Of a stretch of 64,000 bases of DNA, positions 1 to 64,000 are shown piece after piece. The notes under the pieces are model-generated. The model made no database searches. It was given only the letters and a program-made list of their open reading frames with translations, and was not told the origin of the DNA. The DNA is from Ceratodon purpureus (taxonomy: Eukaryota > Streptophyta > Bryopsida > Pseudoditrichales > Ditrichaceae), in the NCBI GenBank assembly GCA_014871385.1, contig CM026433.1:16127808-16191807 (forward strand), in the 5' to 3' direction. Position 1 is the first letter of the stretch. The number at the start of each line of letters is the position of its first letter. The position numbers were made by a program, and so were the translations under genes.

Positions 1-117
1 GATGAGGAAGAAATTCGGAAGTATGAAGGACATCCACTATCACCCAGGACCAGCAGGAGGGAATTCCCAAGGCCCGGTGAAGGAGACACACAGCATTGCT
101 GGAACCCACAGACCAGA

Positions 118-2350
118 ATGGCATCGGCATATGACCATTACCAGGAGGAGGAGAAGAAAGGAGGCATCAGACCAGACACACCAAAACCAGGGGAGAAGAC
201 ACCAGGTGACTTGGTGGAGACATTGGAAACGCTGAAGAAGAAATTGGAAGAAGTTCACACTGGAGACAGAATCCAGACAGGAGCAGCAACACTGTCAGAG
301 ATGTATAAAACGGGTAAGCCAGCACAGGTGAATCCCAGGAGACCAGTGGTACATTTTGCACAAGAGCAGTTCCAAGGAATGGAGCTGGAGGAAGATGAGG
401 AGGACAGAAGACAGCTGGAGGAGTTAAAGGCTAGACAGCAGGCTAGAAGGCAGGCAGAAAGAGAACGAAGAAACCAGCAGGCAACAGAGGACCTGTACAG
501 GAGGCAGATGGAGGAGCTAGGCCAGGCAGCCAGGTTCAGAGAGACAATGGAGGCTTGGGAAGAGAAGAATCGGGAGGAGATCAAACTGAAGGAAGCCATG
601 AAACTATGGCAGGAAACAAAGAAACTGGAAGAGCAGGACCAGGAGAAGCAAAGACAGGAGGCTCTTCGAACCTGGCAGGAGACTCAAAGAAGGGAGGAAA
701 TGAAGCAGGCAGCTGAGAGAAAAGAAGCAATGCAGCAGGACCTGCTAAGACAGGAGGCTCTGCGTTTATTACAAGAAGCACAGAGACTGGAGGACCGGAA
801 TAAGAAGGAGGAAGAAATGAAAGAAGCTACCCGGCAGGCGACCCTTTACAAATGGCAGGAGATACTGAGGGAAGAGAGCCAGAAACTCCAGGCCAAACCA
901 AGGGCGGATCCGTGGGCAGCATATGACCAATCAGTGGTCCAGGGGGACAGACCAGGTCAGCTAAGGGAAGCAGAATTGATGGGAGCACCCTACACTACAT
1001 CTGCTATACCAGGAAGTCCAGGGACAGATCATTTCCCAACCTCGAGGACTCGGGTGAGCCCAACAGGAGGAGGAGGAGCACATTCTACCTATGTGGATCA
1101 CCTCACAGGTGATGAGTACAGACCAGAAGTCAACAGAACTGCATACTGGCCAAGCGGAGGAGCAGAAGCCGGAGTAGGAGTCCCTGATACAGGAACAGGA
1201 TACAGAAGGCCAGCAGAGATAATGCGAGGGATGCCGTATGATACTAGACCACCTGCAGGAATAGGAGTACCAGGGGATACAGCGGACAGCAGTTATCCAG
1301 TGAGGCATGGTCCACCAGCCTACCCACCAGCTGCAAGACCCCGAGTACCACCAGTGACAGGACCAGTTCTGGTGGCGCAGAGGAAGCCGCTGACCTACAC
1401 GAAGTACAAGGAAGGGACGAATCCAGATGCTCACATACGGCAGTTTGAGAGGACCCTATGGCACAACGGAGAAACTGATGAGCAGGTGATAATCAACCTG
1501 ATGGGTACCACTTTGCTGGATAAGGTTGGTGCATGGTATGAGAATTTCCTAGAGAACCATGTCTACTGCTCATGGGAGGATGTTAAAGCTGCTTTCAGGA
1601 GGAGGTACAGAGACCAGACTACTGATGAGGCAGTATACAGGGAATTGAAGTCCTTCAAACCGGGGGATAGAGAGAAGGTACAGGACTACTATGATCGGTT
1701 TATGACATTAATTAAATGTCTACAATCTGATCCAGGAGAAGGGTTCAGAATTACTAACTTTCGAGCAGGACTGCTGGAGTATATCAAGATCACTACCAGT
1801 GTGGCACCAGTCAGGAGTTTGACAGAGTTGGTAGATGCAGCTCTGAGATGCGAGGAGAACTGCACTGATTCTAGTGGTAAACCCACTAAGATCGAAGTGA
1901 AGAAAGTGGAGGCCAGCAGTAAGGCAGCCACAGTGACCAGGAAGGAGCCTGACCAGGAGGCTCCAAGGAAAGCCTGTGGTATTTGTAAGAAGCTGGGCCA
2001 TGATGATAAGAACTGTTGGTACAACCCAGCTAACCAGAGGGGGTCAAGTGCGAAGAAAGAAGGAGAAGACCATGTTGGTGTCAATGAAGTCTCTCCTTCT
2101 AAACCAGCAGGAACTTACAGTTACAACCAAGGATACCAGCGACCACCGAACTCCAGGGCAGGCAGCAGCCAACAAAGGAATTATGGTGACCAACCACCAA
2201 GTTGTTTCTTGTGTGGAGGAGTAGATCACAGAAGCTGGAACTGTCCCAAGAAGGCACAATGGGACCAGTTTTTGGCAGACCAAGAGAAGACCAACAAGAA
2301 ACAGGATCACCATGTCAGTAATGTGGAGATTGAGCTAATAGAAGAACCTG
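118..2350 (+). CDS. E1 gag region
   Basis: Structural (capsid/nucleocapsid) part of E1. The first ~270 residues are almost entirely charged coiled coil (E/K/R/Q-rich, repeated 'W-Q-E-T/I' and 'R-Q-E-A-L' patterns). A retrotransposon gag domain follows (around 1390-1870: [37 protein letters not shown]). Two zinc knuckles follow, [14 protein letters not shown] near 1975 and [14 protein letters not shown] near 2206. The start used is the first Met of the long frame. The long coiled-coil extension is unusual for plant gypsy gag and is shared in weaker form by E2. Confidence 0.85.
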
Positions 2351-2929
2351 AAGAGTCAGTGGGGGTAGCTACCATGACTAGAGCCCAGAGGCTGAAGGCA
2401 GGACTGTTACCTATCCAGGATGAATCAAGGGAACCTGAACCAAGAAAGGCCAGGACGAAGGAGGACTGGCAGGAGGAAGAGAAAATCAGGAATTCGATGC
2501 TAGCAACCTTGAAGGAAATTGAGCTTCAGGAAAAGCAGGAGAAGGCAGAAGCAGAGAGACTCAGAGCGACTTTAAAAACAGTAGAGAAGGAAGGTGATGG
2601 TGAAGTGCTGGATAATGAGTGGGCAGGATTCCCAGACTCAGATACACTAGCCTACAGCTCCAAGACAGTCGAGCAGGCACTGGGGGCAGAAGGGGAGATC
2701 AGTACAGAGAACAACCAGGAGCAGCATTATGCAACTGTGGTTGGAAGAAAAATACTGGACAGTCCCATCACAGTCTCACTAGGACAGCTGCTGAAGATGG
2801 CCCCTAATTTGACAGAATTTGTGAAGGCCCACGTATTCCCAGAAATGGCAGAGGACCAGTCCACTCAACCAGAGCCAGCACCAAGCAAGAAGCCCACAAC
2901 CAGTCAACCAGGGAAGACTGATTTAATAG

Positions 2930-5900
2930 GCAGTCTTGCTATTGATGTTGATAGAGAACTGCCAGTGCTGACTGTGCAGATAGGCAATGGAATTCTGGAG
3001 AATGTTCTACTGGATGGAGGCTCAGGTGTGAACCTGATCACTGAGGAGGAGCGTAAAAGACTGGGCCTCAAGGACCCACAGCCTGCTCCTTTCAGACTAC
3101 GAATGGCGGACCAGACAGTAGTTGACCCGGTGGGAATGATTCATAATGTGAAAATTCACATCCACGGTATCCCTTACCTTATCACCTTGACTGTTATTAA
3201 AAATAAAGAAGTGAATGAAGCCTATAGTATGCTGCTAGGCAGACCTTGGTTAATTGATGCTAAGGTAAACCATGACTGGGGTAATAACCTGGTTACAATC
3301 AGAGGTAATGGTACTGTAAAAACGATATCAGTCAGTCAGCGAAAGGGGCCCAGGCCTAAGTTACCAGAAGTCCTAGTCTGCTATAATTTTACTGAAGGAC
3401 TGACAGATGAGGAGGAAGCCTTGTGGTTAGCTAGTGAGCAAGACTTACTGGCAGTTGGAACAGTCACTCTGCCTCGAATGGAGCAGAACAAGGACCAGGA
3501 CAACAGAAAGGGCCAGGACGACATCAAGAGCCCGACAAAGAACCAGGACCAGGACCAGGGACAAGAGGGGGGATCACAGCGGGCCTACCCAGACCATTTC
3601 TACAACTTTGAGGAGGGCGACATTGAAGTGGATGAGACACCAGCCCGGGAGAAAGTGAAGAAATTGAAGATAGCATCCTGGACCTTACCAGAGTCGGAGC
3701 AGTTGAGAAAAATTAACCTTGGAACAGAGGAGGAGCCCCAGTATCTGAAGATTAATGCAGCCATTAGTCCAGAACAGGCTATTGAAGCAGAAGCTCTGTT
3801 CAGGGAATTCAAGGATGTATTTGCCTGGACCTATAAGGACCTGAGGGGTATCCCACCCTCAATTGCACAGCACAGGATTGAGTTGGAGAAGGATATCCCA
3901 CCATCCCATCAGGCCAGATATCGCATGAATCCAAATTATGCCAGTATTGTGAAGCAGGACTTGGATAAACTGCTTCAGGCTGGATTCATTACACCAGTAG
4001 AGGATGCTACCTGGTTATCCCCTATTGTTATTGTTCCCAAGAAAAATGGGAAGTTGAGAATTTGTATTGATTTTCGCAAATTGAATGCTGCCACTAAAAA
4101 GGACCCGTATCCATTGCCATTTACTGAGGAAGTGTTGGATTCTGTGGCAGGACATGAGATGTATTCGTTTCTGGATGGGTACTCCGGGTACCACCAGATT
4201 CAGATAGCACCAGAGGACCGGCACAAGACTGCTTTTGTAGCAGACTGGGGAGCTTTCGTGTGGATAGTCATGCCTTTTGGGCTGAAAAACGCACCTCCCA
4301 CATACCAGAGGGCAGTAAACAAAGCCTTTCGTGATTTTATTGGTGATTTTATGAAATTGTTTTTGGATGACTTCAGTGTGTACAGTGACATTATTAGCCA
4401 CCTGGTCAAACTGAGAAAGTGTTTTGAGAAATGCCGTGAGTATGGGATAAGTCTAAATCCTGAGAAATGTTTACTACTGGTCTTCTTTGGTATTATACTA
4501 GGCCACATTGTGTCTAAGGAAGGGAAATTTCCTGATCCTAAGAAAATTGAAGCAGTTGAGAACATGCCTAGACCAGAAAAACCAGTAGATGTACAGGTTT
4601 TTAACGGTTTTTCCCAGTTTAACAGGTGCTACATTAAGTCGTATGCACATATCATGGAGCCAATCACCAGGCTCATGAGGAAGACAGAGGAGTTCATCTG
4701 GTCAGACCAGTGTGAGCAGGCATGGAAAAAAATCAAGGAGCAGTACCAGAATGCGCCAATTCTCATTGCACCAAGATGGGACCTGGAGTTCCATGTGCAT
4801 ACAGACGCTTCGAATATAGCAGTAGGAGTGATGCTCGCCCAGAATCCAACAGGGAAGTGTGACCAGCCCATTTCTTATGCTAGTAGATTGCTGAATTCTG
4901 CTGAGAGGAACTACAGTACTACTGAAAGGGAAGCTTTGGCAATGGTTTATGCTCTAAACAAGTATAGACATTATCTGCTGGGCAATAAGTTTGTTTTCTA
5001 TGTTGACCATATGGCACTGGTGTATCTGGTCAATAAGCCGCAGGTGTCAGGCAGGATAGCAAGGTGGCTACTGCTGTTTCAAGAATACGATTTTACAGTG
5101 GTGTATAAGCCAGGGAAAAATCATGGTGTGGCAGATGCGATGTCAAGACTGACCAACGGAGAACCAGCAACTGGTGTCGAGGACCAGACCAAGGATGCAA
5201 GTTTGTTTTATGTTAAACCAGAATGGTTAGAGGATGTACGTTCTTACCTGAAATCTGGTGTTGTACGACAGGACTTGTCTAAGGAGGAGCAGAGGAAGCT
5301 GATCCTGAAGTCACTGCCCTATACACTCGTCCAGGGAGTTCTGCACAAGCGAGGACATGATCTGGTGGTCAGGAGGGTACTGGACCCAGTGCAGGCAGAG
5401 GTGGTGATGAAGGAGATGCACAATGGAGTAGCAGGTGGTCATTTTTCACAAGATATCACCAGCAGGAAGATACTGGACGCCGGATACTGGTGGCCCGCGA
5501 TACATCGGGATGTTGCAGAATACTGCAAGGCGTGTGATAGATGCCAGGGAGTGGGATGCATGGCAAATACTGGTTTAGCTACCTTAGTGGCCAGTATGCC
5601 AGCAGAACCATTTATGAAATGGGGATTGGACTTTATCGGGCCCATTAAACCAACAGCATCCACAACAGGGAACAGGTACATACTGGTGGCTACAGACTAT
5701 GCTACCAAGTGGGTGGAGGCAAGGGCGCTCAAAACCAATTCAGCAGCAGTTACTGCTAAGTTTTTGTATGAGTAGATCCTTTCAAGATACGGGTGTCCCT
5801 TGACACTTGTAAGTGACCAGGGTTCTCATTTTATAAATGAGGCTATAGAACACCTGGTGGAGCATTTTCTGCTCCAGCATCGGACATCAACCACCTATTA

Positions 5901-6480
5901 CCCCCAGGGTAATGGCCAGGCAGAGTCAACAAACAAGGTGATTGGTCACCTACTGAGTAAACTAGTCAATGATAGGAGAACAGATTGGGATGAACATCTC
6001 CATACTGTACTGCTCTCCTACAGGACTGCTTACAAAGTAACTACAGGTTACACACCGTTTCAACTGGTCTATGGCTTACATCCGTTAATGCCAACAGAGT
6101 ACCTAGTACCGACCAGGAAGACAAACAGCGATATTGATTACACACCGACAAGGGTGTTGGCAGCCAGGATTGCAGACCTGGAGCAGATGGACACATCAAG
6201 ACTGGCGGCCCAGGAAGCAGTAGGAGCCAAGCAGTGGAACAGAGCACTTTGGAGCCAGCAACATTACAAGCGAAAGGATTTTCAAGTAGGTGATTATGTG
6301 CTCTGGTATCCCAAGGGCCACAAGGAGCATGTGGGAAAATTCAAAAGTCGGTGGTTTGGACCTTATAGGGTCCAGTACAGGCTCCCCAACAATACTGCTT
6401 TGTTGGTCCAGGTAAAAAATTTTGAACCAGACCCAGTCTTGGTTAATATTAATAAATTAAAACCATACAAATTTTATGAG
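2930..6480 (+). CDS. E1 pol region (PR-RT-RNase H-IN)
   Basis: Polyprotein enzymes of E1. Retropepsin-like active site [11 protein letters not shown] near 3010. RT with the catalytic F-L-D-D box ([10 protein letters not shown]) near 4360. RNase H with HTDAS near 4800, TTEREALAM near 4920 and VDHMALVYL near 5000. Integrase with the HHCC finger (GGHF...ACDRCQ) around 5430-5550, a DDE core beginning [11 protein letters not shown] near 5620 and continuing SDQGSHF near 5810, [14 protein letters not shown] near 5900, and a GPY-type module (RWFGPYRV) near 6350. Pol makes cDNA from the element RNA and inserts it in the nucleus. The reading frame of the element is broken about once; I treat it as a fossil copy. 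Confidence 0.9.
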
Positions 6481-6499
6481 AAGGGAGTACTGGAAACAA

Positions 6500-9400
6500 G
6501 GACACCAGGACAATTGACCAGAGGACTGGTCAACGAACAAAAGGGGGATAGTGTCCAGTCAGTGGTAGAAAATACAGAGATAGAGGGTGAAAAAAACAGT
6601 GAAGAAGGAGGCAGTGAAGCAGTAAACCAGCAGAGGAGTGAAGAAAATAGTGAGAGAAAAATCAAAAATCAAAAGAAAAATGATGATGAGCAAAAAGAAA
6701 GGCAGCAGTTAAGGGAAGGAGACATGAAGGAAGTGATTGAAAAAAATAATGGAAAGGAGAAAAATCGGAAAAAAGAAAAAAATAAAGAAAAAAATGAAAA
6801 AGAAAAAATAAATGAGAAGGAAAGATTGGAAACAATAGGTTGCGGAGTAATGGAGGTAGTACCAGTAGCAGTTAAGGTGACGGGACAGTCACGGCTGCAG
6901 CCCATTAAGTTGGAGGGAGAACTGGATTCATCCATCCAACCGATTCCATCCATCCAGACCCAAGAGGGCAGGCGGATGGATGAAGACAGTAGGCCAGGGA
7001 TGACAAATGGCGAACCAGGTTGGACATCTAGGGTTTGCTTACACCACCCAAAGGGAAACCCAGACTTCACTTTTTGGAGTGATCGAGGGAATAGAGCTGA
7101 CTGTGAGATATGGAGAGAGGAGGAAACTAGAGCGAGGGAGTGGAGTTACAGGGCAAGGCAGCTAGAAGAAGGGCGGCGGCGAGTGCTCCAAGAGGAGCAG
7201 CAGCTTCAACTCGAAGGAGGGCGGCGGCTGTGGCAAGAAGAACAGCAGCTCCAAGAGAAGAGGCGACGGGTACAGGAGTTAGAGGAGGAGTGGCGGCGGC
7301 TGCAGGAACAAGAAGAAGAGAGACGGCAGCTACTGCAAGTGGAGCAGCGACTTCAACTTGAAGAAGAGCGGCAGCTGCGGGAGCTGGAAGAAGAGCAGCG
7401 GCGATTGGTTCACGAGGAGCAGCAACTTCTGCAAACGGAGAGGCGACGGCAACAGCTCCAGGAGAACCAGCAGCAGCAGCAGCAACTAGAGGCGGAGCGG
7501 CAGCAGCAGCTAGAGGCGGAGCGGCAGCAGCAGCTAGAGGCGAAGAGGCAGCAGCAGCTAGAGGCGGAGCGGCAGCAGCAGCTAGAGGCGGAGCGGCAGC
7601 AGCAGCTAGAGGCGAAGCGGCAGCAGCAGCTAGAGGCGGAGCGGCGGCGGCACCATTGGGGCGAAGCCCGAAACCTGCGACGGGGTAAAACCCTAGAAGG
7701 GAGCGGAGTAGAGGGTGTCGACGACAGAGATAGAGGCAGCAAGGAGGGCGACGGGGACAAACCAGCTGATCGGGCGAACGCAGAACTAAATAGAGGAAGA
7801 GGGGCGCGATTTGAAGCAGGAGCCCAAGTGCAGCACGAAGGCGAGCTGCAGCATCAACTCGGAGGACAACGGCAGTTGATACATCAGGTAACCCGACCCA
7901 TACTAGACTTTGGGAGAGCTTCTGAGCTCGAGGGTGAAGGGATTCAAGGGGTTTATGTAAGTCCCGATAGAAGCAGAATAGAACAAGGAGGATTAGCCGG
8001 GGGAGCAGAACAGAGTACCCAGCCAGCAATAGAGGGTAGGGGACCAGAAAAATTAGAACTGATAGAAGAGTGGACAGAGGCTGAGGCATCACCTCTTACA
8101 TTTAGAAATTGGGGAAGAGAAAAAACGGTAGAAAAAAGGGAAGACAGGCTTAGGGTGATTCGAATTGGGATAGAGGGGATGGTAACCAGTGGGGACGCAG
8201 ATCAGAGAAGATCAAGAGAACCGGCACCACCAAGCCGAAGGGCAGTGAAGGGTACTCTACACGAGTACATAACAAGGGCAGAAGTCAGGGGGGAGATGGA
8301 CCAGATGGAAATACAGGAAGAAGGAGGGGCGCCACCACAGCAGACCCAAGAAGCATCGGAAAGGGACCAAGTGAGGGGACCAGGACAGGGGGCGGAGCTA
8401 CAGCGGACCGGGACAGGTACTAGGAGGAAGCAGACGGAAACATTGGCCAGAGCTCCAAAACAGGTCACCATCGCCAGGAGAAGAAACAGGACCATTAAGC
8501 TCACTTTCATACCCTTGGAGTATTGGAAGGCGTGGAGGGACCTGAAGGATGACCACTGGGCTGAGAAGGTGAGTTTGGGCTCTTTCTACGAGTACACCTG
8601 GCCAAAACCGAGGACAGAGTTGGTGGCCGATTTCGTGGAGGGGTTTCAATACACGAAGGGGGAGAAGACTGAGTACACCACACCGATCAGAGCCTCGGTG
8701 AGAGGGATACCAGTAGAGATCACGGCTTGGACCATTCAGCAGGCCTTGGGCATCGAGGGGACCAGGGTCTCACCCATTCCGAAGAGCAGGAATGACATGG
8801 ACCCGAGGTACATGAGGATGTTCGGGTTGACTAAGGCAGATCATACTTCGGATGGGACCAAGATCAACGGGTTTGATGAACCGTACCAGGACAGAGTCAG
8901 GGCCTTGGTGGAGGTAATGTGTGTCAAGAAAAAATCCCTCTATGCCAGTAATGAGCTGCTCGAGAACATGTACCAGGCAGTGAAGAAGGGTGAGCACAAC
9001 TGGGCCCCCTTGATTTTATCTAGTCTACGCAGGATGCTCATCAGGGTCCATACGAGTCCAACCCGGGAGATTAAGGGAGCTGAGCTAATCGATGCTCTTT
9101 TGAAGAACTGGTTCCCTGACCAGGAGACTTACACTGACCCGGAGCCAAACCAGGAGTCTGAGGATGTGAATGATGGCAGTGAGGTCCCACCCGACCTGAC
9201 ACCTGTAAGAGCAGAAGGAGAACTTCCACCTGATGTGGTTAGCGGGGAAGGGACCAGAAAATGCAAGGGGAAACAGCTGAAGCCAGGATCGACGGAGCAG
9301 AAAAGGAAGGGGGAGTACCAGTCGTCGTCATCAACAGGGCAGGAGAAGGTTACCAGGAAAGGGAAGAGGAAGTTGCCAGCGACCCCCTCTACGACTAAGG

Positions 9401-10634
9401 ACCAGGGTCAAACTTTCAAAAGGCTCAGGAGGAACGACACCAGACCAAGGTACAAAGAGAGCACTACGGGGTCTCTAGACTCCAAGGAGGCAGAGGAGGT
9501 AGAAAGAGGCGCTATCACCTCTGACCCCAGGCGAACCCCAACCACCAGGAGCAGGGAGAGGGCCAGGATTGTAGCAGAGGGGCCATCAGCGGGGACACCA
9601 GTGGAGGCCTCCCATACGCTGCTATCTCTGCAGCAGTCTCAGCCAGTGGCTCCAGTAGAAGAGAAGGGCCAGACTTCTCAACATCCACCAGGAGAAGAGG
9701 GGCAGACAGTTGAAGGACCCAAGACGACCAAGACGACCGAAACACTGCCACCACGGAATCTGGGCGGGGCCTTCATGTCGGTAGATGGAGGAAAGTCCGA
9801 GGTGGTCGTAGGGCTGGAGAGCTTGATGGAGCAGATGACCACTTGGTTAGACGAGACCAGGAGGATCAAGAACTTGCAGACACGCTTGGATCAGCGGAAA
9901 CCCTCGTATGCAGAGTTAGTAGAGCACAATCAGCAACTGGAGGCTAGAAACCAGGAGCTTACAGTGCAGCTAGGCCAGGCAGGGAAGGAGATGAAGGAAT
10001 TGAAGATTACCTGGGCCGAAACTAGGAGGAAATTGACAGCCTTCACCGAGGAGCAGCAACAAGAGAGGGCCAGATGGGCAGCACAAGGAGGGATGGTGGA
10101 AGAAGCCCGCCGGCGGAGATTGGAGCTAGAACTTAAGACAAATGCCCGGTTGAACGACTTCGACCGATTGGCACTCGAAAACCAGCAGTTGAGACGCCAA
10201 CTGGATGTGGCCGAAGCCAATTCAACTCCAGCAGCCAGAGGACTAGCTCGGCATTTGCTAACCACCTCCAAGAAACAGGTGTGTGACGAGCTGAAAGCTT
10301 ATGGCGAGGACCAGGATCGGTTGAACAGGTATTTGGTTCGGTTTGTGGAGGCTTTCCCTACATTTGCCTATTGGGTAGATGAGGAGCAGGGAGCACCCGA
10401 ACCAACCACTGGTTTCGAGGAGGTGGAGCGGACCATAGGGTTAGTGGTGTCTTCTTTAGACACTAATGCAGGACCAGCCACGGCAGCAGGACCAGCCACG
10501 GCAGCAGGACCAGCCACGGCAGTAGGACCAGTCTCGGTAGTAGGAGGACCAGTAGCGACATCACCAGGACCAGTGGCGACACCAGGAGGACCAGAGAAGG
10601 AAGTGACCGAGGCTACACCCATGAGTGGCTAGAG
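6500..10634 (+). CDS. E1 accessory region 3' of integrase (about 1380 codons)
   Basis: A very long extra coding region that continues directly from the integrase end. In order: a Lys/Glu-rich stretch (about 6580-6830); a Gln/Glu/Arg-rich coiled coil with an exact tandem array (7140-7660); acidic and basic linkers; a globular domain at about 8490-9130 (DHWAEKVSLG, KPRTELVADFVEGFQY, VRGIPVEITAWTIQQALGIE, ALLKNWFPDQE); Ser/Thr/Pro-rich linkers with KRKGE and GKRK basic patches; a second coiled coil (about 9860-10200); and a Gly/Pro/Ala repeat tail. The globular domain recalls the 'putative plant transposon protein' domain (I believe Pfam PF20167) and is clearly shared with E2 at about 35.4-36.0 kb. 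No signal peptide or membrane segment is visible, so it is not an env-type protein. Function unknown. Confidence 0.8.
7477..7650 (+). repeat. 24-bp tandem array coding RQQQLEAE/K
   Basis: Seven near-identical 24-bp units (core cagcagctagaggcggag) encode the octapeptide R-Q-Q-Q-L-E-A-E/K. The variable residue follows the order E,E,K,E,E,K,E. This suggests that a 72-bp three-unit block was itself duplicated. The array extends a heptad-like coiled coil in the accessory protein of E1. Confidence 0.9.
10468..10605 (+). repeat. GGACCAG-rich tandem repeat at the 3' end of the E1 accessory region
   Basis: Three direct copies of an 18-bp unit (ggaccagccacggcagca, last copy slightly changed) are followed by diverged copies that keep ggaccagt. 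The protein reads G-P-A-T-A-A repeats. The same GGACCAG word occurs widely elsewhere in E1. Confidence 0.85.
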
Positions 10635-10753
10635 TAGGATTACGGGGTATACTGGTAGGACCAGTAGTAGGCTCTTTTTAATTTTTATTTCCTTTTTTAT
10701 TTTTGGCTAACTACATAAAAATAGAAGCCAGAGCATCTGAGGACAGATGCAGA

Positions 10754-10768
10754 CTAAAAGGGGGATAA
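10754..10768 (+). other. E1 polypurine tract
   Basis: Purine run ctaaaagggggataa directly before the TG that opens the 3' LTR. It is the plus-strand DNA primer site of the element. E2 has nearly the same sequence (gaaaaaggggataa) before its 3' LTR, supporting a close relationship. Confidence 0.85.
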
Positions 10769-11377
10769 TGTTAAAGGGATTTTTTGCCTTTTCACCTAGG
10801 AGCAGTAATTTAGGAGCAGAACAGTAAACTGCCAGGAGCAGTAAAACAGTTAGTTACTGCGGATTTCTTAGTTACTGCGTTTTGAATGAAGTTTTGACAG
10901 TCGGATGAAAAATCGACTTGGATGAAAAATGGACAGATTGGAGGACGGCTAGGGTTTGGGGGGGGTTAGTGAGGAGTGAGGGTGGCGGCTCTCACTCTCT
11001 CTCACTCTCTTGCAGAGTTTGTGGTGGCTATGGAGGTTAGGAGGGGGACTTAGAGGTTAGGATGAGGAGGGTGGTGTGTCAGAGCAGATCAGAATCTGCT
11101 AGGAGCAGGACTGAATGTGTATTGCAGCCATTAATGACAAGAAGTAGACCCTTGTTGATCATTTGTATTGTTGGGTATTGATTGATAGAGTTTATGGGTG
11201 TTGGAGATACTGCATTGATGGTAGTAGAAGGGGCAGATTGTGGGTTTTCTGGTACTGTAAGGAGCAGAATGATGTTGGGCAGAATTAGTTAGGTGGGTAT
11301 TAAAATTTCGAGAGTTTCTCCTTAGATCTGGACAGAGGAATAGCTTTTTAAGGGTGAAGCTAAATCACCCTTTAACA
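10769..11377 (+). repeat. E1 3' LTR (609 bp)
   Basis: Opens TGTTAAAGGG and closes CCCTTTAACA, a perfect 10-bp terminal inverted repeat with TG...CA ends, directly after a polypurine tract. The LTR is rich in the word GGAGCAG (at least six copies). The partner LTR is outside the window. Confidence 0.9.
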
Positions 11378-13324
11378 CCATCTGAAATAGAAAACTGAGA
11401 ATGACTTAGAGCTTATGAAAGATAGATTGAGTACATTGATGGATAAAAGTGGCATTAATTATTAAGGAGTGATCAACCTTAGTGATTATTAGTTCTCATT
11501 ATCATAAAACTTGAATGTATTTAATTGGGAAATAGTACAGTCATTGTAATTGAGTAATACAAGTGAAAGCATAGTTGTGATGAATGATAGACTTGGAGTA
11601 TGATTGAATGTGAATGAGTAGACAATGATTACATGTCTAATTGAAATACGGTGGATGGGAGGAAAAAGATGAAGACAAGCAAGGAGTTATTTGAGATAAG
11701 TTAATCTATCATAACATATCCCAAAGCATCATTCATAGGCATAAATAGGTTGAACACTAGATTCTAACCTAGTAATGAATGAACTTGCATATGCATAATA
11801 AATGCATTGTCTAATTGAACTTCGAAGGGAGTGATGGCAATAAACCGAGAGATGATACTTGTCAAATTGAACTCCCATTACCCTTGAACCAATTGAGAGT
11901 ATGGATTACTTGGGTGATATGTGACTTGGGGTAATTATGTCATTAGAGTTATAAAGAGATTCTTTTAAGAAAATACTTTGCATTCTATAATTCTTTACTT
12001 ACTACAGTGACCTTTAGTTACGTTAAAAGCTAAACGAAAAGACCTATTCCCGTGACTTACCACTATTTGTAAATTTTACCAATTACACCAAAGGAGGTTA
12101 AAGAGTCAAGACTCTCATCATAGTAAGAACTATTGTTAAAGTTCTTAAATGAAGTTATGATTCTACAAAGAATACAATCCGTTTAAATTGTTGTGATTGC
12201 AAGGACAAGAATTTGATTATACTTGGGCCGAAAGGATTAATCTCTAAAGGACGGAGGGGTATTTCTACAGTTTTTGAGTCAAAACAATGCCATACCTCCA
12301 TCTTCCAGTGTGAGACAGATTTGAGAAACACCATATTAAGCAATTAAACCGCAAGATCTTTGATTGTAGTTAGCTACCAAAATCTGTACCAAATTTTGGG
12401 TTTGGGGTTAAAAAAAAAAACGCTAAAAACTCAAGTCTTATTTGGAGAGATCTTCATTTCAGTGCGTAATGTGCTCAAAGTACAAGGAAATGCAATACCA
12501 CTAAAAACACCCTCACCACCCAACTTATTTCTTTTTTCTAAAATGAGGGGTGCACTTTCCTAGTGGATTTTCAGCGTATCCTTACTGCCAACTTGATTCT
12601 AAAGAGGTCAAGAACAAGAAACACTCAATCCCACCCTTCTAGGGCATTTTACAATGCTTGCTAGCATAACCCAAAAGTGGTTGCTTTGTCTTTTAGGGAT
12701 TAAACAACAAAATCAGCTTTGCAATGATATGGTTCTTTTGCACCAAATATTGGAATAATTTTTTTATTATCAAAATGACATTTTCTTTGTATGTTGGCAA
12801 ACTATGCTACATCCTTGTACTCTCTTTCAAATTTGATATACGAGTTACTAATATGGCCTTTTTTAATATCGTTGGAAAAAGAAACCTATCCATAGTACAA
12901 AAAATTGATTTAAAAAAAAAACTATACCTTTTAGGATAAAATGCAAGAAAAAAAACATCTACATTTATAGACATAAGAATTAAAAAAAAATCAGTTTTAC
13001 TTTTTAAAAAATAATGTTTTTTTGTCTTGACCATTTCAATTAAAGTTTTATAGAAAATCAACCTTTCCAAAGAAAATATCAAAGGCATGGTTTGATCATC
13101 CTTCCATTGCAAGATTTTACTGAAAATACTTCACATTTCTACTACATACATCCAAGTGTTGATATACAAAAAACTAACGTTAAATGGATTGTGATGATGT
13201 AGGGTTACACCTTTACATTGTACAAATATTTCCTTCCATAAGGAATTAAATTATATTACCTTGTAAAGCAAGTTCGCAAAAAGTTTTACTTTTCGCTGCA
13301 AACTCTATAAACTTCCAATCTACA
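11378..13324. other. AT-rich intergenic DNA, no gene seen
   Basis: About 1.9 kb of AT-rich sequence. The longest open frames are short (up to about 100 codons), low-complexity and Phe/Lys-rich, without recognisable domains. No TIRs, tRNA or array structure found by eye. Confidence 0.6.
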
Positions 13325-13352
13325 TACCGTAGGTTACCGGCCGGTTCGACAC
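13325..13352 (+). repeat. Left TIR of 13.3-kb transposon
   Basis: 28 bp, one mismatch against the reverse complement of 14203-14230. Contains the palindrome CCGGCCGG. Confidence 0.8.
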
Positions 13353-14202
13353 CTCTGTGTCGAATAATTAATAAAAGTGAAAAAATGGCATTCGACACCT
13401 AAAAATGATTTTTTTGATCATTTCGACAACTCTCTCCTTAAAATTATAAATTCCATCATGTTGACAAGACCAAGACTCATCATCAAGTTAGCATGTGAGA
13501 CTTGAGTGTGGAGTTCTTAGAATGCTCTATACTTTATACAAGTGGAGTGGAGTGGTATCCAACAATCCATGTGGGATACGTGAACTTTGAGGTGAAGCAC
13601 CTAGTTAGTCTTTATTTTTATAACATGCATAGCTTTTCCATAAAGTCTTCAAATGACATAAAATTTGTTGGAGGTGGAAGATTACTTGATTCCTAAGATT
13701 TTCTTAGACCAAAACAATTCCAAAAAAGTTGATCCTCTAAGCACAAATGAGCTTTGAAAAACTGTTAGAAACGCAGTTTGACACATAGACCTTTACAATG
13801 TTTTTCTGTCTATATCTTTTGCATAAAAACTTATTTTAACACAAAATTTGTTGGAAGTGGGAGAAGGCTTGATTCCTCAACTTTTTTTAGTTTGACACAA
13901 TTCCATTAAACTTCATCTTCTATGCTTAATTGGACTCCAAAAATCTGTATACAACACATTTGAAAAACCTCACCTAGAGTCTTGCTACGTCTTAACCCAT
14001 ACTCTTTGTGGACTAGTGGAAGTGGGTTTGATTACAAAAGGAGCACCTTCTCCCCATTATGCCTCAGACATACCTTCCATTTAAGGTTGAACCTAATGAA
14101 TTTATTTTATTTCGTCAAATGCTTACTGTATTTTAGATTGATTCCGGCAATACTAAGCAATTATTTCAAATAATTTTCGACTTAAAATTTTTGAATTATT
14201 TA

Positions 14203-14230
14203 GTGTCGAACCGGCCGGTACCCTACGGTA
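14203..14230 (-). repeat. Right TIR of 13.3-kb transposon
   Basis: Reads gtgtcgaaccggccggtacc and on; reverse complement of the left TIR with one mismatch. Confidence 0.8.
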
Positions 14231-14780
14231 GTCAAAAACTCTGTAACACATATTGCACAGATTGTTCTGGTTATCTAAAAATTATCCTATATCTTGGAAG
14301 TGCATTAAAAATTAGTTTCAATCAAAATCTTCCCCCAAATCTTCCCACACTAGAAAGGGCCATTTCGACATGGGTTTTGGGAAATATAGTCGAGTGACTT
14401 ACTGTTGCACGAGCCCTCACGAGTTGAGATGGATTTCTTTCAGTCTAACTTCAGTTCTACGAATAATTTCAAGCAAGAAAACAAAGCCATATGCTTGAGG
14501 AAAGTCATGGAATAGTAAACACATCGTAGAAGCTAGATAACGAATAAGTAGAACGAAATGTTCAGATTTGATTCAGTTCATTAACCCGTCCCGTACACGA
14601 AACGACTCAAAAGTCTCAATGTGGAACCACTTTCAGATTCCAAATTTCTACGACTATTAAATTCCTTGTATGAAAATTGTGACTAATTCGGTGGATCCAA
14701 TACTAGGAAGTCGTCCTTTCAGACTCCAGATTGCCGCCAGAGAGCGTAACAACTCAAATAACAAAGAGGATAGCAACCAA
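14231..14780. other. Intergenic, probable 3' flank/UTR of the EF-hand gene
   Basis: No coding frame or repeat recognised. The part next to 14781 probably holds the 3' untranslated region of the minus-strand gene. Confidence 0.5.
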
Positions 14781-17296
14781 CTATCGGAATTCATCATGTT
14801 GTGAGTAGTCAAATTCGTCTTCGTCGTATGCTGTGCTGTAAAATATGTATGGATGGTTCAGCATCTCATCTAACGTTAACCGTCCATCCTTGTTTTCATC
14901 AGCCTGCACAGAATATTGCACTAATCAATAACAAGACACTACATACCCTAGTTCCTGGTGAACCCTCCGAACCCTATAAATCCCACAATACACTTCAGAA
15001 GTGATCCTAGTGTACCTGCTCTCAACATCAGTCATGACTCATTACCATTCCAATCAGCTAAGGTTTAGGGGTTATGTTGAATAACAAAGATCTTGAAGTG
15101 GCACATTGAACGGACAACCTCAACCATTGTTGTACAGGCGCATCAACCATTCCTGATGTGCATTAACATCGGCACAGGCACAGAGAAACGCAACAATAGT
15201 AGAAGGCAAACCTCGTGTAATAGATAATCCGATTGCTGCTTTGCATAATAAAGCTCCCCTGGTCTGAGCTTCTCCATGACGGAAGCAATCTCATCTTCAG
15301 TCAAATACCTGAGTCATCAATAAAGAGCGTTCAGATTAAGAAAGCTTCAATGTAACAATAAAATCATTCTGAAATCATCGGCAATACCAAACAGCCGACG
15401 AATTTAACCGAGTTTCACGTGAATCAACACAAAGTAAAGAAAATGCAAGACAAAGTGCAGTCGACAAGGATTAAAACATAAAAATTTAAGAAGATAAAAA
15501 ATCTATACAAGAATTGAACTTAGCCTAATGAAAGCAAAAGCCAGTTAAGGAGAGCGAAGGAAACTTGAGAAGAACAGGATACAAGATCAAGTGCAAGAAA
15601 CATCCAGTAGCAGTCAACACAGAAGTTGAGAGGGCCTCAAAAGTGCGTTTGTAAAATAGCAACTCACCCATCCTTATTTTTGTCAAGTATAGCAAATTTT
15701 TCTTTGGATTGAACTTGCTTCTTTGCTTCAATCTGATCTGCTGGGTGGAGATGGTCCGTATCTTGTTCATCTCGCAAGTGTTCAAACATTCCGTGGTGAA
15801 ATTCGTCCCAGCTTAGCTTCCCATCTTTGTTCGTATCATGAGTCCTGAATCAACTTCACAAAATGCAATCAATATCAAGTATATATCAAAAAGTCTGCAA
15901 TAGTACCTTTTTACAGCTTGTGACAGGTGTTACCTTATTTGCTCCAATCGACACCATTGACGTACACGAGGGTTGTTACTATCGTCCGGATGTAAAAAGC
16001 TGCAACAGAAAAATTGCTCCACGTTATAACCTCAAATGCGCACTTACAAACTAATACTGTTTTCGGCCGGTTCATTTTTTGACCAATTGGCTGTATAAAC
16101 TGGAAATCTAGTACTCCAGATCAAGGCTCTATAAAATTGGAAACTACAAGGTGTCATGCCTCACTTAAAGCTCCTTAATGCTTATTTCAAGTATTTTAAA
16201 ATTTTAAACACGAGCTCAGCTCATTCCCCACACCCACAAAGGTAAAAGAAAACTGTATACTTCTGAAGAAATTAAAATGTGAACATACTCGTTAAACTCG
16301 GTGACATTAAGAAGCCCATCGTTGTCTCGGTCACATACTTCAAACTGCTCCTTGTACCATCCAGCTTCACCAAACTCCGTGTTGTTTTGCCCTGCAGCCC
16401 GGAGTCTTAGTTGCTGAAAACGTAAAAACGTCTCCACTGCTGTTGCTATTCAAATCACTTGTATGCTAAACACAAACTTCAAAATCATCAGACCAGATGT
16501 AATCACCAATGTAGACCTACATCAGGGTAGAATATAGAGCAATTTGCATACCTCGTTCTTCTTCTGTCAAATGTGGAAGATACTCTTGCAAGGATATGAG
16601 ACCGTCTTGATTTTTGTCGTGAGTTTCCATCTCTCGGTCGCTTCGATGTTGCATAGCTTTCCTGCCTTGTACTAGATGCCACTCTTGCAGCTCAAGGAGA
16701 CTCACGAAATCGTCTCGTGGGTTTATATCTAGTAGTGGAAACAATAAAGTAAGGCGATTGGTGATGTTAAACTGATCCTCATCATTTAAATACTCCTCTG
16801 GATCTTCATAATCTGGATCTTCGACTGGGTCTGCCTTCAAGACCTGCCATCTCCAACTCCAAAATCAAACCTAGACGGAGAGGTAGTGTAAATTGAAAAT
16901 ACGGTATACTCAAGATTGACGAGGCCCATAACAATCCGCTCATAGCGTAATAGAGGTCACCACTACCTTAAGAGGTTCCCCCGAATGAAAATTGATACCC
17001 TCGGCACTTTGCACTTGCTCTCCCCATTTCTTATACTGATCCTCGAAGTACTGCTTCTCCCATGCTCGATCTTCTTTCCGCCTCTCAAAATCTGCAACTA
17101 TGGGATCAAATGCTATAGGATCATGATGGTTCTTATCATGATGCACCGCACGAACCTTTATACGCTTGCCAGGAAGTGTTCTTCTGTGAGACCTTGAATG
17201 TTGATGTGAAGGGTCATGTGATACAAGGACCAGTGTCATAATTGCAACCACCAGCAGTAGATAGATAAAAGCGGTAGAATTTGTCGACGCCGCCAT
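14781..17296 (-). CDS. CREC-type (reticulocalbin/calumenin-like) EF-hand Ca2+-binding protein, 7 exons
   Basis: Exons on the minus strand by GT/AG sites and kept frame: 17296-16967, 16843-16552, 16445-16289, 15999-15934, 15844-15668, 15308-15212, 14903-14781, giving 413 residues. Residues ~9-25 (AFIYLLLVVAIMTLVLV) form a signal peptide or signal anchor, followed by a His/Arg-rich basic stretch. EF-hands: a degenerate one near 149, then DKNQDGLISLQE ~186, DRDNDGLLNVTE ~246, DTNKDGKLSWDE ~285, DKNKDGYLTEDE ~336 and DENKDGRLTLDE ~375, the six-hand layout of the CREC family. The C-terminus is HDEFR, close to but not the HDEL retention signal. Likely role: low-affinity Ca2+ binding in the ER/secretory lumen (family knowledge). 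The exon 3 acceptor could lie 6 bases further in without changing frame. The start is the first Met before the hydrophobic segment. Confidence 0.9.
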
Positions 17297-18657
17297 TATC
17301 CCCCTACCCTCATATGACTCTTTCCCTTTGCGGACGCTTACAACCTAAAAACCATTTCTTGTTGATCCTGCTCACATAAACCCAACCATTATAGCACATC
17401 ACTCCACACATCCAAATTGCAAGCCTTCTATGCGAGAACTAAGTAGCAAGAAAGCAGCATTCACAGTCAAGTCTTGCATGTCAGAGCGGGCCAAGAGAGA
17501 AGTCCTAAATGTTCGAGAAGCACCAGGCCATGCCACATGGTTGTGAAAATTGAAAAGGTTCCGGAAAGATGTTTCTTTAAACAATCCTACGGATTACCGA
17601 TGCATGCTTCTGTCCGATTTCGACAATCACTGTGGGGGCTCTACAGATAGGATACATGCACGAGACAAGTTGATTCTAAACACCATTGTGTCTGTCCAAG
17701 AACGAGATCATCCGTTCAAAGATCCCATAAATAACTCGAGCAAAAAAGAATCTTTCCACTAATGAACGTATATGGGCAGCTCAAGGATTGACCAACAATT
17801 CATGAGGGTAACTGTGCATGCCCCCCCACAGAGCAACTAGTAAAACATTATGCCCTGAAATGTGCACGCCACAACAACCACATATTATAGTGATGTAACA
17901 CAAACTATATGCAGTTGGCCTGTCTTGCGGAACTCGCACCAACATTAAGGTACCACAAATAAACAGCTGAGCTTAAAGCCTATGCAGCTCCAGAAGAGAT
18001 AGCCGACATCATAAAGTAGTCAGCTTCTGGATTTCCTACAGAGAACACAATAAATAGGATATCCCCAATGTTGCCACTAACAACCTAACCCTAAAGCAAA
18101 CAGTGACAGCAGAGGTTGTCATGCTTACAGGATCCGGTTTTTGAAATTAAGCAGGAGATAGGACAGAGCGGACGCCGCAACCGACGTATGGCAAAGTGCA
18201 CGATCTCGGGTGAGCTTCCTGAAGAGCTATGAAGGAGGAGAAGAAGAAGAGGGCGGGGAAAGAGGACAGAACACAGTGGACATGGTACAATTCGTGGTGG
18301 AATGTGTGGGGGTGCGACTGACGTGAAGGAGCGCAAAGAGAAGGAGAGGAAGAAGAGAGCGAGGGTGCAGGACGGGACGTGCGGTGCGAGAGGGGAGCGG
18401 AAGATCCCGCAACAAGGAATAGAGGAAGACCCACCAACTAACTTAAAGCCGAGGTGAAAGAAGGGGCAGGAGAAGAGAAGAGGAGGGAATAGTAGGAGCT
18501 CCGAGGCAGGCGCAAAGAAAGGAAGAAAGAAAGAAAGAAAGAAATAAGGAAAGAATCCGACCGGGGCCTGGATGCAAAACAGGGAAGTCGCCACAGGTCA
18601 GAGCAGACTCGGCGAAGACTCTGCAGCAGCTGCTGCTCTGGCAGCAGCCACACTCTC

Positions 18658-18762
18658 TGCGATGCGATGCGATGCAATGCGATGAACGCAGCAGAGCAGA
18701 GCAGAGCGGAGCGGAGCGGAGCGGGGTGGAAAGGAGAGGAGAGGAGAGAGGTGGAGTGGAGG
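18658..18762. repeat. Compound microsatellite (GCGAT)n (GCAGA/GCGGA)n (GGA)n
   Basis: Successive pentanucleotide and trinucleotide runs seen directly in the sequence upstream of the EF-hand gene. Confidence 0.85.
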
Positions 18763-18851
18763 GAATTATGTGCAAGTCTGCGCTCTAGCTCGCAAATCTC
18801 GGACCCCTCCACTGGAATCCGGATCCCAATTGGAGAAATCTTCGGGGGCTC

Positions 18852-18953
18852 ACTTGGACTGGACTAGACTAGACTAACTTAGACTGGACTGGTCTGGTAG
18901 ACTGGCAGCCTACGCAGTGCCCACAGTGCACAGTGCACAGTGCACACTACTGT
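18852..18953. repeat. Compound pentanucleotide repeats (GACTG/GACTA)n and (CAGTG)n-like
   Basis: Runs of ctggactggactagactaga type followed by cacagtgcacagtgcacagt; clear low-complexity arrays. Confidence 0.85.
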
Positions 18954-21900
18954 ATCCTCCGTCCTACCTGACTCTCCTCTTGGAAGTTAATGCTACGATG
19001 AGCTACCTTTGTGTTCCCTCCGCGGCCCCCTCCCCTCGATCGGAGCTTCCATACTCGAATCGCCTCACCATCAGTGATCAGTGATCACCCCCATGTCACA
19101 TGACATGCCAACACAATGCACACCATTGCACCGGACGGGACACACCATTGTCCTCCATTGGGAAATAACACCACACCAATGACATCATACTTCTGGTACT
19201 GTAGTCTACTGTACACTACTGTTCTTCAATGTCGCTCTACCAAGGCTCCACGTCATGAGCCTGTGTGTCGGTGCCTGCGGTCCTCCGCCCAAGCCTTCTA
19301 CGACCCCAGGCTCCAGCCTTCTACAGCCTCTCCAGCCTCCGTACATGACTCGGGAAAATTCCTCTGTAAAATAGTTCGGCTTATATCTGATCATGTTCCT
19401 CAGCGCACTCAAGTTCCTCAGCAGAGTGAAGAAAAGTTGTACTATGATGTTACATTTCATAACCACCCAGTTTTCATTTATTTTGTTTTCTTCTTTGACG
19501 CAAAGAAATGAAATTCATTGCAAGAAAAATAGATTACAAGCCCAAATCGGACCAGGTCTAGGGCGGGAACAAAAACTAACTACTAGAAAACAAGGGGTAA
19601 GTCAAGAGAACTGGTTTCCAAGTGACCCATAAGCATGTTCTAACGCATAACAGATCGTTCACCGTCCACGTAGCATTGAAAGCAAGCAATGCACATTGAA
19701 TTTTTTCAGGCAACTTTGCCTATCAGACTTTGCAAAAGGTGTGAATCAAGTCAACATGACCATACTCTAAAAGGAAGTCCCATATATAATTCATGGCCAT
19801 AACTCCAATCCAGATAGTATTCTTGAAACTTGCGTCATTTTGGAGGATCTAACACGCCCAGATGATGATGACTCTAAGAAGTGTCCATGAGCTCAAGTTG
19901 CTTATATGCTTGAGACGGATCTCCCTATCAAAAAGGCATTGCTCTAGTGGATAAATAGCCGTAGTACATTGGTTCCGTATTCATTTGGTAAGCCTATGCA
20001 TGATGATGAAAGCAAAATCCCACAGCCTTTTAGAGAAGGGACATAGGTAAAACCTATGCGAGTACGTTTCTCAGACTTGAGGACCATACATCGGGCAGTC
20101 TGGGCTCACAGCCTTATTAAATATGTGCCTCTATCAAGTCAAAAAATGATGGCCCTTTCTTAGCGCTACTTCTCTACGATAGTTTTTTAAAGTTGACTCC
20201 TCTCCGATAACAATTCTTTACCATGTTAAGTGCTATAGGACATGAGAGGAAGACCACTCTTTCAACCGTCAGAGAACTAAATCGAAGCTAGGTAGCTTAT
20301 CAACTGTACCATAATATGCATATGCTTCTTTGGACCTGGACTTCTCCACCAATATTACCCCTGCAACCTTGGCTGTACCCCCAACTTTCTAACAGTGTGC
20401 TTGATGTCCAATGTCCAATTAATAGTAAAGACTCATGGCCTATGACAAAGATGGGGCAGTGTGATGGAAGGTACCGTAGGCATCCTGCTGCTTGAATATT
20501 CTCTTGTCGCCAACTCATGTTATCCTAGATTAAGAAAATGGGGTCCTCCTGGAGCCTAGACGCGCAGCCAACGATCCAAGTGTCGGATTGTGCACTTCAT
20601 AATCAATCTGTAGTTGCACCCTAAATTGTATTTGTATTGATTCCCAAAGCAATGAGATACAATAGGACTCATGGTTATCCAAGGCAAATTCGATATCTAA
20701 GTGTTTAATGGGCTTGAAGTTGTGGATGGAGAAATCCTACATATCTTCCATTGTTTGCAGCTCCCTGTTATACAACAAGAGGTTTGTCTGCTTGGAAATG
20801 TTGAGGTTGCCACCTTTATAATCCGCTCCCTACCATTAATGCACCTCCGGAGTTTTAGTATTATTTGAAGGCTTAGCTTCCCTTAGATTTGCTCCCATTT
20901 TTTTCCAAGCCATCTGCACTTTACTCCATACCTTAGATTCTGAAACAGATGCATGGTTACAAACCAAACTCCATAGAGCATTACTAGGCCACTTAGATTT
21001 CTAGGATGGATTAAAATGCCATAACTTATTTCTGAGCATCACTTGTAGGTTAGATGTCCTTTGAAGATATGCCATCATCACCCACCTACAAAGAAGGCTC
21101 ACTATTGCCCCTTGAAGGTTGAGCAAATTAAGGCCCCTTGTTTTATTCTTTACGCATTGGTCAAACTAGTTAATCCGTGTTCTAATGGAAAGTTCAGAGC
21201 GTGACAACATGCAATTTTGCAACATGGACTTGGCTCTTCCTAACGCTTTTACCGAGTTGTTCCATATTAATAAGAAAAACCATAAAGTAGGCAAGAGAAC
21301 CTGCTTGATTATCAATGCCCATCCTGCAAGTGACAATTTTGTAGAGGCACAATACTCCAACTTCATTATGATCCTATTGACCAAAAAATTGTACATGTCT
21401 TCTGTTTCCAAGTCCAAGTCGAGCGACGTTCCTAGTAGTTTAGAAATATCCTTTTCTCTAGTCCATTGCCATTCGATGTCTTACAGCCACTCTAGTTGCT
21501 TCCAAATACCGCACCAATATCCTAAGCTCTTGCTCCAATTTATCTCCAAGCCCGGGACAGTTTTGAACAAGTTCAAGATGTTGTCAAGGTTAAGGTTGGT
21601 ATAGAGTTGGCAGACCTTGAGGGATATTGCTATATAGTCTCCGAAGTACGAGGCAAGTTGGATCAAGTGTGAGTTAGGTAATTTGATGCTTGCAATGGCA
21701 CCCTTGCTCTTGGCTTTCTTTAGCATCAAGTCAAGCTCTTTCGAACTCTTTTGCTACCAGTAGGAAAAGTGTAGAAGCTAGTGGACATCCATGGCGCACA
21801 CCTCGACAAATGCAAAAATAGCTAGACTATTGTCCGTTAACCAAGAGTGAGGTTGTTGCACCTGTGCAAAGGAGCTTGACCATGCCAACAAAGCTAGCAC

Positions 21901-23111
21901 CCAATTCCATGCGCTCCATGCAGGCAAATAAGAATTTCCATCTTACTTTATTGAAGGCTTTTTTTTAATCTACCTTGAGAAATAAAAGAGATTGCTCTAT
22001 TCTTCTAGCTACATCTATAACTTCATGTGCAATGAAAACATTGTCTTGTATAAAGCGTCTAGGGACCAACGCTGTTAGGTATGGACTAATTATCTTAGCT
22101 AGCAAAGGTTTGAGTTGCAGTTGTAATGCCTTGGCGAGAATTTTATACGCAATATTCAATATTGTAATTAGCCGCCAATTGCCAATTTCCTCTTTTGGTC
22201 TCGATTTATGTAGCAGAGTAATCAAACCTTGTGTTATGGTGCCTAGTAGCTACTGCTTGCTAAGAGCCGACTTGACCATCCTAAGAAAGTCGTCTCCCTG
22301 AGCATGTCCCAATGATGTGTGTAGAATCTGATATTCACACCATTGGGACCAGCTGAACGGTCTTTGGCCATATTGTTCAATGCCTCTCTAAGCACCTCCT
22401 AAGTAAGGTCTCTTCCTAGGTGCTACTGAATCTCTTGGAATACCTTTAAGTTGACATGACTTAGAGCTTCCTCCAATGTAGCATGATCTACAGGTTGCGG
22501 GAGAACAACTAACTCTTCATAGAAGCTTTTGCAGATGAATAAGATCTTCTTGCTGTAAGTTTTGGATCTGACTCGCGACGTTCTGTAGTTGAGAGATCGC
22601 CTAAGTTGTCGAATTTTCACTCACAAACTTCAAAATTTAGTGTTGCAGTCATCGCCTTTTTTGCGCCACCTAATCCTTTTCCTCATGTGTTGTCTTTTAG
22701 CTCCGAGCTTCTTAAATCTAAACTATTGCTCTTTGATGCCATCAACATTTAGTTGCGACCTAATTATAGAGCTTGGATTGACTTGCAACAGTTCATGTGC
22801 GGTCTCTAGCTCTTGCTGCAGCAACCTCTCCTTCTCTCCTAGGGATGCTGCTTCATATTTTGAGTACTTCCAATAGACGAGGAGGATTTCCTTCATTTTC
22901 GCAAAGAATGAGAGGTCCTTGGACAATGATTCATAGATTTTCCTTACCACGACACTGGTTTTTTGAATCTAATTTACATTCATTTTCCATCTAGTTCTGC
23001 TCTTCGCAGCCCCCTCCCCCCCCCCCCCTCCTTCTTTCCAAAACGCAGTATAGAACAATCGGGAGGTGGTACGATAAAATGCAATCTCCGTTAATAAAGT
23101 AGGAAGAAACT

Positions 23112-23458
23112 AATTGGGGGAAATCTGGAGTCTCTAAAAGGCCTTTGAGTTTCCTACGTGCCTGAAATTTTGGTGAAAAACGTGCACTTTATCCTGCGGG
23201 CACCAATGGTGCCACGAGGTTGCCAACAATAAATTTTGTGGGTCCAGCCAATTGCTGCCAGCGCCGGCATGTGCCAAAGCTGTCAGCGCATCAAACTGTG
23301 CCAGCAGTAATGACGCTGCCAACACTATGGCTTCTTACGTTGTTAGCGGGCAGGACATCCACCAATGGGATTACTTAGAGAGGCATGCATGGGCATCACG
23401 TTCATCTACTCCGGGCTGTTTTACAAGGCCTTTTAGAGACCCCACATTTCTCCTAATG
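23112..23458. mobile_element. 347-bp MITE inside the LINE, related to the 58.4-kb transposon
   Basis: The ends are inverted repeats of about 34 bp with 29 matches (left gggaaatctggagtctctaa, continuing aaggcc; right ends gagaccccacatttctcctaatg in shorter form). The outer motif CATTAGGAGAAA and the inner GGTC.C.AAAAAGGCC.TGTAA are the same as in the TIRs of the transposon at 58365-61986. The interior is rich in TGCCA/TGGCA words (more than ten), as are the subterminal parts of the larger element. It interrupts the LINE between its endonuclease and RT parts. No clear target duplication is seen. Most likely a non-autonomous partner of the larger transposon. Confidence 0.7.
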
Positions 23459-25663
23459 TGAATTGAGTGGCTCCTTAGCAGACAGATAGAAGTGTAAAAT
23501 TTGTCAAGACGCGCAAGAATACGCTGTCCATGGGCTCCTCCATTATCCAATAAATATTTTAATCCTTGTTTAGGCAAAAATCTATCCACTACATTAAGAG
23601 ACTCTTTTACCGCGTTCTAGAGCATTCTCTAATTGCCACCAAGAAGCCTATTATAATTTGCTCTCTTCCACCACATTATAGTCCCCTCCTATAATCCAGC
23701 TATTTTGTTGTAGAAGCGCTTTTGGGATTTGGCTCCAGAGTATTCTCCTATCTCGAGCGTCATTGGAGTCGTAGATATTGGCTATTCTATAATTGTCACC
23801 TGTAAAAGTAGCAAATGTAATCCAGAGTATCTAGCCTTGGTGAAAGCTTCCATTGCACTTGTGATGTTTGGCATGAGACAACTGTTGATCAATATGGCTA
23901 AGCGACCGTACCCAACTCTAGCCTCATCCCTTGCATGCTTGTACCCCTAAAATGCCTTGGTGTTAAAATTCATGCTTTGACAATGGAGCTGCTTAGCAAG
24001 GCCCACAGCCTTTATGGCTGTTAATTTGTGTTTTTGGATTAAAATTATATTCGGTACTAGGAGAAGCCCCAATAAATAATTTTCAAGCCTATGTACCTTC
24101 AACGAGTCCTTTAGGCCTCGTACATTTAACGATAGTAGGGCATCTTTATATTAGAAGACTCGAGGTTGTTAGAGTTAGGAGCTTCAAACGTTTGGCCGAT
24201 TGCTGCAGCTTTGTAGATCCTAATGTGCCACTGGACTCAGATTGAGTATTTCTCCTGGAATTGAGCCTCTCCCTTTGTTCTGCTCAACATGTCGAGTGTT
24301 CTTCAAAGCCCTCGTTTAGAGCCGTCTGTATTATCATCTTTCTCCTGCATGGGACTAGTGACTTGCAGCTCCGGCCTTCCTCTCCAATGGAGCTGCCAAA
24401 TGCATCGTGGGAAATCCTTTAGATTAAGATTAGAGTTTGTCGTAGATTTACCATCCCACCCCTTGCTTTGTATAGCCTCTATCTTCTTGAAGGCATCAGT
24501 GGAAGATTCGTCGAGGAGAATGCATACCTTCCCAAGTGGGTCATTAATGATAATTTGAGCTCACGAAGAGGCTTTGGTTGGCAATACTTCTTGTCTTTTG
24601 GAGGTAGCGCTGCTCCCGATCCATGAACTAACCTTCAACATTGAGTCCACTCCTCTCTTCAATCCTAGATGTCGCCGCTAGCATCTTGGTCTGATTCTTG
24701 GAGACCAATTCATGGGAATTCCTTTATCATGTACTAAGTTACTGGCAAGCATGTCTCTCACTTGCTCAGTCGTGAGCATAAGATGCGACGTCTGCTCAAC
24801 CTGCTAAGCGCCAATACCCTCCTGCAAGGAATTCTCCACTCTCACATTCTTGGCATGACGACCTTGCACTAACGTAGGCGACTTCTTGGAATTTTAGCGC
24901 AAAATCCCCATAAAGCCTTGGTCAGTCCGTAGATTCCGACCCTCATCCTCAACAACATTTGCATGGTGGACCTAGCTACTGAGGGACCTGGGCACTAGAT
25001 TCTCTACTTAGGGTTGGATGATCAGAGTTCTCTCAATCTAATAACGCATGAGTTGTTGAACTTCAAGTCTAAGCAATCTGCAACTCTATGATTAAGAGAA
25101 AGACCGAATCTTCACCAAATCGGTTTAGGGTCGTAGTTGAGGAGGACAATATTCTGCTTTCTTAGAATTCCTACCACCTCTACACCCGAAGTCCATCCCA
25201 GGGATAAATCTAACTCAATGCAAAAGCGAAGGTCTCTGATGAACCTATTCTTGGAATCAACGGTGTAAACAGAACCTAACGAGGTTGCGATCAACCCTTC
25301 TACCGGTTTGAATTCATGCGGAATTTTGACAAAGCTCACCCATGCGCGGATTTTCAAGCTTGGAGGATAATTGAGATTGAAATTTGGCACCCACTCTTAG
25401 TAAATGCACGCCCCTACGTTGTAATGTGTAGGATCAAGGCCATAATTGCTCGTCTACTGGTTACATTGGCCATATTGAAAAAAATAAAACCCCTCCTTAT
25501 GTCCATTTTTTGGGTTGTGTCGTTAAAGCCTAAATTCTAGTTTAGCAGCTGTACCTAGTCTACAATGGAACTCCCCAGGATTTTCTTGCCCACAAAACTT
25601 GCAATGGCTGTAGTATTCTTAAGAAAAATTGCCTCTCTTTCTAAATTTGAAATATCTAAAGTG

Positions 25664-25668
25664 AGCTC
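25664..25668 (+). repeat. E2 target-site duplication, left (AGCTC)
   Basis: AGCTC directly before the 5' LTR, repeated exactly at 51540-51544 after the 3' LTR. Confidence 0.9.
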
Positions 25669-26091
25669 TGTTAACCGGAGATTTCTCAATCTTCCCTCCC
25701 TCAGTTTCAGTAGCCTTTTTCGCAGTTTTTCATCCCTGGCTCCGACAGTCATCCAGTCGGCTGGATGAACTCTGTCACAGCCGACTGGATGAACTCTGTC
25801 GTAGCCGACTGGATGATTTCTGCTAGGTTCTTAAGGCAGGTTTTAGGGTTTCTAAGATCATTCCTCACTAGTGCACTCAGAGTTAGGAGAGACTGAGGAG
25901 TCTTTATGAGCTACTGTACCATGATTTTGGGGCAGATTTGACCCTGTTTATACAGTTTTTACTCACTTTTCCACTTCTTTTGAGTGTTTCCAGCATTGTA
26001 TGAGTGTTTCAGCACCATTGTTAGTTGGGTTTTTGTAGGGTTTTGATGGGTTGTGAAGGTTAGGGTTTTATGGGAAATCCTCCCTTTACCA
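25669..26091 (+). repeat. E2 5' LTR (423 bp)
   Basis: Opens TGTTAACCGG, ends CCCTTTACCA. Contains a 24-bp tandem array with the GCCGACTGGATGA core (25754-25815). Two differences from the 3' LTR, both in the stretch that reads gaccctgtttatacag. Confidence 0.95.
25754..25815 (+). repeat. Three 24-bp tandem repeats in E2 LTR
   Basis: Units contain (A)GCCGACTGGATGAACTC; the first is preceded by CATCCAG so that catccagtcggctggatg is a near-perfect palindrome. The same array is in the 3' LTR at 51202-51263. Being in the LTR it could be part of the promoter/enhancer. Confidence 0.85.
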
Positions 26092-27128
26092 TTGGCGACC
26101 ATGCTCTAGTTCGTTCCATGTGAATCTCCTGCTGTTTGGGGGCTGTCCACACACTAGAAGGGTTAGAAAGTACACTCATTAGGGCTGCAGGGGTGCAGCA
26201 GGAGCTGTTACGACCTCCTAGTAGTGCTGATTGTTGTTCATTCTCAGTTCACAGACTGCACAGTTTTTGATTGGGTGTTGGGCGTCACTGCAAGTGTCTG
26301 CATTGGGGGCAGGCTGCACCATCAGCACTGGCAGAATCTTTGGTGTTTCACTCAACATCACTGGGGCAGTAGACAGAGGACAACAAGTACTCAGGTGTTT
26401 CCAAGGTGGAGGCACTGGTGCAGTTACAGAGGCAGACCAGCACACGTCCAGAGCGCAGTGACAGCAGAGCGGATCTGTTGCAGACTGGAGGGCGTAGGTG
26501 CTGCGATGTTTTTTTTGAGGCAGAATTTTCATCACCCACCACAGTGAACTGAGGGCAGTTCACAGATCGAAAAAGGGGATACAGGCTGATCTGCAACCTC
26601 ATCACGGGCGAGGAGGTGAAGGTAAGTCACTGTAACCCTAGTATTTTAGATTCAAAGTTACAGATCCAGAAAAATTGCTGTTAAGGAATTTGAATTTTGA
26701 ATTTGGGTATATCGATTGGCACCTCAGTCAGCCTTGCGGATCTCAAAGTTGGGATCTGGACAGACTGTAGGATAGTGTGGAGTACTTGAGTCTGCAATTG
26801 AATTGGGTTTTAGGTAAAACTGTAAGGACAGTTAACCACAGGATTAAAAATCTGTAGGAGTTAATACACTGCGAAAAAGGGGATAGCAAACAGCTGGGAA
26901 GTATACCCCAGAACATGTTCAGTAAGAATTTTCAGTAAGGAAAAAGATGGTACTACTAACCGGGCCACACAGCTAGGGGGCTGCGGTCTGTGAGTGTTGT
27001 ATTGGCAGGAAGACTCAGGACAGTGAACAGTCGACTGACTGTGAAGGGAGAAGTGCAATCAGTCAACAGCAGAGGCAAGTAGCACCATACAAGCAGCAGA
27101 ACAACTCAACAGTCAACAACCAACATCC
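26092..27128 (+). other. E2 leader with possible primer-binding site
   Basis: Untranslated leader between the 5' LTR and gag. Right after the LTR the sequence ttggcgaccatgctc begins; TGG plus the position suggest the primer-binding site. I could not match it confidently to a particular tRNA 3' end. No gene is supported in the leader. Confidence 0.5.
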
Positions 27129-29560
27129 ATGGAGGAGGGGGACCAAAATGACCTGCGAGCAGAAAGGCAGGCCAAGGAACGATTCAGACGCTACATGCAA
27201 CGGGATGAACGGGCGACAGAGCCAACTCCAGCGGAAGGACATGGCCGACTTAGCTCACAGGGCAGTGCGGCTAAGCAGGTAGGAGAACTCATTGACATGG
27301 AGGTGGAAAACGACCTGTCATCATCAGATGGCAGAACCAGAGAGAGCAGATTTGGAGGGGAGACACAGTTCAAAAAAGGGGATAGGCTGAGCCGCCAGCC
27401 TGACCCAACTAGTACACCCTGGAAGTATCAAGACATGAAGAGGACATCATCATTCAGGAGGGATTTTTCCACTGCTGCAGATGATTACAACACTTTCAGG
27501 GAAGAACGCAGACAGACGCAGGAGGTCTTCGCAGAACCAACCCAGTGGCCCAGTACAGTCACTGGCAGAGCCGACACGGGCACAGAGCCCACTCGAGGGC
27601 GCAGCCGACCAGTCTCTCCTGGACACCTGCCACAAACCCCAGAAACCTTACCTGCTGCTTTTCAGAGTTTGAAGCAGAAGCTGGAAGAGACCAAGAGTCG
27701 ATCAGTCCAGGAACAGGGACTTGCAAATCCCACAGAAGGTGGACCCAGCAGGAATGTTCATTTTCTGGACGAATTCAGACTCCGGGCTGAGTGGGAGCAA
27801 GAAGAGGAGGACAGGCGAGCTGTGGAAGCATTCAAAGCCGACTTACAAGCTAGAAGAGAGAGGGCCAGACAGATTTCTACGACCCACACTCACAGCAGGC
27901 CTGATCCAGGTAAATACCTCCAGCAATTGGAGGCTTTACAGCAGGCTGCACCCTCGGGCGAGGCGTCGTTGCATCACTGGCATACTGAGCCACAGTGGCC
28001 GCCAGAACCGTCTCAGACTGCATGGGAGCTTGAGTTCAACCGACGGGTCCAGGAGACAGCTCAGAGGTTAGCCACCCAGCATTTAGCGGCACAGCAACGA
28101 GAGCAACAAAGGGTGGAAAGGGAAAGACAGGAGCTAGCGCAACTGCACGATTTATGGGAGGAACAGAGACGGGAGCGCGAACAGGAACAGACTGAAGGGA
28201 TTCCGGTCAGGACCCCCTACTTAGCCGACCCAACTCCGGAGGTGCCAGAGGATAGAAAGACACCTGGACCCCTTCCAACTGCAGCTCCCTCGGCAGTTCA
28301 TCGACCGCTTGCGTATGTGGATCACCTTACAGGCGACACCTATCACTCTGCCCAGCCGACTCAGCATACAGAAATCCCTGTCAGAATAGCAGAGCCCACT
28401 TTTGGGGAATCCGTCCCTGAAGTGATTTATGGGGGGAGACCTACAGTTCACACCTCATCCTCTGCCCCAGTGGGCTACAGCCCAGCTGTTGTCCCCGGAG
28501 GCTCTCACACTGCTGCACCTCCTCCACAACCTGCGAGGCATTCCACAGTGACATCAGTCGTGCGACCCCCTGCTGTGCCCACAGCCCGCACAACCGACTT
28601 CACCTCTGCACCTCCTCGACCCCCTGTCAGTACTCAACGAAAGCAGTTGCCGTACAGAGCCTACAAGGAAGGTAGTGATCCAGATGCCCATCTCCGCTAC
28701 TTTGATAAATGTGCCTGGTTCAATGGGGAAACTGATGAACAAGTGATTATCACACTGTTCGGGACAACTCTGGTGGATAAAGCCCAGAGATGGTTTGATG
28801 ATTGGCTGGATCACCATCTTTACTGCACATGGGAAGGAGGCTAAGGAAGCTTTCAAACTGCGATATCAAGAGCAGGATTCAGATGAGCAGGTTTACATGA
28901 CTCTCAGGACCTTCAAACAGGGTGAGGGAGAGAAGGTACAAGATTACTATGAACGTTTTATGAAGCTGATCAAGTGCCTGCAGACAGAAGTGGGAGAAGG
29001 GTTCAAGCTTACATATTTCAGGGCAGGTCTCCTTGATTACTTGAAGGTGACTACCAGCGGGTCCACAGCAAACACTCTTACCGAACTGAAGGAGTTGGCT
29101 AGGCGTTGTGAGACTAATTGTACTGACGCTTCGGGGAAGAAGTTATACTTTCAGGCCAAGAGGACAGAGCCGACTAATAGTCGGGCCAGTACTGCAAATG
29201 CCCAGGCAGATCAGGTGGAGACAGTCAACCGCAGGTTCTGCACGGTATGCAAGAAATTTGGGCATGAAGACAAATACTGCTTCGTGAACCCAGATAACCC
29301 AAACAACAGGTTACCCAGGGCAGATGGGAAGCCGACAGTAGGAGTTCACGAAGTATCGGCTACACAGCCGACTAGTGGCTCAGGAAGACAGTTCAACAGC
29401 CGACCTGGAGGATATCAAAACAGCGGAGCTGGCAGGATTGATGGGTGCTTCTTGTGTTTGGGCACTGACCATCAGATGCGTAATTGCCATTTACGTCTAA
29501 AGTTTCAGCAAATGTTGGCTGCTGAAAAGCTAGGAACTAACTCTGTTGGTGTCAACAGTG
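27129..29560 (+). CDS. E2 gag region
   Basis: Capsid/nucleocapsid part of E2, starting at the Met in ccATGGAGGAGGGG. It has an N-terminal charged region with coiled coil (about 27750-28200), then a Pro/Thr-rich part and the gag domain ([45 protein letters not shown]). Two zinc knuckles follow, [14 protein letters not shown] near 29240 and [14 protein letters not shown] near 29450. The layout is the same as E1 gag with roughly 60 % similar residues in the core. This part of the element is broken. Confidence 0.85.
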
Positions 29561-30179
29561 TGGAGTTGCAGGAGTTAGATAACCCTGAAGTGGCCACTAT
29601 ACTAACCAGGGCGGCTAGGGTGCGAGCTGGACTTCCACTGGAAGATAAGGAACTGAGAGAGCCAGAACCTCGACTGCCAAAGACTCAGGCAGACTGGGAG
29701 AAAGAGGAACGGCTCCGGAAGGAATTCATTGCTTTAACTGAGGAGGTTAATCGGGAGAATGAGCTGGCACAGCAGAAGGAAGAGGAGCTTCAAAAAGCAA
29801 ATGCGGATAACTCTACATCCACAGTTACAGATGGACCAGTACTGGATAGTGACTGGGCAGGGTTTCCTGATGCGGACTGCTTGCAGGAGACACCCAAGCT
29901 GGTGCCGACTGGGACTTCGACAGAGCCGACTACTTCCCAGCCTTCAACAGCCGTTAAGACTGTGAGCAGACAGATTTTACAGACACCTATTACTGTGTCT
30001 TTGGGGGAACTGCTCGAAGTGGCCCCCAACCTTACTGAGTATGTCAGAGCGAAAGTATTTCCCAATACTCAGAGACAGCATAGATTGTCATTTGAGCCGA
30101 TTCAGCATCAGCAGACTTTAATGAAGACACAGCCTACAACAACACCAGTGGATATCCAGAATCCCCAAGGATCATCGGT

Positions 30180-33100
30180 ACACCCCAACCTGGTTGTTGG
30201 TGCAGTAGATATTGATCGAGGCCTTCCGGTCATTTCTGTGCAGGTGGGGCAGTTAACATTGGACAACGTACTCCTAGATGGAGGGTCTGGTGTCAACCTA
30301 ATTACTGAGGAGGAGCGAATTCGGTTGGGGTTGAAGGAGCCGTCACCAGCACCTTATCGATTGCGTATGGCTGATCAGGCCGTGGTGGAGCCAGTGGGGT
30401 TGATAAGGAATGTCCGGATTCATATCCATGGTATTCCGTACAACATCAGTCTGACTGTTATCAGGAACAAGGAGGTCAACGAAGCCTACAGCATGCTACT
30501 GGGCCGCCCTTGGCTCATAGATGCAAAGGTTACTCATGACTGGGGAAACAAACTGGTCACTATTCGGGGTAACGGCACGGTCAAGACGATATCTATCAAC
30601 CAACGAAAAGGTCCTCTGCCCAAGCTGCCAGAAGTACTGGTATGTTACAATTTAGATGAAGGGCTGACGGACGAGGAGGAGGATCGTTTTTTGAGGACAG
30701 AAGAGGATATATTCGCAGTGGGGACTATTACACTACCGGAGGGTTTGAGTCTTCCACTTAACAACGGGATTAACCGACCCCCAGCCGACCTTCGCAGAGC
30801 CGACTGTACCACAGCCGACATAAGAGCCGACTTGGGCACCGCCGACTCAGCGAAGGTACCTACCCCAGTTTCGGATTCTGCCACTTACGCAGAACACTTT
30901 TATACCTTCACGGAGGGTGACATGCCGGTGGATGAAACACCTGTAAGAGACAAGCTAGGGGATATGAAGGTGGCAGCATGGAACCTGACTGAAGAGGAGC
31001 AGTTACGCAAGATCAATGTTGGCTCTGAGGAGTCTCCCAAGATCTTGAAGATCGGCGCTCAATTGGAGCCAGCCATGGCCAAGGCAGCTGAGGACCTCTT
31101 GAGGGAATATACAGATGTGTTTGCTTGGACATACAAGGATTTGAAGGGCATACCTCCATCGGTAGCTCAGCACCGGATTGTGCTGGAGAAAGACATTCCG
31201 CCTATCCATCAGGCCCGTTACAGGATGAATCCGAACTATGCCAGCATTGTCAAACAGGATATTGACAAACTGTTGGCAGCAGGGTTCATCATACCAGTCG
31301 AGGAAGCAACCTGGCTCTCACCCATTGTTGTTGTTCCTAAAAAAAATGGTCAATTAAGGATTTGTATTGACTACAGAAAATTAAATGCTGCTACTAAAAA
31401 GGACCCTTACCCTCTACCGTTTACTGAAGAGGTGTTAGATGCTGTGGCAGGTTATGAAATGTACTCCTTCCTGGATGGTCGGTCTGGTTACTATCAGATT
31501 TCGATTGCTCCTGAGGATCGGCATAAGACTGCCTTCATCACGGAATGGGGCGCCTTTGTCTGGGTGGTCATGCCTTTCGGCCTGACTAATGCACCGCCGA
31601 CTTATCAGAGGGCTGTGAACAAAGCGTTCAAGGAATACTTGGGGCGATTTATGAAGCTGTTCCTAGATGACTTCACAGTGTACAGCGACCTAGCCGACCA
31701 TTTACAGAAACTGCGCCTATGTTTCGAGAAGTGCAGGCAGTATGGCATCAGTTTAAATCCAGAGAAGTGTGCATTTCTGGTCACCTCTGGCATTATACTA
31801 GGCCATGTGGTTTCTAAGGTAGGCAAGATGCCGGACCCTAAGAAGATTGAAGTTATTCAGGAGATGCCCCGACCACAGCACGGAGCCGACGTACAGGTTT
31901 TCAATGGATTTGCACAGTTCAACAGAATTTACATTAAATTCTATGCTCACATTATGGAGCCCATAACCAAACTGATGCGAAAATCCGAAGAGTTTGTGTG
32001 GATGGACAAGTGTGAAGCTGCGTGGTTGGAAATCAAGGACAGATATACCAAGGCACCAATCCTGGTTGCCCCCCGCTGGGATTTGGAGTTTCATGTCCAC
32101 ACAGATGCCTCTGACATAGCCGTCGGGGCTATGCTGGCTCAGAACCAGACAGGGAAGTGTGACCAGCCGATCTCTTATGCTTCTAGATTGCTTAATTCCG
32201 CTGAAAAAAATTATACCACCACAGAAAAGGAAGCCCTGGCTATGGTCTATGCTCTTACAAAATATCGCCATTATCTTTTGGGGAACAAGGTGGTTTTTTA
32301 TGTGGATCATATGGCTCTAGTGTATTTGGTTAATAAGCCTCAAGTGTCTGGGCGGATTGCCCGATGGCTTTTGTTATTTCAGGAGTATGATTTCACAGTG
32401 GTGTACAAGCTCGGCAGGACGCATGGCGCAGCCGACTTACTCAGCCGACTTCCTAACGGCGAGCCGCCTACTGGAGTCCCTGACCAGCTTCCTGACGCTG
32501 GGTTATTCTACGTATCCCCTGAGTGGTTGCAAGACATCCGAGATTACTTGCGTACTGGAGAGCCGCCTGCCACTATGCCTAAGGATGACAAGCGGAAGCT
32601 ACTGTTACGCGCCCTTCCTTATACTTTACTGGATGGAGTGCTACATAAGAAGGGGCAGGATTTGGTACTGAGACGGGTTTTAGATCCTGTTCAAGCGGAT
32701 ACAGTAATGAGGGAGATGCATGACGGCTGCGCAGGTGGACACTTCTCCCAGGATATCACCTCCAGGAAGATTCTGGATGCTGGGTACTGGTGGCCGACTC
32801 TCCATAAGGATGTTTCGGAGTATTGCAGGGCCTGTGATAAGTGCCAACGGGTCGGAGGATTGGCCAACACAGGACTCGCCCAGTTAGTCACCAGCCTACC
32901 TGCAGAGCCGTTCATGAAGTGGGGCTTGGATTTTGTGGGGCCCATCAAGCCAGCATCAGCCAAGACAGGTAACAGGTACATTCTCGTGGCAACTGACTAT
33001 GCGACTAAATGGGTGGAGGCTAAGGCACTCCGCACGAACACAGCCGCTGTCACTGCCAAGTTTTTGTATGAGAATATCCTGACCCGCTACGGCTGTCCTC

Positions 33101-33915
33101 TAACTCTGGTCAGCGACCAAGGCACTCACTTCATCAACGAGGCCATCGAGTATTTGGTACAGCACTTTCTTCTCCAGCATCGGACATCCACAACTTACTA
33201 TCCACAGGGCAATGGACAAGCAGAATCGACCAACAAGGTTCTAGGGCGGATACTTACCAAACTGGTCAGTGACAACAGGACTGACTGGGATGAGCATTTA
33301 CCGACTGCCTTATTCTCTTACAGGACCGCTTTTAAGGTTAGTACTGGGTATACCCCTTTTCAGCTAGTCTACGGGCTCCATCCACTTATGCCTACGGAGT
33401 ACACTGTCCCTACCCGCAGAACCGACGGTGCGATTGATTTTACTCAAACTCGAGTCTTACAGGCTCGCACAGCCGACCTGGAGCAGCTGGATAGTCACAG
33501 GTTGGCAGCGCAGGACCAGTCCGGTAGTAGGCAGTGGAACAGATCTTTGTGGAGCCAACAACACTACCGACAGAAGGATTTTCAAGTGGGGGACCATGTT
33601 CTCTGGTACCCCAAGGGCGAAAAGGAACATGCCGGGAAATTTAAGAGCAGGTGGTTCGGGCCATATCGCGTTCAGTACCGGCTACCTAACAATACAGCCC
33701 TGCTAGTAACTGAGGGTCATTTTGAGCCCAACCCCATCATTGTCAACATTAATAAGTTGAAGCCTTACAGGTTTTATTCGGAAGATCAGTTGGTCACTAT
33801 CGGCCCCAAGCAGCTGCCACGTGGTATCCCCACAAACCCTAATGTGCAGCCGCCCGTACCAACGACTCCCGGCACCCAACAGTTAAACGACACCGAACCC
33901 ATCGAGGATCAGTGA
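30180..33915 (+). CDS. E2 pol region (PR-RT-RNase H-IN)
   Basis: Retropepsin motif [11 protein letters not shown] near 30270. RT with [11 protein letters not shown] near 31660 and the preceding [15 protein letters not shown]. RNase H with [10 protein letters not shown] near 32100, [13 protein letters not shown] and VDHMALVYL. Integrase HHCC finger (GGHF...ACDKCQ) around 32735-32850, catalytic core [12 protein letters not shown] near 32920, SDQGTHF near 33110, [14 protein letters not shown] near 33200, and RWFGPYRV near 33650. It ends about 100 residues after the GPY module without a chromodomain. Many codons differ from E1 in ways that create GCCGAC in the DNA. Confidence 0.9.
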
Positions 33916-33945
33916 GTTGGCTCTAAACATTCTTCCAGCTCTACC

Positions 33946-36160
33946 ATGGAGGCTTCTGCGTGTCACACTGCCTCTACTCACGGCCCTACCATTACTACCT
34001 CACCCACTCTCCCCGACAGTAATGATCCGCCCCCTCGCCTACCCACTGTTCCTACAGTCGGGTGTTTTTCAGTCCAGCCTATGGACATTTCTACACCGGC
34101 TCCCTCTCCCCTTTTCTCCCAAACCCTACATCCCCCTCGTCTACCCCATAGCTCACCTCTCTCAGCCACTGTCTCTCACTCTCCACCGAGGTTGCTTCCT
34201 CCTTCTCTTGTCGATTTCGCTATCGCTCAGCCCCCGAAGCCCACTTCTCCTGTAGCGCAGTGTTGCCTGCTGCGGCCTTTTTCCTCTAGCACAGCCGCAG
34301 AAGTACGCCGGGGCGCAGCATCACGGGACTTGGAAGGATCGTGGACTCCACCAAACAGCCACCGCACTCCGAGTTCCGGCATCCCGACCGCAGCCGTTGG
34401 CGTTGCTTTTCCAGCTACCGTCGCAGTGCCATCTGCTTGCTTCCATTCAGACTTGGTGGGCCGCAGCAACCCTCCCGAGACACCATCGCTGAAGGCACCG
34501 GACCCCGATGCGCAGTTATCGACTTCCTCCCGACTGAAGCCACCGGTGCCTCCACACACCTCGGGTCAGTTGCTCGATCAAGGTTTTCAATTTTCTCCTC
34601 CTCCGTACTCTCCATTAGCGGTTGCTGTTTTTCCTTTAGACTCCCCGCGTTCTCGCCCGTCTCCCGGCAGTGTGACTGCATTTCCCTCTTCCTGGTCGAG
34701 ACTTTTAGCTGCTGTCAAATCAGAAAGTGTAGCCAGTGAGGTGCGGCCTGGCACTGTTCTTCCTCTTCCGGCCATATCCCCCCCTGGAGGCCGACTTTAG
34801 GTCTCAGCACTGTAATCGGGTTTGTCGGTCTGTAACCCACCCTTCGGAGTCATTCACTTTCCCCGCATCCGAGCTGGTTGCTCAGCCACAGTGTGTCACA
34901 AATAGGGCTGATGGCTCTGAGCCGATCTCAGCCCCAACGTCGGGGAGTAGTCCATCAGACCCCCTAGATTTTCCCGTCCATTGCTCGCAGGCTTACTCCT
35001 TACGCTGCGGCTTCACCAACAGTGCTGCTGCACCAGTCCCTGTTCAGCATCGGCGCCACAACCGCCGACGAAGACGAGGCCGATTCGGCACCCTCGAAAG
35101 ATACTTTGCTCGGGGTGTCCTTCCTTCTTCCGACAGCATCGAAGCAATGGAAGAGCCCGGTCCCAGCCAGCCTCCAGTTACTCTGGACACGCCACCGAAC
35201 CTTGCAGAGCAGACCGACACGCCGGTAAGCCCTGTTGCGGCTATCGCCCAACCACTGTCAACTGCTGACTCCCTGCCCCCCAGCCAGGATCAGCGCCGGG
35301 GCACGAAACGTAAGCTCACCCCCGTAGACGGCCGCGTTCCACGATGCATTCAGGTTTCTCGCAAACCTAACCGACGGTGGGACTTTGTCTTCGAACCATA
35401 CACACAGTGGACTCCTTGGACCAGTATGGGAGACGATGATTGGGCGGCTCAGGTTAGTTTGGAAGTTTTTTATCATTTTCAGTGGCCGGAGCCTCGGACA
35501 GAACTGCTGCTTGATTTTGTGGAGGGGTTCGAATATATACAGCCACCCAAGGGAAAAAGACGACCTGCAAGCGAGTTAGGAGGACCTATTCGTTCCATGG
35601 TACGAGGTAAGCCAGTTGAAATCACTGCTTACGTTATTCGTGCTGCATTGGGCTTTGAGGCTGGAGTGGATATGGCTGGTCGAAAGCAGGTGACAGGCTA
35701 CCAACCGCGGTACAGTCAATACGGTCTGGCGGAGGAAGACTGGCAGCACGATGGTAACCGAGCCACAGCCCTCTTGCCTGCTTATCAGGTGCGGACCCAG
35801 GCTATTGGCGATGCTATTGGGTTTAAACAGCGCTTGCTGTTTGTCAGCAATGACCTCATGGACCACATCTGTGCGGCCGAGTCTGCTGGTGACCAAGGGA
35901 GGAGATTCGACTGGTCCCAGTTCGTCCTTACCAACCTCCGACGCCATTTGGTGTATATTCACTCGCAAGCCCCGGGAACGCGCCGTCTCCGAGGAGCACC
36001 TGTCATGGATGCTATCCTCTCTTATTGGTTTCCAGAGCGAGAGCAGGTTATCAAACCCCGCCAAGTCTCTTCTAGTGTTGACACAGCCGACGGCAGCCAC
36101 GAAGGTCCGCCAGCTAGCACACCACCCATTGTCAGCTCTGCTCTACGCGCTCAAACCAGT
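33946..36160 (+). CDS. E2 accessory region, part left of the E3 insertion
   Basis: Coding-like DNA 3' of integrase. A Pro/Ser/Thr-rich low-complexity part (33946-34800) is followed by a part with basic patches and then a globular domain at about 35380-36060 (DDDWAAQVSLEVFYHFQWPE, PRTELLLDFVEGFEY, VRGKPVEITAYVIRAALGFE, AILSYWFPERE). The domain aligns with the E1 accessory domain at about 8490-9130 and recalls the 'putative plant transposon protein' domain. E3 interrupts the region at 36160. The region as a whole is broken. No membrane segment. Function unknown. Confidence 0.7.
36156..36160 (+). repeat. E3 target-site duplication, left (CCAGT)
   Basis: CCAGT directly left of E3, repeated exactly at 49526-49530. 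Confidence 0.9.
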
Positions 36161-37093
36161 TGTCGGAACACGGAAACGCAACTAACATCCGGATAGTGCT
36201 CTAATTGAGCGTAAACTTCCGTACTGTCACTAGGTTCCGAGTATCGTCCAGGGATTCAATAGTGTTTCACCAAGTAGTTACTTCTAATCGTTCCGAGCCT
36301 TACCACTGCTCGGATAGTGTCTTCGGAACGTAACTCCCGAACTATCTCCTTCTCTATTCTTCTCTCATTAGGTGTTTCGTCCACAAACCCCAACGTCTCG
36401 GATCAGTTACCGTCTCACAACTGTCCTAGAGTACTCTGGCCAGCAGGTCACACAAACGATCCTCTCCGATTCGTGGGACTACAACGACAAACCAATCCGG
36501 ATCTGGGAGAACCAGGATCCGATTATCCCTAGGCGACCCGTACCACGTTCCGACTCCCCCTCTCACTATGCACGGAACCTCTTCAGAAGTTCAGGGAGCC
36601 CGACCAAGTAGTTCTTGATCCGCTTCGACCCTAGCGACGGCTATTCCGTATGAGGTTGATTTGGGGACGGAACAGTGAGGCTTCACTCCTACGACAATCC
36701 GCTAAATCTTTCCGCTCAATCCCATTTCCTTTCCGATTCGGGTCTCGTCGCAACTCCCATCACCTTCCTATCCGAGCTACAGCGGAACTCTCATATCCTT
36801 CCCGGATCATTCACACTTAGCGGGAAATCACGCACAGTACTTACAAAATACAAATACTTTACTGATAAGGAATATAGGAGGAAAACATGCAAAACGAAGA
36901 CCCGGACCGCATCGCCTGCCCGGTTTAAGTAAGCAGGGGCTTCACAAAAGCGGCGGCGCCGGCAGTTCAATCAAAACCCTAATCCCTAACTACCTACCTA
37001 GAATTCTACTTTACGACTAGGACGGATCTCCCGATCCGGAATCTACTCCTATAAATCCGGAAAGTTACGACAAGTGGCAGTGAGAGGAATCTA

Positions 37094-39289
37094 TCACTTC
37101 TTTGTCTTCTTGTGGCTCTCCTGCTCGCGATCCTTCGACCTGGTCACCCGCGGCTCTGATCCGCCCGCCCCTGCTGCTCGTGCCGCCTTGCGCCTAGCAC
37201 TCCGTTCCGCCTTTGACTCCCTCTCCTGAGCCTCCAAAGACAACCGGGTAACGATCCGGGGCTTGGGAGAATTGGGCGATTTCGGAATCATATGTGCGGG
37301 AGGAGTTCCGGACGTCGGAGTCTGAGTTTCAGTTCCGGTGGTCCTGACCGGAGAGCTCCCATGCGTCTCTGAGTCGGACTCGGAAATCGTAATCGGCTCC
37401 TTCCTTTTCCGCAACCTCCGGAACTCACCGACAGTGTTCTGAGGGGAACCTGCTGCTGGCGTTCCGGTGGGAGTAGGCGTCACCGTTCCGGTCTTGGCTG
37501 TGGGTGAAGGGGTCAATCCCCCCTCCTGAGTTACTCGGGTCCGTCCGGGTGGTGAAATAGGTCGTCCCCATTCCGGTCCCGCTACCTCCCCTCGGTAATT
37601 CGCAATGATCACTTCATCTCCGAGTCGTGGAAGAACATCCGGCGGCACGGTCCGAGTCACCTGTTCCGAAACCGTCCTCTCCTCGATCCGCCTCTCGGTG
37701 ACTGTCGTTCCGGTCACCTGCACCTGTCCGGTGGGGATCGCGCAGCTCTGCTGGACTGTACTGGTTCCGGGTGACACCGCCTGTGCTTGGACTTCTCGGA
37801 TCGCCTCCGCAATCGTCCGATTTGTCATGGCGGCTTCTTCGGCCGTCATCTGTTCTGCTGCTTGGAGGTTACTCCCTATCGGGGTTCGGAACCCCACTCC
37901 GCGAGATTCTCCTACCACGGCACGGGAGGGCGATCCGGGGAGCGGAAGACCCCGGCCAGCGCCCACGAGACTGGGACTTCCGGTGCTCGGATTGAGCAGC
38001 TGCCGGACCTTCTTCAGGATCATGTTCATCGAATGCTCGCACTTGGAGAGGATCTTGATAATCTTCTGCTTGTCCTCGAAATCAGCCGGCTGCACTACGT
38101 TCTCATCGAACAGCCGGGCCTTGTTGATTACCGCTCCGGAACTTCCCACCAACTTCCGAAGCTCCCCCAAAGTCTCCTCCTGCTCGGCGTGGAACTTACG
38201 GATCTCGTCACTCTTCGCCGCCAGCTCCTTCGTCAACTCCTGCAACTGAAGCTCCAGCCGCTTCTTCTCACTCCGGAGAGTTGGGGCATCCTTCAACAAC
38301 TCCACTTCTCGGATCACCTCTTCCGGTAAGCACCCTCCCAGCGCTGTACAGACCCTCCGGAACAGGGTTTCGATCCGATCATAAGAAGCTTGAGCCCGGT
38401 GAGTCTCCTCCCGAATTCCCCGAAACAGGTCCACCGGAAATCCCCGATCGGAACTGACCTCTCTCCGTTCCGGATCTCCCCGGGCCGTAGACGGTTCCGC
38501 GTGTCGTGACGCGGGCTGCTCCGATCTCGATCTGGACTGAGCCCTAGCAGCGCCAGGGTTCGGAACTTCCCTCGTATCGTCCTCATCCTCCGAGTCCGTT
38601 GTATCAGAGGGCTCACCTCGCGGATCGGGTTCCATTCCGGGCGGAATCTCCGAGAAGTTGAGGCAGTTCTTCGCGTGCGTATACGTCTCGTCCTCCTTAT
38701 CGGTCAGCAAGTCATTCGCATGGTAAAGGTGAAAGAGGTAAGGGGAGAGTGGGGTCGGCTTCTTTCCGATCGTCGGAACCATCTTCTGCACCACTTCCGC
38801 CATGAGTGCAGCCCAATTCACCGGACGTTCTCCTGTATACGCTCCGAGAATGGTATTCCCGACCGTAATGGTAACTTGTGCCGGTTTCTGCGGATATAGG
38901 ATCGGGACGAGGAAAGCTAAGACCTGCCTCTGCCTCCTATCCTTGCAGGCGTCTATCTCGTATCCATTGTTCCTATGGATCTTCCCGTGGAACCTATCCT
39001 GCACGTACTGATCCGTCCGGGTCGCCCAAAGGAGTCCCTTCTGCTCGAAACCGTAAGCTTCCGCCCACTGTTCCGCATTCCACAGCGTGGGCTTGCCTCG
39101 GATCGTTTTATCCCACCGGTTGTCCGGACCTTCCAGGACCTCCCTCACCATCACCTCACTCTTCAGTAACCACGGCCGTGCCAACAATCCCTCACACCTC
39201 ATCCGAGTGAGGTCGGTGATCAGTTCCTCCATATCCGATTCCTTCACTGGAGTTCCGGGGCTAAGGACGCAACACTGAACGCGTGCCAT
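37094..39289 (-). CDS. E3 LTR-encoded accessory protein, 3' LTR copy (731 aa)
   Basis: A 731-residue open frame lying wholly inside the LTR, in element sense, so in this copy it is 3' of pol, where E1 and E2 carry their accessory regions. Order: a globular N-terminal part (~1-225; LLARPWLLKSEVMVREVLEG, ILYPQKPAQV), an acidic linker (DTTDSEDEDD), an Arg-rich patch, a coiled coil at ~315-385 (RLELQLQELTKEL...), a Ser/Thr/Pro-rich part and a basic tail (RKRKEP, HKKTKK) that could be a nuclear signal. No signal peptide, membrane segment, gag or pol motif. WNAEQWAEAYGFE weakly recalls ITAWTIQQALGIE of E1. It differs from the other LTR copy at about one residue. Function unknown. Confidence 0.8.
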   Translation of the reverse strand: MARVQCCVLSPGTPVKESDMEELITDLTRMRCEGLLARPWLLKSEVMVREVLEGPDNRWDKTIRGKPTLWNAEQWAEAYGFEQKGLLWATRTDQYVQDRFHGKIHRNNGYEIDACKDRRQRQVLAFLVPILYPQKPAQVTITVGNTILGAYTGERPVNWAALMAEVVQKMVPTIGKKPTPLSPYLFHLYHANDLLTDKEDETYTHAKNCLNFSEIPPGMEPDPRGEPSDTTDSEDEDDTREVPNPGAARAQSRSRSEQPASRHAEPSTARGDPERREVSSDRGFPVDLFRGIREETHRAQASYDRIETLFRRVCTALGGCLPEEVIREVELLKDAPTLRSEKKRLELQLQELTKELAAKSDEIRKFHAEQEETLGELRKLVGSSGAVINKARLFDENVVQPADFEDKQKIIKILSKCEHSMNMILKKVRQLLNPSTGSPSLVGAGRGLPLPGSPSRAVVGESRGVGFRTPIGSNLQAAEQMTAEEAAMTNRTIAEAIREVQAQAVSPGTSTVQQSCAIPTGQVQVTGTTVTERRIEERTVSEQVTRTVPPDVLPRLGDEVIIANYRGEVAGPEWGRPISPPGRTRVTQEGGLTPSPTAKTGTVTPTPTGTPAAGSPQNTVGEFRRLRKRKEPITISESDSETHGSSPVRTTGTETQTPTSGTPPAHMIPKSPNSPKPRIVTRLSLEAQERESKAERSARRKAARAAGAGGSEPRVTRSKDREQESHKKTKK

Positions 39290-39441
39290 CTCTACTCCTC
39301 ACTTCTCTCCCTCTACGATCCGACAGCAAGAAACCCGGCAATCCAACTGCCGGTGAATCGGAAAAGACAAGGACACCTCACCGCTCTTTCACTCTCTACT
39401 CCCAGTTCGCAAAAAGGAACTCCAAACCCTAACACCCTCGC

Positions 39442-39448
39442 TTATATA
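39442..39448 (-). promoter_or_regulatory. TATA-like box in E3 3' LTR
   Basis: TATATAA on the minus strand (GGGTATATAAGC context), about 155 bp before the Met of the LTR frame at 39289. Same as the box at 49153-49159 in the other LTR. Confidence 0.55.
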
Positions 39449-39814
39449 CCCCCGGCATAATAAACGCTGTGGCGGCCCGTAATTGCAGCCGCCAACGTAC
39501 CGGGGTAAACGCCTATCCGAGTCATGATGACTTCCGCGTCGCTTCGGATCCTTGACGCGGTTACAGTAACGGTCAGTACTCGGATCGTCCACCCGTTCCG
39601 TATCTTATCTTCCGAGTTTCCGGGATCCAGGTTCCGGGGACACTTCCTACATTAACTGTTTTAACGTTTCTGGAGTATCCGATTTGCGTTAACTACTAAT
39701 GCTGCTAGTGTCTGGCCAGTTTTTACCTAATTAACCAAAAAAAATGAAAAATAAATGAAATACTTACGCCGGCTGGGGCCTTTCCGGTTTATTCTGAGTT
39801 TCTCGGATCCCACA

Positions 39815-39829
39815 TTACCCCATTTTCAA
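39815..39829 (-). other. E3 polypurine tract
   Basis: On the minus strand gaaaatggggtaa runs directly into the TGTGGG that opens the 3' LTR. Expected plus-strand primer position. Confidence 0.75.
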
Positions 39830-39850
39830 ATGTGAGAGTCCCCGCGAACA

Positions 39851-42800
39851 CTATTCTTCTTCCTCCCCTTCCGGGCTTTCGCTTCCTTCGGTGTCTGTGA
39901 ACTCCTCAGGGTTGTAATTCTTCACTCGGGATCCGTTCACCCGGGTTTCGAAGCTATTTCCCTGGAGGTCCGCCAGTTGTAATGATCCGTTTTCAAAGAT
40001 CCGCGTAACCCGGTAAGGTCCCATCCATCTCGTATGTAACTTTCCCGGAAACTTTTGGTGCCGATTATCGTATAAGAGCACCAAGCCTCCTTCTACCACC
40101 TTATTGTCCTTAGGAATTTTCTTGTCGTAGGTCTCCTTACGCTTTGCCTGGACATCTACAGCCTGCTGTAGAGCGCCTCTCCTGACTTCTTCCAGATCCT
40201 GTAGTGCCACGATCCGGTACCCCGGATCCTCGACTCTCGTCCCGTGACGGGCAGCCATAACCCGTAAGGTTTCTACCTCCAACTCCACTCCGTGAACTGC
40301 GGATTGTCCAAAAACTAGGAAGAACGGACTCTTACCCATGGTTTTCTTCTCACTGGTATTGTAGGCGTGTACAGCTGAAGGGAGCTTCCGATCCCAATCC
40401 GTCTTATGAGCCGAGACCATCTTGTTCAGAATCTTTCCGACGATGCCATTGGCTCGTTCCGTCAGCCCATTCGCTTTCGGATTATAAGGGGTCGTCTTCC
40501 GGTGCTTGATGAGATACCGTTCCGTGATATTGATGATGACATCGTTCAGGAAATGTTTTCCCCGGTCACTTACCAGCTCTAACGGATGTCCAAATCTCAT
40601 CATTATTTCTTCAAAGAGAAATGTGGCTGCGGCTGCGGCGTCATTCTTCACCGTTGCTCTTGCCTCTACCCATCTGGTCGCATAATCCGTAGCCAGGATA
40701 ATGTATCTCCTCTTCCGGGCTGTGACCGGATTGATCGGTCCGATAAAGTCTATCCCCCATTTTTCAAACGGAGCCAAGGGAATAATGGGAGTGAGGGGCC
40801 AGTGGTTTCGGAATGAGGGTGCCCCGGTTCTTTGACACTGGTCACACTGCCCTACGAATTCCTTCACGTCTCGGGAGAGGTACGGCCACCAATATCCGGC
40901 TGATCGGATTCGCTTGATGGTTGTATCCGAGGCGAAATGGCCGCCCGAGGGTCCGGCGTGTAAGGCCCTCATGACCTGCCTTCTTTCGGATTCCTCGAGG
41001 CACCTCCGTAATACATCATCCGGTCCCATCCGGAAAAGTACTCCTCGGATCAGTGTGAAAGGAGCTACTGTATTCTGAAATACCATCTTCTCCTCCCGCG
41101 TAAATCCCTCCGGGTACCTCCGTTGTGTTAAATACTGGATAATCTCTGAATAATCGGAGTTCTCCGTTCCGGAAATGTGAAATACCTCCGCCTCTTCCGG
41201 AAACTCATCCGGGAACGTGGCGGTGATGTCCGAGACTGCTTCCGGGCCTCGCATCCTTGACAGGTAGTCAGCGTTGGCATTGGCCTTACCCGGTTTCACT
41301 ACTACCTCGTAGTTGAATTCCTGGAGCAGCAAGATCCATCGTGCAATACGCCCTGAGAGATCCGGTTTGTTCACCAAATACTTCAGGGAGTCATGATCCG
41401 TATGGAACACGATCTTGTATCCGAGAAGGTAGTGCCGGAACTTCTTGCAGGCGTAAACTACCGCCAAGGCTTCCCGTTCAGTGGTAGTATATTTCCGTTC
41501 CGCAAGGCTCATCTGTCTGCTAGCATAATAGATCGGGTGCTCCTTCCGATCCTCCCCTGGCTGCCACAGAATCGCCCCTAGGCACCACCCGGAAGCGTCG
41601 ATTGTCACATGGAATTCCTTCGACCAATCCGGTGCTGATAGGATCGGAGCGGTGGTCAGGGCCTTCTTCAGTTCCTCGAACGCTTGCTGTCTCCGTTCCG
41701 TCCACAAAAACTCTTCTTCCTTCTTCAACAGTTCCGTTAATGGGGCTGCCAATTTGGCATACGCAATAATAAACCTCCGGTAGTATCCGACGCATCCTAG
41801 GAATCCTCGGACCTCTCGGACGTTGGTGGGAGACACTAGAATAAGGATAGCTCGTACCTTATCCGAATCGACTTCCAACCCGTTCCGACTTACGATGTGC
41901 CCGAGAAGAATTCCGGAAATCATCCCCATAAAACATTTTCCGGGGTGTAATTTCAGTCCGGTTTCCCTGCACCTCTGGAAGGTCCTTCGGAGGTACTCGA
42001 GATGTTCCTTCCACTTACTGAACACCGCGAAGTCATCGATGAAGACTTCTAGAAAATGCCTCAAGAAATCTCGGAAAATATCCACCATCAGCCTTTGGAA
42101 TGTTCCGGGAGCGTTACACAGTCCGAAGGGCATCCTGTTGAAGGCGAACGTCCCCCATTCCGTGGTGAAGGTCGTCTTCAGCTGATCTTCTTCCCGGATC
42201 GACACCTGGTTGTAACCGGAAAATCCATCAAGAAAGCTGTAGCACTCCTGCCCTGCCACGTGATCGAGGATAATGTCCGTAAAAGGTAACGGAAAGTAAT
42301 CCTTCTTTGTGGCCGCATTCAGTTTCCGGAAATCTTGACAAACTCGGATCTTGACTTTCCCATCCGAGCCAACCTTCTTCGGAACGACGACTATGGGCGA
42401 TACCCACTCGGAATTATTTACTGGATAAATGAATCCGGCTTTCAGGAGGCTATCGATCTCTTCCTTCACCATCAGAGAATACTTCGGATTGAGCCTGTAC
42501 TGGCGTTGTCGGACCGGAACTGATCCGTCAACCAAGTCTATATGATGTTGGCCGAGTTCCGGAGGTATTCCCTTGAGGTCGGATGGTGACCAAGCGAATA
42601 CGTCTAAATATTCCTTTAGTAAATCCACATACTCCTTTCTCTGCTCCTTGCTCATGCTTCGCCCTAGCAGAAATGTCTTTCCGGGGGCTACTTCCACCTT
42701 CTCATAGTCGGACGGTTTCACAACGTTCTTGACTCGCTCCGATTCCTGTTCCTCTCCCTGATCCGTCCATGCGCTCCACACCCGGACAGGGGTGTCCGGA

Positions 42801-43996
42801 TCGAGACCCATGGCGGGCAGGTTTCCCTCCTCGACCTGTTGTCGGAACCATTCGGCTGAGAGTGGAACACTTCCTTCTCCGAGAGAGCGATCCTCCGGTA
42901 CCGGGAATTTCACGTGCTCCGATGATGGTTGGGGTTGCTCACTGATCGGATTATGAAATCGGAAGTCATCCTCGGTAACTTCCGAGAACTGATTCACGAA
43001 ATAACTAAATACTTCGTCATCCTCCTCTTCCGGGTCGGACCAATCAGAAGTATACCCATCCGAGCCACTGGTTTCCCCTAGATATCCATCCATCTTCCAC
43101 GGAATCCGCTGATTGGTTTTTCCGAGTACGAACTCCTTGGCTCCCCAATCAACGAGGACTCGTGCCATGTATAGCCAGGGTCTTCCCAACAACATCGGAA
43201 AGGGACGGCCCGTACTAACTCGGATTATCACGTAATTCAAGAGGTAGGTTACCTCTCCGATCGCGGTCGGAACCTGGGACAACCTTCCCACGGGTTTAAC
43301 CCTAGATTGATCCGCCATTCGTAACACCTGATCGGTGGATTCGAACGAGGTGTATCCGAGTTCAAAGGCCGTATCTTCCAGCATCAGGTTCACACCGGAT
43401 CCTCCATCTACCGGAACTTTCGGTATAGCACATCCTTCTATTAGCACCGTCAGTTCCGGGGCTCCGTGATCCTCAACCTGTAAGAAGTTAGTAGCTACAG
43501 ACGGAAGCTTCACCCCTCGGCGCCTCCGCTTCGTCCATGCCTCTCGGATTACCTTCTGGTAATTCACATTGTCATGGAGCAACTGTCCAATCGTGACATT
43601 TGCCTTGAGGGATTTGATGTCCCCCAGAATGTCATACTCGTCCACTCTGGGATCGGAAGGAATAACCACCGGAACGTCATCAAACCGGACCGAAGGCTTG
43701 GTGATCTTCCGGGAAAGGGGATCCGTGAGTTCTTTCCGAACTTCCTCACTGATATCTTCCGGGAGGTTCCCTCCTTCCACCCCATTTTCCGCTCTTGGAC
43801 GGTCATTTTCTTCTGGTAAAGCTCTGGTTACCGTAGAGGGTTCGGATCCTGAATCCGAATCCACTCTCCTGGATCTTACCCTCCTCCTGGTCTTCCGGGA
43901 TTTCGGAAGCTCCGGTTCCTGGGCACGCTCTCTAGCGGAACTACGGGTTGATACTCTGTGTACTGGTACTTCCGCGCCCTCCTGTAGTTCCGTCAC
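39851..43996 (-). CDS. E3 pol (PR-RT-RNase H-IN, 1381 codons)
   Basis: Retropepsin motif [15 protein letters not shown] (about residues 190-205). RT from ~480 with [37 protein letters not shown] and the catalytic FIDDFAVFS. RNase H with [30 protein letters not shown] and HTDHDSLKYL. Integrase HHCC finger (GGHFASDTTIKRIRSAGYWW...CDQCQ), catalytic core KWGIDFIGPINP, ATDYATRWVEA, VSDRGKHFLND and NPKANGLTERANGIV, then a WMGPYRV GPY module; no chromodomain. The frame is open throughout. It is in the same phase as gag and follows it almost directly, so it is probably made by stop-codon read-through, which related plant gypsy elements are known to use; an own Met is also present. Confidence 0.93.
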   Translation of the reverse strand: MTELQEGAEVPVHRVSTRSSARERAQEPELPKSRKTRRRVRSRRVDSDSGSEPSTVTRALPEENDRPRAENGVEGGNLPEDISEEVRKELTDPLSRKITKPSVRFDDVPVVIPSDPRVDEYDILGDIKSLKANVTIGQLLHDNVNYQKVIREAWTKRRRRGVKLPSVATNFLQVEDHGAPELTVLIEGCAIPKVPVDGGSGVNLMLEDTAFELGYTSFESTDQVLRMADQSRVKPVGRLSQVPTAIGEVTYLLNYVIIRVSTGRPFPMLLGRPWLYMARVLVDWGAKEFVLGKTNQRIPWKMDGYLGETSGSDGYTSDWSDPEEEDDEVFSYFVNQFSEVTEDDFRFHNPISEQPQPSSEHVKFPVPEDRSLGEGSVPLSAEWFRQQVEEGNLPAMGLDPDTPVRVWSAWTDQGEEQESERVKNVVKPSDYEKVEVAPGKTFLLGRSMSKEQRKEYVDLLKEYLDVFAWSPSDLKGIPPELGQHHIDLVDGSVPVRQRQYRLNPKYSLMVKEEIDSLLKAGFIYPVNNSEWVSPIVVVPKKVGSDGKVKIRVCQDFRKLNAATKKDYFPLPFTDIILDHVAGQECYSFLDGFSGYNQVSIREEDQLKTTFTTEWGTFAFNRMPFGLCNAPGTFQRLMVDIFRDFLRHFLEVFIDDFAVFSKWKEHLEYLRRTFQRCRETGLKLHPGKCFMGMISGILLGHIVSRNGLEVDSDKVRAILILVSPTNVREVRGFLGCVGYYRRFIIAYAKLAAPLTELLKKEEEFLWTERRQQAFEELKKALTTAPILSAPDWSKEFHVTIDASGWCLGAILWQPGEDRKEHPIYYASRQMSLAERKYTTTEREALAVVYACKKFRHYLLGYKIVFHTDHDSLKYLVNKPDLSGRIARWILLLQEFNYEVVVKPGKANANADYLSRMRGPEAVSDITATFPDEFPEEAEVFHISGTENSDYSEIIQYLTQRRYPEGFTREEKMVFQNTVAPFTLIRGVLFRMGPDDVLRRCLEESERRQVMRALHAGPSGGHFASDTTIKRIRSAGYWWPYLSRDVKEFVGQCDQCQRTGAPSFRNHWPLTPIIPLAPFEKWGIDFIGPINPVTARKRRYIILATDYATRWVEARATVKNDAAAAATFLFEEIMMRFGHPLELVSDRGKHFLNDVIINITERYLIKHRKTTPYNPKANGLTERANGIVGKILNKMVSAHKTDWDRKLPSAVHAYNTSEKKTMGKSPFFLVFGQSAVHGVELEVETLRVMAARHGTRVEDPGYRIVALQDLEEVRRGALQQAVDVQAKRKETYDKKIPKDNKVVEGGLVLLYDNRHQKFPGKLHTRWMGPYRVTRIFENGSLQLADLQGNSFETRVNGSRVKNYNPEEFTDTEGSESPEGEEEE

Positions 43997-44002
43997 GAAC
44001 CG

Positions 44003-45832
44003 TCATTTGTCCGGATTCTCTATCCCACCCGAGTGACCGTAGTTTAGCCCAGTCATCTCTCTCGGAGGAACCTCTACCTGTTTGAAAGTCGGGCGGGGTT
44101 GTGCCGGTTTGGCACACTGAGGAGCCGTATGACCGTACTCTCCGCAATTTTGGCACGGAAGGATCCGCGGTGCTCCCTGCCCTTGTCGCTCAAACGGACA
44201 GTTAGGTGCGTAATGATCCGGGCTTCCACAGTTGAAGCAGTACCCGTGGGTCGGCTTCTGGTACATCGGCCTACCCGGAACGTTCTGTGGGATCCGGTAT
44301 CCGGCGGGAGGACGGGCTATCTGGATCGGAGCCTTCCCTCGTCCGTAAGTGGTCTGAACCTGATATACAGGTTGGTACTCCTCCATCTGAAACTCTTCCT
44401 CTTCCGGATAGGCAAAGTACACTTCTTCTTCCGGATGGACGTAGTGGATACGTTTCTGGCGGGGTTCAGTACACTCCGGAGGATAATGTCCTTGCTTTCC
44501 GCAGTTAGCACACCACACATTAGCTCTGCTGGTGGGAATCATCTTACGAGGTTTCCGATTCTCGGAAAGGTGGACGTTGAGTTCGGCAATCGATTCTCGG
44601 ATCTCCTTCATCTCCTTCATGACCTTCCGAGAATCGTCATCCTCCACCTTCACCTTGATCAACTCTCGGTTCCGTCTAGGCCGGGTGTCTCTACTGGAGC
44701 CGCCTCGGCGTTTCGAGGCTCCCCTGGAGTCCTCTTCCGACTGATCGGAACTGGATGAAGTGGAATCGCTCTTACTGGTAGAGTCGGAATCTTCCGAAGA
44801 GGACTCGTGCCTCCGCCGGCGCTCTCTCTCCTTCCGGATCTTCTTACCCCGCTTCTCGGTATGCTTCAGAGACTTCCGTAGAGATTGGGCCGAGTTCTCA
44901 TAGTTCTGAGCCGCTTCCACGGCTTCCTGAAGTGTGGCGGGACGGGTTTGTCGGATCTGAAACCCCATCTCCTCTGGGAATCCGGCGACAAACCATTCCA
45001 CTTGTACACTCGGAGCTATGGCCGTAGTGAGTTTCTGTATGAGCGCCTTTACTCTCTGACTGTACTTTCGTACTGACTCGGAAGATCTCATCGTCATACG
45101 ACTCAGCTTTCCGAGCGCGCGAGCCTCTCCTCCGGCCTCACGGAACGTGCGTCGGAACAAGGTCACGAAACTGGTCCAGTCGTTACGTGTGCGTTCCGGA
45201 ACGTCTTGGTACCACTGTAGAGCTTCTCCCTTCAGAAGACCTTGGAATATCCTTCTCTTCGCGTCCGGATCTTCCTGATTGGCCAGAGCAATGGATTCGA
45301 ACTCACAGAGCCATTCGTCCACGTCTTGACTTCCGTCTCCTTTGAATCGGTTGTACTTCAGTCGGGTAGAGGGTGCCATCGGATTGTCTTCCTCGTCTTC
45401 TTCCTCTTCCTCGGTCTCCTCTTCTACTCCTGCGTCGGCTCCGACTTCGTCAGCTACGACCTCTTCTTCTTCCGGATCTGGAGCTGTACCTGCTCCGGCT
45501 GTGGAGGTTCCGGCCAACGACACCACGATTACGTCTCCTTCTCGTTCTACAGCAGTCTGGATCCGGGGGAGTAGATTCGTTCCCGGTAGATCGTGTACCA
45601 AAACTCTTCCCCTCTTCTGTAGCAACCGAGTGGATCTTCTTCCCCCTAACTCTTCCGGTTGCGCCCCAACCATGGAAGAGATTGGGAATTCTTCTTCCGA
45701 TTCCTCGGAAGGCAGGATCTGCACGTAAGACTTCCGCCTACCGCATATCCACCTAAATGAAGCCTTCACGGTCTGACTCCACTTTTCTTCAAATCTGCGC
45801 TCACTTATCTTCCGAGTATCCACCTGGATCAC
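44003..45832 (-). CDS. E3 gag (609 codons)
   Basis: Capsid/nucleocapsid protein. It has an acidic N-terminal part (EEEEVVADEVGADAGVEEE and on), then the retrotransposon gag domain (RFKGDGSQDVDEWLCEFE, GLLKGEALQWYQDV, SVRKYSQRVKALIQKL, WFVAGFPEEMGFQIRQ), and a Ser/Arg/Lys-rich linker. Three CCHC knuckles follow: CANCGKQGHYPPEC, CFNCGSPDHYAPNC and CQNCGEYGHTAPQC. Three knuckles instead of one or two is notable. The frame is open. The first Met lies just 3' of the primer-binding site, so the leader between LTR and gag is only a few tens of bases. Confidence 0.93.
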   Translation of the reverse strand: MIQVDTRKISERRFEEKWSQTVKASFRWICGRRKSYVQILPSEESEEEFPISSMVGAQPEELGGRRSTRLLQKRGRVLVHDLPGTNLLPRIQTAVEREGDVIVVSLAGTSTAGAGTAPDPEEEEVVADEVGADAGVEEETEEEEEDEEDNPMAPSTRLKYNRFKGDGSQDVDEWLCEFESIALANQEDPDAKRRIFQGLLKGEALQWYQDVPERTRNDWTSFVTLFRRTFREAGGEARALGKLSRMTMRSSESVRKYSQRVKALIQKLTTAIAPSVQVEWFVAGFPEEMGFQIRQTRPATLQEAVEAAQNYENSAQSLRKSLKHTEKRGKKIRKERERRRRHESSSEDSDSTSKSDSTSSSSDQSEEDSRGASKRRGGSSRDTRPRRNRELIKVKVEDDDSRKVMKEMKEIRESIAELNVHLSENRKPRKMIPTSRANVWCANCGKQGHYPPECTEPRQKRIHYVHPEEEVYFAYPEEEEFQMEEYQPVYQVQTTYGRGKAPIQIARPPAGYRIPQNVPGRPMYQKPTHGYCFNCGSPDHYAPNCPFERQGQGAPRILPCQNCGEYGHTAPQCAKPAQPRPTFKQVEVPPREMTGLNYGHSGGIENPDK

Positions 45833-45840
45833 AGCTTATC

Positions 45841-45861
45841 GAATCCCCGGCAGCGGCGCCA
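45841..45861 (-). other. E3 primer-binding site (tRNA-Asp type)
   Basis: Minus strand TGGCGCCGCTGCCGGGGATT, nearly the classic plant PBS TGGCGCCGTTGCCGGGGA complementary to a tRNA 3' end (usually given as tRNA-Asp). It starts 10 bases after the 5' LTR end, a gap also known from Tat/Ogre-type elements. Confidence 0.85.
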
Positions 45862-46804
45862 GATTTTTACGTGTCGGAACACGGAAACGCAACTAACATC
45901 CGGATAGTGCTCTAATTGAGCGTAAACTTCCGTACTGTCACTAGGTTCCGAGTATCGTCCAGGGATTCAATAGTGTTTCACCAAGTAGTTACTTCTAATC
46001 GTTCCGAGCCTTACCACTGCTCGGATAGTGTCTTCGGAACGTAACTCCCGAACTATCTCCTTCTCTATTCTTCTCTCATTAGGTGTTTCGTCCACAAACC
46101 CCAACGTCTCGGATCAGTTACCGTCTCACAACTGTCCTAGAGTACTCTGGCCAGCAGGTCACACAAACGATCCTCTCCGATTCGTGGGACTACAACGACA
46201 AACCAATCCGGATCTGGGAGAACCAGGATCCGATTATCCCTAGGCGACCCGTACCACGTTCCGACTCCCCCTCTCACTATGCACGGAACCTCTTCAGAAG
46301 TTCAGGGAGCCCGACCAAGTAGTTCTTGATCCGCTTCGACCCTAGCGACGGCTATTCCGTATGAGGTTGATTTGGGGACGGAACAGTGAGGCTTCACTCC
46401 TACGACAATCCGCTAAATCTTTCCGCTCAATCCCATTTCCTTTCCGATTCGGGTCTCGTCGCAACTCCCATCACCTTCCTATCCGAGCTACAGCGGAACT
46501 CTCATATCCTTCCCGGATCATTCACACTTAGCGGGAAATCACGCACAGTACTTACAAAATACAAATACTTTACTGATAAGGAATATAGGGGGAAAACATG
46601 CAAAACGAAGACCCGGACCGCATCGCCTGCCCGGTTTAAGTAAGCAGGGGCTTCACAAAAGCGGCGGCGCCGGCAGTTCAATCAAAACCCTAATCCCTAA
46701 CTACCTACCTAGAATTCTACTTTACGACTAGGACGGATCTCCCGATCCGGAATCTACTCCTATAAATCCGGAAAGTTACGACAAGTGGCAGTGAGAGGAA
46801 TCTA

Positions 46805-49000
46805 TCACTTCTTTGTCTTCTTGTGGCTCTCCTGCTCGCGATCCTTCGACCTGGTCACCCGCGGCTCTGATCCGCCCGCCCCTGCTGCTCGTGCCGCCTT
46901 GCGCCTAGCACTCCGTTCCGCCTTTGACTCCCTCTCCTGAGCCTCCAAAGACAACCGGGTAACGATCCGGGGCTTGGGAGAATTGGGCGATTTCGGAATC
47001 ATATGTGCGGGAGGAGTTCCGGACGTCGGAGTCTGAGTTTCAGTTCCGGTGGTCCTGACCGGAGAGCTCCCATGCGTCTCTGAGTCGGACTCGGAAATCG
47101 TAATCGGCTCCTTCCTTTTCCGCAACCTCCGGAACTCACCGACAGTGTTCTGAGGGGAACCTGCTGCTGGCGTTCCGGTGGGAGTAGGCGTCACCGTTCC
47201 GGTCTTGGCTGTGGGTGAAGGGGTCAATCCCCCCTCCTGAGTTACTCGGGTCCGTCCGGGTGGTGAAATAGGTCGTCCCCATTCCGGTCCCGCTACCTCC
47301 CCTCGGTAATTCGCAATGATCACTTCATCTCCGAGTCGTGGAAGAACATCCGGCGGCACGGTCCGAGTCACCTGTTCCGAAACCGTCCTCTCCTCGATCC
47401 GCCTCTCGGTGACTGTCGTTCCGGTCACCTGCACCTGTCCGGTGGGGATCGCGCAGCTCTGCTGGACTGTACTGGTTCCGGGTGACACCGCCTGTGCTTG
47501 GACTTCTCGGATCGCCTCCGCAATCGTCCGATTTGTCATGGCGGCTTCTTCGGCCGTCATCTGTTCTGCTGCTTGGAGGTTACTCCCTATCGGGGTTCGG
47601 AACCCCACTCCGCGAGATTCTCCTACCACGGCACGGGAGGGCGATCCGGGGAGCGGAAGACCCCGGCCAGCGCCCACGAGACTGGGACTTCCGGTGCTCG
47701 GATTGAGCAGCTGCCGGACCTTCTTCAGGATCATGTTCATCGAATGCTCGCACTTGGAGAGGATCTTGATAATCTTCTGCTTGTCCTCGAAATCAGCCGG
47801 CTGCACTACGTTCTCATCGAACAGCCGGGCCTTGTTGATTACCGCTCCGGAACTTCCCACCAACTTCCGAAGCTCCCCCAAAGTCTCCTCCTGCTCGGCG
47901 TGGAACTTACGGATCTCGTCACTCTTCGCCGCCAGCTCCTTCGTCAACTCCTGCAACTGAAGCTCCAGCCGCTTCTTCTCACTCCGGAGAGTTGGGGCAT
48001 CCTTCAACAACTCCACTTCTCGGATCACCTCTTCCGGTAAGCACCCTCCCAGCGCTGTACAGACCCTCCGGAACAGGGTTTCGATCCGATCATAAGAAGC
48101 TTGAGCCCGGTGAGTCTCCTCCCGAATTCCCCGAAACAGGTCCACCGGAAATCCCCGATCGGAACTGACCTCTCTCCGTTCCGGATCTCCCCGGGCCGTA
48201 GACGGTTCCGCGTGTCGTGACGCGGGCTGCTCCGATCTCGATCTGGACTGAGCCCTAGCAGCGCCAGGGTTCGGAACTTCCCTCGTATCGTCCTCATCCT
48301 CCGAGTCCGTTGTATCAGAGGGCTCACCTCGCGGATCGGGTTCCATTCCGGGCGGAATCTCCGAGAAGTTGAGGCAGTTCTTCGCGTGCGTATACGTCTC
48401 GTCCTCCTTATCGGTCAGCAAGTCATTCGCATGGTAAAGGTGAAAGAGGTAAGGGGAGAGTGGGGTCGGCTTCTTTCCGATCGTCGGAACCATCTTCTGC
48501 ACCACTTCCGCCATGAGTGCAGCCCAATTCACCGGACGTTCTCCTGTATACGCTCCGAGAATGGTATTCCCGACCGTAATGGGAACTTGTGCCGGTTTCT
48601 GCGGATATAGGATCGGGACGAGGAAAGCTAAGACCTGCCTCTGCCTCCTATCCTTGCAGGCGTCTATCTCGTATCCATTGTTCCTATGGATCTTCCCGTG
48701 GAACCTATCCTGCACGTACTGATCCGTCCGGGTCGCCCAAAGGAGTCCCTTCTGCTCGAAACCGTAAGCTTCCGCCCACTGTTCCGCATTCCACAGCGTG
48801 GGCTTGCCTCGGATCGTTTTATCCCACCGGTTGTCCGGACCTTCCAGGACCTCCCTCACCATCACCTCACTCTTCAGTAACCACGGCCGTGCCAACAATC
48901 CCTCACACCTCATCCGAGTGAGGTCGGTGATCAGTTCCTCCATATCCGATTCCTTCACTGGAGTTCCGGGGCTAAGGACGCAACACTGAACGCGTGCCAT
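46805..49000 (-). CDS. E3 LTR-encoded accessory protein, 5' LTR copy (731 aa)
   Basis: Second copy of the 731-residue frame, identical to the 3' LTR copy except for about one residue (Pro for Thr near residue 150). In this LTR it stands between the likely promoter and gag, so it could be translated from the 5' end of the full-length RNA or from its own short transcript. Same parts: globular N-terminus, acidic linker, coiled coil, Ser/Thr/Pro-rich part, basic tail. Being kept open in both LTRs is expected after a recent insertion and does not by itself prove function. Confidence 0.8.
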   Translation of the reverse strand: MARVQCCVLSPGTPVKESDMEELITDLTRMRCEGLLARPWLLKSEVMVREVLEGPDNRWDKTIRGKPTLWNAEQWAEAYGFEQKGLLWATRTDQYVQDRFHGKIHRNNGYEIDACKDRRQRQVLAFLVPILYPQKPAQVPITVGNTILGAYTGERPVNWAALMAEVVQKMVPTIGKKPTPLSPYLFHLYHANDLLTDKEDETYTHAKNCLNFSEIPPGMEPDPRGEPSDTTDSEDEDDTREVPNPGAARAQSRSRSEQPASRHAEPSTARGDPERREVSSDRGFPVDLFRGIREETHRAQASYDRIETLFRRVCTALGGCLPEEVIREVELLKDAPTLRSEKKRLELQLQELTKELAAKSDEIRKFHAEQEETLGELRKLVGSSGAVINKARLFDENVVQPADFEDKQKIIKILSKCEHSMNMILKKVRQLLNPSTGSPSLVGAGRGLPLPGSPSRAVVGESRGVGFRTPIGSNLQAAEQMTAEEAAMTNRTIAEAIREVQAQAVSPGTSTVQQSCAIPTGQVQVTGTTVTERRIEERTVSEQVTRTVPPDVLPRLGDEVIIANYRGEVAGPEWGRPISPPGRTRVTQEGGLTPSPTAKTGTVTPTPTGTPAAGSPQNTVGEFRRLRKRKEPITISESDSETHGSSPVRTTGTETQTPTSGTPPAHMIPKSPNSPKPRIVTRLSLEAQERESKAERSARRKAARAAGAGGSEPRVTRSKDREQESHKKTKK

Positions 49001-49152
49001 CTCTACTCCTCACTTCTCTCCCTCTACGATCCGACAGCAAGAAACCCGGCAATCCAACTGCCGGTGAATCGGAAAAGACAAGGACACCTCACCGCTCTTT
49101 CACTCTCTACTCCCAGTTCGCAAAAAGGAACTCCAAACCCTAACACCCTCGC

Positions 49153-49159
49153 TTATATA
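49153..49159 (-). promoter_or_regulatory. TATA-like box in E3 5' LTR
   Basis: TATATAA on the minus strand (GGGTATATAAGC), about 155 bp before the Met at 49000 and about 370 bp inside the LTR. Best candidate core promoter of the element. Confidence 0.6.
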
Positions 49160-49525
49160 CCCCCGGCATAATAAACGCTGTGGCGGCCCGTAATTGCAGC
49201 CGCCAACGTACCGGGGTAAACGCCTATCCGAGTCATGATGACTTCCGCGTCGCTTCGGATCCTTGACGCGGTTACAGTAACGGTCAGTACTCGGATCGTC
49301 CACCCGTTCCGTATCTTATCTTCCGAGTTTCCGGGATCCAGGTTCCGGGGACACTTCCTACATTAACTGTTTTAACGTTTCTGGAGTATCCGATTTGCGT
49401 TAACTACTAATGCTGCTAGTGTCTGGCCAGTTTTTACCTAATTAACCAAAAAAAATGAAAAATAAATGAAATACTTACGCCGGCTGGGGCCTTTCCGGTT
49501 TATTCTGAGTTTCTCGGATCCCACA

Positions 49526-49530
49526 CCAGT
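49526..49530 (+). repeat. E3 target-site duplication, right (CCAGT)
   Basis: Exact copy of 36156-36160. Confidence 0.9.
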
Positions 49531-50904
49531 GGCGATGCAATTGCAGCGACCCTTACAGATTCCGTTGACCCGCAGCCGACCACACCTGTTTCGACCCGCT
49601 CCCATGAAGGTTCCTCCGATGTTGGTCGGCCACGTAAGCGATTGCGTCCTCTCTGTCAGCAGGCTGCACCGGTGGAACTGTCCACTATACCACGCACATC
49701 CTCCTCCCCTGATGTTGCGGCGACGGGAGCATCACCTTCCTGCCGATACCCCCTGCGATCCCGCACTCCCCTCACTCGGTACGCAGTCCCTTCCTCTGAG
49801 TCCGAACCTCCTTTCATCACCGGCAGAGTCCTTGCTCCGCCTCGGCACACCCCAGTTGTGGTCTGCAGTTCGTCCAACGAGTCCTCAGCCTCGGACGAAC
49901 CCGACCAGCCTCCTCCGGGGCCCATCAGTTCGACGGGCCACATCGATACGGCCCTACCCTCCGGCGACCCCGACCTTACTACTACTCCATTGCCGACTGG
50001 AACGGGTCAGTCTCCCCCAAGTCAAGATATCATTGTTTGGAGGCATTACCCGTTTTTTAGTCGGGTGACACAGCCGACCACCACCTCGACAGTGAGGGCG
50101 ACTCACACAGCCGACCCGTCGTCGTCAAGGCCCCAGTCCCGAGCACCACCAACGACTCCTCCTCCGCAACGACAGCCCTCGCCGACACAGCCATCATCTC
50201 GACCCGCCCGACATACCTCCACTGGCTCCTCAGGTGGTCCACCTGACGACTCCACTGATGGTCTCGGAGCTAGCATGAATCCGACTTCCGATTTCAGCAT
50301 TCTGCTGAACAACCTCAATGCCTTGGCCACGGTCCTCGTTCGGACACGTACTGCTGCTCGTCAGTTAGAAGTCACCAGGCAGACCACAGCCAACCGAGCC
50401 ACAGAGCTCACCTCGGAGATCACGACGCTCCACTCACAGGTCGCCGACATCACTGCTCGACTACAGGCTACAGCTGCCATGCGAGATAACCTGAGCAGTG
50501 AGAACCTAGAGCTGAGGAACACCATCAAGACTCTTCAGACCGAGTTAGCAGCAAAGCCATTACCTCCTGCCCAGCCGTCACCTTCGATTCGGCGCCTTGA
50601 ACCTGAGCACAGCCTCAATGCTCGCCTGCTCCAAACGGATAACCTTATTTTGGAGAATCAGCGTCTCAAGACAGAGTTGGCAACTCTCACCCTTCAGCCC
50701 CGAGAGATTAGCCGAGCTATCCGTGATTATGCTGTTACTAAACAGCAGGATATTGCTGCGGCACTGACTGCTCACAGCGCCGACTTCGCCCGGCAACAGC
50801 GCTGGCTCACTCGCTTTGAGGATCGCGACCCTACATTTGAGCCGTGGCTGGAAGATGAGGAACCCACCTGCGCACAGCCGACTTCGCCATCACCGACTGC
50901 TTGA
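49531..50904 (+). CDS. E2 accessory region, part right of the E3 insertion
   Basis: Coding-like DNA of E2 resuming after E3. A Pro/Ser/Thr-rich low-complexity part (to about 50270) is followed by a coiled coil at about 50290-50720 (ATELTSEITTLHSQVADITA, ENLELRNTIKTLQTELAAK, NLILENQRLKTELATL) and a short tail (RWLTRFEDRDPTFEPWLEDE) that recalls the E1 tail (VRFVEAFPTFAYWVDEEQ). The same order of parts (coiled coil then FEPW/FAYW-like tail) near the 3' end of E1 shows this is the same accessory protein family. Broken by the insertion. Confidence 0.7.
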   Translation, partial: GDAIAATLTDSVDPQPTTPVSTRSHEGSSDVGRPRKRLRPLCQQAAPVELSTIPRTSSSPDVAATGASPSCRYPLRSRTPLTRYAVPSSESEPPFITGRVLAPPRHTPVVVCSSSNESSASDEPDQPPPGPISSTGHIDTALPSGDPDLTTTPLPTGTGQSPPSQDIIVWRHYPFFSRVTQPTTTSTVRATHTADPSSSRPQSRAPPTTPPPQRQPSPTQPSSRPARHTSTGSSGGPPDDSTDGLGASMNPTSDFSILLNNLNALATVLVRTRTAARQLEVTRQTTANRATELTSEITTLHSQVADITARLQATAAMRDNLSSENLELRNTIKTLQTELAAKPLPPAQPSPSIRRLEPEHSLNARLLQTDNLILENQRLKTELATLTLQPREISRAIRDYAVTKQQDIAAALTAHSADFARQQRWLTRFEDRDPTFEPWLEDEEPTCAQPTSPSPTA

Positions 50905-51102
50905 AGACTGTCGGAAGCGTCCTATTGTTTTCTTCTTCACCTTAGTTCGCCTAGACTACTTTCTTCTTTGCCTCTTTTATTTCTTTTCCAAATTTTCTTT
51001 TTTAGGCCTTTTTTTTACTTTCTATATTTTTTTCCTACACAGAGGTTGCGTTTTCTTATTCCCTCTTCCCACTGCCTCTACGTTCTGAGGACAGAACTAC
51101 CG

Positions 51103-51116
51103 GAAAAAGGGGATAA
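51103..51116 (+). other. E2 polypurine tract
   Basis: gaaaaaggggataa directly before the 3' LTR; nearly the same as that of E1. Confidence 0.85.
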
Positions 51117-51539
51117 TGTTAACCGGAGATTTCTCAATCTTCCCTCCCTCAGTTTCAGTAGCCTTTTTCGCAGTTTTTCATCCCTGGCTCCGACAGTCAT
51201 CCAGTCGGCTGGATGAACTCTGTCACAGCCGACTGGATGAACTCTGTCGTAGCCGACTGGATGATTTCTGCTAGGTTCTTAAGGCAGGTTTTAGGGTTTC
51301 TAAGATCATTCCTCACTAGTGCACTCAGAGTTAGGAGAGACTGAGGAGTCTTTATGAGCTACTGTACCATGATTTTGGGGCAGATTTGACCCTCTTTATA
51401 CAGTTTTGACTCACTTTTCCACTTCTTTTGAGTGTTTCCAGCATTGTATGAGTGTTTCAGCACCATTGTTAGTTGGGTTTTTGTAGGGTTTTGATGGGTT
51501 GTGAAGGTTAGGGTTTTATGGGAAATCCTCCCTTTACCA
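51117..51539 (+). repeat. E2 3' LTR (423 bp)
   Basis: Same length as the 5' LTR, two substitutions. Followed directly by the AGCTC target duplication. Confidence 0.95.
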
Positions 51540-51544
51540 AGCTC
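51540..51544 (+). repeat. E2 target-site duplication, right (AGCTC)
   Basis: Exact copy of 25664-25668. Confidence 0.9.
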
Positions 51545-51750
51545 TATAAAGAATTGCCTCATCAATAACCTGCATCATTAATGCAATAACAAAGTATCGG
51601 ATAGGCAAGGGTTGAATCTAAAGTGATTGCTTTTCTAGGAGATACTTTCCACTAGGTGCAGACTCTCCTCCTTGTTGTATTCCTCTTTGCACCCTTGGTC
51701 AAGCTTCCAACTTGTGCTTCATTGCCATATTCTGTATACATGCCTCCATA
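51545..51750 (-). mobile_element. Possible 5' remainder of the LINE right of E2
   Basis: Because E2 has a clean target duplication, the DNA right of it was originally joined to the LINE at 25668. On the minus strand the ORF1-like frame of the LINE stays open for a short distance here. Homology further right is not recognisable, so the LINE 5' end is not placed. Confidence 0.35.
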
Positions 51751-52362
51751 TATAATGCCCTCTTGTTGTCTCCGTGATTAGGCGAATTGCATACTCAAGG
51801 TTTCCATGATACACTTATGAAGACGCTTAGTGTGTCGGTTCTTCACCATATGGTGATTTATAATCCTATAGACAGACTCAACCTACCCAGATACCGATCA
51901 AAGAGAGCTACAACGATGGTTTATTGCACAACAAGGAATCCTACCGCGCCCTTTCTCTGCTCATTATTCTCTGAAGTCTAGCATAAAAATTCTCCAAAGT
52001 ATTTGAAGTTCACTCGGAACTTTAACCTCCATGTTTGACTAAACGTGTTTCTATTTTGAAGTCGTAATTGTCCTTTTCGCAAGGTAAGCTCGTGAACCAC
52101 CTTGGTCCAGGAGCTTACCCTACACAAAACCATGAGCCCTCCTTCCGCTCCTTACATATTAGGATGTGCACTTTGTTAGCTAGAGCTACTCCAACAGCGA
52201 GTTTACTTGAATTGGATGTAACGGCAGACGCAGGCGCAGGCAGAGGCTCGCACCACCGTAATCACGTTGTAACTTGTCAGCTCCAAGCGTAGTGTCTCCC
52301 GAGGTCCTGCGTCACTCCACGCGTGTGCTCCGATTGTGCTTTTCTGGTCCAGGGACCAGGCC
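51751..52362. other. Intergenic DNA upstream of the K+ channel gene
   Basis: No coding frame, repeat or RNA gene recognised. The right part probably belongs to the promoter of the channel gene. Confidence 0.45.
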
Positions 52363-52460
52363 TCTCCCCTCCCCTCCACTGTGTCTGCTGCCCTACCTCT
52401 CCCTCCCCCTCTTCCTCCCCCTCTCCCTCTTCCCCTTTCCCTCCCTTCATCTCCTTGACA
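52363..52460 (+). promoter_or_regulatory. CT-rich tract upstream of the K+ channel gene
   Basis: About 95 bases of nearly pure C/T (cctctccctccccctcttcc type) some 100-190 bases before the start codon. Pyrimidine patches of this sort are common near plant transcription starts and in 5' leaders; here it is the best visible promoter-region signal. Confidence 0.55.
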
Positions 52461-52556
52461 TCTCCTGCCCTTCGCATTGAATGTCGTCGTCGGCGCTATT
52501 TTTCAAGTTTTCGTCCGTCAAGCACGACGTCGTCGATTTCTTAATCCGCTGTCGCT

Positions 52557-54173
52557 ATGGACTCCAATGATGGTGCTAGCGATGGGCTGCACCCACTCCT
52601 GGAGAATTGTAGAGAGCAGGGATCGTTGATGGAGGGCCTCCTGGAGGACCATCGTCCGTCACCGAAACCATTACGGAGCAGGATACTCAGTAGGTAAGTG
52701 GACCACTCTTTAATGTGTTGTGAGCTCCAGTTCAATTTCCAATTCTTCTCTGCGTTTACCTTTTCCAACTTCTTTTTTGTTATGGTCAATTACGTCGTCA
52801 AGGCCATCGAGCCCTGCTCTCACAGAAACAAGTAATGACAACAACGGAGTAGAAGATGATTCACATGTGGCTTTTGCCTTGGCATCCTTTGACACTGAAA
52901 GTAGCTGGCTCGAATCCTTATCACAGATTGGAACTGTACATGGTGTGTTTTTGTTATGGTTTTGACCCCGTGCGAGTATGGTCCTTCTGTTGTTTTTCTT
53001 GTTTTCAAGGTTATGTCGGGTCCGAAGTGCGCCTCCTCTAGAGACCATTAATGCCAGTAGTCCGCAGCAGTCACGAATTAAGCACCTGAATCGAGCGGCA
53101 AGGGGACTGCCACCGCCACCGCCGTCTCCGTTTCAGGAAGAAGGGGAAGGCATGTCAACCATCTTCAAAGCGATAATTGCTTTGCTTATTTACTTGCTCG
53201 TGGGCCTGCTGAGTTTTTTCATGCTGGAGATTGAGCTCGAAGGCACAGCGACGTCGGCAACTGTTGATGCTTTGTACTTCGCGATTGTGACCATGACGAC
53301 AGTTGGCTATGGGGACTTGGTTCCTAAAACTGTTGGCGCCAAGCTCTTCACCTGTGCATTTGTTTTCACGGGATTCGGGCTAGTCGGTGTGCTTCTGAGT
53401 GGAGCTGCAAACTACCTCGTTGAGAAGCAAGAAAAGCTCTTAGTACAAAAAATTTATCTGAAGTATATGAGAAAGGAACACAAGAAGGAACTGGTTGTGG
53501 ACGACGACGAAGTGGTAGCTGCTCATTGGAAGATGCTAGTTGCTGGCGTTGCGGTAGTAGCCCACTTTGTAGCTGGAATGTTTGCATTGATGTGGTGGGA
53601 GGGAATGAGCTTCATTGACGGATTCTACCTTGTCTGTGTCACCGTGACCACTCTTGGCTATGGGGATCGGAGTTTTCGTACTCAAGCTGGTCGCATCTTT
53701 GCAATATTTTGGATATTATCAAGTACTTTGTGCGTGGCGCAATTTTTTTTGTATTTAGCCGAGAGTCGTACTGAAGAACGACAGCATGAGATTGCATGCT
53801 GGGCTCTGCATCGGCCAACTACGCCTTCTGATTTAGAAGCTGCCGACATGGATGGAGATGGTGTTGTAAGGTCAGTGCTGAATTTTAGCTCTCAACCCTC
53901 CACCCAACAGAGGTGCAGTGCGATGATTTGAACCATTTATTAAAACTACGGTTTCCCGTTTTCGAAGCTGCTTTGTTGTTGGCTGTTAATGGTGGGGATG
54001 CATGGTGGTGCAGTGCTGCAGAATTTGTTATCTTCAAGTTGAAGGAGGTGGGCAAGATTGCAGAAGAGGACGTGCAGGACATTCTGAAGGAATTCGCCGC
54101 GCTTGATTATGATGAGTCGGGCACCCTCAACGTTTCGGATATTCACATTTCAACTTTGGTGAAAGAGACGTAG
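52557..54173 (+). CDS. Two-pore K+ channel (TPK/KCO type) with two EF-hands, 4 exons
   Basis: Exons 52557-52693, 52803-52942, 53042-53870 and 54014-54173 join in frame at GT/AG sites to 421 residues. The protein has a cytosolic N-terminus with Ser/Arg-rich RSRILSRPSSP (near 42-52, similar to 14-3-3 binding sites of TPKs). TM1 is ~133-155, then the first pore TVGYGD (179-184), TM2 ~191-215 and TM3 ~257-277. The second pore is TLGYGD (296-301) and TM4 ~310-331. EF-hands are DMDGDGVVSAAE (361-372) and DYDESGTLNVSD (400-411). Two GYGD filters mean K+ selectivity; plant TPKs of this build sit mostly in the vacuolar membrane and are opened by Ca2+ (family knowledge). The residues at the exon 3/4 junction read VVSAAEFVIFKLKE, very like Arabidopsis TPK1, which supports the chosen splice sites. 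The start Met is the first in the frame after the CT-rich leader. Confidence 0.92.
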
Positions 54174-55149
54174 GTTTCTGGTATGCTACAAGCCCCTCTT
54201 TCTCTATCCTGTACAAATTGAACACTGTGAGTATGTAAACCAACCAGGCGGAAATATCCTCGTCCGTCACAACCTCTTCGAATCCCGTCGCTTCCTCATG
54301 GCAGCATGCCCATAGTGTAATACTCCTTTGAGGCTTCTATGTAGATACACTGCTTTTCACCGCGACCATAGGAGCTGTATCTTTTCTATCCTTTGCACCT
54401 TATGGTTGAGAATCATAGCCTTCATTGTGAACACCTCTGCCTTTAGTACCTTGTATCGTACAACGATCTGCACTGGCTTGCGTATCCGCAATTGGCTAAA
54501 GACTCTTTACGATCACATGACGGTCAACCTCGAAACTTCTATTTAATAATCTATACAGTTAAACTTGGTAGACATTTTCAAACCTAATAATGTTTGTAGA
54601 TTTTGAATACCAATGAACGTTGGCCACTGTTATTTCGAGTCGATATTTTGCCAGTAGGCTTGGGTGGCGAAATTTTTCAGTTGGTAAGGTTATATAGACA
54701 TTGTATAGTACCAAAACGGTTGCAACTCTGCTTCTCGTGTACATCGCTGTGTCAATAAAATTAAAGCGGAAGTTCGGGTCCTGTGGTGGAGTTACTCCAT
54801 TTTGTTGGAGGGAGCAGGAGAGAGTAGAGAAAGGTGGAAAGCATTCACAGAATTAGGGTTTCATATGAGGAGAGGTATTCCCGCTTTATAAAGCTGGTTT
54901 AAATTAAATGTATCAAGCTTCTTTAGATGAATGAAATGGTTGAGGATGTAACGTCTTAATTGACCATTTAAATCATAAAGCTAAACCTCGGACGGGAGTG
55001 TACCGCTACAGATTAGACTATGCACTACAAATCCTTAAGAGAAGCTGCAATCTGCACAACTGCTAACATCTAATACATTTAAATGTGCAGTAGATCCAGA
55101 AAAACCATGATTGTGCTTAAATATATAACATTATTACTGATCCTTTGTC
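54174..55149. other. Convergent 3' flanks of channel and methyltransferase genes
   Basis: No gene. An AATAAA signal occurs near 54754, a possible polyadenylation signal of the channel gene (3' UTR about 590 bases). The stretch near 55149 probably includes the 3' UTR of the minus-strand gene. Confidence 0.45.
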
Positions 55150-56522
55150 TTACTGAGGTACATTAGTGCACACCCAAACCATTGCACTCGGACATTCTGC
55201 ATAGTACCTCATGTAACTTGGTGCATCCGAAGGAAAATCTTTCGGGTTACCATGCGGCTCGTGGAATTGTGAGATCTGGAAGCCCACCTCCAAGAGCGAC
55301 GTGACCCAAAATGAGAGGGTGTAAAATCTGTTGGTGATTTCAATTGGATTTCCAGAATTCATGCGAATTCTCAGCTGGAGACAGAGCACAAAACATGACG
55401 TTAGTATCTGATTTTAAAGAGAATTTATGTTCCAAGACAACATCCAGGTACAGCTCTTTGTTAATGAAGGATGAGCCCTGACCGTTTGTGGCTTGCCCTC
55501 GTCTTCAAAATACTTGTACTCTGTGCCGTCGTCTTTCGGTAAATATTCGACGTGCCCAGTGCTGTTGGTCATTGTCATGTATTCCACAATGTGCGGTTCG
55601 TAGAAAATGAACGTCCCCCCAGGTCGTAGCAGCTTCGAAATCTCTCTGAGTGCCTGTTTGACCTGCAGTTAGATCACTTAAGAATAGTTATCATATGGTT
55701 ATTCAGTGGTACAAGCATATGCATATCATCTGAGTTTTTTGTTAAGTGCCTTCTTCTCTGGTATATACCTTCGTTTTGGCACAACTGAACTTTGTTTAAA
55801 TGCCAGACACAGCAACATATCTGAGCTTAGGAGGATTATGAGGAACTACATCTTTTGTGGATGGTAAATTGCAAAGGACGTAGATGGAAATCGCCAGGTC
55901 AAACGTCCCCTCCTCTATTCTTGAAATGCTAGTCAAATGTGCAGCAGAGCAGACATAGAAATCGGCTTTCGGTGTTCCTGGTCCGGACCTGCTTTAGAGA
56001 TCACTTGTCGATCATCAGACTTTGATTGCCACGTGTACTATACAAACAAAATTACTGAAAATGAGCTTTGATATTGGATTCTGCCAGCTGGGAACTGTAG
56101 CTGCTGCCTCCCATTGAAATGGGAACTTACCGTCCAATGAGGTACTGCTCTGTTTCTTTCTTTGCCCCGCTTACCATGTCTACATCAGCGTCACTGGCAA
56201 GCACGTAGCTTGCACCTGCACAGACACCACTGCAACAGCTCATGACAAGAAACTTGAAATTTTGTGTTAGATGAGTTTTCAAAGAAAGAAACATAATTTA
56301 ACGACAACCTCACTCACCGGCTTGTAACAATCTGATCGTGTATCTGCCCATTCCGCAGCCGATATCTAAGGCTTTCCATGGCTTCCCTCGGTCCAATGCC
56401 TTCTGTGCGAAACTCTTAAAATGTCCCTCAAGAAACGGAGCTTCGACTGCATCTTTCACCCAGGCCCCGGAGTTGTAATCGGCAGAATACTTGCCCCATT
56501 GCTGATCTTGATTTTCCGTCAT
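55150..56522 (-). CDS. Class I SAM-dependent methyltransferase, 5 exons
   Basis: Exons on the minus strand: 56522-56318, 56215-56131, 55988-55850, 55662-55483, 55374-55150, giving 277 residues in frame. Motif I ALDIGCGMGRYTIRLL (51-66) binds S-adenosyl-methionine; an acidic residue follows at the end of the next strand (ASDAD). FDLAISIYVLCNLPS (126-140) and REISKLLRPGGTFIFYEPH (149-167) are the motif IV and post-motif regions of Methyltransf_11/25-type enzymes. No signal peptide; likely soluble. Substrate cannot be told. The exon 3 donor (after AAAGAT) was chosen because the joined sequence LPSTKDVKQALREI fits the fold; an alternative donor 30 bases on is possible. Confidence 0.82.
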
Positions 56523-57462
56523 CAGCAATCAGATGTTCTGGTTGACCCTGGCTCTTTACTCACATCAATCGAGTCCACAATTTATAAATCCCACAAAACT
56601 TGTCTCCAACTTGTAAATTGGCTTGAAAGCAATCAAGTTGTAACTTCCAATGTCAGTTTATGGGCCCCAATTATTGATCCCACAACTATCACTGATATAC
56701 ATTCGATATGCCAAGGCTACTAAGTGCGAAGCACATTCACAGATGCGACGGGCAAACTCTTGATCTTCCAAGAGATTTTCAAGCATGGCTTCATTGCACA
56801 GCCTCTAAAATTTATGATCATTAATCCACACCAAAGGTTAAACTTAAGTTGAGCTCAGATTTTGAACTTCCAAGTAGAACTCCTTAGCCTTTAGGCAGTT
56901 ATATACAAGTTACAGAGCTACAAGCTTAACCCGAATCTCTAAATTCAGTTGGATTGCACTTCACCAGCACAGTGCAATCGTGCAACCTGGAATTCTAAGA
57001 ACCGATCAATGATGGGGGTTCAAACATTTCTTAATTCTCTCACATCATTGATGATTCAAAAAAAAAGCCAAATACGTAATTAGGAAAATCAACGAAGTAT
57101 TGGCTAAACCCTAAAACCTGAAATTGGAAGAAGGGGAATTTCTCACAAACCTGGCTTCGATTTCAATGTTGAAACTTCGACCACTACAATTGAGCCAACC
57201 ACAAGCCCTTCTGATGAAGGCAGCGGAATACAATCGAAGAGACGGAAAGTGTATTGCAGATGAGCTTACAGTAATACCGCTAGTAGAGCTTCAGGATTGT
57301 TCCAGGTCTAACTTAACTTGCAGTCAGTCAGGTTCGGCTTCAGCTGGTTCCAGGCCCTAGGGCTAGGGCGAGGGCGATGGCGATGGAACACGCCCGGCCT
57401 AATGCAACGCTTCCAGTGACCGAGTACCTCGCTTACTGTTTTACCGTGGGATCCCGAGTTTT
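56523..57462. other. Upstream region of the methyltransferase gene, no gene seen
   Basis: Contains the likely 5' leader and promoter of the minus-strand gene. Short open frames only; none with a recognisable domain. Confidence 0.5.
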
Positions 57463-57492
57463 GTTTTTGTTTTTGTTTTTGTTTTTGTTTTT
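57463..57492 (+). repeat. (GTTTTT)n microsatellite
   Basis: Five uninterrupted GTTTTT units ending in a T run. Confidence 0.9.
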
Positions 57493-57569
57493 TTAAATTT
57501 AAAAAAAATAAAAAATTACACATATGACCCCAATTTTCAAGGGTCGCAGCTATGGACTGACTCTGACTC

Positions 57570-57745
57570 TAAACCCATGTGATCGGACCGAATTAGGCCG
57601 GGGGAGATTACTCAGGGGCCATCCCATCGGGGTAACGGTGTAGGTTGATCGAATGGCTAAAGCCACTACTAAGAATCGAACCGGCGACCTCATGGGTTTC
57701 AACCATATATATTTTCCACCAAGATCTGTCTTACAAGTAGTATAG
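57570..57745 (-). repeat. Possible tRNA-derived SINE-like sequence
   Basis: On the minus strand the stretch ATGAGGTCGCCGGTTCGATT (near 57680) looks like the variable loop and T arm of a tRNA (B box GGTTCGATTC). The rest does not fold as a complete tRNA, so a SINE head or chance match is more likely than a tRNA gene. Confidence 0.3.
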
Positions 57746-58130
57746 GGTCATTTCGAATGTCGAGTTTAACTTCACTTCCTTTCCCATTTGTATTTTCTTC
57801 TCCGTGCTATCCAGGATGTAATTGTGAAAAAAATTATGCAGTCAACGATCGTAACACAATATTCATTACATTAGGAGTTTTCCAGGACTTTGGAAGAATT
57901 GCACTATCCAAGTACTATAAGATTCATACGAGGTTAATCCATTTACAAAGGATAAAGTCGTTGAAAATTGAATATTTAGTCAACAAACTTGTTATATTGA
58001 ACCAAACTTCCAAAGGAAAAGTGAAATTGATGTGAAGAATAAAAGAATTATTGAATATATTTGTAAAATCCACAATTAGGCACAAGATAAATATATACAT
58101 TCAAGCTTATATAGAGGGCACGTGTAGTTA

Positions 58131-58290
58131 AAGCATCTTAATTGATGCACAATTTCAATTGTATTCCATGCACATTTAGGCCTACTCGACCTAAATGTAC
58201 AAGCAAAGTAGCAACATCTTAATCAATGCACACTTGTAATTGTGTTACATGCACATTCAAGTTTACTAGGCCTAAATGTGCTAATACATG
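58131..58290. repeat. Two tandem ~78-bp repeats with CACATTTAGG...CCTAAATGTG palindromes
   Basis: Two diverged copies in a row (both with gcatcttaat/aacatcttaat, atgcaca, tacatgcaca/ccatgcaca and cctaaatgt). A third related stretch lies at about 62035-62210, on the other side of the transposon. Each copy holds an imperfect hairpin built on CACATTTAGG. Confidence 0.65.
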
Positions 58291-58364
58291 ACCTAATATC
58301 TAGATCCAAATACAGAAATTACTTTTGCTTCACCAAAGCGGCTATCTTCATAGAGAATGAGAAG

Positions 58365-58404
58365 CATTAGGAGAAAAATGAGCTCAAAATAAGGCCGTGT
58401 AAGC
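58365..58404 (+). repeat. Left TIR of 58.4-kb transposon
   Basis: 40 bp, 36 matches with the reverse complement of 61947-61986; outer 15 bases identical. Confidence 0.85.
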
Positions 58405-59162
58405 CTGCCCTTTCTAGGTGAACTCCCTGCCCAAATGCGGCACTGTCGCTGGCAGCGGGTGCCAGGATCGCTGCCCGCAGAGTTAATAGGGCGACTTAAT
58501 GGTCTCGGGAAGGGGTTGCGGGGCGGGTCGGTGTGCCTAGTGGCGCCGAGGTGGCTGCCTTGTTTGGTGAACCACGCCTTCTCCCATTTATTGAAGTTAA
58601 AGCCCGATTCGAAGGAGAGATGACGGGAGATTGGTGTCAACCGTTTCAAGATTCGAAGTTTGCTGCCACGACGGGAAGAAGCCATGGAGCTCGGTCGACA
58701 GTAGGTTGGTCTCCCCACCTGGGAATGGGGTGAATCGAAGTTGGGTGCTTAGAATTTTGGTGTTGCAGGACCAACGACCCAATTCGCAGGTGAAATTCGA
58801 GAGAGTCAGGGGAAATTGTGAGAACTAAACCAGTGAGCATGATTGTGCAGATACGCGTTGGCAACAGTTACAAACTCGAGCAGCAAACATTCGAAGGGTG
58901 TTCTTGCAACACCTCCTGCCGTGGACTGAAGAGGTTGTGTAAGTGTCAATTTCTCTATGACAAGTTTGGGTCGTGCATTTGTACATTGCATGCTATTCAT
59001 TTGATCCTGCAATTTCCTTGAGTGGCTATGGTATAGGGTTTGGTTGTTGTGAACTCTGCGGTTTTGGATATATGGCAATCTTAAAAACGATTCTCTGCAT
59101 ACTTCCAGGTCGATCCGGGGCCTTGAGAGCTTGAATCACTACTTCGGAATTTTGAACTCTCG

Positions 59163-61814
59163 ATGGCAACACCAGGGGTGGAGCCTTCAAGCTACCGTGT
59201 TGGAATTTCGATTGATGCACGCTACGCACCACTTGTGAGGAGAGGTTTATTGAGATCCGAGCAACCCTGCCCATCAACATTTCCAGGACGGAGGGCAGCC
59301 GGGGATACAAACATTGACTTGTGGGTCGATGGCAGCATTTACCCGGTTGATCCAGGAACAGGGAGGCCACCTCCATTCAGAATTCTTCGAGATTGTCTGG
59401 AATTCATATGTCATGGAGAGCAAGGTCTGTATGGATATGCACGCAGATTGGGTCTCGTTGATGGAGGAGGACCTACAAGGAGTGAGATGGAGATGCAGTG
59501 CCGACATTTCGAAGAAGAACTCGGCAAGGTGAGAGAGGACCTTGCTGGCAGCCGAGAGAGGCTCGACCATAACAGGGACATTGAGGATACATGCATGCAA
59601 TTGCGGGTTCAATTGGAGACTATTCGAACCGAGATGAGCAGCATGGAGAGAAATCATAGGGTGACGGTGCAGGGCTTGGAGACCGAGGTGCGTCGCTGGC
59701 AGCAAGCAAGTGAGCGCCTACCGGAGGGGCCTAGCCCTTTGAAGGACACGCCTATGGGGATGCGACGTAGGGCTCGACCGCTCAGGGCGATTCATGAATT
59801 GAATCATGGTTCAGGGTGGGCAAAACGCAGAGTGAAGCTCGTTAGGATGCATTTGCAACCTCATCTCGTGGATGTTGTCAACGACAACAACCGGGTCAAC
59901 CATGAGAAGCAGCGACTTCATGGGGATAAAGCCTCCCAAACAGTAACTGCTGTAGCGTTAGCAAAGATACTGACTAGGCATGAAGGTCTCACCCTCGCAA
60001 CTCAGCCATCTATGGAGCATGTTAAGAGAAAGATTGCTACTAACGTCATGAAGGCAATTGGAAAAAGGGTAGGGCCGAGTAATATTCTTGCTGCCTACGA
60101 CCAAGCAGGGGTGTCCTTGAAAGGTTATGGTGCAATTTACCAAGCCGTGAAGGCTCCAGTTCGGGATTTGGGCAAGGATGCCAAATCCAACATACTACCT
60201 AGTCCCTACCACGTCAAAAGGCTTCGGCAGGAGCTAAATGCGAACTTGCCACAATTCATTGGCCAGTACTACCACGCTGAGGGAAGGATGGAGTTGCCAG
60301 CAGTGTCAAAGAAAACCAAGAAATCTGAGGAGCAGCGAAAGGAGGTGGTCTTAGATGAAAAAAACTCGCTATTCACGGACCTTGAGGTGGTCCAGCAGAG
60401 CATGGTGATCTTTTATGGCATCACGGAGTCAGGTATGAAGCCTCTTCTTCTCTTGTTGACAGCAATGGTGAATGTCCGTTTGGTGCCAGCAACTGCATTG
60501 TATGTGTTTAACAATGGAAGCTAATTCGATTGCATTACAGAAACATTCTCACGTGAGGATATTCTTGCAGAGTTGGAAGGGGCTCCGTTAATATTTGTCC
60601 TCAAGCTGGATGAGGCAGAGATTATTAACGGGAAGAAATTTGAACGTGTTAGCATCACATTGATGAATCGGGCTCTGGACACTAACATTCAGGTGGACCA
60701 CGAGAGGTACTTCTCAGTACAATCAGAGCAGGAGATTTGGCCAGTTGCCACGTTTCAGGTCGAGAAGGAGTCCTACGATGTTCTCTCGTGGATATTTGGA
60801 AAGTCGAACATCCCGGCTGTGATAGCAGCGCAGTCAAGTGGCGAGAAACTCACGGTCCCCGAAGTTGGAGAATTTCAGGTGGAGTGGCATCTTGCTGCGG
60901 ACATGAAGACGATCAAGTGTATGTACGGGCTCCAGTCAGGGCCGTCGTGTGCAATGAACTGCATGTATTGCGACCAGAAGAGGATAAAGCCCACTGTGGG
61001 GACAGCAAGCCAGGCAAACGCTGCCATCAAGAGCCGTGGGAAAGCAAACTGGGTGGGGGGGCTATTTTCCAGCAGCGTACCTGAGGAACCTTGTGACATG
61101 GCAACATCTACTAGGTGGAGGCCTATCCTGCCGATTCCTTTGTCCAGAGTACACATTTGTACATTGCATGCCTTGGTTCGATTGACGGAGAAGATAGTGC
61201 ACATGCATATCATGTATGTTTGGAACATACAGAATCAGAGACTGAGGGCTACTGCAATTGAACAGATGGAGAAGTCGTTGTCCGCGATTGGGGCTCATGG
61301 TGGAAACGTGGAGATTAAGAGGGACCCCAAGCTCAGTGGCAACACCGGAAACGTGCCGCAAAAACCCTCTTTGAGTGGTACCGTTGCCAGCAGGCTTTTT
61401 AGGCCAAGCGTTTGGTCTGGAAATGATAAGGCCTGGAAGGATATATGTCAAGCTGAGAATAATAATGCCGGGAGTGGGGCTGACCGCATTGCAAAGTACC
61501 AGATGTGGCAAGCCTTTGAAGATGTCGTACCATATTTGACAGGACTGGTGTTGACAGCAGAGCAACGGATGCAATTCAAGCAGAAGATACACATGTGGGG
61601 AAAGGCATACTTAAAGGCCTTCGGAGAGGAGCATGTTACCCATTATATGGTATGCTCCCGGCTCTTCGGCACTCACTCATCGTCGGTGGGGGAGGTAGGT
61701 GGGCGGACTCATAATTTCCTCGTTCAAAGTGCTGGCAGAAAGTTTGCTGACATGAGCAGTCGGCTCGGGATCCGGTCCTTGCTCCGCCTGTCCGCTGTCA
61801 GCCCGGCACTGTAG
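59163..61814 (+). CDS. Transposase-like protein of the 58.4-kb transposon, 2 exons, C-terminus probably lost
   Basis: Exons 59163-60432 and 60541-61814 (intron 108 bases, GTATGA...TTACAG) give 847 residues. An N-terminal domain (~1-100) is followed by a coiled coil at ~105-190 and a middle helical part. A C-terminal half has acidic residues in FVLKLDEAEI (Asp ~447) and EWHLAADMKTIKC (Asp ~544), a Cys cluster CAMNCMYC (560-567), and PLSRVHICTLHALVRLTEKI (~624-643). This order (Asp, Asp, CxxC, then x-LH-x) is reminiscent of RAG1/Transib-type and other Cys-bearing DDE transposases. After HVTHYM (61649) a good donor (GTATGC) occurs and the remaining frame looks unlike coding sequence, so 3' exons with a final catalytic Glu may have been lost by deletion. 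I do not recognise a named family; a domesticated gene is less likely because of the enclosing TIRs. Confidence 0.7.
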
Positions 61815-61946
61815 ATGTGCCCTCCACACGCCTCGCTCGGAGGTCATTGGTTCGAGCCCTCGTGGCGGTTGCTGGCACCACGGTGGCACAGCCAGTGCCA
61901 TGTCAAAAAGTACGCGGGCAGCGCCCGTTTTTTTCTCTCACGTGCC

Positions 61947-61986
61947 GCTTACACGGCCTTTTTGTGACCTGATTTTTCTCCTAATG
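61947..61986 (-). repeat. Right TIR of 58.4-kb transposon
   Basis: Reverse complement begins CATTAGGAGAAAAATCAGG; pairs with 58365-58404. Confidence 0.85.
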
Positions 61987-63581
61987 ATAACGATTCAATT
62001 AATCTTGGATATTGTACCACAGAAATCTTTACACATGAGGAACTACATTGTGTAAGAGTAGTTGTAGCATGCAAAAGGATACAAACTTCTAATTCTAGTG
62101 CCCACACATTTAGGTTGAGTAGACCTAAATGTGCAAATACAACATTGAATGCTTAGATCCAAATAAATTGAAAAATTGGCTCCGCCTCCCCCGCACTTTC
62201 TTCATAGAGCTTCTCTTTCTTCGCAAGAGTTTGTCCCTCCGACTATAGCTAATGTACAGAATTTGTTACATATATATATGATTGTGCAACTACTGGTGCT
62301 CTATCTTTTGCATAGAAGTATTTAATTCCTGAGGAAAAGAGTGTTGACATCAAGCCCCCCCTAATGTTTGACACTGACTTCACCCTTCAAAGGAACAGGA
62401 CGCGACGTAGATGCTACAATTTGGCCAACACCAATAAAGAGAGCACAGAGACATGGGCTTCCAACTTCGATAGGTGGCAAAAGAACCTTATGCAATTCAT
62501 GCATGCACAATCAGATCGAGGCGAGCTAAATATGTAGACTTTGAAGCGGAATGCTAACGGATCAAATAAAAACTGAAGGGTTTCACCATTTCAGCCCTCA
62601 AAGGAAGAGGTATAAACCAACATTGGCGACACACATTTTGTCTATTGGACAAGAATTGCACCTTAGTCTAGATGCTCAACAAATCAAGAGACTTAACGGA
62701 ATTGCCAATAACAACCTCTGTACTTACGGGGAGAGGATGTGCAGTAGTTTCAAATCCAAGGGCCTAAGATACAGAAATAAAATTAAGGATAGAAGAAGTG
62801 CACATTTATGTGGAGACGACCTGATTGTGCAAGTGTTTATGTACGTTAAATCGGACTCAAACAACTGTGGCAGATAGAAGAGGGGGAGGCCGGGGAAAGC
62901 GCACATATAAATTAAGGGATAGAAAAGATACCACAATGCAACGTGCATGTGGAGGGACCCCTTCACAGTTAGTTTCATTTAAGACCATTGGCTTTGGACA
63001 TTCTACATTCAAAGGAGGGGACTTTAAAAGGCGACGAGCTTGAAGAAGGGAGTATGTAGTGTCCGTGCAAATCCAAAATTTAGGTAGAGGACTATTGACT
63101 TCATCTTCTTCTCCTGGAATTTGAGTTCGGTCCTCATCCCCATAAGTTGGACCTCTGGATATTTGAACCATGTGCTTGCTTCTTGTAGCCTAGCCAAGCA
63201 CCTCCATCCTTTAAACAGAAAAAATCATGATCAAGCTTAGAATGCATGTCTTATAATAACACCGGATAAACAATAAAAATAAACATACAAAATCCAAGAA
63301 ATGGAAGTATTCAACGCCCAAAGGCAAGCAAAAGAAGCACAAAAAATGTAGAACCAACAACTTTACAGATACAAATGTACAATATATATTACAGAGAGGA
63401 TTCTTAATTCAAAGTTCACATGGCGTGTTGAATTTATGATAGTGCAAAAGAGTTTGAAATCTTAATCGCCTCCATGAGATTATTATACTCTAAGATGTAC
63501 GGGTCCAACATTAGACTCTTAAAGGGGGACGACCTAGCCGGGGGTTGCTCTTTTGAAATTTAGAAGGCCTAGACCAGTACT
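61987..63581. other. Intergenic DNA, no gene supported
   Basis: Holds the third copy of the CACATTTAGG hairpin repeat (about 62098-62140) and several short frames. A frame at 62551-62877 (108 codons) and neighbouring short coding-like pieces around 62385-62540 have no recognised domain and may be remains of another element. Confidence 0.45.
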
Positions 63582-63845
63582 CTAGTGCAAGCGATGAAGC
63601 CACGGCACCAAAACTTGCAATAGAAAGCTATTGTTCTCACCATTGGTCAATTTGGACCACGAATCCAAGAGAAACACATTATCTGGGTTGTTGAGGACGT
63701 GCTTGTATGGGCTGTCGTCCACAATGATAATATTCTCTCCTGTGAAGGATGTGTCTTCCTCAACAAAGAAAGTCCCATCTAGCTTTTTCATGAACACTTC
63801 TTTATTTGTCCATTTAACCTTCAAATATTTATGTTTACCACTCTA
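63582..63845 (-). pseudogene. Fragment of FCP1/NIF-type HAD phosphatase domain
   Basis: On the minus strand about 85 residues match the C-terminal half of the FCP1 homology (NLI-interacting factor) domain: ENIIIVDDSPYKHVLNNPDN (the conserved V-D-D-S-P-x-K box), then VFLLDSWS and FLLQVLVPWLHRL before a stop. The upstream DXDXT active-site half is not visible between here and the window edge. It is either the last exon of a gene continuing beyond 64000 or an isolated gene fragment. Intact members are protein phosphatases acting on Ser/Thr; this piece alone lacks the nucleophile. Confidence 0.55.
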
Positions 63846-64000
63846 AACGAATTTAATGACATTTAGACAGTCTTCATGTTTGAACACAACCGTTGACACA
63901 ACCACAACCCTAAAGAGGTATTGAGTGACGTTTAAGACGTTATTTCCTCTTATAGAACTCTATATAGAGATAGTAGCAAACATGGAAAGAACTTGCAAGA
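63846..64000. other. Right edge, no further exon recognised
   Basis: AT-rich sequence; possibly intron of the phosphatase-like gene if that continues to the right. Confidence 0.4.

What the first reader, a model, noticed from the sequence alone, without database searches (positions are those of the whole stretch)
36161..49525. A retrotransposon whose 3.65-kb LTRs each carry a 731-codon accessory gene
Seen: two 3654-bp repeats with TG/CA ends, flanked by CCAGT, each fully enclosing the same sense-strand frame. Gag and pol are separate and intact between them. Established: plant LTRs can be long but seldom code; a gene within an LTR is known mainly from mouse mammary tumour virus (sag). Inference: a 3' accessory gene, internal in relatives E1 and E2, has become part of the LTR, so every insertion carries two copies and the 5' copy lies between the promoter and gag.
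Basis: partly seen in the sequence, partly recalled or inferred. Interest (0 to 1): 0.9.

Follow-up and report, generated by a model that had tools for sequence, protein, structure and literature searches.

The report
Moss retrotransposon with gene-carrying LTRs
A young plant jumping element carries a complete, evolutionarily preserved 731-codon gene inside each of its two end repeats, so each insertion, and even a lone leftover end, brings the gene along; genes inside end repeats are otherwise known mainly from a mouse retrovirus.

Summary
Two 3654-bp LTRs (2 mismatches, TG/CA ends, CCAGT duplication) bound a young Ty3-type element on the minus strand, nested in a larger element. Each LTR encloses the same 731-codon sense frame. 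The genome (362 Mb, largest contig 110.5 Mb; probably the moss Ceratodon purpureus, inferred) holds about 100 such LTR loci among the matches listed. In 37 of 40 LTRs read the frame is intact; of 37 fetched copies (all but one faulty-looking) none has an indel in it, 26 have indels outside. Of 195 variants in the frame 132 are synonymous, 62 not, 1 a stop (ratio to neutral 0.22); differences between the two LTRs of one element look neutral (14:6). So it is a gene kept by selection through the replication cycle. The only TATA box of the LTR lies 160 bp upstream of the gene and is invariant; I favour the gene as first cistron, in R rather than U3. Homologues (97%, 56%, 32-35%) are in public protein data. 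That it is the relocated E1/E2 accessory gene is not supported. Gag and pol are one frame split by a conserved UGA-CGG. The protein's function (nuclear accessory) is inferred.

The parts
45872..49525 (-). 5' LTR of the element (3654 bp)
   Evidence: direct repeat, TG/CA ends, target duplication
36161..39814 (-). 3' LTR of the element (3654 bp)
   Evidence: 2 mismatches to the 5' LTR
36156..36160 (.). target-site duplication CCAGT, left copy
49526..49530 (.). target-site duplication CCAGT, right copy
46805..49000 (-). 731-codon LTR gene, copy in the 5' LTR
   Evidence: intact in 37 of 40 LTRs read; synonymous bias
37094..39289 (-). 731-codon LTR gene, copy in the 3' LTR (differs by one amino acid, P/T)
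49152..49159 (-). TATATAAG, the only TATAWAW match on the sense strand of the window LTR; putative promoter, 5' LTR
   Evidence: LTR positions 363-376 invariant in 38 sequences
39441..39448 (-). same TATA box in the 3' LTR
   Evidence: the two LTRs differ only at two other positions
46280..46405 (-). 126-bp block without any variant among 38 sequences (LTR 3121-3246), presumed cis-acting leader/U5 signal
45844..45861 (-). primer-binding site TGGCGCCGCTGCCGGGGA, 10 nt after the 5' LTR
   Evidence: sequence; unchanged in 18 of 18 copies; tRNA-Asp assignment recalled
44003..45673 (-). gag (capsid-like domain, two zinc knuckles)
   Evidence: ratio 0.155 over 17 of the 18 copies
43997..44008 (-). 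AAA TGA CGG TTC junction: in-frame UGA between gag and pol, putative readthrough site
39851..44002 (-). pol frame (protease-like DGGSG segment, RT, RNase H, integrase), continuous with gag except for the UGA
39815..39827 (-). putative polypurine tract GAAAATGGGGTAA next to the 3' LTR
   Evidence: sequence
25669..26091 (+). left LTR of the host element E2 into which this element is inserted
   Evidence: 99.5% to 51117-51539, duplication AGCTC
51117..51539 (+). right LTR of E2

Best explanation
This is a recently active Ty3-type LTR retrotransposon family whose LTR is itself a gene cassette. Shown: true LTRs; a 731-codon sense gene wholly inside each; the gene present in all 40 LTRs read and kept by purifying selection that acts through replication rather than on each resident copy. 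Inferred, likely: transcription starts about 25-30 nt after the invariant TATATAAG (LTR about 395-400), the leader to the gene's ATG (about 130 nt) holds no other ATG, so the gene is the first cistron of RNA made from either LTR and sits in R (or R/U5), not in U3. A short mRNA ending within the LTR would give the accessory protein; RNA that runs on is the genome. Gag, which follows 9 short upstream ATG frames, would then need splicing or internal initiation, and Gag-Pol is made by readthrough of UGA-CGG. A solo LTR would remain a complete promoter-gene unit. Inferred, weaker: the protein (conserved N-terminal domain, long coiled-coil-like helices, disordered S/T/P-rich tail with RKRK and a basic C terminus) is a nuclear accessory factor of the element, acting in trans within the family.
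For: Structure. Copies: 40 scored matches of 633 candidates, mostly in pairs about 9.7 kb apart; about 101 LTR loci and 36 pairs when the capped lists are merged by approximate position. Frame intact in 35 of 38 fetched LTRs plus both window LTRs; no indel in the frame in 37 of 38, while 26 of those 37 carry indels outside it. In one search, 66 of 69 scored matches (1636 candidates) have a frame of 732-739 codons without stop, 2 have one TAG, 1 has a 624-codon frame. Selection: 132 synonymous, 62 non-synonymous, 1 stop variant; ratio to neutral 0.22, binomial p 8e-25; helical region 288-435 26:1 (39 LTRs, L016 left out). gag 0.155 and pol N part 0.29 by the same method (L052 left out). Within-element differences 14:6 over 16 pairs against 48:126 for the rest, Fisher p 2.6e-4, approximate. 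Single TATA box, invariant; no ATG in LTR 395-525; 9 upstream ATGs before gag. Two solo LTRs with duplications (L025 GTCTC, L032 ATCCT) have an intact frame. Homologues: P0001 97% and P0002 56%, both full length, and ten at 32-35% over 52-58% of the query; 12 further proteins.
Against: No RNA data: start, polyadenylation and splicing are unmapped, and the R placement rests on one TATA box. A promoter without TATA could lie after the gene (LTR 2722-3000); a telo-box lies there as well as after the TATA box. One element (L039/L040) carries the same stop at codon 480 in both LTRs, so it transposed although its own gene was already truncated; the tail, or the protein in cis, is then not essential. 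The structure models are poor to moderate (mean pLDDT 41 and 61) and no solved fold matches, so function is not shown. The fetched copies are the best matches of one capped search, hence young and similar.
Confidence: 0.62

Rival explanations
1. The gene lies in U3, as sag of mouse mammary tumour virus does (U3 placement of sag from recall): the element's genomic promoter is downstream of the gene (LTR 2722-3000) and the TATA box at 367 is the gene's private promoter. The LTR grew because a new polypurine tract just after pol came into use, so that an old 3' internal gene became part of U3.
For: Only 36 bp separate pol from the 3' LTR, as a shifted polypurine tract would leave. A telo-box AGGGTTT follows the gene at LTR 2835 (another follows the TATA box at 385), and E2's LTR has three. 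Apart from the 14-bp TATA block, LTR 3001-3654 is the most conserved non-coding stretch (4.1% of sites variable), as expected of R-U5.
Against: No TATA box after the gene. E2's LTR is no more like either non-coding part of this LTR than shuffles are (scores 28 and 36 against maxima of 34 and 38 in 30 shuffles each). No supported homology of the gene to an internal gene of the relatives.
Confidence: 0.3
2. The open frame is accidental or a relic, without function.
For: Plant LTRs of 3 kb and more exist that are not reported to hold genes (PMC3485330 abstract and passages; PMC6317226 passages).
Against: Length far beyond random, synonymous bias p 8e-25, no indels in the frame in 37 of 38, full-length homologues at 97% and 56%.
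Confidence: 0.01
3. The repeats are nested or adjacent solo repeats, not LTRs of one element.
For: None found.
Against: Target duplication, primer-binding site and purine-rich tract in place; 36 pairs at near-constant spacing over the genome.
Confidence: 0.01
4. The protein serves the host (domesticated), and selection is for the host.
For: Two solo LTRs keep the frame open, though both are young.
Against: Differences arisen after insertion look unselected (14:6, ratio 1.09), while variants passed on through replication are filtered (0.18).
Confidence: 0.03

Closest known systems
Mouse mammary tumour virus sag (betaretrovirus)
   Same: An accessory gene inside a long LTR, hence two DNA copies per provirus (PMC3026287, passages seen).
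   Different: There the LTR is about 1.3 kb and Sag is made from spliced mRNAs whose acceptor lies just upstream of the frame in the 3' LTR (same passages). Here a TATA box lies 160 bp upstream of the gene in both LTRs, the gene has 731 codons, and the element is a plant Ty3-type one. Sequence relation to Sag was not tested.
Rice Retrosat2 / FRetro3 / RIRE3 / RIRE8
   Same: Plant elements with LTRs of about 3 kb or more and an extra frame upstream of gag-pol (PMC3485330, abstract and passages).
   Different: Their ORF0 is described as upstream of ORF1; the passages seen do not place it in the LTR, and the introduction says LTRs do not code for replication enzymes.
Plant elements with additional ORFs (Grande gene23, Retand TRP28, Athila, Ogre)
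   Same: Extra, in some cases nuclear, protein of unknown role (PMC7264820 parts 1-2 of 3; PMC11963269 passages; PMC6317226 passages).
   Different: Those frames are internal, 5' or 3' of the polyprotein; no LTR-located frame is mentioned in what I saw. The LTR protein has no Pfam match.
E1 and E2 of the same window
   Same: Related pol (40-47% identity) and an additional domain beyond gag-pol.
   Different: E2 has short LTRs (423 bp) and an internal accessory domain; homology to the LTR gene not supported.

Membership tests
LTR retrotransposon | two direct LTRs with TG/CA ends and target-site duplication | tested here: met
   ends and flanks of other copies
LTR retrotransposon | primer-binding site after the 5' LTR and purine tract before the 3' LTR | tested here: met
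   the tract GAAAATGGGGTAA is purine-rich but not pure
Ty3/gypsy (Metaviridae) | pol order PR-RT-RH-IN | tested here: met
   RVT_1 335-487, RNase H 561-690, H2C2 798-854, rve 871-969; protease-like DGGSG read from the translation
chromovirus branch | chromodomain at the end of integrase | tested here: not met
   no chromodomain in the Pfam scan of pol at E 0.1
Tat clade | additional RNase H (aRH) | tested here: inconclusive
   Pfam shows one RNase H region only; no tree was built
MMTV-type LTR gene | complete sense gene within the LTR | tested here: met
MMTV-type LTR gene | gene in U3, expressed from spliced mRNA of the 3' LTR | not testable with these tools
   no RNA data; TATA position argues for R
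MMTV sag family | sequence homology to Sag | not tested
   no Sag sequence was compared; the LTR protein matched no Pfam family
E1/E2 accessory protein | profile homology of the N-terminal domain | tested here: not met

The most novel reading that the evidence does not exclude
A retrotransposon has made its LTR a self-contained gene: promoter, leader, 731-codon gene and probably its polyadenylation signal lie within the repeat, the gene being the first cistron in R. Each insertion carries two expressed copies, each solo LTR left by recombination stays a working accessory gene, and the family thereby keeps a genome-wide trans-acting supply that outlives its own full-length copies.
Probability: 0.45. 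Interest if true: 0.85.

Novelty: new variant of a known kind. Interest (0 to 1): 0.74.

Why it matters
Textbook LTRs are regulatory; a large selected gene inside a plant LTR changes how copies are counted (solo LTRs are genes), gives the element twice the gene dose, and makes testable how an RNA with a 731-codon first cistron still expresses gag-pol. It also warns annotators that like genes paired about 9.7 kb apart can be LTRs.

Tried and rejected
Viral contig scans with the LTR protein, with alignment A1 and with pol found no relative; a scan of prokaryote genome contigs with A3 found none. Rfam (gathering threshold) and tRNA scans of the window were empty. Pfam at E 10: none for the window's LTR protein, weak scattered matches for its relatives (best E 0.007), none of note for the E2-type domain. 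Solved-structure sequence search: best E 0.72; Foldseek: best E 3.3. Folding of the 135 nt from just before the gag UGA is not better than shuffles (z -0.76), so the readthrough idea rests on the conserved UGA-CGG and the selected frame behind it. The E1/E2 homology idea was tried three times and dropped; the aligned stretch was nearly the same each time, so a very remote relation is not excluded.

Rows left out: L016 (28 indels, probably a local assembly fault) from the variant counts; L052 (same element as L016) from the ratios; L043, identical to L031, only; the pair L030/L031 (32 differences, apparently a mosaic) from the within-element count. The Fisher test subtracts within-element differences from the totals and is approximate. 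Lists of the genome search are capped, so copy numbers are lower bounds and positions merged are approximate. Papers were searched; in the listings I saw no plant LTR gene, but most papers were seen as listings only and only open-licence papers are held.
Full report
What is there. The two repeats at 36161-39814 and 45872-49525 are LTRs of one element on the minus strand: 3654 bp each, two mismatches, TG/CA ends, target duplication CCAGT. Ten bases after the 5' LTR lies TGGCGCCGCTGCCGGGGA, a primer-binding site (tRNA-Asp type, from recall); next to the 3' LTR lies a purine-rich tract. Between the LTRs are gag (556 codons, capsid-like domain and zinc knuckles) and pol (RT, RNase H, integrase; no chromodomain found). 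The element sits inside the accessory frame of a larger element, E2, whose own 423-bp LTRs lie at 25669-26091 and 51117-51539.

Gag and pol. They share one frame, interrupted by a single TGA in the context AAA TGA CGG TTC; the frame behind it is open up to the listed pol start. The TGA is there in 18 of 18 copies read, and the part behind it has a non-synonymous to synonymous ratio of 0.29 relative to neutral (17 copies). UGA-CGG is, from recall, a readthrough context of several plant viruses. So Gag-Pol is most likely made by readthrough; no significant stem-loop follows.

The LTR gene. LTR positions 526-2721 hold a 731-codon sense frame, far longer than composition allows. The window's genome was then searched: 362.5 Mb in 151 contigs; C6 has 110.5 Mb, ten others of C1-C12 have 16.7-29.0 Mb, and hit positions put C7 and C13 above 16 Mb. 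This fits, from recall, the moss Ceratodon purpureus with its large sex chromosome; no call names the organism (a review says only that its U and V are rich in repeats, PMC11062472, passage seen). One LTR-end query gave 40 scored matches of 633 candidates. All 38 that lie outside the window were fetched. With the two window LTRs, 37 of 40 have an intact 731-codon frame. The exceptions are L016 (28 indels, taken for an assembly fault) and both LTRs of one element with the same stop at codon 480. Apart from L016 no copy has an indel in the frame, yet 26 of 37 have indels in the non-coding rest of the LTR. A query with the distant relative P0003 gave 69 scored matches of 1636 candidates; 66 have frames of 732-739 codons without stop, 2 have one TAG, 1 a 624-codon frame. 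Merged by position, three searches give about 101 LTR loci, 72 of them in 36 pairs at 9-10.6 kb, 29 unpaired. Two fetched LTRs are solo LTRs with their own duplications, and both frames are intact.

Selection. Over 39 LTRs there are 195 variants in the frame: 132 synonymous, 62 non-synonymous, 1 stop; with the transition bias of the non-coding part the ratio to neutral is 0.22 (p 8e-25). By region: N domain 0.15, linker 0.24, helical region 288-435 0.02 (26:1), tail 0.36. gag gives 0.155 by the same method. Between the two LTRs of one element, that is after insertion, the count is 14:6 over 16 pairs (ratio 1.09); the remaining variants give 48:126 (0.18), Fisher p 2.6e-4, approximate. Selection therefore seems to filter what is passed on by retrotransposition and not resident copies. 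That is the signature of an element gene, and speaks against a host role.

Homologues. In 5.8 billion proteins the LTR protein has a 97% relative (P0001, 731 aa), a 56% relative over the full length (P0002, 723 aa) and ten at 32-35% over 52-58% of its length; a profile search listed 20 proteins, 12 of them new. Their genomic setting could not be read. In the window's genome the P0003 query listed matches of 34-36% whose frame lengths are those of the LTR family; no separate, closer P0003-type family appeared among the 69. The N-terminal domain has a strongly conserved core (DNRWD, KPxxVTITVGNTIxGA, GERPVxW). Models of low to moderate confidence give helices, long helices at 286-381 and a disordered tail. 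RKRK and a short I-x-[IL]-S-E-S-D-S stretch in the tail are found in both the window protein and P0002 (likeness to a SUMO-binding motif is recall; P0001 has A for T in that stretch, PIAISESDSE). No family or fold matched.

Promoter and expression. TATATAAG at LTR 367 is the only TATAWAW on the sense strand of the window LTR; LTR 363-376 is invariant in 38 sequences, while 1-362 varies at 10.8% of sites. From about 395 to the gene's ATG there is no other ATG, and nine short upstream frames precede gag. I therefore place the RNA start before the gene, making it the first cistron and placing it in R. A possible splice acceptor (TTACGTGCAG, element position 3798) lies after the last upstream ATG before gag, so a spliced gag-pol mRNA is conceivable; this is inference, and the next base after it varies between copies. 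The U3 alternative, with a promoter after the gene, stays open at about 0.3.

Origin. I built a 15-sequence profile of that domain, including 12 copies fetched for the purpose, and found no support (16 of 200 shuffles as good). The E2-type domain occurs singly: among the 98 scored matches only one same-strand pair lies within 25 kb. Of the 98, 21 lie in frames of 3,467-4,079 codons, one of these with a stop inside. So in those relatives gag, pol and accessory domain seem to form one giant frame; I did not read these frames. Where the LTR gene came from is unknown; only 36 bp between pol and the 3' LTR would fit a shift of the purine tract.

Known and new. Long LTRs as such are known (up to about 5 kb, PMC6317226 passages; Retrosat2 over 3.2 kb, PMC3485330 abstract). 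Extra frames in plant elements are known but are classed as 5' or 3' of the polyprotein (PMC6317226 passages; PMC7264820 parts 1 and 2 of 3). The well-known LTR gene is sag of mouse mammary tumour virus, made from spliced mRNA with an acceptor just upstream of the 3' LTR frame (PMC3026287 passages). I saw no plant case in the listings of searches. I rate this a new variant of a known kind.

Noticed in passing
window 44003-44005 and L049-L065: gag and pol are one frame split by a UGA in UGA-CGG context in 18 of 18 copies: putative stop-codon readthrough in a plant Ty3-type element.
   Followed up: yes
window 118-10632 (E1), 27129-36196 and 49531-50904 (E2); genome hits: E2-type relatives lie in open frames of up to about 3,500-3,600 codons (one 4,079) in which gag, pol and an accessory domain appear to be one polyprotein (21 of 98 scored matches with 3,467 codons or more).
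   Followed up: partly
window 28798-28844: E2 gag and pol frames overlap by 47 nt in different frames although E1 has one continuous frame there; either a frameshift site or a mutation.
   Followed up: no
L030 / L031 (contig C67): The two LTRs of one element differ at 32 sites, mostly between LTR 106 and 1731: a mosaic, probably exchange between copies.
   Followed up: no
L031 and L043 (contigs C67, C120): Identical LTRs with the same 8-nt flanks on two small contigs: probably the same locus assembled twice.
   Followed up: partly
L016 (contig C6): 28 short indels, 24 of them in the gene, in one LTR whose partner has one: looks like a local sequencing or assembly fault.
   Followed up: partly
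L039 / L040 (contig C8): Both LTRs share a stop at codon 480, so an element with a truncated LTR gene has transposed; suggests help in trans or a dispensable tail.
   Followed up: partly
window 52978-53931: Frame with two ion-channel domains, like a two-pore potassium channel, probably a host gene.
   Followed up: no
window 59163-61814: Two neighbouring frames (453 and 383 aa); the second has no Pfam match, the first was not scanned; possibly another mobile element.
   Followed up: no
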